Shown piece after piece: positions 1 to 64,000 of a stretch of DNA of 64,000 bases; positions within the stretch are counted from its first letter, which is position 1, and the number at the start of each line of letters is the position of its first letter. A program made the position numbers and the translations under genes. The stretch comes from Neoarius graeffei (Eukaryota > Chordata > Actinopteri > Siluriformes > Ariidae): assembly GCF_027579695.1 (NCBI RefSeq), contig NC_083587.1, positions 57,080,238 to 57,144,237 on the forward strand, given 5' to 3'. The notes below the pieces were generated by a model that was not told where the DNA came from, did no database searches, and worked only from the letters and a program-made list of their open reading frames with translations.

Positions 1-24
1 GCATATCCTTCCTGTCATGAACCA

Positions 25-401
25 TGTCCACCCTGTCATGGAAGGCTTGCTGACAGGGTGGACAATGGCAGGGTGGACATTTTTGGCCAACATTAGCATT
101 TAATGAGCACATGGTCGACCTTCAGTTAGCAACATCTATTCAGTTAGCAAGGTGACTGTGTACTGTTTTACAAATATATTTTGAATTTCTGAAAGGTTTT
201 TATATTAATTGATATTTCACTATGACAGAGTGGACATGTTAAGCTTGACAACATCCGACTACACACATATGATGAAAATTACTAAATATAAGCCACTGTT
301 TCAGCATCTATTGAAGAAAGACAAAATGATGGTAGTGATGTCACTGAAGACATCAGGGGGTTTCTTAAAGGGGCAGTTGCCCCATAATGACAGGGTGGAC
401 A
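25..401. repeat. TGACAGGGTGGACA motif cluster, unit 1 right side
   Basis: Copies of the 14-mer lie at 25-38 (inverted), 51-64, 66-79 (one change), 223-236 (one change) and 388-401. The same array is at 21306-21684, and a second array sits on the other side of the transposon-type gene. This pattern resembles subterminal transposase-binding repeats of a DNA transposon. That reading is inference. Confidence 0.6.
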
Positions 402-949
402 GCAATTTCAGGGACACGCGCAAAATGTTCAATATTATTAGAAAATAGAATATACATGATCAAAAAATTCATTTTATCAAATAACTTGTTGTGGGCAATA
501 AAACTATGATTTTTTTTATTTATTTAGTCTCATTTAACCACTTATTACACATACTGTACGGTAGTTAGCAGAGCAGTGTGTGGGACATGCCAAAACCACG
601 TACATCCAATGAATAAAAATGGTATAAAATGAAGGAAACACATTTCAAGAGACTTATCATTGTACTGATATGTGTGTAAATGTTTGTCCATTTATAATAA
701 GACCTCAGAGTTTCATTAGTCTGCTACATTTTCATGATGACTGAGTGATTCTGATGAGGACACCAAAGGCACTTAATAGTGATATTGACTCTACAGCACA
801 AAGAGTCAGCATAGCAAAGAAACAAAAGGAATTATTGAGCGTAACAACCTCTCAAGCATATCTTCTATAGTAAATGTGCGCCATGTGAGTTTGTGTATAT
901 CCTCCAAAATGGCCGACTTCCGGTTCAAAGCCTCATGCATAATAAGCTA
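402..949. other. Unassigned AT-rich stretch
   Basis: No gene or recognised repeat is visible. It is duplicated at 21685-22230. It probably includes the outer end of the motif-bearing element, but no terminal repeat could be fixed by eye. Confidence 0.4.
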
Positions 950-1492
950 TGACATCACTGTGCAAACGAAGAATTTTACACCAAAACCCAGTAGCTTTCA
1001 TTATGTTTTCTTTTTTTATTCTGAAAAGTGAACATAAGTTGAGGGCAGGGCATTGTACAGGCCACTTGAGATCTTCAATATCAACCTTGGCATACCATGG
1101 AACTTGTTTTGTGCACAGGGGCATTGTCGTGCGGGAACAGCTTTGGGCCACTTAGTTCTAGTGTAGGGAAATTGTAAAGCTACATCATACTTACAGTATC
1201 AGTCAAAAGTTTGGACGCGCCTTCTAATTCAATGTTTTTTCTTTATTTTTATTAATTAAAAGTCACTTCATGTCTTGAAGTAATGATGGATGTCATTTCT
1301 CTTTACTTAGTTGAGCGGTTCTTGATATAATACTGTATGGATTACTACAGTTGTGGATGGAATAGGACTTTTACTGTCCTATTATTTACTATTTACAGTT
1401 TATGTCAAGCACATTCAGAAGGCAAGAAACTCATCCACTAATTAACTTTTGACGAGGCACACCTGTTAATTGAAAAGCATTCCAGGTGACTA

Positions 1493-1878
1493 GAAGAAGA
1501 AAAAAAAAGAAAAAAACTTTATTCGTCACATGCACACTTCAAGCACAGTGAAATTCATCCTCTGCATTTAACCCATCTGAAGCAGTGAACGCACGCACAC
1601 ACTCAGAGCAGTGGGCAGCCACACCAGAGCACCCGGGGAGCAGTCAGGGGTTCGGTACCTTGCTCAAGGACACCTCAGCCCAAGGCCACCCCACGTGAAC
1701 CTAACCTGCATGTCTTTGGACTGTGGGGGAAACCGGAGCACCCGGAGGAAACCCACGCAGACACGGGGAGAACATGCAAACTCCACACAGAAAGGCCCTC
1801 GCCAGCCACTGGGTTCAAACCCGGAACCCTCTTGCTGTGAGGCAACCGTGCTAACCACTACACCACCGTGCTGCCCCA
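1493..1878 (-). mobile_element. tRNA-headed SINE, type 2 (CACATGACGAATAAA-like tail)
   Basis: On the minus strand it starts with a tRNA-like head (box A-like GGTGTAGTGGTTAGCAC, box B-like GGTTTGAACCC) and ends in a tail with ACGAATAAAGT followed by T/C-rich sequence. TSD tgacta is at 1487-1492 and 1879-1884. The same insertion is in all three units (13426-13806, 22773-26188), so it predates the duplication. Confidence 0.8.
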
Positions 1879-1967
1879 TGACTACCTCATGAAGCTGGTT
1901 AAGATAATGCCAATAGTGTGCAAAGCATCATCAAGGTAAATGCTGGTGACTATGCAGAATCTAAAAT

Positions 1968-2337
1968 CTCATCATCATCTCTAGCCGCTTTATCCTTCTA
2001 CAGGGTCGCAGGCAAGCTGGAGCCTATCCCAGCTGACTACGGGCGAAAGGCGGGGTACACCCTGGACAAGTCACCAGGTCATCACAGGGCTGACACATAG
2101 ACACAGACAACCATTCACACTCACATTCACACCTACGGTCAATTTAGAGTCACCAGTTAACCTAACCTGCATGTCTTTGGACTGTGGGGGAAACCGGAGC
2201 ACCCGGAGGAAACCCACGCGGACACGGGGAGAACATGCAAACTCCACACAGAAAGGCCCTCGCCAGCCCCGGGGCTCGAACCCAGGACCTTCTTGCTGTG
2301 AGGCGACAGCGCTAACCACTACACCACTGTGCCGCCC
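1968..2337 (-). mobile_element. tRNA-derived SINE, type 1 (RTE-like tail)
   Basis: This is a full-length copy: GGCGGCACAGTGGTGTAGTG head, box B-like GGTTCGAGCCC, and a 3' end in GATAAAGCGGCTAGAGATGA. TSD agaatctaaaat is at 1956-1967 and 2338-2349. It is absent from the matching site in units 2 and 3, so it inserted after duplication. Confidence 0.9.
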
Positions 2338-2626
2338 AGAATCTAAAATATGGAACATTTTGTTTTTAACATTTTTTTTGTTATATATATATATATATAT
2401 ATATATAATGTTATTTCGTAGTTTTGATACCTTCAGTATTGTTCTACAATGTAGAAAATAGCCAAATACAGAAAACCTATGAATGAACAAGTAGGCATTG
2501 TCAAACTTTTGACTGGTACTGTATATGACATTCTATACAACTGTGTGTTTGCATCTTTGTGGCAACATTTTAGGAAAGAACCACATATGTGTTCAAGTAT
2601 CCACAAATTTTTGACCATATAGTGTA

Positions 2627-3094
2627 GTTATCCTCATCTCTTCGGGAATAAAAGCTGCAGTTTTTTTTCTCAGTTCACTAAATTGCCTGATGTAATAAAG
2701 CTTGAAATGTTTAAAGTACTAAGAAAGACCAAGCATGCAACGTTATCCACATGCTCACACTAAGGATGAGCAAAAACCTCAGTTGCTTTACTTTCACCTA
2801 ATAAGAGAGTTTTAAAGGCATAACATGAAGAAAATATCCTAAACATTCTGAACTCTTATGGGTTCTTTGATTGCCTCTCTGGGGAAACCATTAAAGGTCC
2901 AATGTAGAACCCAGTAATAGTAATAAACAAACCAGCAAATGCCATGCTAGTCAAATCCCAGAGATACAAAAGTGGTGCATCCAATCCATGATGACTGCAG
3001 TTTTTTTTAAAAGCATGTTAATGTGTTAACCAACACTCCACACTCATCACCTTGAATTTTCTTTCCCAAGTAGCTCCTACTTGACTTACTTGAC
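2627..3094. other. Unassigned duplicated sequence
   Basis: No gene is seen. Copies are at 14157-14624 and 26598-26935; the unit 3 copy lacks about 160 bp before the RT fragment. Confidence 0.5.
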
Positions 3095-3334
3095 TTATGG
3101 TGGCTTCCAGTACCAAGCTTTGATGATGTTCCGCCACAGCAGTCTATCAGCCATAAGTACCTTTATTTCATCATTGTCATCAAGTCCGTTGTTAGTGTGC
3201 CGCTCCCACCAGTTCACATTGAGGGCCATCGTGAGCATGTGTAGCACCCATCTATCTATCTTCTTGGACAGTTGTTGAGTCAGGGTCCACGTCACTGAGC
3301 CGTAGTGTAGAATGGATTCCACAATCTTGATCAA
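3095..3334 (-). pseudogene. Non-LTR retrotransposon RT C-terminal fragment
   Basis: The minus strand encodes about 79 residues including ESILHYGSVTWTLTQ, DRWVLHMLTMALNVNWWERH and LMADRLL. This resembles the post-RT region of LINE proteins (the 'E-LYG-ETWTLT ... RMLR--LNISW' pattern). Nothing upstream of the RT remains. Copies lie at 14625-14864 and 26938-27158. Confidence 0.6.
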
Positions 3335-3389
3335 ACGTCATTTGTAGCTCCTAATTCCTCTTTAAACAGTTGTAGTTTCCCTTCTTGTG

Positions 3390-3995
3390 CATTTCATACC
3401 TTGTGGTCTTGACCTTTTTCTTGTTTCATGTTTTGAATTGATTTACAGCGTCAATCCTGAGATTGAGATGCTGACCTCTTCTCCTCAGACCTCCCTGATC
3501 CATCCTGATGCCCTATGTCTGGTCGGAGTCTCATCACATCGCTCCTGTGGAGGACGGCCCCATATGGACAGTTGAAAGTCACACTTGGAAGATGCTCTGG
3601 ACCTTCCAATGCTCTTATAGCCGAGGACTACAGCTGACTTGCTAACTTTAAGATTGCAGTTGTCATGAACAGTTTTGCACTCAAGTTTCCATCAACTGAA
3701 GAGTTATAACATCAACAAAACTGACTTTGTTTTAAAACTGTTAATGTTATAGTCATGTTGTCTGTTGTCACCGAAATGAGGATGGGTTTCATTTTGAGTC
3801 TGGTTCCTCTCAAGGTTTCTTCATGTCGTCTGAGGGAGTTTTTCCTTGCCACCGTCGCCACTGGCTTGCTTATTGGGGATAGATTAGGGATAAAATTAGC
3901 TTATGTTTAAAGTCATTCAAATTCTGTAAAGCTGCTTTGCGACAATGTCTATTGTTAAAAGCGCTATAAAAATAAACTTGACTTGACACTGGATG
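3390..3995 (+). repeat. Common fish interspersed repeat ending AATAAACTTGACTTGA
   Basis: It contains the widespread teleost sequence around GGTTCCTCTCAAGGTTTCTT and GAGGGAGTTTTTCCTTGCCA, and ends AAAAGCGCTATAAAAATAAACTTGACTTGA. It is probably the 3' part of a retroelement; the class was not settled. Copies are at 14910-15515 and 27212-27810. Confidence 0.65.
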
Positions 3996-5430
3996 ATGTT
4001 GACTTGTGTTTTGGTTCCAGCTCTGAAGGTCAAGCCCAAGTCAAGGATAAGCCTCAGTAGAGAGCCCATGATGACGTCCTGCTCTTGCCCATACACTTCT
4101 GTTCCATATGATGTAAATCAGGAGAGCACACTTGAGGTTGTTGCCTTGCTTTGTGTCCCATTTTAATGTCTTAAAGCTACTATTAATTACCCTAGTCCTG
4201 GGTTATGACTAAACTGCAACCGGTGGTGAGTCACAGGTCCAGGAGGACTTGAGTATTGGCAAAAGTGGAGTTACCCCTTAAATCACTGTTGCTCCCAGGT
4301 CTGCTCGGACCCTGAGTGGTAGCACCTGCCTGGGTTCCAGCTATGGGTTAAATAGTACATTACCAATAAGGCGCTGGCAGCAGGGCACTTTTCGGTGCAA
4401 TGTGGCAAATGAACCCAACAGGGTCAATGGCACACCACCTGATGGCATGCGGAAGAGCCACTCAAATGGCCAACAGACGGCATCACTCAGCAAGTCAGTT
4501 GTCACTGTGGGGCAACTTCCATACCCATCAGGTCTGCGTGCACCAAATGGCATCAGGTCTGGAGGTCCAGAGAGACAATACGACAGGGGCACGACATCAC
4601 TTGTCTTACCTTATTGTGCAAGGTGCTTCAGTAGGAAAGGAGAAGCAGTCTGGTGCGGGGCGGGCCTCATGGCCCATTTGCGTTTCTGCCCATCCATTCT
4701 GGCTAGCGATGGACAGCCACCAACAACAATTAATTACCCAAAAACTTAATAGCAGCAAGGAAGCTCTAGCAAGAAGCGCTGCCATCTTTAGCATCATGTT
4801 TGGCCTTCATGAAATACAACAGCACACATGCAAATTGTACAAAACTTGTTTATTACAAAAAAAGTGTATCAATAATGATCAATTTGACATTTACAACAAG
4901 CATTTGCTTTGGCAGTATGTAGAAAATACACGCAACTCCTAACAAATATGTCACTATACTCAAGTTTTCTTCATTTGTTAATTTACATTTTTTCCACAAA
5001 ATTGACATGTATTTAAAAAAAAAAACCCACACAATATTGACAAACATCCATCCCCATGTCAACAAGGGTGAAATTTAAATGAAGATTAATCTCAAACTTA
5101 ATCATGTGACGTCATCATTCACCACTATGCATATAGTAGCATATAGGCTACTTTTGGATTAAATTACACTTTAACAATGCTAGATAAGCAAGCTAGCTAC
5201 CTATACAAAGAACTACAATAATACAGGTTTAGCCATCATTAATAATTCAAGAGCAGCTTCCTGATGTTAACTCACTGATCAAGTTCACTGTTCAGCTAGC
5301 TAAACTTATGTAACCTGTTTTCCCATCACATGATCTAGTTTGTGATGAAATTCTGATGTTTGGTAAAATCAGGACGTACTTTAAATTGGCAGTGTATAAG
5401 AATACAAGTGGAAAGGCTGGACTTTGGTTT
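3996..5430. other. Unassigned duplicated sequence with fortuitous ORFs
   Basis: Overlapping plus-strand ORFs of 115 and 180 codons start near 4400. They have no recognisable motif, are shortened in the unit 2 copy, and are probably not genes. Copies are at 15516-16948 and 27811-29250. Confidence 0.4.
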
Positions 5431-5724
5431 TTTGTAGTCAAAAGATAATTTTCCCCAGGATAATAAAAATTCTCAAAACAATTAAAAAAAAAAGTCTGGC
5501 TAGGTTTCTTCACTACATAGATGCGCATTAGATCATATCATAACCTCAATCCTTCTTAACCTCGGTATATGGTTTAAAAAAAAAAAAAAACAGCATTTTA
5601 GCCCATAGTGTTGGAGCCATTCAGCAGGTGAACTTAAGAAAAATGATAAATCAGTCCAGCAGGATAAATAAGTTAATGTCCTTTCCCGTGAGTGAGTGCA
5701 GAAACGAGCACATGGTCCATATTA

Positions 5725-7719
5725 TTAGAACTTGCAGCAGTACCCACAGCCTTTATTCTTACAGCAGTTGTAGCAGTAAAAGCACAGAGAGAGGTGGCTC
5801 TGACGCTTTGTTCTGAACAGCACCTGGGGAGAAAAAACAACCCCGTGAAGCTTTAAATGACTCAGCCTTTTTTCAACTTGTCTTAGGACGAGTGTTAATG
5901 ATTTACAGTGATTTAGGCCCATTATTGAAATGAACTAATTTTGATCATAATTTTGCCTTTGAAGACACCAGTAACAGTAATTCCAGTTTTTATAGAGTTA
6001 AGGATCAGAAATGATAATCACCCGCAGCCATTGGCAGCAAACTAAAGACAAGAGAAATTCAACATCACACCAAATTATTACCGGTGAGCCAAAACATGTT
6101 TGCTAGAATGAAAATTGCATCTTTAGAAAGTCCTTTAGAAACTGCTCTGTTGAGCTAGCATAGATTTAAACATGCAAACCCTTGCTTTGATTCAGCTAGT
6201 GAGTCAGAGTTTTCAAATACTTTCAGTTTACAAGAGTCAAATGAAAAATCCAGTCAAAAACTTCAAGTTCAAAACAGTTGGAGGTTAGGTGCCTTGCTCA
6301 AGGGCACTTCAGGGAATTGAACCAGCAACCTTGTGGTCCAAAAGCTGCTTCTCTAACCATTAGGATGTGGCTTCCTTGTTTGAGCAGCTTTATTCACATT
6401 TACACATGGGGCTAAACCACCAGATATCATGTTGAGTAAGTACATGGTGATTAGTACCTCAGGACTCGTCTCCTTCGCCAAATCCAATGTTGCAGCCACG
6501 CCCTGATCCAGATTCTGAGGTGCGTCGCTTTCCACTGGTTCCTCAAGCCGTACCTGAGGATCGAAAGCAAAATTTAATGGAATTAAAACTGAATTTCATT
6601 ACTTATAACATGTGAAGTGACATGGCATAAAAATACAAATTAAATCTAATTTCAAATTTGTGTAAAAGTAAAAAGGAATAAAAAACAATTAAAATATTTT
6701 AAAAAAGGTTTGACATGATTTAAAGGAATTGAATAAATACATTTCCTTAAAACAAGAAACTACAAGTTTAAATTCTCATTTAAGTTTTTAATATTAATAA
6801 ATATTTTTTTTTTAAATGAGGCCATCAATCATTCTGTACGCAAACATATAAAAACAGCTATATATGTATTTAATGTAATCAAATAATTAAACAAGATATT
6901 GCAATGAACAAATGATATGCAAATAAACACTTAAATGGGAAAAAAAAAAAACACACTACCGTTCAAAAGTTTGGGGTCACCCAGACAATTTTGTGTTTTC
7001 CATGAAAAGTCACACTTTTATTTACCACCATAAGTTGTAAAATGAATAGAAAATATAGTGAAGACATTTTTCTGGCCGTTTTGAGCATTTAATCGACCCC
7101 ACAAATGTGATGCTCCAGAAACTCAATCTGCTCAAAGGAAGGTCAGTTTTATAGCTTCTCTAAAGAGCTCAACTGTTTTCAGCTGTGCTAACATGATTGT
7201 ACAAGGGTTTTCTAATCATCCATTAGCCTTCTGAGGCAATGAGCAAACACATTGTACCATTAGAACACTGGAGTGAGAGTTGCTGGAAATGGGCCTCTAT
7301 ACACCTATGGAGATATTGCACCAAAAACCAGACATTTGCAGCTAGAATAGTCATTTAGCACATTAGCAATGTATAGAGTGGATTTCTGATTAGTTTAAAG
7401 TGATCATTGAAAAGAACAGTGCTTTTCTTTCAAAAATAAGGACATTTCAAAGTGACCCCAAACTTTTGAACAGTAGTGTATTTTTAGAAAATACTTAAAA
7501 TTAAATAAAATATAAACACATGCTTAAATTTAAAAAAAAGTTCTACTTTTAATGTGATTATGAAAAATAACTTTATTTTAAAGTGTTAATGTGTAAACAG
7601 GATATTAAAGGGAAAGTGATGTTTACCTCAGACTCTGGGAAAGGAACAGCTGCACTCTGGAGCGCGCAGACGCACATGAGGATGATGGTGACGGCGCGCG
7701 CGATGCTCATTGGCTTCAT
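5725..7719 (-). CDS. hamp: Hepcidin copy A (three exons), one mature cysteine missing
   Basis: Coding exons are 7627-7719, 6458-6553 and 5725-5823, joined at phase 0 with GT/AG introns of 1073 and 634 bp, giving 95 aa. Residues 1-24 are a signal peptide (MKPMSIARAV... then LQSAA). The prodomain ends in the furin-type motif RTKR (67-70). The mature peptide (71-95) starts QSHLSLC and ends CGYCCKF. Hepcidin is the secreted liver peptide that blocks ferroportin and, in fish, is also antimicrobial. The family has eight cysteines; here the CC pair after the second Cys reads CY (TAC for TGC), so mature Cys11 is Tyr and only seven remain. Exon 2 also has Val where copy B has Ala. The open frame and splice sites are intact. 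It could be a functional variant or an early pseudogene. Confidence 0.93.
6283..6365. repeat. SINE-like fragment in hepcidin A intron 2
   Basis: It contains AGGTGCCTTGCTCAAGGGCA followed by a tRNA-like stretch (GAATTGAACCAGCAACCTT, TTCTCTAACCATTAGGATG), typical of a tRNA-derived SINE piece. It is shared with hepcidin B at about 30103-30190. Confidence 0.5.
6954..7478. mobile_element. Tc1-type MITE in hepcidin A intron 1
   Basis: The TIRs are CACTACCGTTCAAAAGTTTG and its complement ending AACAGTAGTG, followed by TA on the right; no transposase. The same insertion is in hepcidin B (30770-31294), so it predates the duplication. A close relative with a clean TA duplication sits at 56854-57381. 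Confidence 0.85.
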
Positions 7720-7899
7720 TTTGTTGTTGTTTGTTTTTAATCAGTCGTCCCTTCAGAGTCGTTTAAAATAAATGTAAGAACTTTCACTAACTTTTTTTTT
7801 GCTCCTGTTTCGGAGAAGGTTCTTCTGTAAAGCTTCCTCTGCTCCTCTCAGACTCCCTCTGCGTCTCCTGGCGACCTGAAAACTTCGCGCGCCGAGCTG

Positions 7900-7908
7900 C
7901 TATTTATG
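7900..7908 (-). promoter_or_regulatory. Hepcidin A TATA box
   Basis: The minus strand reads CATAAATAG about 180 bp upstream of the ATG, leaving a leader of about 150 nt. A CCCCGCCCC GC box (about 7933-7941) lies upstream. The leader contains TTCGGAGAA, a match to the TTCnnnGAA STAT pattern that may be chance. Confidence 0.6.
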
Positions 7909-7973
7909 CGCGCGCTGTTTTCGCTACACAAGCCCCGCCCCTTCCCGCTAAGCGCGTGCTTGCGAAACCCAGT

Positions 7974-7982
7974 GGGATTTCC
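7974..7982. promoter_or_regulatory. NF-kB-like site upstream of hepcidin A
   Basis: GGGATTTCC lies about 70 bp upstream of the TATA box. The same place in copy B reads ATGATTTCC (31789-31797), which breaks the GGG half. Function is inferred from consensus only. Confidence 0.35.
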
Positions 7983-8169
7983 AGTTCAATCTGTTTAAAA
8001 GAAAAAAAGGTTAAAGTTTAATCACACACATCACACACATCTCATTATCTCTAGCCGCTTTATCCTTCTACAGGGTCGCAGGCAAGCTGGAGCCTATCCC
8101 AGCTGACTACGGGCGAAAGGCGGGGTACACCCTGGACAAGTCGCCAGGTCATCACAGGGTTGACACATA

Positions 8170-9431
8170 TGGCCCTTTTCCACTACCCTTTTTCAGCTCA
8201 CTTCAGCTCGCTTCAGCTCACTTCAGCCCGACACGGCTCGCGTTTCGACTACCAAAAACCAGCACGACTCAGCTCGTTTCAGCCCTGCTTAGCCCCTAAA
8301 ACTCGCACCGTTTTGGAGTGGGGCTGAAGCGAGCCAAAGCGAGCCGAGTGAGGTTGGGGGCGTGAGCAGACACTCCCCTGTGCACTGATTGGTGAGGAGA
8401 AGTGTCCTCACATGCCCACACACGCCCCGCGAGCGCGCTGGGATCTGTAAACACCGCAAACCCGGAAGAAGAAGAATTACAAATTATGAGAATTTCTGAA
8501 GCCTTATGCGCCTCGCCTCATCTATACGCTCTTGCCAGTATCTGTCCGCGTTGTCGGTGACAACAAGCCACAGCACCAAGACCAGCAACACTAACGACTC
8601 CATGTCCTCCATGTTTATTGTTTACTATTCGGGTCGTGAGACTACCGCTTAAAAGCTCACTGAATCAGTGACATACAGAGCATAGTGGACGAGTTCGCGG
8701 AGCGCAAGGCTCGTCGTATGCCCTTCAAATAATGCGCGCAGTAGGCTATTGATGTTTTATTATGAGCCATGTACAGTATGTCGCCTAATGTTTTTTTGTT
8801 TCTGAGTTACATGTTCGTTTGAAGGACTTAATGTACAAAATAACATAGTTGCACCCCGGAGTGTTGAAATTGGTAAACACAGTGCATTCAGTGAGGTTTG
8901 CACCGCCCTCCTTTTATTTCTGACTCTTCCTGTCACCACTCTGAGCGCTCATTCGTATGCCCTTCAAATAATGTGCGCAGTATAGGCTATTGATGTTTTA
9001 TTATGAGCCATGTACAGTATCCTAATGTTTTTTGTTTCTGAGTTACATGTTCGTTTGAAGGACTTGATGTACTAAATAACATATAGTTGCACCCAGTAGT
9101 GTTGAAATTGGTAAACACCGCAGTTGCGGACATTTTGTAGCCTGAAATGATGTTATGATAAGCTTTAATAAAATGCCCGGTCATTTGCCCCGCCCCCGGC
9201 CCGGCTCTGACTTGTTCCGCCACTGTCACTGATGTCACTGTTTGCGCTGCTTAACGACATCACGTGACGTCCACCCACTTTCGCTAACTCCACCCAATGT
9301 GTCCACCCACTCCCAGCCAGCACGGTTCAGCGCGGTTGTAGTCGAAATGCAACTCCAACAGCCCCGCTCAGCTCGACTCAGCTCGACTCGGCACGGCACG
9401 GCTCAGCCGCGTTTGTAGTGGAAAAGCGGCA
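8170..9431 (-). mobile_element. Harbinger-like non-autonomous element, copy a
   Basis: The ends are TGGCCCTTTTCCACTACC and GTAGTGGAAAAGCGGCA, with subterminal CAGCTCGCTT-type repeats and a 3-bp ATA duplication (8167-8169, 9432-9434). It has internal near-duplicate blocks around 8700-8860 and 8950-9110. It keeps a 42-codon minus ORF at 8484-8612 (starts MEDMESLV). PIF-Harbinger is the best guess from the 3-bp TSD; the superfamily is not certain. Relatives are at 37550-38815 and 62448-63140. Confidence 0.6.
8484..8612 (-). CDS. 42-codon ORF inside the Harbinger-like element
   Basis: It encodes MEDMESLVLLVLVLWLVV followed by TDNADRYWQERIDEARR and ends QKFS. The hydrophobic stretch at 7-18 is followed by a charged segment. 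It resembles N-termini of fish HARBI1-like proteins, so it may be a leftover first exon. The same ORF is open in the other two copies of this element. Confidence 0.4.
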   Translation of the reverse strand: MEDMESLVLLVLVLWLVVTDNADRYWQERIDEARRIRLQKFS

Positions 9432-9684
9432 ATAGACACATACAACCATTCACACTCACATTCACACCTACGGTCAATTTAGAGTCACCAGTTAACCTAA
9501 CCTGCATGTCTTTGGACTGTGGGGGAAACCGGAGCACCCGGAGGAAACCCACGCGGACACGAGGAGAACATGCAAACTCCGCACAGAAAGACCCTCGCCG
9601 GCCACAGGCCTCAAACCCGGACCTTCTTGCTGTGAGGCGACAGTGCTAACCACTACACCACCGTGCCGCCTTCGTAGCACTTAC

Positions 9685-9922
9685 CATTGATGAAATGTTC
9701 ACTGCATAATCGTGTGGTTTTTGCTTTCTCATCGCTTAGATCAGCCCGGTTTATGTTGGACAGCTAGTGACGTCTCTGCTCCATGGACAACTATCTTGTT
9801 TTTTCTCCTTGATTATTTATAATTGCTGGAGTTCTATAGAACTTATAAGTCCCCTTGTCTCGACTAGAGTTGTGCCCGCATCCAATTACAGAGTCAATAT
9901 GGTGCCTTTGAGACTTACCCAT
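9685..9922 (-). pseudogene. THAP-domain first exon, decayed (unit 2)
   Basis: The minus strand from the ATG at 9922 reads through IDSVIGCGHNSSRDKG, YKFYRTP, NINRADLSDEKAKTTRLCSE and HFING, then a GTAAGT splice donor. This is the C2CH THAP zinc-finger pattern (C-x-C, RxP, NINRxDL, C-SxHF). Two in-frame stops, one replacing the conserved Trp, show it is dead. The downstream exons are cut off by the SINE at 9670. THAP domains occur in P, Kolobok and some Harbinger transposases. Confidence 0.8.
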
Positions 9923-10074
9923 TTTCAAAAAAAAAAAAAGCTGAGATTTTCCATTGAACTTCATATTCATTTTATTAAGTAGATGTTGTGCTGTTAGAAA
10001 TGCATGTTGGTCAAGCTCCAACACTTTTTATAAATTAACTGCAAGCAGACAATGTACATGCAAACAGCAACATA

Positions 10075-10088
10075 TGTCCACCCTGTCA
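10075..10088 (-). repeat. Single inverted TGACAGGGTGGACA motif (unit 2)
   Basis: It reads TGTCCACCCTGTCA on the plus strand. The unit 3 counterpart is at 17982-17995. Confidence 0.55.
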
Positions 10089-10248
10089 TGGACAAATTCA
10101 AAGTAGAGTAAACACATTGTAATTACATAGTGATTATAAAATGTACATATGAAGAAAGCTATTTAGTCCATTTCTTAACAATATATTTTAGTTAATGGGA
10201 AAAGTATTTGGATAATAATGAAATTATGGCAAACTATTTGTTTCTCTA

Positions 10249-11107
10249 CACTGTAAAAAAAGAATAGTTGAGAATACTTGAAATTTCAAGGCAACATTCT
10301 GCATTAAGAATTTTATGTTTTGCCAATGATGTGCCCATGATAATCCAAACTATGATAAAACTGTTATCTTTATTAAGAATTCTTAATTAAGTCAATTTTC
10401 AATTCCTCATTCTGCCAACATAGATTTCTCTTTTTGCTGAACAGTGGCATTCACAGTAGTACAAAAAGGCAATTGAGGTTATCAGACTTTTTTCACCTTT
10501 ATTTGGATAGGACAGTGTAGAGACAAGAAATGAGCAGGACGGGGAGAGATCAGGAAATGACCTTGGGTCTGAATCAAACCTGGGTCGCCGGATTTATGGT
10601 ATGGCGCCTTATCCACCTGAGCCACGACGCCATACCCACAATGTGGGTTTTAAAAATTTTTGTAATTGTGTAGAACAATGAAAAAAGGCATGTATAGTTT
10701 AATGTTAAATTGTGATAACCTCAGGGGCGTCGTGGCTCAGGTGGATAAGGCGCCATACCATAAATCCGGGGACCCGGGTTCGGTTCCGACCCGAGGTCAT
10801 TTCCTGATCTCTCCCGCTCATTTCCTGTCTCTACGCTGTCCTATCCAAATAGAGGTGAAAAAAGCCCTAAAAAAAAAAATTGTGATTGCCTTTTTGCACT
10901 ACTGTGAATGCCACTGTTCAGCAAAAAGAGAAATCTATGTTGGCAGAATGAGGAATTGAAAATTGACTTAATTAAGAATTCTTAATAAAGATAACAGTTT
11001 TATCATAGTTTGGATTATCATGGGCACATCGTTGGCAAAACATAAAATTCTTAATGCAGACGGTTGCCTTGAAATTTCAAGTATTCTCAACTATTTTTTT
11101 TACAGTG
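10249..11107. mobile_element. Foldback element with two inverted SINE arms, unit 2 only
   Basis: It begins CACTGTAAAAAAAGAATAG and ends with its complement ...TTTACAGTG. TA is duplicated at 10247-10248 and 11108-11109. The arms of about 380-390 bp are near-perfect inverted repeats. Unit 3 has the empty site (TCTCTATAAAATC near 18152-18164). Inside each arm is a tRNA-type SINE. Confidence 0.9.
10490..10880. mobile_element. Pair of inverted tRNA-derived SINEs (third SINE type)
   Basis: The plus-strand copy (about 10722-10880) starts GGGGCGTCGTGGCTCAGGTG and has box B-like GGTTCGGTTCC, then ATTTCCTGATCTCTCCC. The other copy (about 10490-10640) is its inverse. They form the inner arms of the foldback element. 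Confidence 0.75.
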
Positions 11108-11279
11108 TATAAAATCTGCGAAGAGTTGTACTTTCTGTTCTAAATAAAATCTAACAACAAAGATATCTGGTCAAACTTTCAAACAATACTATTTGGCCCT
11201 CATTTGTTTATTAAGGAATCACACAAAAGGTTTTGCTAACTTGTGAAAATAATTTGTTTATTTTCATAAAACATGAAAA

Positions 11280-11334
11280 TGACAGGGTGGACAATGACAT
11301 GACAGGGTGGACCTTGGGCATGACAGGGTGGACA
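11280..11334 (+). repeat. TGACAGGGTGGACA motif cluster (unit 2 left side)
   Basis: Three direct copies are at 11280-11293, 11300-11313 (last base changed) and 11321-11334, spaced 20-21 bp, about two helical turns. Identical spacing is at 18326-18380. Confidence 0.65.
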
Positions 11335-11678
11335 TGTTGTGAAATGCCATTGAATGACCTCATAAATGCAATAAATCTAAAGGAAATTGTGTAAAAAAAA
11401 AATGGCAGAGGTCCTTTTCCCATGTAGGGGGAAACAGACTTCATCATCCTCACTGACAAAACAGACTGGTTTTGATCCACTCTACCTGCATGCAGCCACT
11501 GAATAAAGATGCCCAAAATGAGCCATTAATGTGGCCTTCTAGTGTTAAACTCTGTACATCATTTTGCACAGTAAAAGTCAAACATTCAACTGTAGAACAA
11601 GAAGAAAAATGTGACGTTCTTCCTGATCTCATTTCGACTGACGCACCTCCTCCCACGATAGGTAAGATCCACAGAATA

Positions 11679-11959
11679 CTTTGCTCTCTTCTTAGAGTAG
11701 CCAAAAGCAGTCTGGGCATGCTTTTGGAGCTTGTACTTCTTTAGAATGTTTCCACTGACCATTTTTGCTATCGATTGCTTCTCTCTGTTTGTTTTAGCAT
11801 TTTCAAATTTTTTCTAATGTCATCAATCAGGGGATGTATGGAAAAGAAGAGCTCTTTTGATGGGTGAATTCACTTTTTGATGTCCCAACAAAGAATTGAC
11901 TTTTGCACTTGGTGATTTGGATGCACTTTCTTTCTTGGCCCTATGGAACCTCTTCTTAT
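11679..11959 (-). pseudogene. Fragment of unnamed transposon-type protein (unit 2)
   Basis: This is the same segment as the 3' half of the unit 3 copy (SPIKRALLFHTSL ... FGYSKKRA). The upstream exons are lost in the unit 2 deletion. It is truncated by the Penelope-like insertion at 11960. Confidence 0.6.
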
Positions 11960-13170
11960 ACTGTGGGTGGTAGAAGAGAGCAACTGGACTTGTTTGAAGA
12001 TTCTTGAAAACGTTTCACCTCTCATCCGAAAGGCTTCTTCAGTTCTGTCTGACTAAGGCCCTGTCCACACGGCAACGGATTCAGGTGAATCTGATAAAAT
12101 TGTTTATTGTTTCAGCCTGGCGTCCACACGGTACCGGCGTTTTGGGTGCCCCAAAACGAAATCTTTTGAGAACGGGTTCCAGAGTGGAAAAATCTGGCAA
12201 CGGCACCGTTGCGAAGTCGTCTGGATGAGTAGAATGGATTTGTTTACGATTACGTCACAACCACATGACTGTGAGTGCTTCACGCCGGGTAGAAGTGTAA
12301 CGAACTCGAAGCGAGTTGTCAACAAATCCTATAACTTGGTTCATGAAATGCGCTTACAAAATATTTTCACTGTGAATATTTATTGTGTAATGGTGCAAAG
12401 TGAGAGAGTGAGAGAGAGTGAGAGAGAGTGAGAGAATAGCCCTTAGGGCAGAGTCTTTAGTCCAAACACTGCAGAAGCAGTATAACCAAAACCGCACACC
12501 GCCCGTGCGCTTTCCAAAAACAAAAACAATCCCGCCAGCAAAAATAGGGAAAAAAAAGGAGCGATCTCACCTCTTCAGATGTTGGTTTAAGTCCGACAAT
12601 ACAGTCCTCAAAAAGGGTGTAGAAGAACAAAGTAATCCATCAACGTGTAGCATTCAATTTATTCCGGACCATTAAAGAATTCTGGAGGATATCAGAATGT
12701 TGGCGTACCGGCTTCCATCCACCCCCATTCATTCCTCTTTCCGCGTCTCCATTCAAAAAACGAGCACATGATTTAAAGGGACTATATCCATAGGATAGGG
12801 AGTGAGAAGGTGTGTGCGTGTGACAGTGACAGGGTGAGTGACAGGGAAGAACCTAGGCTCATGCTCGCCCTGAATTTCTCTTAAAGTGAAGGCAGAAGAA
12901 TGTTCAGTGCCTGGCCAGGCTTTCTATGTATTAATTTACATAGACGTTTTAATATGAAATATAAATAAGTGTCTTAGACAATAGATACTATTTTACGCTA
13001 TTGATTAATAATCAAAACTTCATGTGGCTACAGAAGAAGGGGTTTATGCGCACGCGTCCTACTTCATCTATTGTTCTGGTGTCTCTGATGGGACCATCTT
13101 ACAGCGCACGTAGAGGTGTGGCATGTGTATTGCATCGTTTTCAGCAAGCGTTGCATTGCCATATGTACCT
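11960..13170 (+). mobile_element. Truncated Penelope-like element with hAT-like MITE (unit 2)
   Basis: The left terminal part (ACTGTGGGTGGTAGAAGAGA) and the nested MITE from about 12055 (AGGCCCTGTCCACACGGCAA) are present. The right part is missing where the unit 2 deletion begins. A GAGA microsatellite is at about 12395-12435. Confidence 0.65.
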
Positions 13171-13215
13171 GTAGTAATGATGGATGTCAATGTCGCCATT
13201 GTAATGATGGAATGA

Positions 13216-14156
13216 TGGATGTCATTTCTCTTTACTTAGTTGAGCGGTTCTTGATATAATACTGTATGGATTACTACAGCTGTGGATGGAATAGGACTTT
13301 TACTGTCCAATTATTTACTATTTACAGTTTGATTATGTCAAGCACATTCAGAAGGCAAGAAACTCATCCACTAATTAACTTTTGACAAGGCACACCTGTT
13401 AATTGAAAAGCATTCCAGGTGACTAGAAGAAGAAGAAAAAAAAAGAAAAAAACTTTATTCGTCACATGCACACATCAAGCACAGTGAAATTCATCCTCTG
13501 CATTTAACCCATCTGAAGCAGTGAACACACGCACACACTCAGAGCAGTGGGCAGCCACACCAGAGCACCCGGGGAGCAGTCAGGGGTTCGGTACCTTGCT
13601 CAAGGACACCTCAGCCCAAGGCCACCCCACATGAACCTAACCTGCATGTCTTTGGACTGTGGGGGAAACCGGAGCACCCGGAGGAAACCCACGCAGACAA
13701 CATGCAAACTCCACACAGAAAGGCCCTCGCCGGCCACTGGGTTCAAACCCGGAACCCTCTTGCTGTGAGGCAACCGTGCTAACCACTACACCACTGTGCT
13801 GCCCCATGACTACCTCATGAAGCTGGTTAAGATAATGCCAATAGTGTGCAAAGCATCATCAAGGTAAATGCTGGTGACTATGCAGAATCTAAAATATGGA
13901 ACGTTTTGTTTTTAACATTTTTTTACTACACATATATATGTTATTTCGTAGTTTTGATACCTTCAGTATTGTTCTACGATGTAGAAAATAGCCAAATACA
14001 GAAAACCTATGAATGAACAAGTAGGCATTGTCAAGCTTTTGACTGGTACTGTATATGACATTCTATACAACTGTGTGTTTGCATCTTTGTGGCAACATTT
14101 TAGGAAAGAACCACATATGTGTTCAAGTATCCACAAATTTTTGACCATATAGTGTA
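13216..14156 (-). mobile_element. Tc1 MITE and Tc1-like 5' end, left-truncated (unit 2)
   Basis: 13216-14051 is the right part of the Tc1-type MITE, ending GACTGGTACTG. 14052-14156 is the terminal part of the older Tc1-like relic. The left halves of both are missing at the unit 2 deletion. Confidence 0.75.
13426..13806 (-). mobile_element. Type-2 SINE (unit 2 copy)
   Basis: Same insertion as 1493-1878, with a small internal deletion (CACGCAGACAACATG) shared with unit 3. Confidence 0.8.
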
Positions 14157-14624
14157 GTTATCCTCATCTCTTCGGGAATAAAAGCTGCAGTTTTTTTTCT
14201 CAGTTCACTAAATTGCCTGATGTAATAAAGCTTGAAATGTTTAAAGTACTACAAAAGACCAAGCATGCAACGTTATTCACATGCTCACACTAAGGATGAG
14301 CAAAAACCTCAGTTGCTTTACTTTCACCTAATAAGAGAGTTTTAAAGGCATAACGTGAAGAAAATATCCTAAACATTCTGAACTCTTATGGGTTCTTTGA
14401 TTGCCTCTCTGGGGAAACCATTAAAGGTCCAATGTAGAACCCAGCAATAGTAATAAACAAACCAGCAAATGCCATGCTAGTCAAATCCCAGAGATACAAA
14501 AGTGGTGCATCCAATCCATGATGACTGCAGTTTTTTGTAAAAGCATGTTAATGTGTTAACCAACACTCCACACTCATCACCTTGAATTTTCTTTCCCAAG
14601 TAGCTCCTACTTGACTTACTTGAC

Positions 14625-14864
14625 TTATGGTGGCTTCCAGTACCAAGCTTTGATGATGTTCTGCCACAGCAGTCTATCAGCCATAAGTACCTTTATTTCA
14701 TCATTGTCATCAAGTCCGTTGTTAGTGTGCCGCTCCCACCAGTTCACATTGAGGGCCATCGTGAGCATGTGTAGCACCCATCTATCTATCTTCTTGGAGA
14801 GTTGTTGAGTCAGGGTCCACGTCACTGAGCCGTAGTGTAGAATGGATTCCACAATCTTGATCAA
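14625..14864 (-). pseudogene. LINE RT C-terminal fragment (unit 2 copy)
   Basis: Near-identical to 3095-3334, with one residue changed (LLWQNIIKAWY for LLWRNIIKAWY). Confidence 0.55.
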
Positions 14865-14909
14865 ACGTCATTCGTAGCTCCTAATTCCTCTTTAAACTGT
14901 TGTAGTTTC

Positions 14910-15515
14910 CCTTCTTGTGCATTTCATACCTTGTGGTCTTGACCTTTTTCTTGTTTTGAATTGATTTACAGCGTCAATCCTGAGATTGAGATGCTGACCT
15001 CTTCTCCTCAGACCTGCCTGATCCATCCTGATGCCCTATGTCTGGTCAGAGTCTCATCACATCGCTCCTGTGGAGGATGGCCCCATATGGACAGTTGAAA
15101 GTCACACTTGGAAGATGCTCTGGACCTTCCAATGCTCTTATAGCCGAGGACTACAGCTGACTTGCTAACTTTAGGACTGCAGTTGTCATGAACAGTTTTG
15201 CACTCAAGTTTCCATCAATTGAAGAGTTATAACATCAACGAAACTGACTTCGTGTTAAAACTGTTAATGTTATAGTCATGTTGTCTGTTGTCACCGAAAT
15301 GAGGATGGGTTTCATTTTGAGTCTGGTTCCTCTCAAGGTTTCTTCATGTCGTCTGAGGGAGTTTTTCCCTGCCACCGTTGCCACTGGCTTGCTTATTGGG
15401 GATAGATTAGGGATAAAATTAGCTTATGTTTAAAGTCGTTCAAATTCTGTAAAGCTGCTTTGCAACAATGTCTATTGTTAAAAGCGCTATAAAAATAAAC
15501 TTGACTTGACACTGG
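14910..15515 (+). repeat. Common fish interspersed repeat (unit 2 copy)
   Basis: Same as 3390-3995, ending AAAATAAACTTGACTTGAC. Confidence 0.6.
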
Positions 15516-16948
15516 ATGATGTTGACTTGTGTTTTGGTTCCAGCTCTGAAGGTCAAGCCCAAGTCAAGGATAAGCCTCAGTAGAGACCCCATGATGACAT
15601 CCTGCTCTTGCCCATACACTTCTGTTCCATATGATGTAAATCAGGAGAGCACACTTGAGGTTGTTGCCTTGCTTTGTGTGTCCCGTTTTAATGTCTTAAA
15701 GCTACTATTAATTACCCTAGTCCTGGGTTATGACTAAACTGCAACCGGTGGTGAGTCACAGGTCCAGGAGGACTTGAGTATTGGCAAAAGTGGAGTTACC
15801 CCTTAAATCACTGTTGCTCCCAGGTCTGCTCTGACCCTGAGTGGTAGCACCTGCCTGGGTTCCAGCTATGGGTTAAATAGTACATTACCAATAAGGCGCT
15901 GGCAGCAGGGCACTTTTCAGTGCAATGTGGCAAATGAACCCAACAGGGTCAATGGCACACCACCTGATGGGATGCGGAAGAGCCACTCAAATGGCCAACG
16001 GACGGCATCACTCAGCAAGTCAGTTGTCACTGTGGGGCAACTTCCATACCCATCAGGTCTGCGTGCACCAAATGGCATCAGGTCTGGAGGTCCAGAGAGA
16101 CAATACGACAGGGGCATGACATCACTTGTCTTACCTTACTGTGCAAGGTGCTTCAGTAGGAAAGGAGAAGCAGTCTGGTGCGGGCCTCATGGCCCATTTG
16201 CGTTTCTGCCCATCCATTCTGGCTAGCGATGGACAGCCACCAACAACAATTAATTACCCAAAAACTTAATAGCAGCAAGGAAGCTCTAGCAAGAAGCGCT
16301 GCCATCTTTAGCATCATGTTTGGCCTTCATGAAATACAACAGCACATATGCAAATTGTACAAAACTTGTTTATTACAAAAAAAGTGTATCAATAATGATC
16401 AATTTGACATTTACAACAAGCATTTGCTTTGGCAGTACGTAGAAAATACATGCAACTCCTAACAAATATGTCACTATACTCAAGTTTTCTTCATTTGTTA
16501 ATTTACATTTTTTCCACAAAATTGACATGTATTAAAAAAAAAACCCACACAATATTGACAAACATCCATCCCCATGTCAACAAGGGTGAAATTTAAATGA
16601 AGATTAATCTCAAACTTAATCATGTGATGTCATCATTCACCACTATGCATATAGTAGCATATAGGCTACTTTTGGATTAAATTACACTTTAACAATGCTA
16701 GATAAACAAGCTAGCTACCTATACAAAGAACTACAATATTACAGGTTTAGCCATCATTAATAATTCAAGAGTAGCTTCCTGATGTTAACTCACTGATCAA
16801 GTTCACTGTTCAGCTAGGTAAACTTATGTAACCTGTTTTCCCATCACATGATCTAGTTTGTGATGAAATTCTGATGTTTGGTAAAATCAGGACGTACTTT
16901 AAATTGGCAGTGTATAAGAATACAAGTGGAAAGGCTGGACTTTGGTTT
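15516..16948. other. Unassigned duplicated sequence (unit 2 copy)
   Basis: Counterpart of 3996-5430, with no recognisable gene. It ends abruptly at GGACTTTGGTTT, where unit 1 and unit 3 continue into the region downstream of hepcidin. Confidence 0.5.
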
Positions 16949-16950
16949 TC

Positions 16951-17323
16951 TCATCTCATCTCATCTCATCTCATCTCATTATCTCTAGCCGCTTTATCCT
17001 TCTACAGGGTCGCAGGCAAGCTGGAGCCTATCCCAGCTGACTACGGGCGAAAGGCGGGGTACACCCTGGACAAGTCGCCAGGTCATCACAGAGCTGACAC
17101 ATAGACACAGACAACCATTCACACCTACGGTCAATTTAGAGTCACCAGTTAACCTAACCTGCATGTCTTTAGACTGTGGGGGAAACCGGAGCACCCGGAG
17201 GAAACCCACGCGGACACAGGGAGAACATGCAAACTCCGCACAGAAAGGCCCTCACCGGCCACGAACCCAGGACCTTCTTGCTGTGAGGCAACAGCACTAA
17301 CCACTACACCACCGTGCCACCAC
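16951..17323 (-). mobile_element. Type-1 SINE at the unit 2/3 junction
   Basis: It has a TCTCA-repeat tail and a head ending GTGCCACCAC. It shares with the SINE at 34059-34436 a deletion in the box B region (GGGTTCGTGGCCGG), and the adjoining flank CAGATTAACATTAAA is the complement of that copy's left flank. It therefore looks like an inverted copy of that locus, not an independent insertion. Confidence 0.8.
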
Positions 17324-17340
17324 CAGATTAACATTAAACA

Positions 17341-17572
17341 CACACAACCATTCACACTCACATTCACACCTACGGTCAATTTAGAGTCACCAGTTAACCT
17401 AACCTGCATGTCTTTGGACTGTGGGGGAAACCGGAGCACCCGGAGGAAACCCACGCGGACACGAGGAGAACATGCAAACTCCGCACAGAAAGGCCCTCGC
17501 CGGCCACAGGCCTCAAACCCGGACCTTCTTGCTGTGAGGCGACAGTGCTAACCACTACACCACCGTGCCGCC
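17341..17572 (-). mobile_element. 5' part of a type-1 SINE at the left edge of unit 3
   Basis: Matches 9440-9670 including the private variant GGCCTCAAACCCGG in box B. It is the same SINE insertion that borders unit 2, here lacking its tail half and the Harbinger-like element. Confidence 0.85.
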
Positions 17573-17586
17573 TTCGTAGCACTTAC

Positions 17587-17824
17587 CATTGATGAAATGT
17601 TCACTGCATAATCGTGTGGTTTTTGCTTTCTCATCGCTTAGATCAGCCCAGTTTATGTTGGACAGCTAGTGACGTCTCTGCTCCATGGACAACTATCTTG
17701 TTTTTTCTCCTTGATTATTTATAATTGCTGGAGTTCTATAGAACTTATAAGTCCCCTTGTCTCAACTAGAGTTGTGCCCGCATCCAATTACAGAGTCAAT
17801 ATGGTGCCTTTGAGACTTACCCAT
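17587..17824 (-). pseudogene. THAP-domain first exon, decayed (unit 3)
   Basis: Same exon as 9685-9922, with the same two in-frame stops, so it was already dead when duplicated. One further change gives NINWADL for NINRADL. It ends at a GTAAGT donor with no following exon present. Confidence 0.8.
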
Positions 17825-17981
17825 TTTCAAAAAAAAAAAAAGCTGAGATTTTCCATTGAACTTCATATTCATTTTATTAAGTAGATGTTGTGCTGTTAGA
17901 AATGCATGTTGGTCAAGCTCCAACACTTTTTATAAATTAACTGCAAGCAGACAATGTACATGCAAACAGCAACATACCGTA

Positions 17982-18380
17982 TGTCCACCCTGTCATGGAC
18001 AAATTCAAAGTACAGTAAACACATTGTAATTACATAGTGATTATAAAATGTACATTTGCAGAAAGCTATTTAGTCCATTTCTTAACAATATATTTTAGTT
18101 AATGGGAAAAGTATTTGGATAATAATGAAATTATGGCAAACTATTTGTTTCTCTATAAAATCTGCAAAGAGTTGTACTTTCTGTTCTAAATAAAATCTAA
18201 CAACAAAGATATCTGGTCAAACTTTCAAACAATACTATTTGGCCCTCATTTGTTTATTAAGGAATCACACAAAAGGTTTTGCTAACTTGTGAAAATAATT
18301 TGTTTATTTTCATAAAACATGAAAATGACAGGGTGGACAATGACATGACAGGGTGGACCTTGGGCATGACAGGGTGGACA
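17982..18380. repeat. TGACAGGGTGGACA motif cluster (unit 3 left side)
   Basis: One inverted copy is at 17982-17995 and three direct copies at 18326-18339, 18346-18359 and 18367-18380. Together with 21306-21684 these bracket the transposon-type gene. Confidence 0.65.
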
Positions 18381-19005
18381 TGTTGTGAAATGCCACTGAA
18401 TGGCCTCATAAATGCAATAAATCTAAAGGAAATTGTGTAAAAAAAAAATGGCAGAGGTCCTTTTCCCATGTAGGGGGAAACAGACTTCATCATCCTCACT
18501 GACAAAACAGACTGGTTTTGATCCACTCTACCTGCATGCAGCCACTGAATAAAGATGCCCAAAATGAGCCATTAATGTGGCCTTCTAGTGTTAAACTCTG
18601 TACATCATTTTGCACAGTAAAAGTAAAACATTCAACTGTAGAACAAGAAGAAAAATGTGATGTTCTTCCTGATCTCATTTCGACTGACGCACCTCCTCCC
18701 ACGATAGGTAAGATCCACAGGATACTTTGCTCTCTTCTTAGAGTAGCCAAAAGCAGTCTGGGCATGCTTTTGGAGCTTGTACTTCTTTAGAATGTTTCCA
18801 CTGACCACTTTTGCTATCGATTGCTTCTCTCTGTTTGTTTTAGCATTTTCAATTTTTTTTCTAATGTCATCAATCAGGGATGTATGGAAAAGAAGAGCTC
18901 TTTTGATGGGTGAATTCACTTTTTGATGTCCCAACAAAGAATTGACTTTTGCACTTGGTGATTTGGATGCACTTTCTTTCTTGGCCCTATGGAACCTCTT
19001 CTTAT

Positions 19006-19444
19006 ACTGTGGGTGGTAGAAGAGAGCAACTGGACTTGTTTGAAGATTCTTGAAAACGTTTCACCTCTCATCCGAAAGGCTTCTTCAGTTCTGTCTGACT
19101 AAGGCCCTGTCCACACGGCAACGGATTCAGGTGAATCTGATAAAATTGTTTATCGTTTCGGCCTGGCATCCACACGGTACCGGCGTTTTGGGTGCCCCAA
19201 AACGAAATCTTTTGAGAACGGGTTCCAGAGTGGAAAAATCTGGCAACGGCACCATTGCGAAGTCGTCTGGATGAGTAGAACGGATTTGTTTACAATGACA
19301 TCACAACCACATGACTGTGAGTGCTTCACGCCGGGTAGAAGTGTAATGAAATCAATGCGAGTTGTCAACCAATCCTATAACTTGGTTCATGAAACGCGCT
19401 TACAAAATATTTTCACTGTGAATATTTATTGTGTAATGGTGAAA

Positions 19445-19486
<42 letters not shown>

Positions 19487-20612
19487 TGAGAGAGAGAGAG
19501 AATAGCCCTTAGGGCAGAGTCTTTAGTCCAAACACTGCGGAAGCAGTATAACCAAAACCGCGCACCGCCCGTGCGCTTTCCAAAAACAAAAACAATCCCG
19601 CCAGCAAAAATAGGGGAAAAAAGGAACGATCTCACCTCTTCAGATGTTGGTTTAAGTCCGACAATACAGTCCTCAAAAAGGGCATAGAAGAACAAAGTAA
19701 TCCATCAACGTGTAGCATTCAATTTATTCCAGACCATTAAAGAATTCTGGAGGATATCAGAATGTTGGCGTACCGGCTTCCATCTACCCCCATTCATTCC
19801 TCTTTCCGCGTCTCCATTCAAAAAACGAGCACGTGATTTAAAGGGACTATATCCATAGGATAGGGAGTGAGAAGGTGTGTGTGTGTGTGAGACAGTGACA
19901 GGGTGAGTGACAGGGAAGAACCTAGGCTCATGCTCGCCCTGAATTTCTCTTAAAGTGAAGGCAGAAGAACGTTCAGCGCCTGGCCAGGCTTTCTATGTAT
20001 TAATTTACATAGACGTTTTAATATGAAATATAAATAAGTGTCTTAGACAATAGATACTATTTTACGCTACTGATTAATAATCAAAACTTTATGTGGCTGA
20101 TGCTACAGAAGAAGGGGTTTATGCGCATGCGTCCTACTTCTATTGTTCTGGTGTCTCCGATGGGACCATCTTACAGCGCACGTAGAGGTGTGGCATGTGT
20201 ATTGCATCGTTTTCAGCAAGCGTTGCGTTGCCATATGTACCTGATATTTTACTGATCCGTTGCCCATGTTGACGCGATATTAAAAAAAAAAAAAAAATCT
20301 CGTTGCCATTGTCGTGTGGATGTAGCCTAGTAGGGAATTCTTTTTTGTCAACCTGGAACGGCCATCACTGAACAGAGGTGGAGGTCTAAGACATCATTCA
20401 TCAGCCACCTACTATGCAGCCATCAGAATTCTGATTCTGATTCGATGATGATCCATGAGAGGATAAATACCTGATACTCCCTATTAGTCAGACAGAACTG
20501 AGGAAGCCTTTCGGATGAGAGGTTTTCAAGAATCTTCAAACAAGTCCAGTTGCTCTCTTCTATCACCCACAGTTTACTATGACCTGGATGACTGAGAATC
20601 TTCACAGACAAA
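19006..20612 (+). mobile_element. Penelope-like element remnant inserted in the gene
   Basis: It is flanked by an 11-bp duplication cctcttcttat (18995-19005, 20613-20623). Its ends are inverted copies of about 95 bp (AACTGGACTTGTTTGAAGAT and complement). The plus strand near 20353-20430 encodes ERPSLNRGGGLRHHSSATYY, the typical C-terminal tail of Penelope-like GIY-YIG/RT proteins. Only terminal parts remain, and a hAT-like MITE fills the middle. Confidence 0.65.
19101..20332. mobile_element. hAT-like MITE inside the Penelope-like element
   Basis: Left end AAGGCCCTGTCCACACGGCA; right end TGTCGTGTGGATGTAGCCTA, a loose inverted match. It has no coding sequence, includes a GAGA microsatellite (about 19445-19500), and has a run of A at 20281-20297. 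No clear target duplication was found, so the superfamily is tentative. Confidence 0.45.
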
Positions 20613-21305
20613 CCTCTTCTTATGTTTTTCAGTGTTGGTTTTCTCTTTTGCGAGCTGTGCCTCCAATATTTCAATCTGTTTTTTCAGTTTCCTCATTGAA
20701 CTCCTTTGAATACTTTCCCCTTGATGCCGTTGCCTGAAACACAAAATATTTGTAAGGATTTTTATGATTTTAGAGAGTTAGTTATCAATATGTCATTTTT
20801 TGGGGACATAAACAGTTGATAACTGTCCTTCAAATAAATCTAAACTTTCTGATAAGTCATCAGCTAAACTTCCAATGATCTAACCTGGTGGGCCCTGGCT
20901 GAGGCTGATTTTCAGGAGTTTCAGGAGCTGCAGGGGAGTCAGGTGGTGTCTCTGACTGCAGCAAAGCACTTGACTTTTTGCCTCTCTTCATTTCTTTCTT
21001 TTTGCCCTCTTCTCTCTCTCACTGAGCTCACTGATACCCTTCTTCTTTCCAGTATCTCTGTCTTTATTCCATCTGTCCATTTCTTTCTCAAGGTACTTTC
21101 TTCTTCTGTCCGGGTCAGCATCACAACGTTCCCGATATCGCCTCGCTATCTCAGCACCTTTTGAACTCATTCCTTTCTAAAAGACAATTCAGTATGTTTC
21201 CTTACACACATTAATTGGCTGTTAAAGTGTTGCAATATACATATTACAACAGCTATTACACACATTTAGTATAAACTATGCACATGTCCTTCCTGTCACG
21301 AACCA

Positions 21306-21684
21306 TGTCCACCCTGTCATGGAAGGCTTGCTGACAGGATGGACAATGGCAGGGTGGACATTTTTGGCCAACATTAGCATTTAATGAGCACATGGTCGAC
21401 CTTCAGTTAGCAACATGATTCAGTTAGCAAGGTGACTGTGTACTGTTTTACAAATATATTTTGAATTTCTGAAAGGTTTTTATATTAATTGATATTTCAC
21501 TATGACAGAGTGGACATGTTAAGCTTGACAACATCCGACTACACACATAATATGATGAAAATTACTAAATATAAGCCACTGTTTCAGCATCTATTGAAGA
21601 AAGACAAAATGATGGTAGTGATGTCACTGAAAACATCAGGGGGTTTCTTAAAGGGGCAGTTGCCCCATAATGACAGGGTGGACA
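21306..21684. repeat. TGACAGGGTGGACA motif cluster (unit 3 right side)
   Basis: Copies are at 21306-21319 (inverted), 21332-21345, 21347-21360, 21503-21516 and 21671-21684, three of them with one change. Same layout as 25-401. Confidence 0.65.
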
Positions 21685-22229
21685 GCAATTTCAAGTACAC
21701 GCGCAAAATGTTCAATATTATTATGAAAATAGAATATACATGATCAAAAAATTCATTTTATCAAATAAATTGTTGTGGACAATAAAACTATGATTTTTTT
21801 TATTTATTTAGTCTCATTTAACCACTTATTACACATACTGTACGGTAGTTAGCAGAGCAGTGTGTGGGACATGCCAAAACCACGTACATCCAATGAAAAA
21901 AAATGGTATAAAATGAAGGAAACACATTTCAAGAGACTTAGCATTGTACTGATATGTGTGTAAATGTTTGTCCATTTATAATAAGACCTCAGAGTTTCAT
22001 TAGTCTGCTACATTTTCATGATGACTGAGTGATTCTGATGAGGACACCAAAGGCACTTAATAGTGATATTGACTCTACAGCACAAAGAGTCAGCATAGCA
22101 AAGAAACAAAAGGAATTATTGAGCGTAACAACCTCTCAAGCATATCTTCTATAGTAAATGTGTGCTATGTGAGTTTGTGTATATCCTCCAAAATGGCCGA
22201 CTTCCGGTTCAAAGCCTCATGCATAATAA
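21685..22229. other. Unassigned AT-rich stretch (unit 3 copy)
   Basis: Counterpart of 402-949. No gene is visible. Confidence 0.4.
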
Positions 22230-22805
22230 GCTATGACATCACTGTGCAAACGAAGAATTTTGCACCAAAACCCAGTAGCTTTCATTATGTTTTCTTTTTT
22301 TATTCTGAAAAGTGAACATAAGTTGAGGGCAGGGCTTTGTACAGGCCACTTGAGATCTTCAATATCAACCTTGGCATACCATGGAACTTGTTTTGTGCAC
22401 AGGGGCATTGTCGTGCGGGAACAGCTTCGGGCCACTTAGTTCTAGTGTAGGGAAATTGTAAAGCTACATCATACAGTATCAGTCAAAAGTTTGGACGCGC
22501 CTTCTAATTCAATGTTTTTTCTTTATTTTTATTAATTAAAAGTCACTTCATGTCTTGAAGTAATGATGGATGTCATTTCTCTTTACTTAGTTGAGCGGTT
22601 CTTGATATAATACTGTATGGATTACTACAGTTGTGGATGGAATAGGACTTTTACTGTCCTATTATTTACTATTTACAGTTTATGTCAAGCACATTCAGAA
22701 GGCAAGAAACTCATCCACTAATTAACTTTTGACGAGGCACACCTGTTAATTGAAAAGCATTCCAGGTGACTAGAAGAAGAAAAAAAAAAGAAAAAAACTT
22801 TATTC

Positions 22806-22806
<1 letters not shown>

Positions 22807-22838
<32 letters not shown>

Positions 22839-25800
22839 TCGTGGGGACTGGTGCAATGTGGATTGGGTGGCAGTCGAAGGCAGGGGCCTCGACGACCTGA
22901 TCCCCGGACACAGCGGCTGGCTGTTGGGACATGGAATGTCACTTCGCTGGGGGGGAAAGAGCCTGAGCTTGTGCGGGAGGTTGAGAGGTACCGGCTAGAG
23001 ATAGTCGGGCTCACCTCCACGCACAGCTTGGGCTCTGGAACCCAGCTCCTCAAGAGGGGCTGGACTCTCCACTTCTCTGGAGTCGCCCGTGGTGAGCGGC
23101 GGCGGGCTGGTGTGGGCTTGCTTATAGCTCCCCAGCTCAGCCGCCATGTGTTGGAGTTTACCCCAGTGAACGAGAGGGTCGCCTCGCTGCGCCTTCGGAT
23201 TGGGGAGAGGGCTCTTGCTGTTGTTTGTGCCTATGGCCCAAATAGCAGTATAGAGTATCCGGCCTTCTTGGAGTCCCTGGGAGAGGTACTGAGGAGTGCT
23301 CAGACTGGGGACTCCATTGTGTTACTGGGGGACTTCAATGCTCACGTGGGAGATGACAGTGACACCTGGAGGGGCGTGGTTGGGAGGAACGGCCTCCCCG
23401 ATCTGAACCCGAGTGGTGTTTTGTTATTGGACTTCTGTGCTAGTCACGGTTTGTCCATAACGAACACCATGTTCGAGCATAGGGGTGTCCATAAGTGCAC
23501 GTGGCACCAGGACACCTTAGGTCGGAGGTCAATGATAGACTTTGTAGTCGTTTCATCTGATCTCCGGCCCTATGTCTTGGACACTCGGGTGAAGAGAGGG
23601 GCTGAGCTGTCAACTGATCACCACCTGGTGGTGAGTTGGATCCGCTGGCGGAGGAGGAAGCTGGACAGACCTGGCAGGCCCAAACGTATGGTGAGGGTCT
23701 GCTGGGAACGTCTGGCCGAGCACTCTGTCGGGGAGGTCTTTAACTCCCACCTCCGGGAGAGCTTTTCCCAGCTTCCGAGGGAGGCGGGGGATATTGAGTC
23801 TGAGTGGACCATGTTCTCTACCTCCATTGTGGACGCAGCTGTTCGGAGCTGTGGCCGCAAGGTCTCCGGTGCCTGTCGTGGCGGCAATCCCCGAACCCGG
23901 TGGTGGACACCGGAAGTAAGGGATGCCGTCAAGCTGAAGAAGGAGTCCTATCGGGCCATGTTAACCTCCAGGACTCCCGAGGCAGCTGACAGGTATCGGC
24001 AGGCCAGGCGTGCTGCAGCTCGGGCAGTTGCGGAGGCAAAAACTCGGAACTGGGAGGAGTTCGGGGAGGCCATGGAGAAGGACTATCGGTCGGCCTCGAA
24101 GAAATTCTGGCAAACCGTCCGGCGCCTCAGGAGGGGGAAGCAGTACTCTGCCAACACTGTTTACAGTGCGGGTGGGGAGCTGTTGACCTCGACTGGGGAC
24201 ATTGTCAGGCGGTGGAAGGAATACTTTGAGGATCTCCTCAATCCCACCGTCATGTCTTCCACTGAGGAGACTGAGGCTGATGACTCAGAGGTGGACTCGT
24301 CCATTACCCAAGCCGAAGTCACTGAGGTGGTTTGCAAGCTCCTCGGTGGCAAGGCACCGGGGGTGGATGAGATCCGCCCTGAGTATCTCAAGTCTCTGGA
24401 TGTTGTGGGGCTGTCTTGGTTGACACGCCTCTGCAACATCGCGTGGCGGTCAGGGACAGTGCCTCTGGAGTGGCAGACTGGGGTGGTGGTCCCTCTTTTT
24501 AAGAAAGGGGACCGGAGAGTGTGCCCCAATTATAGGGGAATCACACTTCTCAGCCTCCCAGGGAAGGTTTACTCCAGGGTACTGGAGAGGAGAATTCGAC
24601 CAATAGTCGAACCTCGGATCCAGGAGGAACAATGCGGTTTTCGTCCTGGTCGCGGAACACTGGACCAGCTCTATACCCTTCATAGGGTGCTCGAGGGTTC
24701 ATGGGAGTTTGCCCAACCAGTCCACATGTGCTTTGTGGATCTGGAGAAGGCATTCGACCGTGTCCCCCGTAGTATTCTGTGGGGGGTGCTTCGGGAGTAT
24801 GGGGTTCGGGGCTCTTTGCTAAGGGCTGTCCGGTCCCTGTACGAACGGAGCAGGAGTCTGGTTCGCATTGCCGGCAGTAAGTCAGACCTGTTCCCAGTGC
24901 ATGTTGGACTCCGGCAGGGCTGCCCTTTGTCACCGGTTCTGTTCATAATTTTTATGGACAGAATTTCTAGGCGCAGCCAGGGGCCAGAAGGAATCCTGTT
25001 TGGGAACCACAGGATTTCATCTCTGCTTTTTGCGGATGATGTTGTCCTGTTGGCTTCTTCAAACCAGGACCTTCAGCATGCACTGGGGCGGTTTGCAGTC
25101 GAGTGTGAAGCGGCTGGGATGAGAATCAGCACCTCCAAGTCCGAGGCCATGGTTCTCGACCGGAAAAGGGTGGCTTGCCCTCTCCAGGTTGGTGGAGAAG
25201 TCCTGCCTCAAGTGGAGGAGTTTAAGTATCTCGGGATCTTGTTCACGAGTGAGGGAAGGATGGAGCGTGAGATCGACAGGCGGATCGGTGCAGCCTCCGC
25301 AGTGATGCGGTCGCTTTACCGGTCCGTTGTGGTGAAGAAGGAGCTGAGCCAAAAGGCGAAGCTCTCAATTTACCGGTCGATCTACGTTCCGACTCTCACC
25401 TATGGTCATGAGCTTTGGGTAATGACCGAAAGGACAAGATCGCGGATACAAGCGGCCGAAATGAGTTTCCTTCGCAGGGTGGCTGGGCGCTCCCTTAGAG
25501 ATAGGGTGAGAAGCACAGTCACTCGGGAGGAGCTCGGAGTAGAGCCGCTGCTGCTCCACATCGAGAGGAATCAGCTGAGGTGGCTCGGGCATCTTTTTCG
25601 GATGCCTCCTGGACGCCTCCCTGGGGAGGTGTTCCAGGCATGTCCCCCCGGGAGGAGGCCCCGGGGAAGACCCAGGACACGCTGGAGGGACTATGTCTCT
25701 CGGCTGGCCTGGGAACGCCTCGGTGTTCTTCCCGAGGAGCTGGCCGAGGTGTCTGGGGAAAGGGAAGTTTGGGCTTCCCTGCTTAGACTGCTGCCTCCGC

Positions 25801-25840
25801 GACCCGGTCCCGGATAAAGCGGAAGAAGACGAGACGAGAG
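22807..25840 (+). mobile_element. RTE-clade (Rex3-like) LINE insertion
   Basis: It is flanked by the 10-bp duplication actttattcg (22797-22806, 25841-25850). The 3' end is CCGGATAAAGCGGAAGAAGA followed by short GACGA repeats, the kind of tail RTE elements carry instead of poly(A). At the 5' junction a run of 30 T (22807-22836) precedes ATTCG and the element proper (about 22842). It is present only in unit 3, so it is younger than the duplication. The 5' end is probably shortened. Confidence 0.9.
22851..25817 (+). CDS. LINE endonuclease/reverse transcriptase, intact 988 codons
   Basis: An apurinic-type endonuclease comes first: TWNVTSL (27-33), [10 protein letters not shown] (158-167), [11 protein letters not shown] (227-237), STDHHLVV (254-261). 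The reverse transcriptase follows: [46 protein letters not shown] with the first catalytic Asp at 630, [11 protein letters not shown], and the FADD box at 727-730. The C-terminal region has [20 protein letters not shown] and a basic [16 protein letters not shown] segment, ending PPRPGPG. The frame is open throughout and every expected motif is in place, unlike all other transposon genes in this window. The coding region is GC-rich compared with its AT-rich surroundings. It makes cDNA by target-primed reverse transcription; whether it is still active cannot be told from sequence. Confidence 0.95.
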
Positions 25841-26318
25841 ACTTTATTCGTCACATGCACACTTCAAGCACAGTGAAATTCATCCTCTGCATTTAACCCA
25901 TCTGAAGCAGTGAACGCACGCACACACTCAGAGCAGTGGGCAGCCACACCAGAGCACCCGGGGAGCAGTCAGGGGTTCGGTACCTTGCTCAAGGACACCT
26001 CAGCCCAAGGCCACCCCACGTGACCCTAACCTGCATGTCTTTGGGGGAAACCGGAGCACCCGGAGGAAACCCACGCAGACAACATGCAAACTCCACACAG
26101 AAAGGCCCTCGCCGGCCACTGGGTTCAAACCCGGAACCCTCTTGCTGTGAGGCAACCGTGCTAACCACTACACCACCGTGCTGCCCCATGACTACCTCAT
26201 GAAGCTGGTTAAGATAATGCCAATAGTGTGCAAAGCATCATCAAGGTAAATGCTGGTGACTATGCAGAATCTAAAATATGGAACATTTTGTTTTTAACAT
26301 TTTTTTTGTTTACTACAC

Positions 26319-26382
<64 letters not shown>

Positions 26383-26937
26383 TATTTCGTAGTTTTGAGA
26401 CCTTCAGTATTGTTCTACGATGTAGAAAATAGCCAAATACAGAAAACCTATGAATGAACAAGTAGGCATTGTCAAACTTTTGACTGGTACTGTATATGAC
26501 ATTCTATACAACTGTGTGTTTGCATCTTTGTGGCAACATTTTAGGAAAGAACCACATATGTGTTCAAGTATCCACAAATTTTTGACCATATAGTGTAGTT
26601 ATCCTCATCTCTTCGGGAATAAAAGCTGCAGTTTTTTTTCTCAGTTCACTAAATTGCCTGATGTAATAAAGCTTGAAATGTTTAAAGTACTAAGAAAGAC
26701 CAAGCATGCAACGTTATCCACATGCTCACACTAAGGATGAGCAAAAACCTCATTTGCTTTACTTTCACCTAATAAGAGAGTTTTAAAGGCATAACGTGAA
26801 GAAAATATCCTAAACATTCTGAACTCTTATGGGTTCTTTGATTGCCTCTCTGGGGAAACCATTAAAGGTCCAATGTAGAACCCAGTAATAGTAATAAACA
26901 AACCAGCAAATGCCATGCTAGTCAAATCCCAGAGTAC

Positions 26938-27158
26938 CAAGCTTTGATGATGTTCCGCTACAACAGTCTATCAGCCATAAGTACCTTTATTTCATCATTG
27001 TCATCAAGTCCGTTGTTAGTGTGCCGCTCCCACCAGTTCACATTGAGGGCCATCGTGAGCATGTGTAGCACCCATCTATCTATCTTCTTGGACAGTTGTT
27101 GAGTCAGGGTCCACGTCACTGAGCCGTAGTGTAGAATGGATTCCACAATCTTGATCAA
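26938..27158 (-). pseudogene. LINE RT C-terminal fragment (unit 3 copy)
   Basis: Counterpart of 3095-3334 with its 3' side lost in a deletion of about 160 bp that joins CCCAGAG to TACCAAGC near 26934. Confidence 0.55.
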
Positions 27159-27211
27159 ACGTCATTCGTAGCTCCTAATTCCTCTTTAAACAGTTGTAGT
27201 TTCCCTTCTTG

Positions 27212-27810
27212 TGCATTTCATACCTTGTGGTCTTGACCTTTTTCTTGTTTCATGTTTTGAATTGATTTACAGCGTCAATCCTGAGATTGAGATGCTGACC
27301 TCTTCTCCTCAGACCTCCCTGATCCATCCTGATGCCCTATGTCTGGTCGGAGTCTCATCACATCGCTCCTGTGGAGGACGGCCCCATATGGACAGTTGAA
27401 AGTCACACTTGGAAGATGCTCTGGACCTTCCAATGCTCTTATAGCCGAGGACTACAGCTGACTTGCTAACTTTAGGACTGCAGTTGTCATGAACAGTTTT
27501 GCACTCAAGTTTCCATCAACTGAAGAGTTATAACATCAACAAAACTGACTTTGTGTTAAAACTGTTAATGTTATAGTCATGTTGTCTGTTGTCACCGAAA
27601 TGAGAATGGGTTTCATTTTGAGTCTGGTTCCTCTCAAGGTTTCTTCATGTCGTCTGAGGGAGTTTTTCCTTGCCACCGTCGCCACTGGCTTGCTTATTGG
27701 GGATAGATTAGGGATAAAATTAGCTTATGTTTAAAGTCATTCAAATTCTGTAAAGCTGCTTTGCAACAATGTCTATTGTTAAAAGCGCTATAAAAATAAA
27801 CTTGACTTGA
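27212..27810 (+). repeat. Common fish interspersed repeat (unit 3 copy)
   Basis: Same as 3390-3995. Confidence 0.6.
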
Positions 27811-29250
27811 CACTGGATGATGTTGACTTGTGTTTTGGTTCCAGCTCTGAAGGTCAAGCCCAAGTCAAGGATAAGCCTCAGTAGAGACCCCATGATGACG
27901 TCCTGCTCTTGCCCATACACTTCTGTTCCATATGATGTAAATCAGGAGAGCACACTTGAGGTTGTTGCCTTGCTTTGTGTGTCCCGTTTTAATGTCTTAA
28001 AGCTACTATTAATTACCCTAGTCCTGGGTTATGACTAAACTGCAACCGGTGGTGAGTCACAGGTCCAGGAGGACTTGAGTATTGGCAAAAGTGGAGTTAC
28101 CCCTTAAATCACTGTTGCTCCCAGGTCTGCTCTGACCCTGAGTGGTAGCACCTGCCTGGGTTCCAGCTATGGGTTAAATAGTACATTACCAATAAGGCGC
28201 TGGCAGCAGGGCACTTTTCGGTGCAATGTGGCAAATGAACCCAACAGGGTCAATGGCACACCACCTGATGGCATGCGGAAGAGCCACTCAAATGGCCAAC
28301 GGACGGCATCACTCAGCAAGTCAGTTGTCACTGTGGGACAACTTCCATACCCATCAGGTCTGCGTGCACCAAATGGCATCAGGTCTGGAGGTCCAGAGAG
28401 ACAATACGACAGGGGCACGACATCACTTGTCTTACCTTACTGTGCAAGGTGCTTCAGTAGGAAAGGAGAAGCAGTCTGGTGCGGGGCGGGCCTCATGGCC
28501 CATTTGCGTTTCTGCCCATCCATTCTGGCTAGCGATGGACAGCCACCAACAACAATTAATTACCCAAAAACTTAATAGCAGCAAGGAAGCTCTAGCAAGA
28601 AGCGCTGCCATCTTTAGCATCATGTTTGGCCTTCATGAAATACAACAGCACACATGCAAATTGTACAAAACTTGTTTATTACAAAAAAAGTGTATCAATA
28701 ATGATCAATTTGACATTTACAACAAGCATTTGCTTTGGCAGTACGTAGAAAATACACGCAACTCCTAACAAATATGTCACTATACTCAAGTTTTCTTCAT
28801 TTGTTAATTTACATTTTTCCACAAAATTGACATGTATTAAAAAAAAACCCACACAATATTGACAAACATCCATCCCCATGTCAACAAGGGTGAAATTTAA
28901 ATGAAGATTAATCTCAAACTTAATCATGTGACGTCATCATTCACCACTATGCATATAGTAGCATATAGGCTACTTTTGGATTAAATTACACTTTAACAAT
29001 GCTAGATAAGCAAGCTAGCTACCTATACAAAGAACTACAATAATACAGGTTTAGCCATCATTAATAATTCAAGAGCAGCTTCCTGATGTTAACTCACTGA
29101 TCAAGTTCACTGTTCAGCTAGCTAAACTTATGTAACCTGTTTTCCCATCACATGATCTAGTTTGTGATGAAATTCTGATGTTTGGTAAAATCAGGACGTA
29201 CTTTAAATTGGCAGTGTATAAGAATACAAGTGGAAAGGCTGGACTTTGGT
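27811..29250. other. Unassigned duplicated sequence (unit 3 copy)
   Basis: Counterpart of 3996-5430, including the 180-codon ORF at 28226-28768. No recognisable gene. Confidence 0.4.
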
Positions 29251-29545
29251 TTTTTGTAGTCAAAAGATAATTTTCCCCAGGATAATAAAAATTCTCAAAA
29301 CAATTAAAAAAAAAAAGTCTGGCTAGGTTTCTTCACTACATAGATGCGCATTAGATCATATCATAACCTCAATCCTTCTTAACCTCGGTATATGGTTTTA
29401 AAAAAAAACAACAGCATTTTAGCCCATAGTGTTGGAGCCATTCAGCAGGTGAACTTAAGAAAAATGATAAATCAGTCCAGCAGGATAAATAAGTTAATGT
29501 CCTTTCCCGTGAGTGAGTGCAGAAACGAGCACATGGTCCGTATTA

Positions 29546-31535
29546 TTAGAACTTGCAGCAGTACCCACAGCCTTTATTCTTACAGCAGTTGCAGCAGTAA
29601 AAGCACAGAGAGAGGTGGCTCTGACGCTTTGTTCTGAACAGCACCTGGGGAGAAAAAACAACCCCGTGAAGCTTTAAATGACTCAGCCTTTTTTCAACTT
29701 GTCTTAGGACGAGTGTTAAGGATTTACAGTGATTTAGGCCCATTATTGAAATGAACTAATTTTGATCATAATTTTGCCTTTGAAGACACCAGTAACAGTA
29801 ATAACAGTTTTTATAGAGTTAAGGATCAGAAATGATAATCACCCGCAGCCATTGGCAGCAAACTAAAGACAAGAGAAATTCAACATCACACCAAATTATT
29901 ACCGGTGAGCCAAAACATGTTTGCTAGAATGACAATTGCATCTTTAGAAAGTCCTTTAGAAACTGCTCTGTTGAGCTAGCATAGATTTAAACATGCAAAC
30001 CCTTGCTTTGATTCAGCTAGTGAGTCAGAGTTTTCAAATACTCTCAGTTTACAAGAGTCACATGAAAAATCCAGTCAAAAATTTCAAGTTCAAAACAGTT
30101 GGAGGTTAGGTGCCTTGCTCAAGGGCACTTCAGGGAATTGAACCAGCAACCTTGTGGTCCAAAAGCTGCTTCTCTAACCATTAGGATGTGGCTTCCTTGT
30201 TTGAGCAGCTTTATTCACATTTACACATGGGGCTAAACCACCAGATATCATGTTGAGTAAGTACATGGTGATTAGTACCTCAGGACTCGTCTCCTTCGCC
30301 AAATCCAATGTTGCAGCCACGCCCTGATCCAGATTCTGAGGTGCGTCGCTTTCCGCTGGTTCCTCAAGCCGTACCTGAGGATCGAAAGCAAAATTTAATG
30401 AAATTCAGTTTTAATTCCATTACTTATGTGAAGTGGCATGACATAAAAATACAAATTAAATCTAATTTCAAATTTGTGTAAAAGTAAAAAGGAATAAAAA
30501 ACAATTAAAATATTTAAAAAAAGGTTTGACATGATTTAAAGGAATTGAATAAATACATTTCCTTAAAACAAGAAACTACAAGTTTAAATTCTCATTTAAG
30601 TTTTTAATATTAATAAATATTTTTTTTTAAATGAGGCTATCAATCATTCTGTACGCAAATATATAAAAACAGCTATATATGTATTTAATGTAATCAAATA
30701 ATTAAACAAGATATTGCAATGAACAAATTATATGCAAATAAACACTTAAATGGAAAAAAAAAAAAAACACACTACCGTTCAAAAGTTTGGGGTCACCCAG
30801 ACAATTTTGTGTTTTCCATGAAAAGTCACACTTTTATTTACCACCATAAGTTGTAAAATGAATAGAAAATATAGTCAAGACATTTTTCTGGCCATTTTGA
30901 GCATTTAATCGACCCCACAAATGTGATGCTCCAGAAACTCAATCTGCTCAAAGGAAGGTCAGTTTTATAGCTTCTCTAAAGAGCTAAACTGTTTTCAGCT
31001 GTGCTAACATGGTTGTACAAGGGTTTTCTAATCATCCATTAGCCTTCTGAGGCAATGAGCAAACACATTGTACCATTAGAACACTGGAGTGAGAGTTGCT
31101 GGAAATGGGCCTCTATACACCTATGGAGATATTGCACCAAAAACCAGACATTTGCAGCTAGAATAGTCATTTAGCACATTAGCAATGTATAGAGTGGATT
31201 TCTGATTAGTTTAAAGTGATCATTGAAAAGAACAGTGCTTTTCTTTCAAAAATAAGGACATTTCAAAGTGACCCCAAACTTTTGAACAGTAGTGTATTTT
31301 TAGAAAATACTTAAAATTAAATAAAATATAAACACATGCTTAAATTTAAAAAAAAGTTCTACTTTTAATGTGATTATGAAAAATAACTTTATTTTAAAGT
31401 GTTAATGTGTAAACAGGATATTAAAGGGAAAGTGATGTTTACCTCAGACTCTGGGAAAGGAACAGCTGCACTCTGGAGCGCGCAGACGCACATGAGGATG
31501 ATGGTGACGGCGCGCGCGATGCTCATTGGCTTCAT
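29546..31535 (-). CDS. hamp: Hepcidin copy B (three exons), all eight cysteines
   Basis: Coding exons are 31443-31535, 30279-30374 and 29546-29644, phase-0 GT/AG introns of 1068 and 634 bp, 95 aa. The signal peptide is the same as in copy A, followed by an acidic prodomain, RTKR at 67-70, and the 25-residue mature peptide beginning QSHLSLC. Mature cysteines are at 7, 10, 11, 13, 14, 19, 22 and 23, the spacing known for hepcidin-25, so four disulfides can form. It differs from copy A at mature residue 11 (Cys versus Tyr) and at one prodomain residue (Ala versus Val). It lies 23.8 kb from copy A in the same orientation. The usf2-like exon is upstream on the same strand. Expected role: secreted iron regulator acting on ferroportin, with possible antimicrobial activity. 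Confidence 0.96.
30103..30190. repeat. SINE-like fragment in hepcidin B intron 2
   Basis: Duplicate of 6283-6365. Confidence 0.5.
30770..31294. mobile_element. Tc1-type MITE in hepcidin B intron 1
   Basis: Same insertion as 6954-7478, with matching TIRs and no coding capacity. Confidence 0.85.
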
Positions 31536-31714
31536 TTTGTTTTTTGTTGTTTTTAATCAGTCGTCCCTTCAGAGTCGTTTAAAATAAATGTAAGAACTTT
31601 CACTAACTTTTTTTTGCTCCTGTTTCGGAGAAGGTTCTTCTGTAAAGCTTCCTCTGCTCCTCTCAGACTCCCTCTGCGTCTCCTGGCGACCTGAAAACTT
31701 CGCGCGCCGCGCTG

Positions 31715-31723
31715 CTATTTATG
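31715..31723 (-). promoter_or_regulatory. Hepcidin B TATA box
   Basis: CATAAATAG on the minus strand, about 180 bp before the ATG, with the CCCCGCCCC GC box just upstream. Similarity to copy A ends at about 31838, some 115 bp upstream of the TATA box. Confidence 0.6.
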
Positions 31724-31967
31724 CGCGCGCTGTTTTCGCTACACAAGCCCCGCCCCTTCCCGCTAAGCGCGTGCTTGCGAAACCCAGTATGATTTCCAGT
31801 TCAATCTGAGTTTAAAAGAAAAAAAGTTTAAAGTTTAATCACATTTAAAATAATGTTTTTTATTCATTTAAAGTAATCTGTCATTATTACTGCTTTGTTT
31901 GTTTGCTTGTTTACATTAAATTGTGTTTTAATCTATTTTAATTTTAAATTATCTGATTTCATCTGGG

Positions 31968-32345
31968 GGCGGCACGGTGGTGTAGTGGTTAGCGCTGTCG
32001 CCTCACAGCAAGAAGGTCCGGGTTCGAGCCCCGTGGCCGGCGAGGGCCTTTCTGTGTGGAGTTTGCATGTTCTCCCCGTGTCCGCGTGGGTTTCCTCCGG
32101 GTGCTCCGGTTTCCCCCACAGTCCAAAGACATGCAGGTTAGGTTGACTGGTGACTCTGAATTGACCGTAGGTGTGAATGTGAGTGTGAATGGTTGTCTGT
32201 GTCTATGTGTCAGCCCTGTGATGACCTGGCGACTTGTCCAGGGTGTACCCCGCCTTTCGCCCGTAGTCAGCTGGGATAGGCTCCAGCTTGCCTGCGACCC
32301 TGTAGAAGGATAAAGCGGCTAGAGATAATGAGATGAGATGAGAAT
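31968..32345 (+). mobile_element. Type-1 SINE, full length
   Basis: Head GGCGGCACGGTGGTGTAGTG, box B GGTTCGAGCCC, tail AGAGATAATGAGATGAGATG. TSD gatttcatctgg flanks it (about 31955 and 32346). Confidence 0.9.
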
Positions 32346-32711
32346 GATTTCATCTGGGTCGCAGGCAAGCTGGAGCCTATCCCAGCTGACTACGGGCGAA
32401 AGGCGGGGTACACCCTGGACAAGTCGCCAGGTCATCACAGGGTTGACACATAGAGTGCGTTCATGTGCTATGGGAATTATGGTAGATAATTATGGCTGGG
32501 ATAGGCTCCAGCTTGCCTGCGACCCTGTAGAAGGATAAAGCGGCTAGAGATAATGAGATGAGATGAGAATGATTTCATCTGGGTGGCAGGCAAGCTGGAG
32601 CCTATCCCAGCTGACTACGGGCGAAAGGCGGGGTACACCCTGGACAAGTCGCCAGGTCATCACAGGGCTGACACATAGAGTGCGTTCATGTGCTATGGGA
32701 ATTATGGTAAA
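32262..32711. repeat. Local tandem duplication, about 225 bp x 2
   Basis: The block from the SINE tail through GATTTCATCTGGGT, an inverted SINE fragment and GAGTGCGTTCATGTGCTATG is repeated with a period of about 225 bp (for example GATTTCATCT at 32346 and 32571). Confidence 0.75.
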
Positions 32712-33320
32712 TACCAAACACCAACATGGAAAGCACACATGAACGCCCCCTCTTGTGGTATTTTCCACTGGGCAACTCGTAGAAAATTTTGATACACGAG
32801 TTGCCGAGATGAGATGAACTTTAACCTTTTCAACATGGCGGCGAGCGGTACAAGACTAGTTTATGAACCAAGAAAGAAGTGGTTTTCACCTACGGAAAGC
32901 TGACTCTCACCTTTTAAACGAGTCATGTTATGTATATTATATTATTATAATATGTATATTATAGCCTAATACAAAATATTCTGTGGCTGTCTAAAGAACG
33001 CCAACAATGATCTAGATGGCTACTCTCATTGTGGCTACAGCCAAATTTCCAAAAACTGCGTGGCATTCAATGTGTTAAGAAAATCTCTACTTGTCATGAT
33101 CAGGAAATATTCAGCATTTTTTGACTTTTGATAACTCATATTCCTGCTGCAGCTGATGAACAAAGCAATCTATAATTGTTTTAGCCAAATAACAGGCCTG
33201 ATTCTGAATCTGGTCCACCATCTTTAATTTGTCAACAACAACAAAAGCATGTGAACACAACACACTGGTAAATACCACTTCCCAACCGGAAAATATCATC
33301 TTCCCATAGCACATGAATGC
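32677..33320. mobile_element. MITE with GTGCGTTCATGTGCTATGGG ends
   Basis: Left end AGTGCGTTCATGTGCTATGG; right end CCATAGCACATGAATGCAGC, an inverted match. It has an internal segment with coding-like leftovers but no open gene. A stub of the same left end lies at 32452-32482 because of the local duplication. Confidence 0.6.
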
Positions 33321-33365
33321 AGCAATAGACACAGACAACCATTCACACTCACATTCACACCTACG

Positions 33366-34005
33366 CATGGCCGTAACTACCATTGAGGACACCGAGGTCA
33401 TGTCCTCGGTATTTTTTTCAGAAATTTAAAATTGGTCTACGCTGAATTCGAGCAGTGATCAATGTAAAACGCAGCGTCCACATCCACGTCATCTGTATTT
33501 CCCCCCAATAAAATTCACATTTGTCTACTGTCATCTGAAATCTCTCAGCCTCTATCTCTATCGTTGCCGTGTCTAACTAGTGTCGGCCGGGGAAGTTGGG
33601 TTTTGGATAAAACAGGCAGGGTGTAGTCTACGCTCTATCACATATGCCTACCTAACCTAACGTAGGCTAATAGGCCCTGGCTTTTGGCCTTCGTGCCCTC
33701 GGCATCAGCAGAGCGTTCGTTTTCCACACTTCGTCAACTGAAATCATACCTCCGATCCACAATGACACAAAAGAGACTGAATGACTTGATGAACTGACAT
33801 ATTCACCGTGACATTCTGGAACAAACTGACATGACAGCCATCACAAAGGAGTTCGTGCAGGCCAATGACAGACGCAGGCAGGCCTTTGGGAAGTTTTAAG
33901 GGTAAGTCATTGGTTACTTCTATTAGCACCGCCGAGTGCAGTGCTTCCTCTGTTTTCAATGTTTCTATACTGCATTGGTACTGATACAAGCAAGTACATC
34001 CCTAT
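33366..34005 (+). mobile_element. hAT transposon relic (5' end and transposase C-terminus)
   Basis: It begins CATGGCCGTAACTACCATTG. The plus strand near 33730-33900 encodes LKSYLRSTMTQKRLNDL and TAITKEFVQANDRRRQAFGK, the C-terminal dimerisation region of fish hAT-type (TTF zinc-finger) transposases. The catalytic part is missing. Confidence 0.65.
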
Positions 34006-34058
34006 ACCACCGTGCCGCCCGATTTTATTTATATATTTAACTATTTAATGTTAATCTG

Positions 34059-34436
34059 GTGGTGGCACGGTGGTGTAGTGGTTAGTGCTGTTGCCTCACA
34101 GCAAGAAGGTCCTGGGTTCGTGGCCGGTGAGGGCCTTTCTGTGCGGAGTTTGCATGTTCTCCCCGTGTCCGCGTGGGTTTCCTCCGGGTGCTCCGGTTTC
34201 CCCCACAGTCCAAAGACATGGAGGTTAGGTTAACTGGTGACTCTAAATTGACCGTAGGTGTGAATGGTTGTCTGTGTCTATGTGTCAGCTCTGTGATGAC
34301 CTGGCGACTTGTCCAGGGTGTACCCCGCCTTTCGCCTGTAGTCAGCTGGGATAGGCTCCAGCTTGCCTGTGACCCTGTAGAACAGGATAAAGCGGCTAGA
34401 GATAATGAGAGATGAGATGAGATAATGAGATGAGAT
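34059..34436 (+). mobile_element. Type-1 SINE with private box B deletion
   Basis: TSD gttaatctg at 34050-34058 and 34437-34445 shows this is the original insertion. It has the deletion variant GGGTTCGTGGCCGG seen also, inverted, at 16951-17323. A CTTT microsatellite follows at 34451-34480. Confidence 0.9.
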
Positions 34437-34481
34437 GTTAATCTGCCATTACTTTCTTTCTTTCTTTCTTTCTTTCTTTCT

Positions 34482-35703
34482 CAAGCTAGTTAGTTATATA
34501 TTTTTAAGTCAATTACATAAAATGTTTTAATTTCATTTTATTTTTCATTTTATTCAACATTTAAAAGTGTAAAAATATTTTTAAAAATTCAGTTTTTCAT
34601 TTCATGTTAAACTATATTAAGCTATATTATGGTTCTTTCTTTCTTTCTTTTATTTAGATACGTTTTTTACTTAATTACATAAGTGTGTTTTAATTTGACT
34701 CCTTAAAAATTTACTTTCAAAGTAATGCGATATTACGAATTTCTTTTAAATATGCAAATGTATTTATTTACATTTTAAAAAAATTATGTGAGCTATCGGT
34801 AAAGATAAAGGCTGCTTCTTAATTTTCAATAATAATCCATAATTATTTATTCTTACAAACATGACACAAAGTTTACCTTCTCTCTTAATTGTGGCTTTTT
34901 TAATGGGATTTGTTTGTTTTTGTTCTTGTTTTTGCTTTGTAAAATTTTACATTCGCATTGTAATACATTGTTATTTTGAAAGGCAATCCCGCACTTAAAT
35001 TTTTTATTTCTGTCTCTGTGTGTGTTTTCTGTAGATAACGTGGGAAACAGATAAATAAGTGTGGAAAGCTATTAGTGATAATATTAACAGCCTGACAACA
35101 GCTGGTCTACACATGGCTAGGTGAAGGAAATCAAATCTGTTATTTTGGTCAAATATAAATTTTCCTTGTCTTTTTGTATTTTTCTCTTCCCAGTGAGTGC
35201 TTCCCAGAGTGCTGATTGGGGGGGGAATCCTGATGTCCCACTACAGAAACAGGCTCAGTCATGTGGAGACCATTTGGGATTCCTCACTTCTCAACTCCGG
35301 GAATTACATTTTACCCAAAAAACAATGGATTCATTGGAATTATAATAAAGCATCATCACTGCTACACAGAACATCATAGTGATAATCTGGACCTCAGTTT
35401 GGAGTTTATTCATGGTACTTTGTAATATGCTTTATTATATAGACATGAGTGTTTTACTGGAAAATATGCCAATCGTACTTTTCATACGAACTACATCCGG
35501 GACATTGAGTAACACATTCTCCAATATCTTCACTCGTGAGGAAATCGATTAATTGTTTTGATAAATTTGGGTACTTTTTGTTTGTGAATGTGTCAATAAA
35601 AAGAAAATCACACATTGGCTTGAATATATGAAGTTTATTTTCTCGTGCTGAAAAACACATTTTTCATAGGAAATGCATCACAGATCTGAGTGACATATTT
35701 AAA
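34482..35703. other. Mostly unassigned; one possible exon-like ORF
   Basis: AT-rich, with no recognised repeat to 35100. An acceptor-like TTCTCTTCCCAG at about 35183-35194 precedes an open stretch to 35345 (DWGGNPDVPLQKQAQSCGDH...). It matches nothing I recognise and may be chance. Confidence 0.3.
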
Positions 35704-35814
35704 TAATATTGGCTGACTTTGAGTGGTATATCAGATATATTCCATTCAGCTAGCATGATACTGAACAAGTTGAAGACAAGTCGCTGAATGGAATATATTT
35801 GATATACCAGCCAA

Positions 35815-35819
<5 letters not shown>
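35704..35819. repeat. Imperfect hairpin (MITE-like)
   Basis: Arms AATATTGGCTG ... TGGTATATCAGATATATTCC and their inverse enclose a loop of about 33 bp. An ATT microsatellite follows to about 35845. Confidence 0.6.
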
Positions 35820-35845
<26 letters not shown>

Positions 35846-37549
35846 CATTATTTTTGGGTGTTGAATGCATCTTTCTCTTTCAAAATTCTCTCAAAATCTT
35901 CCGTATTTAACAAAGCAAACCTGGCGGCCATGTTTGTTTACAAACTTACAGTGCGGAAGTTTTACATTTCTGACATGTGACGTCAAGTTGTCTTGACATC
36001 CATGCAATATCGTAAACCATATTTGACGCTCATTCTCCATTGGGTAGAGTGACGTAATACATGTAGGATAAGCAATATACTCACAATATTGCATGCTATC
36101 AAACCAAATTAATGAAACCCACCAGAACAGAATAGAACACGTTTTTATTCCATCGAAAAGTGTCTTGTATTGATAATAATTCCTGATATTTCACTCCGAT
36201 GACATCACTCCCAGTGTTTTTCCACTGGCTGGATGCACGTTGTCAAAATGGCGAACCAGTTCAAAATTAAAATTCTTTTGATTAACCTGAGTATTTTTTG
36301 TGTGTCTATATAATATACAGACATAATAAAAAAGAACATTGCTGTGCTCACTCGTGAAATATTTTCACCACTCAAAGATAAACTTCATATCTTTGTACCA
36401 TCGTGTAATAGCCTCCATGTATATCTATGTAATCTACTGTATATGTACAGTAAATGTTGACCAATTAAGTGTGAAAAGAGTCATGTTGTCCTTGGAAATA
36501 AATATACAATAAAAGTTCAAGTTCAGGTTTCAACACATAAATTATGACAATACATAATGATATCAACCTTACTCTCTCTATATCTATACATACATACAGA
36601 TAGTCTCAGAATATTACCCTGAGCATATAAATACTGAAAATACAACACACAGAAATCCTTCTTCATGTTTCTGATTTGGAAGAAATGTCAGCCCCAGTGC
36701 TGAGTCATGTATAAGAATCTTTGTATTACATTCTCTCAATCTCGAGTCATGAAAAAGTCCATGCGTCAGGCTGTCTCATTCAGCGATAACCTTTAGCCAC
36801 TGCATATTGACTTGGAGTAACTGACAAGCCTGAGTCAATAAATATAACCCTGAATGGCTTCTGGTTAGTTCAGAACATTGGATCATTACATTTTTATGAC
36901 CTGTTGTCATGGATACAATCATCATTAAGTGGAATTCATCAGTGGTTTTTGCTCAAGCTGTGCATGCAATTAATAACTGCCTTCCAAACCTGTGCCCTAA
37001 TGGGATAATTATTTGTTTCCATCCATACATCTTTTCTAAATAAGGTTTTCACAATCTGTACTCAAACGCATTTGCCATGCTTGTAATACAAATGGAAAAT
37101 TATTTGAGGGAACAGGCTGAAGAGAATGAAAATATTTTCATTAATGTGGTGTAGAGTAATATAATGTCCTTCAACATGTAGCCAGAGCAGTACTCATGTA
37201 ACAGGAATGTGCTGATATCTGTGGATGAGAAATACAGCTAATTAAAATGTGGACAGTGCGTTTGGTATTATTATATAATTCAGTTATGAGGCCTGGGATG
37301 CTAATAAGTTAGTTTTTATACTGTTGGAATAAAACTGTCAAGAAAAAAATGCATACAAGATGTCAAGGTGAAATTTGAAAATATGTGTATTAATTTCTGC
37401 TTTTGATAACATATTTTATAGTTTTCTTTAACTATAACCACTTTTTTTGTTGTTTGGTTTTCAAATCCATGTTAATTCTCAGCTTTTTACGTATTTCAGC
37501 TTGGGCTTTACACAATCTACATCTTCAGAAATGTGGGAGGGGAAACTAT
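35846..37549. other. Unassigned AT-rich sequence
   Basis: No gene or clear terminal repeats. Segments near 35870-36400 read like an old interspersed repeat but could not be classified. Confidence 0.4.
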
Positions 37550-38815
37550 TGCCGCTTTTCCACTACAAACGCGGCTGAGCCGTGCCGTGCCGAGTCGAGC
37601 TGAGTCGAGCTGAGCGGGGCTGTTGGAGTTGCATTTCGACTACAACTGCGCTGAACCGTGCTGGCTGGAAGTGGGTGGACACATTGGGTGGAGTTAGCGA
37701 AAGTGGGTGGACGTCACGTGATGTCGTTAAGCAGCGCAAACAGTGACATCAGTGACAGTGGCGAACAAGTCAGAGCCGGGCCGGGGGCGGGGCAAATGAC
37801 CGGGCCCTTTATTAAAGCTTATCATAACATCATTTTAGGCTACAAAATGTCCGCAACTGCGGTGTTTACCAATTTCAACACTACCGGGTGCAACTATGTT
37901 ATTTAGTACATCAAGTCCTTCAAACGAACATGTAACTCAGAAACAAAAAACATTAGGATACTGTACATGGCTCATAATAAAACATCAATAGCCTATACTG
38001 CGCACATTATTTGAAGGGCATACGAATGAGCGCTCAGAGGTTGCAACGGTGACAGGAAGAGTCAGAAATAAAAGGAGGGCGGTGCAAACCTCACTGAATG
38101 GACTGTGTTTACTAATTTCAACACTACGGGGTGCAACTATGTTATTTTGTACATTAAGTCCTTCAAACGAACATGTAACTCAGAAACAAAAAAACATTAG
38201 GTGACATACTGTACATGGCTCATAATAAAACATCAATAGCCTACTGCGCGCATTATTTGAAGGGCATACGACGAGCCTTGCGCTCCGCGAACTCGTCCAT
38301 GATGCTCTGTATGTCACTGATTCAGTGAGCTTTTAAGCGGTAGTCTCACGCCCCGGATAGTAAACAATAAACATGGAGGACATGAAGTCGTTAGTGTTGC
38401 TGGTCTTGGTGCTGTGGCTTGTTGTCACCGACAACGCGGACAGATACTGGCAAGAGCGTATAGATGAGGCGAGGCGCATAAGGCTTCAGAAATTCTCGTA
38501 ATTCGTAATTATTATTCTTCCGGGTTTGCGGTGTTTACAGATCCCAGCGCGCTCGCGGGGCGTGTGTGGGCATGTGAGGACACGCCTCCTCACCAATCAG
38601 TGCACAGGGGAGTGTCTGCTCACGCCCCCAACCTCACTCGGCACGGTTTGGCTCGCTTCAGCCCCACTCCAAAACGGTGCGAGTTTTAGGGGCTAAGCAG
38701 GGCTGAAACGAGCTGAGTCGTGCTGGTTTTTGGTAGTCGAAACGCGAGCCGTGTCGGGCTGAAGTGAGCTGAAGCGAGCTGAAGTGAGCTGAAAAAGGGT
38801 AGTGGAAAAGGGCCA
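37550..38815 (+). mobile_element. Harbinger-like non-autonomous element, copy b
   Basis: Reverse orientation of copy a: starts TGCCGCTTTTCCACTACAAA and ends AGTGGAAAAGGGCCA. Same internal near-duplicated blocks. The target duplication is less clear here (TAT / TTA). It contains the plus-strand 42-codon ORF. Confidence 0.6.
38373..38501 (+). CDS. 42-codon ORF in Harbinger-like copy b
   Basis: MEDMKSLVLLVLVLWLVV, then TDNADRYWQERIDEARR and a stop after QKFS. It differs from copy a by one residue (Lys5 for Glu5). Probably a leftover first exon of a HARBI1-like gene; no downstream exon is present. Confidence 0.4.
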   Translation: MEDMKSLVLLVLVLWLVVTDNADRYWQERIDEARRIRLQKFS

Positions 38816-39221
38816 TTAGTTTATCATCCAGTATGTTCTACCTTTTATTTGCTAATGTTTTTGGCTTTACTCTGTTTAAAACACATTTGCTCACCTTTTT
38901 TTTGGCCAACGATTCTTGTAGGTTGTAAGTTCCGAATCTTTTCTCAATACGTTTATCAGTTATCATATGCATTATTTTCACATGAAGTATTCATTTTCTC
39001 ATTTTTAAGCATAAACAAAGTACTGTATGCATCCTAAAAGTGATATTGCAGTGAAACTATTTCCAGGCACCGATTTGAGTCACTCATTCTTATTCCCTAT
39101 AGGATTTATCCTAACTCTGTATTGGAGGCAAAAAAGAAGGAGGAAAAAAAACACAAAGCAGATTTCTGTATCAATCTAGAAATGTAAAATCACAGTAAAT
39201 ACCATTGACAGCAAAGCATCA

Positions 39222-39961
39222 CACTGCAAAAACCCGGCTTACAAAAACAAGAAAAAAAAGTAATAAAATTAGGAATATTTTACTTAAAATAAGCAAAATT
39301 ATCTGCCAACAGAACAAGAAAATTTGACTTGGCAAGATTTTTAAAAACAAGTAAATATATCTAGCTTTAGAAACCCCACAGATGTCTTAAAACTAGTGTA
39401 TTTATACTAAAAACAAGTAAAGTTGTAATACTCATTTTAACATGCTAGATACTTTGTCCTCCAACCAACAGTTTGACTATTTCATCTGGGCATATTGGTA
39501 TGCTCTGTTTAAGTAAGTGTTTATACCAACTGAGACCGCCAAATAAATCAAAATCAAAACAACAAACCAATCCATTTTGTAGCCTATTTTTGTTGCCAGA
39601 TTGACAATACAACAATTCATTTCATTTAGTTATCTGTTTTGTGTTAAGAGATTAAAAGAAAGGATAAGATGCTTGAAATAAGAAATTCTGACTTTGACAA
39701 ACTTGTCATGGTTAATATAACACCGATGAAATTATGGTAATTCTCATTTTAAGACAGAACTTACTCATAACCAGTAATAAAATCTCAATAACAAGTTATA
39801 ATACCTTATTAAGATAATTGAGGGAAAAATGCTTAAAGTAAGTGAAATACTCTTACACAAAACCTGCCTGGAAAGGAGAATTATCTTGGCAGACAAATAA
39901 CAAGCATATTTTGTCTTGATTTAAGATATTTAATCTTGGTTAGATTTTACTTTTTGCAGTG
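39222..39961. mobile_element. MITE with CACTGCAAAAA ends
   Basis: Left CACTGCAAAAACCCGG, right CTTTTTGCAGTG; AT-rich interior with no ORF. A stub of a similar end (CACTGCAAAAATATC) is at about 50672. Target duplication unclear. Confidence 0.55.
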
Positions 39962-40964
39962 CACTATGGTAAAAATGGATATAAATGACTTCGAACCATT
40001 ATAGTTTATAATAAAATGATACTACTTCTTAGTTTTTTTTTCTTAGCTCAGGAAAGCAACACAATTTTTTACCCTGCATGGTTTATTTGATACAAACAGT
40101 CTAGAGCTAGCAGTAATGTTTATTTTATCTCTGTCAGTATAAATTACAGAATAATTAATATTTTATTGCATTTAATACTACATTTTTTTTCAACTAATAA
40201 AATGTTAGCTAACATTTTTTAAAAGTACTTGACAGCTCCGGCCAGTACAGTTCATTTTTCATTAGAACTATTTCATACAGTTGACATTTTCAAAATAAAA
40301 AAAAAATGCATAATGCATGTAAAAGTCAGATTATGACCTTTTCTGCATCATTGCAGAATTTTTCTATTACGACAGATCTAATTGATTATTTTTTCTATGA
40401 CTAATGTACATTTCTACACATGTACGTTTGAGGATGTGACTGTCATTTTCCATGTGTGGGAAATGTGTACGTGTCTGTCTGTATCTGTGTGTCCCAGAGG
40501 AAGGGACGCCAGCACTATCATAGAGGATCTTCTGGTCAAACAGAAGCTGGCACCAGCGAGACACACATTATCGCCCTGACAGGCGCCACTCTACCACACT
40601 CCCCCTTGCTCCCGGTCTAGGCCAGTGACCTCTCTCTCTCTCTCTCTCGCTCTCTAGGGTAAATCCACTAATAATAATAATAATACACGTTTCCACCCTA
40701 TAATTTATCCCTGAAGTGTCTGTTTATCTCTGTTTGATCAGCTTCTTCCACCTTTCACCACACCTCCCAGACTATATACTCCCAGAACAACCATGCATGA
40801 TCACTGGTATTAACTGGCAGATCTGACCAAAAAAAAAAGAGGAAAAATGGGTTGTTATGAAATCAGGTCAGAAAGTTATTTGCAAAATGACAATCATTTG
40901 TCATGCTCACAGTTTCCATTTCCTGAACAGGAGTTATTCAATTACTTGTGAGCACTCTGTGCCA
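39962..40964. other. Unassigned sequence
   Basis: No gene recognised. A CT microsatellite lies at about 40628-40652. Confidence 0.4.
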
Positions 40965-41090
40965 TCATTCAGTCTTTCAACCAGTCCAGTACCCTGGGCC
41001 CAAAACTCAACTATGTCTCAAACATTAAACTAAACCCTGATAATACTATCCTAAATACTAAAGGCCAAATACTAAAGCCTGTTCCAAAGC

Positions 41091-41144
<54 letters not shown>

Positions 41145-41790
41145 CCAATAGTCAATAAACCAATCTTGTTCAAAACCCTTAGTCCATAAAACAACCCAGT
41201 TGCAAATCAGAGTCAACCAGAACAGCTAGTTAACCCTGTTTTAAACCATGAGCCCAAAGTCAATGGAACCAATCTGCTGCAAGAGTTAAGACCAAACACT
41301 CAATCATGATCCAGCAAGCCACAAACTCAACAGCTAACCAGTCAAACTTGGTCCAAAAACCAACCATGTTCCAAACAACAGTCAAATTTGTCACAAATGC
41401 TTGTCCCAAAAAGGCAATCACATTCCAAACCACAGGGTCAACTAGACCAACCAGCCAACTAGACCTGTCTAAAACCCTGTAGTCAACCAATCAACAATGC
41501 CCCCCTTTTTTCACCACCAAAAAGCAAACCTTTTTCCAAACCACACCATGAACTGGACCAACCACTCAATCCTGCCTCAGGTCCTTGTGTCAATCAGGAA
41601 ACTGTCCCATACCCTGGAGCCCATTCAACCTTTTCCCAAACCCCAGGGTCACACATCCCATACAGTCAACCCTGACCCAAATCTCTGACCCAACCAGTCA
41701 ACTGTATCCCAAACCCTTGTTCCTGCTAATTCAAACAAACTCTATTCCAAGCTCTGGGGTCAACCAGCCGAGCTAACCCTTGTTTTAGTG
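40965..41790. repeat. Decayed minisatellite, CAACCAGTC...CCAAACCCT type
   Basis: Irregular units of roughly 33-40 bp follow the pattern AGTCAACCAGnCAACnCTG, then TTCCAAACCCT. They vary strongly in length and sequence. An AAT microsatellite (about 41092-41143) interrupts it. No coding capacity. Confidence 0.6.
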
Positions 41791-42394
41791 AAAATGCCAG
41801 ATGTGTCTCGCTAGTAGCTGCACCTTCACTACATGGCCAATCTGCCCAGGAAGTCCCAAGCCTATTCCTGCTCTCCAGCCTATGGCAGCAAAGCAGTATG
41901 TGAAGCAATGGCCTTCTCCTCATACTTATGTATGCTGGCTGTGTAATGCAGCTCTCCCCGGAGCGCATCACTTCCTGTTCCAGACCACTTGTCTATTTGG
42001 TTAAGAGTGAAATTGCTGCTTCTTTATTTGAGGATAGTAGAAGGAAGGCAGCATTGTATAGTGATTACTGAGGCCGTAGATGAGAGGTGTCGGGGTACTG
42101 TATAATGGGATGAACCTGCATGAATAAATAAAAGCAGCAAGCAGTCTGGCTGTATTCGTCCATACAAAACCATGCACACAAGCCACTCGGAGAGAAATGT
42201 CAGGCTACCTCCTCTAAAGAAGCATTTTTAAAGTGTAAAAGTCAACATAACATGAAAAAAGGAAGTGAAGCAGTTTGGCAACAGTTACACACTGTAGATT
42301 TGAGTTCTAGCAAAGGCTGAAATGGTGTCAGAGGCAAGAAAAGGAAAAAAATATGGATTGGTCAGCATATAAACATGCTAACTTAGTTAACCAA
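41791..42394. other. Unassigned sequence
   Basis: Nothing recognisable. Confidence 0.4.
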
Positions 42395-42568
42395 GTAGTG
42401 TTCAGGACTCAAACACAGTCTCAGAGTTTAAATCTAGGCTGAAAACATTATATTTGTTTAGTCAAGCCTTTTGTTAATAGCTTTTTATACGGTAAAGAGT
42501 AGATCTGGAGGGTTCTTGGGAATAGAGTGTTTTTGGCAAACCGGGATGTATGGATGCTGTTGTCCCCT
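42395..42568 (+). repeat. Fragment of a common fish repeat
   Basis: Contains AAGCCTTTTGTTAATAGCTT and GGGATGTATGGATGCTGTTG, which I associate with the 5' part of the same long repeat family as 3390-3995. It ends where Tc1 sequence begins. Confidence 0.4.
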
Positions 42569-42569
42569 G

Positions 42570-43833
42570 TCCGTACAGAACAGCTTCAACTCTGGGATGT
42601 TGGTGGGTTTCCTCACATGAACTGTTCACTTCAGGTCCTTCCACATCATTTCGATTGGATTAAGGTCAGGACTTTGACTTGGCCATTGCAAAACATTAAC
42701 TTTTTTCTTCTTTATCCATTCTTTGGTAGAACGACTTGTGTGCTTAGGGTTGTTGTCTTGCTGCATGACCCACCTTCTCTTGAGATTCAGTTCATGGACA
42801 GATGTCCTGACATTTTCCTTTAGAATTCGCTGGTATAATTCAGAATTCATTGTTCCATCAATGATGGCAAGCCGTCCTGGCCCAGATGCAGCAAAACAGG
42901 CCCAAACCATGATACTACCAGCACCATGTTTCACAGATGGGATAAGGTTCTTATGCTGGAACACAGTGTTTTCCTTTCTCCAAACACTTCTCATTTAAAC
43001 CAAAAGTTCTATTTTGGTCTCATCCATCCACAAAACATTTTTCCAATAGCCTTCTGGCTTGTCCACGTGATCTTTAGCAAACTGCAGATGAGCAGCAATG
43101 TTCTTTTTGGAGAGCAGTGGCTTTCTCTTTGCAACCCTACCATGCACACCATTGTTGTTCAGTGTTCTCCTGATGGTGGACTCGTGAACATTAACATTAG
43201 CCAATGTGAGAGAGGCCTTCAGTTGCTTAGAAGTTACTAAGCCGACTATTACATATATGCCTTGCTCTTGGAGTGATCTCTGTTGGTCGGCCACTCCTGG
43301 GGAGGGTAACAATGGTCTTGAATTTCCTCCATTTGTACACAATCTGTCTGACTGTGGATTGGTGTAGTCCAAACTCCTTAGAGGTGGTTTTGTAACCTTT
43401 TCCAGCTTGATGAGCATCAACAATGATTTTTCTGAGGTCCTCAGAAAGCTCCTTTGTCCATGCCATGATACACTTCCACAAACATGTGTTGTGAAGATCA
43501 GACTTTGATAGATTCCTGTTCTTTAAATAAAACAGGGTGCCCACTCACACCTGACTGTCATCCCATTGATTGAAAACACCTGACTCTAATTTCACCTTCA
43601 AATTAACTGCTAACCCTAGAGGTTCACATACTTTTGCCACTCACAGATATGTAATATTGGATCATTTCCCTCAATAAATAAGTGACCAAGTATAATATTT
43701 TTGTTTCATTTGTTTAACTGGGTTCTCTTTATCTACTTTTAGGACTTGTGTGAAAATCTGATGATGTTTTAGGTCATATTTATGGAGAAATATAGAAAAT
43801 TCTAAAAGGTTCACAAACTTTCAAGCACCACTG
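42570..43833 (-). mobile_element. Tc1 transposon 1, left-truncated
   Basis: The minus strand encodes a broken transposase: HTH N-terminus (MAWTKELSEDLRKIIVDAHQ at 43466 downward, then the GRPTEITPR linker), ENVRTSVHELNLKRRWVMQQ, QDNNPKHTS and SPDLNPIEMMW. The first Asp is kept (WMDETKIEL), but frameshifts split the ORF and the left TIR is missing. The right TIR (about 43630-43833) ends CAAGCACCACTG. Confidence 0.85.
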
Positions 43834-43857
43834 TGTGTGTGTGTGTGTGTGTGTGTG
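43834..43857. repeat. GT microsatellite between two Tc1 ends
   Basis: About 12 GT units separate the right TIR of Tc1 1 from the left TIR of Tc1 2. Confidence 0.9.
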
Positions 43858-43859
43858 TA

Positions 43860-45444
43860 CAGTGGTGCTTGAAAGCTTGTGAACCCTGTAGAATTTTCTA
43901 TATTTCTGCATAAAAATGATCTAAAACATCATCAGATTTTCACACAAGTCCTAAAAGTAGATAAAGAGAACCCAGTTAAACAAATGAGACAAAAATATGA
44001 TACTTGGTCATTTATTTATTGAGGAAAATGATCTAATATTACATATCTGTGAGTGGCAAAAGTATGTGAAACTCTGCTTTCAGTATCTGGTGTGACCCCC
44101 GTGTGCAGCAATCACTGCAATTAAATGTTTCCGGTAACTGTTGATCAGTCCTGCACACCGACTTGGAGGAATTTTAGCCCATTCCTCTGTACAGAACAGC
44201 GTCAACTCTGGGATGTTGGTGGGTTTCCTCACATGAAATGCTCGCTACAGGTCCTTCCACAACATTTTGATTGGATTAAGGTCGGGACTTTGACTTGGCC
44301 ATTCCAAAACATTAACTTCATTCTTCTTTAACCATTCTTTGGTAGAACGACTTGTGTGCTTAGGGTCGTTGTCTTGCTGCATGACCCACCTTCTCTTGAG
44401 ATTCAGTTCATGGACAGATGTCCTGACATTTTCCTTTAGAATTCGCTGGTGTAATTCAGAATTCATTGTTCCATCAATGATGGCAAGCTGTCCTGGCCCA
44501 GATGCAGCAAAACAGGCCCAAACCATGATATTACCAGCACCATGTTTCACAGATGGGATAAGGTTCTTATGCTGGAATGCAGTGTTTTCCTTTCTCCAAA
44601 CATAACGCTTCCCATTTAAAGCAAAAAGTTCTATTTTGGTCTCTTCCATCCACAAAACATTTTTCCAATAGCCTTCTGGCTTGTCCACGTGATCTTTAGC
44701 AAACTGCAAATGAGCAGCAATGTTCTTTTTGGAGAGCAGTGGCTTTCTCCTTGCAACCCTGCTATGCACACCATTTTTTGTTCAGTGTTCTCCTGATGGT
44801 GGACGCATGAACATTAACATTAACCAATGTGAGAGAGGCCTTCAGTTGCTTAGGATTTACCCTGGGGTCCTTTGTGACCTCACGACTATTACACGCCTTG
44901 CTCTTGGAGTGGTCTCTGTTGGTCGACCACTCCTGGGGAGGGTAACAATGGTCTTGAATTTCCTCCATTTGTACACAATCTGTCTGACTATGGAGATGGT
45001 TTTGTAACCTTTTCCAACTTGATGGGCATCAACAACCCTTTTTCTGTGGTCCTCAGAAATCTCCTATGTTCGTGCCATGATACACTTCCACAAACATGTG
45101 TTGTGAAGATCAGACTTTGATAGATCCCTGTTCTTTAAATAAAACAGGGTGCCCACTCACACCTGATTGTCATCCCATTGATTGAAAACACCTGACTCTA
45201 ATTTCACCTTCAAATTAACTGCTAATCCTAGAGGTTCACATACTTTTGCCACTCACAGATATGTAATATTGGATCATTTTCCTCAATAAATAAATGACCA
45301 AGTATAATATTTTTGTCTCATTTGTTTAACTGGGTTCTCTTTATCTACTTTTAGGACTTGTGTGAAAATCTGATGATGTTTTAGGTCATATCTATGCAGA
45401 AATACAGAAAGTTCTAAAGGGTTCACAAATTTTCAAGCACCACT
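43860..45444 (-). mobile_element. Tc1 transposon 2, complete ends, dead transposase
   Basis: 1585 bp, TA at the left, TIRs of about 210 bp starting CAGTGGTGCTTGAAAGCTTG and ending CAAGCACCACT. The longest transposase piece is 44769-44245 on the minus strand. Of the DD34E triad the first Asp is Glu (WMEETKIEL), the second Asp is kept (QQDNDPKHTS) and the last Glu is Lys (PDLNPIKMLW). The N-terminal part is frameshifted and has lost a segment in the HTH region. Confidence 0.9.
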
Positions 45445-45604
45445 TGAAAATTTGTTATATATTTGTTATATATATTTATATATGTTGTATAAAATCTGTT
45501 GAGTGGCAGTGCTGTTGCTCATGCTCAGCTGATTTTTTTTTATCTTACACATGATTTTTAAACCCTATATACCCTTTAGCCAACATTTTCTTGCCTTTAT
45601 TATT

Positions 45605-45935
45605 TGTGACCTCCACCAGCTTTGTTGGAGGAGGTTATGTTTTTGCCTCCTTGTGTTGGTTTGTTTTGCTTTTCCGAACATAACTCGAAAAGTAGTGAAG
45701 GGATTTGGAGGAAATTTGGAGGAAAGGTGAGCCATGGTCCAAGGAACAATTGATTAGATTTTGACGCAAATCCAGGTACGTATGCTTGTTTGTCTGTTCC
45801 CAAAGTAACTCAAAAAGTAGTGAATGGAAGTTTGGTGTACAGCTTTGGTATTATCCTAGGTTCAAGTGATTTGATTTTGATGTTGATAACATGTGGCTTG
45901 GTGGGGGTATACACTCTACCGTGTGTCCTTCTAGT
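45605..45935. repeat. Old interspersed repeat
   Basis: Carries the recurrent fish pattern GTAGTGAAGGGATTTGGAGG and ends TACACTCTACCGTGTGTCCT TCTAGT. The class is not settled. Confidence 0.45.
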
Positions 45936-47944
45936 GTAATTGCATGCATTGAGAAACCAAACCAAACCAAATAGCAAATGAAAGAAAAGTATCAGATTTT
46001 GCTCAGATTCAGACTTGGCAACCAGTCTAATATGTGTGAAAGAACCTTATGAAATATGATTTATAGCACATCTGTACTCCCTGCCTTATTCTAAAAAGAT
46101 TTTTCTGAAAAAGCACTCATTCATTCAGGACTGTTCAAGTTGTACTTTCTGAAAAGCCAGCTTTTGTCTGATGTAACAGCATGTATGTGCTGTTGTAGAA
46201 GCAGTGGAAAGTTATTATTTTTGAGATAATGAAGCAGACTAAACAATTATTTTTCACAGCATGCAGCTGCAAGTTTAATGTTACATTCCTGTCGGATCGT
46301 GTGTTTATCGTGGTTAGAAGAAGCTCACACTTGTGCAGCCATGAGTTCACATGTTTTGATGCATTATTGACATTTCTCAATATTGAGGAACCCATGGAAA
46401 TTCAATTGGCAGTCAGTGCTAAGTTTAAGCATATTATATGTGTAATTTCAATTGTACGGAGTCCTTTTTTTGAAAAATTTCCAACACATCTGAGGTAAAT
46501 GTTGATGTTCCTGATTGGTTTATGTCATTTTTATTGTTACTATGTCTTTATATTGTCATATAAAAGGCTTAATGGCTACTTTCTAGCTAACTGATCTGTT
46601 CAGCTTGGTTATTAGCTAGCTCCTGCTAGGCCATTTAGAAAGCATAACTTAACAAAATGCATATTTTAAGAACAAACCTCATTTGTACATGAGAAAATAT
46701 ATTTCCTATCACCATTACTGCTAATAAGAAATAACTCCAGTTTATTCAAGCTGCCTTTTGAGGAACGGAAACACACCACTATAATTGCAAACAGCATAAG
46801 TCTCTTTTATAACATATTACCGTACTTGCAATCTCGGTGCTTCTGACAGGACGCAATACAGGCCTCGGCGGAAGGCCGTGTAGTTGCAGTAATCCTGTGG
46901 CAGTAAACACTTACAAAAAGTGTAAAGGCCCAACAAAGGTTCAGAGATCAGTCAAACAGAGCAGTGGACACACAGACGCCTGAATGTGCCTGTCTATATG
47001 TGTTAGTCTGTCTGGCGGCTGATGGATGGGGCAGAGGGAAAAAAACAGGGCTGAAGAAGGAATGTGAAAGTGAGACAGCATTGAATAAAGGCAGCATGAG
47101 CTGAATGAAGCGGAAAGAAAAGCGAGACAGACTAGAAAGACAACTCGACAGGTGCATGAGCTGAACAATGAGCTGAGGAATGACAGAGCAGCTTTATGAC
47201 ACGCAGAAGTCGTGCTCCGTCTTTTCAGACTGGTAACGTAGGATCAGACCCAGCAGTTTTAGCTGCAACGATCCGCGTTGAGACTCCTACTTCTCCCTGA
47301 TGTCATTTCATTTAGCGTTTATTATAAACAAGCTTCTTCCTCCAGCAGCGTGTAAAGATAATTTATAAGCAGAGCAGCAATCTATAAGGTATCTCTCGAG
47401 GAAAAGGCAATGGCAGTAAACGGCGTTGTGCAATGCAAAGGTATTGTGGTTTTTAATAACAATGTGAGAAATATTGCCACAGTAATTCCAGCATTGTATT
47501 GAAATGGTCAATAAAATGATAAAGAACTCAATAAATCACAACAGGTTATGGCCGAAACTGGTTTTTTTTACTGCCTACATAATTTGACGTCTCAACATAA
47601 TTAATAATATTGGAAATGTTAGAAACACCAAGTGTGTACATGTCATTTTTTGGTTAAACTACAGTGCACAAAAGTATCCATCTATATTATTCTATCCACA
47701 TTCACTGGATATGAGCAATCACACACTCTGACTTGCTACTCTACTACTAGGATATCAGCTCATATACCATGAGTAGAGGAAAAATAAAATGGCAGAGCGT
47801 GTTGCTGAACCAACCAAGGATGAAATAAAAACTCTACTCAAAAACAAAATCCCAGAAATACAAAAAATAAAAATAAAAAATAGCCTCAATGAAGCTGTAG
47901 CTCATACCGGCCACTGTTGTTGTGTGCGAGTTTGAAATCTGGTC
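45936..47944. other. Unassigned sequence
   Basis: No gene, terminal repeat or clear family. A charged stretch near 47100-47155 (MKRKEKRDRLERQLDR before a GT) was considered and not supported as an exon. Confidence 0.4.
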
Positions 47945-48570
47945 AATCCTGTGGGAGCAGTAGCAATTTTTGTGAACTTGCATATGACCCCTGTGTAGTC
48001 GCATCCATAGTATGTGGTGCCACCTGGTGAACAATTCTTGTTGGAATATGTCTTTAGAGTTTTCTGGGTGAGTTTTGGTGAAAATATCCCAGCAGTTTAT
48101 GAACAGTAGTGTCTGGTGTGACAAGTCACCCAAAATTTTCAAATGCCCAGAAAATGTTAAATATGACAGGTGGAGTCACCATCTTCACAACTTTTATAAG
48201 TACCAACCTGGGGAACATTCCATATGAGCTTGATCAAAATCTGATCGCTCCTGTAGGAGGAGTAGCGATTTTCATAAAATTGCATGTGACCCCTCTATAG
48301 CTTCATCCATGGTAAGTGGCACCACCTGGTGAACAATTCCTGTTGGAATATGTCTTTAGAGTCTTCTGGGTGAGTTTTAGTGAAAACGTCCCAGCAGTTT
48401 ACGAAGAGTAGCGTTTAATGAGATGAGTCACCCCAAAATTTCAGACTCCCGTAAAATCATAAATATGACAGGTGGCACCACCATCTTGACAATTTTTATG
48501 CACACCCACCTGGGGAACATTCTATGTGAGTTTAATCAAAATCTGATCAATCCTGTAGAAGGAGTAGCGA
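47945..48570. repeat. Tandem repeat with 303-bp period, about two units
   Basis: GTGAACAATTCTTGTTGGAA near 48028 recurs near 48331, and GGGGAACATTC at 48210 near 48511. It ends in GTGGACGGATGACGATGGAT, then GCATGATCGCATAAGCTCAT. The same kind of unit is common in fish; origin unknown. Confidence 0.7.
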
Positions 48571-48907
48571 TTTGTGTAAATTGTGGACGGATGACGATGG
48601 ATGACGGACAAAGCATGATCGCATAAGCTCATCTGGGCTGGCTTGCAGCCAGATGACCTAAAAAGCAACAAAATTTAGAATAAAAGTGTTTGGTGATAAG
48701 AACGTACCAGTATCTTTTTTGTTTGTTTTTCAAGAATTATTATTATTGCACTTTTCACAAAGTGCTGCTGTCATTTTGCCGGTTTGTTTACATTCTAAGT
48801 GGAAATGATTTTGTCAGACATTTTGTATAAAGTTTGATTTATTGAATTTGCAAAAAATAAAAATAATGATGTTCTGTTTCTCAAAATCCAGTGAATGTAG
48901 ATAGAAT

Positions 48908-48975
48908 AAAACAGTTATTCCACTCAATCTCGTCGTACATCAGCTCATGTACGACTCGATTTCGTGGAATAACTG
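48908..48975. repeat. Short hairpin MITE
   Basis: Arms ACAGTTATTCCAC and GTCGTACAT with inverse GTGGAATAACTGT; the loop is a few bases. Confidence 0.65.
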
Positions 48976-50231
48976 TTAATTAGCAAATGAACAAAACATA
49001 TCTTGAATGAAGGCTCTCTCATGAAATTTATAACAAATATCAGACCATTAAGCTTATTTCTAGACATGTTTACTAATTCCAAGCTTAAATTTGTCTGAGT
49101 CTTTTGGCAGATCATTTTGCTTCTTTCTACAACAACCACCACCAATCACACACACGAATCAGTAATGCTTGAAATAAGCCAAAAGAATACGATTGATTCA
49201 AGCTTGAGTAAAAATGAGTAAAAATACCCAGAGATAAGGTCTCTAATCAAGTGAACTATTCAACAAATTTATACACTGTATAATATAAAGATATTTTTTG
49301 CACTGTATTCCTTTAAAGGCTGTTCTATTACTCAAATGCTGAGCTTATAAAGTGAACGTTGGTAGATGAGGGACTCTGCTGACATAATAACTGTGCCCAG
49401 AAGGCAACTAATTTCTTTAATGAGATACTCCGAGACCTACGAAGCATGTTTTTATTAAAACAGCTGTTTCCCACAGTTACAACTGCCCCAAACATCACTG
49501 TGCTGTTCATTGTAAAGTTTTCTTTTATTGCTTTATTATTGCTTGCTTCAAGGCAACTAGTGCAGGAGATTTGAAAAGTAAAACAGACAAAAACAGAAGA
49601 GGTAATATATAATTTGATGATCAGTTAAATTCGTGGTAGTAGTTCGGTCATAAATCGTAGGGCTGCTCAGCTCTGGGCTTGGATTAGATTCTGTTTTGAT
49701 TGGAAGTCTGTTCATGTAAGGCAAATATAAACACAGCACCTAAAACTAGAATTATACTGTACATGTGTACCAGTCTGTACTGATCCACTTCACATATTTC
49801 ATTTGTCAAACAATAGACACATTCATTTGTCCGATAACTGAGAACATTTTTAAGCTAACGATGGACTTTGGGTGTAAATCAGATGTAATCCTATCTGAGG
49901 AGAAAAAAAAATAAAAGGAAATTCAGTCAACCTTGCATAGGTCCAAAAAAAATGGTGAAAATATGTTGTTGAAAATATCAAAATGATCCAGTGTTTCATG
50001 CCAATACTCAGTAATACCTCAGCACACAGGAGACTGATGTTTGCTTCTTTCATTTTTGCACTACTAATGTAGATAACGAGGAATGGAAGCTTATAACCTT
50101 AAGCTGAATGCATAATCTTCAAAAGACAGACTTTTAAAAAGACAGATTGGATCAGCAATACTATTTGTACATACACAGTTTGATAAAATAGCAAAAATAA
50201 GCCTATATTTAAAAAAATAGATATAATAATA
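48976..50231. other. Unassigned sequence
   Basis: Nothing recognisable. Confidence 0.4.
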
Positions 50232-50590
50232 GGGCGGCATGGTGGTGTAGTGGTTAGCACTGTTGCCTCACAGCAAGAAGGTCCTGGGTTCGAGCCCCGT
50301 GGCCGACGAGGGCCTTTCTACGTGGAGTTTGCATGTTCTCCCCGTGTCCGCATGGGTTTCCTCCAGGTGCTCCGGTTTTCCCCACAGTCCAAAGACATGC
50401 AGGTTAGGTTAACTGGTGACTCTAAATTGACTGTAGGTGTGAGTGTGAATGGTTGTCTGTGTCTATGTGTCAGCCTTGTGATGACCTGGCGACTTATCCA
50501 GGGTGTACCCCGCCTTTCGCCCGTAGTCAGCTGGGATAGGCTCCAGCTTGCCTGCGACCCTGTAGAACAGGCTGGAGATAATGAGATGAG
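50232..50590 (+). mobile_element. Type-1 SINE
   Basis: From GGGCGGCATGGTGGTGTAGT to AATGAGATGAGA, with box B GGTTCGAGCCC. Confidence 0.9.
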
Positions 50591-50704
50591 AAGACATCTT
50601 GGAATAAGTTGGTTACGATCTAGAACTGGTTTTAATAATCTCAGAGTTGGCGTCTTGTTATCTTCTACACTGCAAAAATATCTTAAGTTAGAATATCTTG
50701 AAAT

Positions 50705-51076
50705 CTCATCTCATTACCTGTAGCCGCTTATCCTGTCCTACAGGGTCGCAGGCAAGCTGGAGCCTATCCCAGCTGACTACAGGCGAAAGGCGGGGTACAC
50801 CCTGGACAAGTCGCCAGGTCATCACAGGGCTGACACATAGACACAGACAACCATTCACACTCACATTCACACCTACGGTCAATTTAGAGTCACCAGTTAA
50901 CCTAACCTGCATGTCTTTGGACTGTGGGGGAAACCGGAGCGCCCGGAGGAAACCCACGCGGACACGGGGAGAACATGCAAACTCTGCACAGAAAGGCCCT
51001 CGTCGGCCACGGGGCTCGAACCCGGACCTTCTTGCTGTGAGGCGACAGTGCTAACCACTACACCACCGTGCCGCCC
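50705..51076 (-). mobile_element. Type-1 SINE, inverted to its neighbour
   Basis: Full length on the minus strand. It lies about 115 bp from the plus-strand SINE, so the two can form a long hairpin. It splits a CACTGCAAAAA-type end (about 50672). Confidence 0.9.
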
Positions 51077-51243
51077 TATAGTTGAAATGATCTAGCATTT
51101 CCTATTAGAAGAATACAAGAATAACATTTAACTGAATTGTGGACAACGGACAGACGCCACACCATGGCAATAACTTATCAGCCTTATGGCCAGATGAGCT
51201 AATAATAAGTAATACCTTTATTTAGATCCTCATTTACATAATA

Positions 51244-51756
51244 CAGGGTGTTTAAAAAAAATTGATATTATTTGAGATAAAAATATCCCAGAAACTACAT
51301 AGCCTAGGCAAATGAAACTGAACAGGCTTAATGTTGAGCAATACAAGATTTATTCCTCAAAATTTGAATGAGATATTCAAAAGGTATGCGGATTCCATTA
51401 ACGATTTCACAAATTTTCAATACGTGTGCCGCCTGAGACACAGACAGCCTTCCTCTTTGAACTTTTTGTGCCGTGTCCAAATCTGCATTGCAGTTGGTGC
51501 ATTTTTAGAGAATTCTCTCATAAATACATGCTGCACAGTCTTGTTTGACTGTGTTCGAGCGTATTCTAACACACAAAACACCTTTTCTTTTCCACTGAAT
51601 GGCATTTCCATACCTAAAAAGATTTTTTAAAAAAACCCATTAAATATAAAATTTTGACCTGTTTCCACACATGCTGTTAAAATTTGAGGTCAACTGAACG
51701 AGAATTGGCAAAGTTATTCGATTGTGAAATGATATCAAATTTTTTGAAACACCCTG
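51244..51756 (-). mobile_element. Mariner-like element with an N-terminal fragment
   Basis: TIRs CAGGGTGTTTAAAAAAAATT and AATTTTTTGAAACACCCTG, flanked by TA. The minus strand (51611-51417) encodes EKVFCVLEYARTQSNKTVQH, REFSKNAPTAMQIW and HKKFKEEGCLC, the DUF4817-type HTH region of some IS630/mariner transposases. The catalytic domain is deleted. Confidence 0.75.
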
Positions 51757-51758
51757 TA

Positions 51759-52482
51759 TCAAAAAATTCTTTTAATATTTGGCTCTCTATTATGTTTTTC
51801 TTCAAACATATGTCTTTATAGTATCAATAAATCAAAGATGCAAATCACCTAAAACAATAATATTATCTGAATCACTTCCAACCTCTAATTCTGGGGTAAA
51901 GGGAAACCAATTTTGGCCCAACATCTTTGGCTTTAAGCATCTCAGCATGTGTAAAAGGCTGCTTTCGCTGAAACTGCAGAAGTAAAATTACTAAATAAAA
52001 AAACCGTCTCGAACCGCAAACAGATTGCCTGAAGGCTCGTCTGTGTAGAGAAATGTAACAGATCTCTCAATTGTAAACTGCATTTTCACACATGAAATGT
52101 GTGAGCTTTTAGCGACAAATCAGCCTGTTTAGCCCATTATGGTGTGAGAGTGAGTTTCATTACACATGGCTCATTATCCATCATCACCGTGCCCTTTCAG
52201 ATGGCTACACGCAGGCATTTTTCTTTATGTGGAACATGAAATTTACTTTGAAAGACTCTGAAGAATTCATTTAAAGTTTTGATTCAGTCCTTTGTCTCTA
52301 TTGGTTCACTGAGAGAGAGCGAGAGAGAGAGAAAGTTCCTTCAAAGATTCAGCCTGATCTCTATCTACTGCATTCGTATGATGGGTGTGATGAATGACCA
52401 CGGACCAAAATGTCTACATATTTCCCTGTCCTGAGAAAAGAACAGAATTACTCAAAATGTTCACTGGATAAACATCCATTCA
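51759..52482. other. Unassigned sequence
   Basis: Nothing recognisable beyond a short GAGA run near 52314-52332. Confidence 0.4.
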
Positions 52483-52675
52483 TCAATTATCCATAGACAC
52501 TTATCCTGTGTAGGGTTATGGGCAAGCTGGAGCCTATCCTAGCTGACTATGGGTGAGAGGTGGGGGTACACCCTGGACGAGTTGCTAGATCATTGCAGGA
52601 CTGACGCATAGAGACAAACAACCATTCACACTCATATTCACACCTACGGTCAATTTAGAGTCACCGATTGCTGGG
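52483..52675 (-). mobile_element. Diverged type-1 SINE fragment
   Basis: Contains GGCAAGCTGGAGCCTATCCT and TTCACACCTACGGTCAATTT. It is more diverged than the other SINEs here, hence probably older. Confidence 0.7.
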
Positions 52676-52702
52676 TTTCAGTTATGAGACTTTTCTTAGC
52701 GG

Positions 52703-53570
52703 TAGAGGTCTGCGCGGGTCGGATTTTTCAGTCCCGCTCCCGCCCGCGCCCGCATTGTGCAGTCCCACTCGCGCCCGCAAAGAATTATGATTTTTCAGTC
52801 CCACTCCCACCCACGCCCACAAAGAATTATGATTTTCAGTCCCGCTCCCGCCCGCAAATCCCGCATGATGCAGACATTTGCGTTATTTCTCAGGAAAGTT
52901 CTTGTCTTGACACAGCGTGATGGTGCCCCGCCCCCTACTTTGAGTGGATTTGAGCATAAATATCTACAGCTCACGTTCACATTTGTTATTATTTACCTTG
53001 TTTCTGAATTCAGCATGTAGTGTCTCTTATAATAATAATTAGTGCTGTCAAGCGATTAAAATATTTAATCGCGAATTGCACATTTTTGTCACATGAGAAA
53101 CCATTGTAATTCTCTGATCAGCATAAAAAAAGTGAATGGGCTTGCTTTGTACCATGAGTGAAGTGACTGAGTTAGTCTACAACTCTAATCAGAGAGACAG
53201 GTTACACAGTGACAGTAGGCTTGACTCAATGCTATCCCAGAAATCCTTCCTGTAATATGCAAATTTGGCCGCCTCTGATTGGACAGCCAAATTTGCATAT
53301 TACAGGAAGGATTTCTGGGATAGCATTGAGTCAAGCCTACCGTCACTGTGTAACCTGTTTAAAACACGTTTTTAGTTAGCGGGACTGCAGCTTATCACCG
53401 CTCCCACCCGCGCCTGCATATGTGCACTCCTGCTCCCACCTGCGCCTGCATATGTGCACTTCCGGTCCCGCCCGCGCCCGCAGTGAGCTTTCAAAATCTG
53501 TCCCGCGCCGCACTGCTTTGCGGCGGGTCCTGCGAGTCCCGTGGGACTCCCGCGGGAGTGCAGGGCTGTA
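52703..53570. mobile_element. hAT-type non-autonomous element
   Basis: Perfect 8-bp duplication cttagcgg (52695-52702, 53571-53578). Ends TAGAGGTCTGCG and GCAGGGCTGTA are loosely inverted. Each end carries tandem CCCGCTCCCGCCCGCGCCCG-type repeats. A near-perfect palindrome (53197-53358) sits inside. Confidence 0.8.
53197..53358. repeat. Near-perfect palindrome, 72-bp arms
   Basis: Left arm begins ACAGGTTACACAGTGAC, right arm ends GTCACTGTGTAACCTGT; one mismatch seen; centre about 16-18 bp. Confidence 0.9.
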
Positions 53571-53639
53571 CTTAGCGGTTTTACCCGAAGTGAAATAGCT
53601 GGTGGTCTAAACGGCTGCCGTAGTGCAAACAACTAGTGA

Positions 53640-54250
53640 TAACAGAGTATGCTCATAATCTAGACGCCACTGCTCGCTTTAGATATATTCAGGAGATTGC
53701 TATGTGCAATGGAATCGACCCCTACAGTCTGGGAAAGGAGGATTTGTCATACGATCTCGAAAACTACCCTTCAGTCAAGTTCCCCGACATCTCGAACTAT
53801 CTGGTGTTGCAGACATCCTTCTACACCGCAAAACACATGAAAGCGTGGAAGAGTATGGAGGCTTACAATGTTTTTGTATATGGCTGGGTAAAGGACCTCG
53901 GGATCAAGTCGCTGCCGAATGAATCCTGAATTGTTTTTGCCCGTGTATGTTTTTTTTTTAAGCTTTTCGTTCGCGTCTCTACAACGAAGCGCTGCAAGTT
54001 GAAGTGTAAGCAAACAGTTGGCTTGATTCTCGCTTGTATTGGTTCTTATCTCTCAGCTAAATCATTCACAAAGATCATCAGAAACCCCTTTAAAGACCTG
54101 GATCTTAGTTAAACAAGATGGAGAAGTGATCACGGCGCATTGTAACTGTATGGCTGGGGAAGAATTTTGTTGCGACTTCATGCATATGGACTTTGTGAGG
54201 AGTGAGGAGGAAACAAAGAAACAGCTGGGGACTTTAGCGCTTCGTGACTA
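53640..54250 (+). pseudogene. SWIM zinc-finger exon pair, decayed (transposon accessory gene)
   Basis: The first part (to 53929) encodes RFRYIQEIAMCNGIDPYSLG, ISNYLVLQTSFYTAKHMKAW and EAYNVFVYGWVKDLG. After CTCAG at 54056 a second part encodes LNHSQRSSETPLKTWI and DGEVITAHCNCMAG, the C-x-C of a SWIM finger; its following Cys/His pair is lost. Proteins of this shape in fish usually continue into a YqaJ-type nuclease, absent here. The hAT element at 52703-53570 inserted just upstream. Confidence 0.6.
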
Positions 54251-54322
54251 AAAAAAAAAAAGAAGTATGTTAAATAACACATAGCAAGAAAAGTCCTTGG
54301 AAACCGCCAAGGACAGAGCTGA

Positions 54323-54551
54323 GAGGGAAATACAAACCTTTCACAAAGTGATGCCTGCAAACTCAAGCATGCTTCGACTCGGCTCCCTTCGATTTCAGTG
54401 AGAGGTTCAAAAGCCACCTTTCTCGACGTCTTTTTGTGAAATCCTGTGTTCGTTCACCCTTTATTAGTTCATGGGGAACCCTGAAGAAACTTTTGTCAGT
54501 TTCACGGTTTGATTGATTCGAACAACCTAAAACAACGCAAGCGTCAGGCAT
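54323..54551 (-). pseudogene. THAP-domain first exon, decayed
   Basis: The minus strand from 54551 reads MPDACVVLGCSNQSNRETDK, SFFRVP, RRRERWLLNL, then HA-stop-VCRHHFVK and a GTTTGT donor-like end. This is a THAP pattern with the tryptophan kept and a stop just before the last Cys/His pair. It faces the SWIM exons. ISL2EU-type transposons are known to pair a THAP transposase with a YqaJ protein, which fits this neighbourhood. Confidence 0.7.
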
Positions 54552-54663
54552 TTTTCATGCGAGCAATGCACCTTCTCCGTACAAACGCTTTGGTAGACCA
54601 CCAGCTAAAGTTTTGAATAACTAATGAGGCGGATGTGATGTCACGTGAAACCTAGCAACTAGC

Positions 54664-54828
54664 CTAACCTGCATGTCTTTGGACTGTGGGGGAAACGGGA
54701 GCACCCAGAGGAAACCCACACAGACACGGGGAGAACCTGCAAACTCCACACAGAAAGGCCCTTGTCGGCTGCTGGGCTCAAACCCACAACCTTCTTGTTG
54801 TGAGGCGACAGTGCTAACCACTACACGT
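54664..54828 (-). mobile_element. Type-1/2 SINE head fragment
   Basis: Only the shared tRNA-like head and body (CCTAACCTGCATGTCTTTGG to CTAACCACTACAC) remain. Confidence 0.75.
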
Positions 54829-55438
54829 ACTGCTGTTCACTGGATAAACACTTTTTTTCCCCAAATTCTTCAGTCAAAGCTCAGGACATTGTTCCTCCAT
54901 GCCAGCAGAAGTCACGCTCTCCTCACCTTTGACCCCAATTTCCTGTTCACTTCCTCATTTCATCAAAGTTTTCAATAGCTCACCATGAAGTCTTGCCAAT
55001 TCTGTAGTTGTGCAAGTCCTAAGCCTTATACAACCCTGAACGTGTCTAGACTCTTTGCCTATTCATTTGACTACTCTTTGGATTTATTCACCAGTTCTCT
55101 TGTTTATCGCCTGTTTAATGACCTTTGTCTGCTACGAATTTGTATTTAGGTGCAGCTAGGTAACCAGAAATATGTTTTAAATATATTATTCCAGTGATAT
55201 AGAGTTAGACTTTATATAAAAACTTTCCCTCACCTCCTCATCCTATATTAACCATTCTAGATTTTTACGCTTTATACAGTCAAATATTTTATACCATTCA
55301 TTGGGAAAATGTAATAGCTGCCCTTAGACTTCTATTACAAAGTACAAGTTTATGAAATCAACTTTTTTTCTCTCTCATGACAGGGAAATCTGTTGAAATG
55401 CTTTTTCATGGTTCATCATCATCATCATCATCATCATT
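54829..55438. other. Unassigned sequence
   Basis: No gene. A CAT microsatellite at 55413-55437 abuts the next transposon. Confidence 0.4.
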
Positions 55439-57494
<2,056 letters not shown>

Positions 57495-57993
57495 TATATC
57501 ACGCATGCAGTGGATAAAGATGATGTTGAAAACCTCTGCAGTTTTCCTTTAATAGTAAGGTGGACATTGAAATGAATGAATGGTAGCTCAGTAGTAGTGA
57601 GGTTCAAGTAACACAGAATTACTGTTGTATACTAAATGAATAAAAGATCAGTAACCAAAAAGCTGATATTGCCAATAGAGGTATGAACAGCAAAATGGAA
57701 ACATGAACAAAGCTATTAAAAAAAAAAAAAGTGAAAACTCAAAGTTCTCACAGTAAAGCTTAATAAATAGACAAGAATGAACTAAAGCAGGTGTCCAGGT
57801 TCGACAGCTCACTCAGTTTTTCACGTCCTCTGTATTTAGCATGGAGCGCTTCATGCTTTGGAATAACATCGCTCGCTCTGGAACGCCATCCTGCTCCTCA
57901 TTCAGTCTGTATTAATATGCAAAAATCCAACAAGACAATTTAAAAAAATCTGTCCTTCATTTGTGAAAGAAAGAATCTATGGCATGTCTGTCC
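57495..57993. other. Presumed 3' UTR and flank of the usf2-like gene
   Basis: No repeat recognised apart from a run of A at 57718-57731. It lies downstream of the usf2-like stop codon; no clear minus-strand AATAAA was seen. Confidence 0.35.
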
Positions 57994-58095
57994 TCAGACT
58001 CGGTGCGACGGCACATCTGTGACTTCTGCTGCTGTGGCTCGGCACTGCTGTAGCTCAGCTCGGAGCAAAGCGTTCTCATTCTTCAGCTCCTCCAC
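57994..58095 (-). CDS. usf2: Last coding exon of upstream stimulatory factor 2 (partial)
   Basis: After a TTTCAG acceptor (minus strand, 58096-58101) the exon reads VEELKNENALLRAELQQ and then CRATAAEVTDVPSHRV before a TGA. The first 17 residues are almost those of the end of the USF2 leucine zipper (IEELKNENALLRAQLQQ in mammals). USF1 reads VEDLKNKN at this point, so USF2 fits better. The last 16 residues are unlike the mammalian end. USF proteins are bHLH-leucine zipper factors that bind CACGTG E-boxes. The remaining exons should lie at higher coordinates; none was found up to 64000, so the preceding intron would exceed 5.9 kb. Hepcidin follows downstream on the same strand, as in mammals. 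Confidence 0.7.
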   Translation of the reverse strand: MEELKNENALLRAELQQCRATAAEVTDVPSHRV

Positions 58096-58678
58096 CTGAA
58101 ACCAGCAGGTCTAAATTACTTCAGAAGTTATTTTAATCACTGCCTGTTCACTCCTGCTAATAAAATGCTAGTTTATCTGTGTGATGCTAGCAGCAAGCTA
58201 GTATACACTTGTTGTTTATATTAAAAAAAAACAAACAAACAAGAAAAAACATATTTAAGGCTAGATATTTTAGACATTTTATTTACCATACATTAGTTTC
58301 TGAGGTGATCCTTCTGTGAAGCACATAGCTTGATTAGCATTGTTAGCACAAAAAAAGTTTCAATTTGGCTATCATTTGATGATTTCTTCTTTGAGAACAC
58401 TTTTATCATACTTTCTCGACAAGTGTGATATTCACTGAAGTGTTGTTTTCACCTAAGGTGTTAGCAACAAACTGACCATAAACACCAAAATAACTTGATT
58501 AGCATTAAAATATGAAAACAATGGGCACATTACAGTTAGGCTAACAATAATGACACGAACCTGAATGTGGTGAGGAATACAGATGTCGAGCATGGAAAGT
58601 CAATAACATTAGTAACAAGTGTTGCCAGGCAAAACAAACCTCGCCCAGTAGCACTTATGATGAATATGAAGGAAGATC
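58096..58678. other. Presumed usf2 intron, no repeat seen
   Basis: No exon or known repeat is visible. Confidence 0.35.
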
Positions 58679-59005
58679 TCATCTCATTATCTCTAGCCGC
58701 TTTATCCTGTTCTACAGGGTCGCAGGCAAGCTGGAGCCTATCCCAGCTGACTACGGGCGAAAGGCGGGGTACACCCTGGACAAGTCGCCAGGTCATCACA
58801 GGGCTGACACATAGACACAGACAACCATTCACACTCACATTCACACCTACGCTCAATTTAGAGTCACCAGTTAACCTAACCTGCATGTCTTTGGACTGTG
58901 GGGGAAACCAGAGCACCCGGAGGAAACCCACGCGGACACGGGGAGAACATGCAAACTCCGCACAGAAAGGCCCTCACCGGCCACGGGGCTCGAACCCGGA
59001 CCTTA
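58679..59005 (-). mobile_element. Type-1 SINE, 5'-truncated
   Basis: From ATCTCATCTCATTATCTCTA to GAACCCGGACCTT; the tRNA-like head is missing. Confidence 0.85.
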
Positions 59006-59042
59006 TCCAGTAAATACAGCATATATATTTACTCTATGAAGC

Positions 59043-59353
59043 TGTGGCAGCGGGGGCGTGGTCAAGCGCCGGTCTGTGACAGGAGGGCGGAGTCAGGGAA
59101 GGTAAGTGGCAGAATCACGACACCTGAGAACAATTAACCTGTGTTTGTGTGTGTCTTCCCAGTGACCGCGCCCTATGTAAGGAGGGAGAGTGAGAGCAGA
59201 GGAGCTGATCTCCAGACTAGACGCTGGCTGTGTGTGTGTGTGTCTAGGCAATATAACGTTGTTCACTGAAAAGTGTGGCAATAAAGCCGTTTGGCAAACC
59301 TGATCTCTGTCCTGCCGTCCTCAGTGCTCCACCCACACGTAGGGAGTCTTACA
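59043..59353 (+). mobile_element. Solo LTR of a Ty3/Gypsy-type element
   Basis: 311 bp, starting TGTGGCAGCGGGGGCGTGGT and ending GGGAGTCTTACA. A 5-bp duplication gaagc flanks it (59038-59042, 59354-59358). It includes a polyadenylation signal (AATAAA near 59280). No internal region is present, so it is an LTR-LTR recombination remnant. The clean duplication suggests it is fairly young. Confidence 0.8.
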
Positions 59354-60229
59354 GAAGCATAATCCAAAAATGAAGAATTTAAAAATCACAGAGGTAAAAT
59401 ATACCAAGTGTCTGTATTTTATATTATTCTACTTTTATCTCTTACAGTTTTTGAAACTGAAACCTCCGAACCAAGGCTGACATACACACGCTGTCGCTGT
59501 GACCCAAACTCTTATTTCCCAGAAAAGACCTGGCGCTAGAGCTCAGTGGAGCGCACTTTCCCTCTGTAATCAGCATAAACATGTCTGAAAGCAATTTCTT
59601 TAGTCTAGTCCATTTATTTCGAATTGTATACACTCACCGGCTATTTTAATCGGAACACGTGTATGCACATGCGAGACTGTTACACTCTTACATTCTTACA
59701 GCACGATGACGTAGTGGCTAGCGCCTCTTTATGAGGCAGTAGCCACAACAAAAACGATTTTGACCTTTTTGGTGACCTTGACCGGATGACCTTCAAAATG
59801 TTGGAGGTTCTATGTGAGACCAATACCCATCTATCCTGAAAGTTTCATGAAGATTGGTCCAGCCGTTTTCCCATAATATTATTAAAAAAAAGAAACCCCA
59901 CCGAAAACAATACCTTGCCCCCTGGTGGACTCTGTCCCAGGCGAGGTAACTCGAAGGGAACTCCATAGAGTGTATACCAGTGGAGAACTGTCAAGGCCTT
60001 ATAGGCATTCAGTGAAGGCCCAAATATATCAGCATTTCAAATGTTATATTTAATTTCTTTCATTTTTTCATAATTTCATTATAATTATTCTCTTCTAATT
60101 TGGTCTCATTTTCTATCAAATTTGCTTCAGAAATGAAAGGGCTACTGTCCTGAAAACATTAGAGTTATTCAATGAGATTTGTTTGTTTGTTGTGTCTAGG
60201 CTGAGAAGAGTTTAGAGCTGGCTCACTCA
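59354..60229. other. Unassigned, with an old repeat at 59695-59955
   Basis: 59695-59955 contains GACCTTGACCGGATGACCTT and GATTGGTCCAGCCGTTTTCC, patterns common in fish repeats, ending in CCCCCTGGTGGACTCTG. Nothing else is recognised. Confidence 0.4.
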
Positions 60230-60505
60230 TGCCCCTTTTCCACCAAAGCAGTTCCAGGGCTGGTTCGGGGCCAGTGCTTAGTTTGGAACCGGGTTTTCTG
60301 TTTCCACTGACAAAGAATTGGCTCTGGGGCCAGAAAAACCAGTTCCAGGCTAGCACCAACTCTCTGCTGGGCCAGAGGAAAGAACCGCTTACGTCAGCGG
60401 GGGGGCGGAGTTGTTAAGACCAACAACAATAACAAGACCGCGAAAGATCGCCATTTTTAAGCGGCGAGAAGCAGCAGCTGTACAAACGCGAAGTCATCCA
60501 TTATT

Positions 60506-60538
<33 letters not shown>

Positions 60539-60770
60539 TCCGTGTTGTTTTTGCTTCGATATTCGCGCCAAGGTTTATGCAAACGTAGTGACGTAACTGA
60601 CGTATATAGCGACATAACTGACGTATACAGCGACGTAATGACGTGGCTTCCCTTAGCACCGCGAGCTATGGAAGAGCCAACTGGTTCTCAGCTGGCTTGC
60701 GAGTTGAACGAGTTGTGAACCAGCACCAGCCCCGAACCAGCCCTGGAACTGATTTGGTGGAAAAGGGGTA
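60230..60770. mobile_element. MITE with TGCCCCTTTTCCACCAAA ends
   Basis: Left TGCCCCTTTTCCACCAAAGC, right GATTTGGTGGAAAAGGGGTA; a 3-bp TCA duplication (60227-60229, 60771-60773). Subterminal AACCAG/GTTCCAG repeats. Similar in build to the TGGCCC...GGCA family but distinct; Harbinger-like is a guess. Confidence 0.6.
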
Positions 60771-61153
60771 TCATTGGTTAGGACTTCATTGCTGGGACAG
60801 AAGGCCATGGCAGCTTATGTTTATGTAGGAAGTGACAGATGAATAAATCAAATCAGATTCTTATTTATAGTGGGAGGGACCAAAAATTTAAATCACCCTA
60901 GGCCTGCTCAAAGGCCAGTGCAAGCTTAACCGCGAGTCAGCACCGTCAACGCAACAGTGAAGTCACCTTCCAGCCGGTGTAGCATTCATGACTAGTGTTA
61001 GCGAATGCTGATAAAGCGGTCAAGTAGGGCTGCACGATTATGGAAAAAATGATAATCACGATTATCTTGATCAAAATTGTAATCGCGATTATTAATCACA
61101 ATTATTCTTGATGTTAGGGAAATCACTTAAATTTTATTTCACTATATTCAAAC

Positions 61154-62171
61154 TAGGGGTGTGCGATCTGACGATATAAAATCATTAAGAATAAGAACGA
61201 GTAGAAGATCGCAGATGATCTGCCAAAGTGGAGAAATCGTATAGATCACCTTGGCCAATGAGCGCAATAACTTTTTTTTTCCCTTTGGGTACAATAACTT
61301 GACGTTCTATGCTGGTTCCCGCCGACGCGGCAGACGTAAGACGTCCTTAACCTGTAGAGGGACTGAAAATCCGCGATCGCGGAAAACGGGCGGAAATTGC
61401 GGAATTATGCATCTGAAACGGAACTTATTGTCAGAAATGGAATCTACACATTCTAAGCTTGGGGAGGCTGGAGCCGCCGATGGGAAAACGAAACTAAAGC
61501 CGAGCACTGTGGCTCTTCGTCGGGCTGGAGCCCGGGATAGAAACGAAACCTAAGCGGAGCCCCGCGGCGCGCCTCCGCGCCGCGGGGCTCCGCTTAGGTT
61601 TCGTTTCTATCCCGAGGTGGCGCGCCGTGCCCGCGCTGGTTCTTTGGGCAGAGTGCAGAGGTCTCTGGCTGTCAAGTTTGGGGAAGCTTCTTTAAATATA
61701 AACTACATTTCGAGCACAAGAGGCTGGTTCTAGCAACATTCAAACAGCCACAATAAAGCTATGCAGAAGCCTCCCCACCACCAGTCTGGACCATTTTCAA
61801 AAAGCTATTTGGTGTTTTGATACTTAAATCATTTCAAAATAACCGAAGACTGTGTGTTATTCAACATTTCATATTTTACTTTCTTTTTTATATTCTAAGA
61901 ATGCACTTTATCAGAGTGATGTTTACTTAGTGTTGTTGTCTTCACATCCAATAGTGCACTTTATCAGTGTTATCAGTGTGTTTACAATGTTTGCACATGC
62001 AAAATTGCTACTATTAATTAAAATCTGTTCAGAAAGGTTTGTAGCCCCAAAATGCCTGTTTTTGTTTTGTTTGGTTTTTTTTTTCGATGGAAGATCATGA
62101 TAAAAAATCGAAATCGAGATTTTATGTTAAAAAATCGTGATATGACATTTTTGCCATATCGCCCACCCCTA
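61154..62171. mobile_element. Inner hAT-type element
   Basis: Ends TAGGGGTGTGCGAT and ATCGCCCACCCCTA, 8-bp duplication attcaaac (61146-61153, 62172-62179). No transposase. It contains a GC-rich palindrome at 61533-61614. Confidence 0.88.
61533..61614. repeat. GC-rich perfect palindrome, 39-bp arms
   Basis: CGGGATAGAAACGAAACCTA ... and its exact inverse around a centre of about 4 bp. Confidence 0.92.
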
Positions 62172-62447
62172 ATTCAAACAAACGATATGAACAGCTTTCA
62201 GTGCAGAATGAAATTTAAAAGAGAAATTCTGATTTCCAAATGACAAATAAATGAAATTTATCCAAGAAATTACCAAAGGATGAAGGAACTGAAAACTCAG
62301 TTGCAACAATTACATAGCAATAGCATTATACTGAGGCCTACAAGTTTTTAGCTAGAAAGAGCAGCCTATCAACATGCTCTGGCTTTAAACAAGAGCGAAG
62401 GCAGGTCACAGCATTGCCTCCAGTGCTAAATAGTCTGTTCTGACATA

Positions 62448-63140
62448 TGGCCCTTTTCCACTACCCTTTTTCAGCTCACTTCAGCTCACTTCAGCCCGAC
62501 ACGGCTCGCGTTTCGACTACCTCAGAACAGCACGACTCAGCTCGCTTCAGCCCTACTCAGCACCCAAAACTCGCACGGTTTTGGAGTGGGGCTGAAGCGA
62601 GCCAAACCGAGCTGAGTGAGGCTGGGGGTGTGAGCAGACACTCCCCTGTGCACTGATTGGTGAGGAGGAGTGTCCTCACATGCCCACACACGCCCCGCGA
62701 GCACGCTGGGATCTGTAAACACCGTAAACCCGGAAGAAGAATAATTACGAATTACGAGAATTTCTGAAGCCTTATGCGCCTCGCCTCATCTATACGCTCT
62801 TGCCAGTATCTGTTGGCATTGTCGGTGACAACAAGCCACAGCACCAAGACCAGCAACACTAACGACTCCATGTCCTCCATGTTTATTGTTTACTATCTGG
62901 GTCGTGAGACTACCGCTTAAAAGATCACTGATGTCACTGTTTGCGCCGCTTAACGACATCACGTGATGTCCACCCACTTTCGCTAACTCCACCCAATGTG
63001 TCCACCCACTTCCAGCCAGCACGGTTCAGCGTGGTTGTAGTCGAAATGCAACTCCAATAGCCCCACTCAGCTCGACTCAGCCCAACTCAGCACGGCACGG
63101 CTCAGCCCAACTCAGCCGCGTTGGTAGTGGAAAAGCGGCA
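62448..63140 (-). mobile_element. Harbinger-like element, copy c (internally deleted)
   Basis: Same ends as copy a and ATA duplication (62445-62447, 63141-63143), but shorter by about 570 bp. The 42-codon ORF (62752-62880) is still open. Confidence 0.65.
62752..62880 (-). CDS. 42-codon ORF in Harbinger-like copy c
   Basis: Starts MEDMESLVLLVLVLWLVV and ends QKFS, with Asn for Asp in TDNANRYWQ. Third open copy of this short frame in the window. Confidence 0.35.
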   Translation of the reverse strand: MEDMESLVLLVLVLWLVVTDNANRYWQERIDEARRIRLQKFS

Positions 63141-63186
63141 ATAGTTAGCTTTTCTCTCTCACCTCAATCTGTTACCTACTCTCACG

Positions 63187-63297
63187 CCATTAGGGGGCGA
63201 ACCGACGCATGTAAGGTTTCATTATTCCGCCTAAGGCTTGCTTGCTTATTTAGGCGGAGTAATGAAACCTTACATGCGTCGGTTCGCCCCCTAATGG
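63187..63297. repeat. Hairpin MITE, 47-bp arms
   Basis: CCATTAGGGGGCGAACCGAC ... TTCCGCCTAA and its near-exact inverse around GGCTTGCTTGCTTATT. Confidence 0.9.
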
Positions 63298-63601
63298 TTT
63301 GGCGGAGTACTGGACAAAAAGTGCTTAATCATATGCAGCAGAGCTCGGATTTTAAATGGAAATAAATCGCGATTTTCATTTAATTTAATCGTGGCAGCCA
63401 AAATCGCGATTTTCGATTAAATTCGATTAATTGTGCAGCCCTACGGTCAAGCCAGTGCTATTGAGAGCAAGTAGCACAGGTTAACGACCAAGAAACTAAG
63501 ATTTCTGTCTCCAGACTCTTCTTCCACGCATGCTCACCACAGTGTTCATTTCCCTGTGGAATTTACTTAGTTACTTTTAAAATCAATATTGATCGCTACA
63601 C

Positions 63602-64000
63602 TAGGGTGACCAGACGTCCCGGTTTTACCGGGACAGTCCCGATTTGGGGTTGTGTGTCCCGAGTCCCGACAAAAGTCTGTCGGGACACGGATATGTCCCG
63701 GTTTTCACCACTCGCGACGTTTGCGACTGAGCAGCGTGGGAATCATTAGCGGAGAAATGCCTGCATTTACTATTTTGATGAATTGACAGGAATCGCAAAC
63801 TTTCCTGGTTACTGCCCCCTGGCCCTGTGGCATGGGTGTTTATTTAGCTACATTATTCCAGACAGCAGAACGGGTTGCCATGCAACAATAAAATAAACAT
63901 TAACTGGCGCGAATGTTCTTTGTCTAGCAGCTAGCAGCAGTAATGCCGCAGCAATTATGCCGAAAAGAAAATGTACCTTTTCCAAAGATTTACAGGGCAC
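63602..64000 (+). mobile_element. hAT-like autonomous-type element, 5' end (runs off window)
   Basis: Begins TAGGGTGACCAGACGTCCCG with subterminal CCCGG-type repeats, a hAT-like end. A transposase-like ORF starts at 63957. Confidence 0.5.
63957..64000 (+). CDS. Start of a transposase-like ORF (partial)
   Basis: ATG then PKRKCTFSKDLQG, cut by the window edge. The start MPKRKCTF is familiar from fish hAT-like transposase N-termini; 14 codons are too few to be sure. Confidence 0.4.
   Translation, partial: MPKRKCTFSKDLQG

Follow-up and report, generated by a model that had tools for sequence, protein, structure and literature searches.

A Predicted, Divergent USF2-Family Gene Lies Upstream of Tandem Hepcidin Genes in the Fish Neoarius graeffei

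Introduction

Body iron is set by hepcidin. In human, USF2 lies upstream of the hepcidin gene HAMP in the same orientation, an arrangement that we take as our point of reference, and Usf2 knockout mice reportedly lose hepcidin expression, as Nicolas et al. are said to have found in 2001. For fish, predicted USF1 and USF2 sites in a hepcidin promoter, that of the mandarin fish, are already in print (PMC6887715); such sites do not bear on linkage. Syntenic relations have been examined elsewhere (PMC6240063); sections 7 and 8 of that paper do not name the neighbors. We found no description of USF2–hepcidin linkage in fish in the literature searched, most subscription papers lying outside the search. 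A search for usf1l in zebrafish returned no literature, and no fish papers on usf2a or usf2b appeared by title among the matches listed.

The stretch of DNA analyzed here, hereafter the window, is 64 kb long and comprises bases 57,080,238–57,144,237 of a 70.3-Mb contig (C20) in a genome of 2.34 Gb and 38 contigs. At this locus a USF2-family gene and hepcidin stay neighbors in a fish despite a gene of at least 79 kb and a gap of 26 kb, and the USF gene beside hepcidin appears to be a divergent duplicate. All positions are in window coordinates, including those beyond its end.

The Terminal Exon and the Gene Upstream of It

The initial annotation took positions 57994–58095 for the end of a USF2 zipper. 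On the minus strand, 58095–57994 encodes VEELKNENALLRAELQQ; preceded by a ttcag acceptor and read as a last exon, it gives VEELKNENALLRAELQQCRATAAEVTDVPSHRV and then a TGA stop. Searched alone against 177,635 distinct PDB sequences, this 33-amino-acid exon has a sole match at E ≤10, to human USF2 (8ia3, E 0.0019), which is modest taken by itself. The surrounding DNA (57990–58100) matches the genome once, at its own position. A chance match to a coiled-coil exon is ruled out because seven further exons upstream share its frame and agree with it in order, strand, and phase. The annotation had proposed looking for the remaining usf2 exons beyond 64 kb, and there they are, all on the minus strand: at 76001–75873, 86584–86490, and 97455–97397; further upstream at 117779–117695, 126209–126050, and 127209–127117; and, the most upstream exon found, one that ends at 136787, its start not fixed, placed by a weak match (E 0.38) and by phase. 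Translated together, the eight exons form one open frame to the stop, with GT donors on all seven upstream exons and AG acceptors on the six that have a defined start. Positions 57994–58095 are thus confirmed as the true terminal coding exon of a USF2-family gene, as the 8ia3 match and the upstream exons agree.

This gene, which we call usf2b, has a predicted span of at least 79 kb, a minimum because its opening coding exon or exons were not located. Its introns, from 3' to 5', measure 17,777, 10,488, 10,812, 20,239, 8,270, 907, and 9,577 bp. Within the window, 58096–64000 (minus strand) is sequence of the last intron, the first 5.9 kb of its 17,777 bp, and the exon that precedes this intron in the gene (76001–75873) lies outside. 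One of the introns carries, at ~114.8–117.5 kb on the minus strand, reverse frames that repeat those of a LINE in the hepcidin cluster (22770–25817), a related copy in the opposite sense. As predicted from its exons, usf2b looks like a functional second usf2 gene with its 3' end in the window.

USF2 or USF1

When the exons of the basic helix-loop-helix (bHLH) zipper are joined, human USF2 (8ia3) comes first of the 21 PDB sequences listed (E 3.6e-46, 158.8 bits); USF1 (1an4, a shorter chain) scores 93 bits, and the remaining 19 score at most 33.5. The helix-loop-helix alone cannot separate the two families, because over its 54 residues usf2b is identical at 47 to USF1 (1an4) and at 47 to USF2. 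The N-terminal exons are more telling: AVIQSPFSNGGSPAVE..GEARFSY gives E 2.3e-12 against human USF2 and 0.004 against human USF1. Both the zipper and the N-terminal exons thus appear to be of USF2 type. In a tree, the USF1 group is split from usf2b, the C23 gene described below, and human USF2 with 98% bootstrap support, and a topology of 141 columns that places usf2b with the USF1-like genes is disfavored (AU 0.041); a USF1 identity is ruled out by the N-terminal exons and the tree. An intact USF-specific region and a canonical C-terminal tail were not found in usf2b, which reads QFYVMSTPEVPQ..RTEPCAMK and has a different tail.

Nor does the exon match a different leucine-zipper gene better, an outcome that the initial annotation had allowed for: USF2 8ia3 is its best match in PDB, and a search of the genome yields 13 protein matches, nine of which belong to four USF loci, the other four being weak (E 0.003–0.14). 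Scanning the whole genome with Pfam HLH gave 129 matches, with scores for 150 of the 190 candidates, but not the usf2b exons, because introns cut the domain; that scan is therefore unfit for counting USF genes.

The Hepcidin Cluster

A genome search with the Pfam hepcidin family (PF06446) gave six matches at E ≤1. The two that pass the curated cut-off are both in the window and both on the minus strand, so that two intact hepcidin genes lie downstream of usf2b on its own strand, as the initial annotation had it. Each encodes a preprohepcidin of 95 amino acids in three exons. In copy A these are the signal peptide exon (31443–31535), the propeptide exon (30279–30374), and the exon of the mature peptide QSHLSLCFYCCNCCKNKGCGYCCKF with its eight cysteines (29546–29644; minus strand throughout, PF06446 53.8 bits). 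Copy B occupies 7627–7719, 6458–6553, and 5725–5823, also on the minus strand, and scores 49.6 bits. Only two of the 288 coding bases differ between the copies, and both are replacements: A38V in exon 2 and, in exon 3, a Tyr in place of the conserved Cys of mature position 11, which leaves copy B with seven cysteines. Upstream, their likeness ends ~310 bp from the start codons (at 31843 and 8026).

The two genes lie in a series of three tandem units (~1–13171, 13205–20243, and 21283–31843) whose aligned blocks share 92.8 to 99.1% identity. No hepcidin gene is present in the middle unit: the counterpart of a 4-kb stretch of the first unit (5432–9429) is missing between 16949 and 17332, and ~380 bp of repeat stand in its place. 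A local tandem triplication and one deletion would account for two hepcidin genes.

The third unit also carries, at 22770–25817 on the plus strand, a 1015–amino acid open frame that matches the reverse transcriptase family RVT_1 (E 2.1e-37) and is absent at the matching place of the first unit. It is a young LINE insertion.

The Gap

From the usf2b stop (57994) to the hepcidin A start codon (31535) is 26,458 bp, close to the 26 kb of the initial annotation, which had also described the distance as stretched by transposons. That description is fair. The gap (31536–57993) is repeat-rich: at least 37% of it matches 42 other loci of this genome in blastn (187,049 bases, flanks on contig C20 included), and at least 42% is covered once repeats inside the window are added, both shares being lower bounds and the other 58% unclassified. 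At 42570–45444 (minus strand) stand two tandem copies of a Tc1/mariner-type transposon, 91.7% identical and with the transposase in pieces; two open reading frames (ORFs) there match Pfam DDE_3, HTH_Tnp_Tc3_2, and HTH_SB. No other gene is recognized. Among the ten of the 52 gap ORFs of at least 80 amino acids that were run against Pfam, no family rose above its cut-off, and matches to Med31 and Caleosin (E <0.01) fell under their own cut-offs and are taken as chance. Read by eye, the open frames in the 20 kb past the window's low end and in the stretch from 127 to 154 kb include transposon-like ones and no other gene that we recognized.

Age and Meaning of the Linkage

A USF2-family gene therefore stands upstream of hepcidin on the same strand, with no gene between them in a scan of ten of the 52 long gap ORFs. 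For a 2.34-Gb genome with four USF loci, simple arithmetic gives a chance of ~2 in 100,000 that its single hepcidin cluster would lie downstream of any of them on the same strand and no more than 27 kb away. Because of this figure, and because human has the same arrangement, the neighborhood is very unlikely to be accidental; its position suggests that the USF2–hepcidin pair has persisted since the fish–tetrapod split.

Whether regulation has held the pair together is a separate question. Control elements for hepcidin in the usf2 introns or the gap could have kept the genes linked by selection, and the linkage has indeed been kept despite a gap and introns grown to tens of kilobases; the loss of hepcidin said to follow in Usf2 knockout mice points the same way. 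The promoters speak against this. The initial annotation had stated that USF factors bind E-boxes in the mammalian hepcidin promoter, a remark that finds no echo here: CACGTG is absent from the 1.2 kb before each hepcidin start codon, and CANNTG occurs eight and three times against ~4.6 expected in shuffles. Promoters without CACGTG in that range lend no support to regulation by USF, and the hepcidin copies are alike over only ~310 bp upstream. We regard linkage by selection as quite improbable; passive inheritance would be the simplest account.

A Second USF2-Family Gene

A search of the whole genome with the bHLH-zipper finds four USF loci: usf2b on C20 and one each on contigs C23, C17, and C29. 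The loci on C17 and C29 hold USF1-type genes. The C23 gene, which has canonical motifs, with the N-terminal region GQFYVMMSPPDVLQTGTPRTIAPRTHTYS and the C-terminal end IEDLKNDNALLRAQLQQHGLEISGETISQ, is identical to human USF2 at 81 of 92 bHLH-zipper positions, versus 74 of 92 for usf2b, and with the N-terminal block at 122 of 140 aligned columns, versus 108 of 140. By sequence comparison, usf2b is thus the more divergent USF2-family copy and the C23 gene the nearer to human USF2. The initial annotation had foreseen that usf2 might map elsewhere in the genome, and this came half true: the gene closer to human USF2 is on C23, and the gene beside hepcidin still belongs to the USF2 family. Its USF2-type N-terminal exons and zipper and its position adjoining hepcidin might suggest an ordinary usf2 orthologue present in one copy, but this reading is contradicted by the closer C23 gene on both counts of identity, and is highly improbable.

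We consider it probable that usf2b is a second usf2 gene that has kept the USF2–HAMP neighborhood, and that it and the C23 gene (usf2a) are products of the teleost whole-genome duplication. A teleost duplication is favored because there are two usf1-like and two usf2-like loci, the count left by one genome duplication, and because it offers a simple account of the match in position to human HAMP. The trees are less accommodating. The best tree joins the C23 gene to human USF2 with 86% support over 92 columns and 61% over 141, in both cases leaving usf2b outside, which is not the pattern of duplication twins and counts against reading the two genes so. Over 141 columns, AU values are 0.71 for C23 with human, 0.48 for C20 with C23, and 0.0185 for C20 with human alone, so that both of the first two topologies are allowed and the third is disfavored.

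The best topology in both trees is the one expected if usf2b were a more ancient USF2-like paralogue that arose in the early vertebrate duplications and was retained in this lineage, with the C23 gene the direct orthologue of human USF2. Residues common to usf2b and USF1 and changed in the C23 gene and human USF2 (e.g., IQEL, SNHR, and QQVE) agree with such an origin. However, the likelihood difference is only 1.5 units and the AU test makes no choice; P at column 18 and T at column 64 are common to usf2b and the C23 gene against human USF2 and USF1; and the USF paralogue next to hepcidin would have to differ between fish and human. An older paralogue is rather unlikely. It is also unlikely that the USF gene on the hepcidin side forms a USF2-like lineage of its own, one that predates the fish–tetrapod split or specialized quickly once the teleost duplication had occurred, with a distinct activation region and tail, the ordinary usf2 having moved elsewhere; if it did, the long time that it has spent linked to hepcidin would suggest a USF specific to iron.

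Under the favored teleost duplication, usf2a would have retained an ancestral-like protein and usf2b would have drifted in the N-terminal activation part and the C-terminal tail, its basic region, helix-loop-helix, and zipper staying intact; usf2b may accordingly still bind DNA. Inserted repeats would have extended its introns as well as the distance to hepcidin. At this locus one can test if the linkage is passive or regulatory, and if the diverged copy serves an iron-related function.

Comparison with Described USF2 and Hepcidin Genes

Human USF2 (8ia3) and the USF2–HAMP pair share with this locus the USF2 family, the place upstream of hepcidin, and the orientation. The differences lie in scale, the gene here being at least 79 kb long and the gap 26.5 kb, and in the ends of the protein. 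The tail of usf2b is CRATAAEVTDVPSHRV where human USF2 has HNLEMVGEGTRQ; similarly, usf2b reads MSTPEV (MSTPEVPQ) and TEPCAMK where the human motifs are MMTPQDV and THPYSPK.

The C23 gene shares with usf2b its family, its exon cuts, and 77 of 92 bHLH-zipper residues. It keeps QFYVMM and a C-terminal LEISGETISQ, whereas usf2b is changed in both regions, and, unlike C20, C23 has no hepcidin above the Pfam cut-off. Exactly where usf2b has introns of 10,488 and 17,777 bp, the C23 gene has introns of ~82 and ~124 bp (3236–3317 and 3447–3570 of its locus); growth has therefore not been uniform over the genome. The hepcidin genes themselves share with fish hepcidin type 1 (Hamp1) the three exons and an RTKR before QSHLSLC. 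Copy A also has the eight cysteines, whereas copy B departs from Hamp1 in the Tyr at mature position 11.
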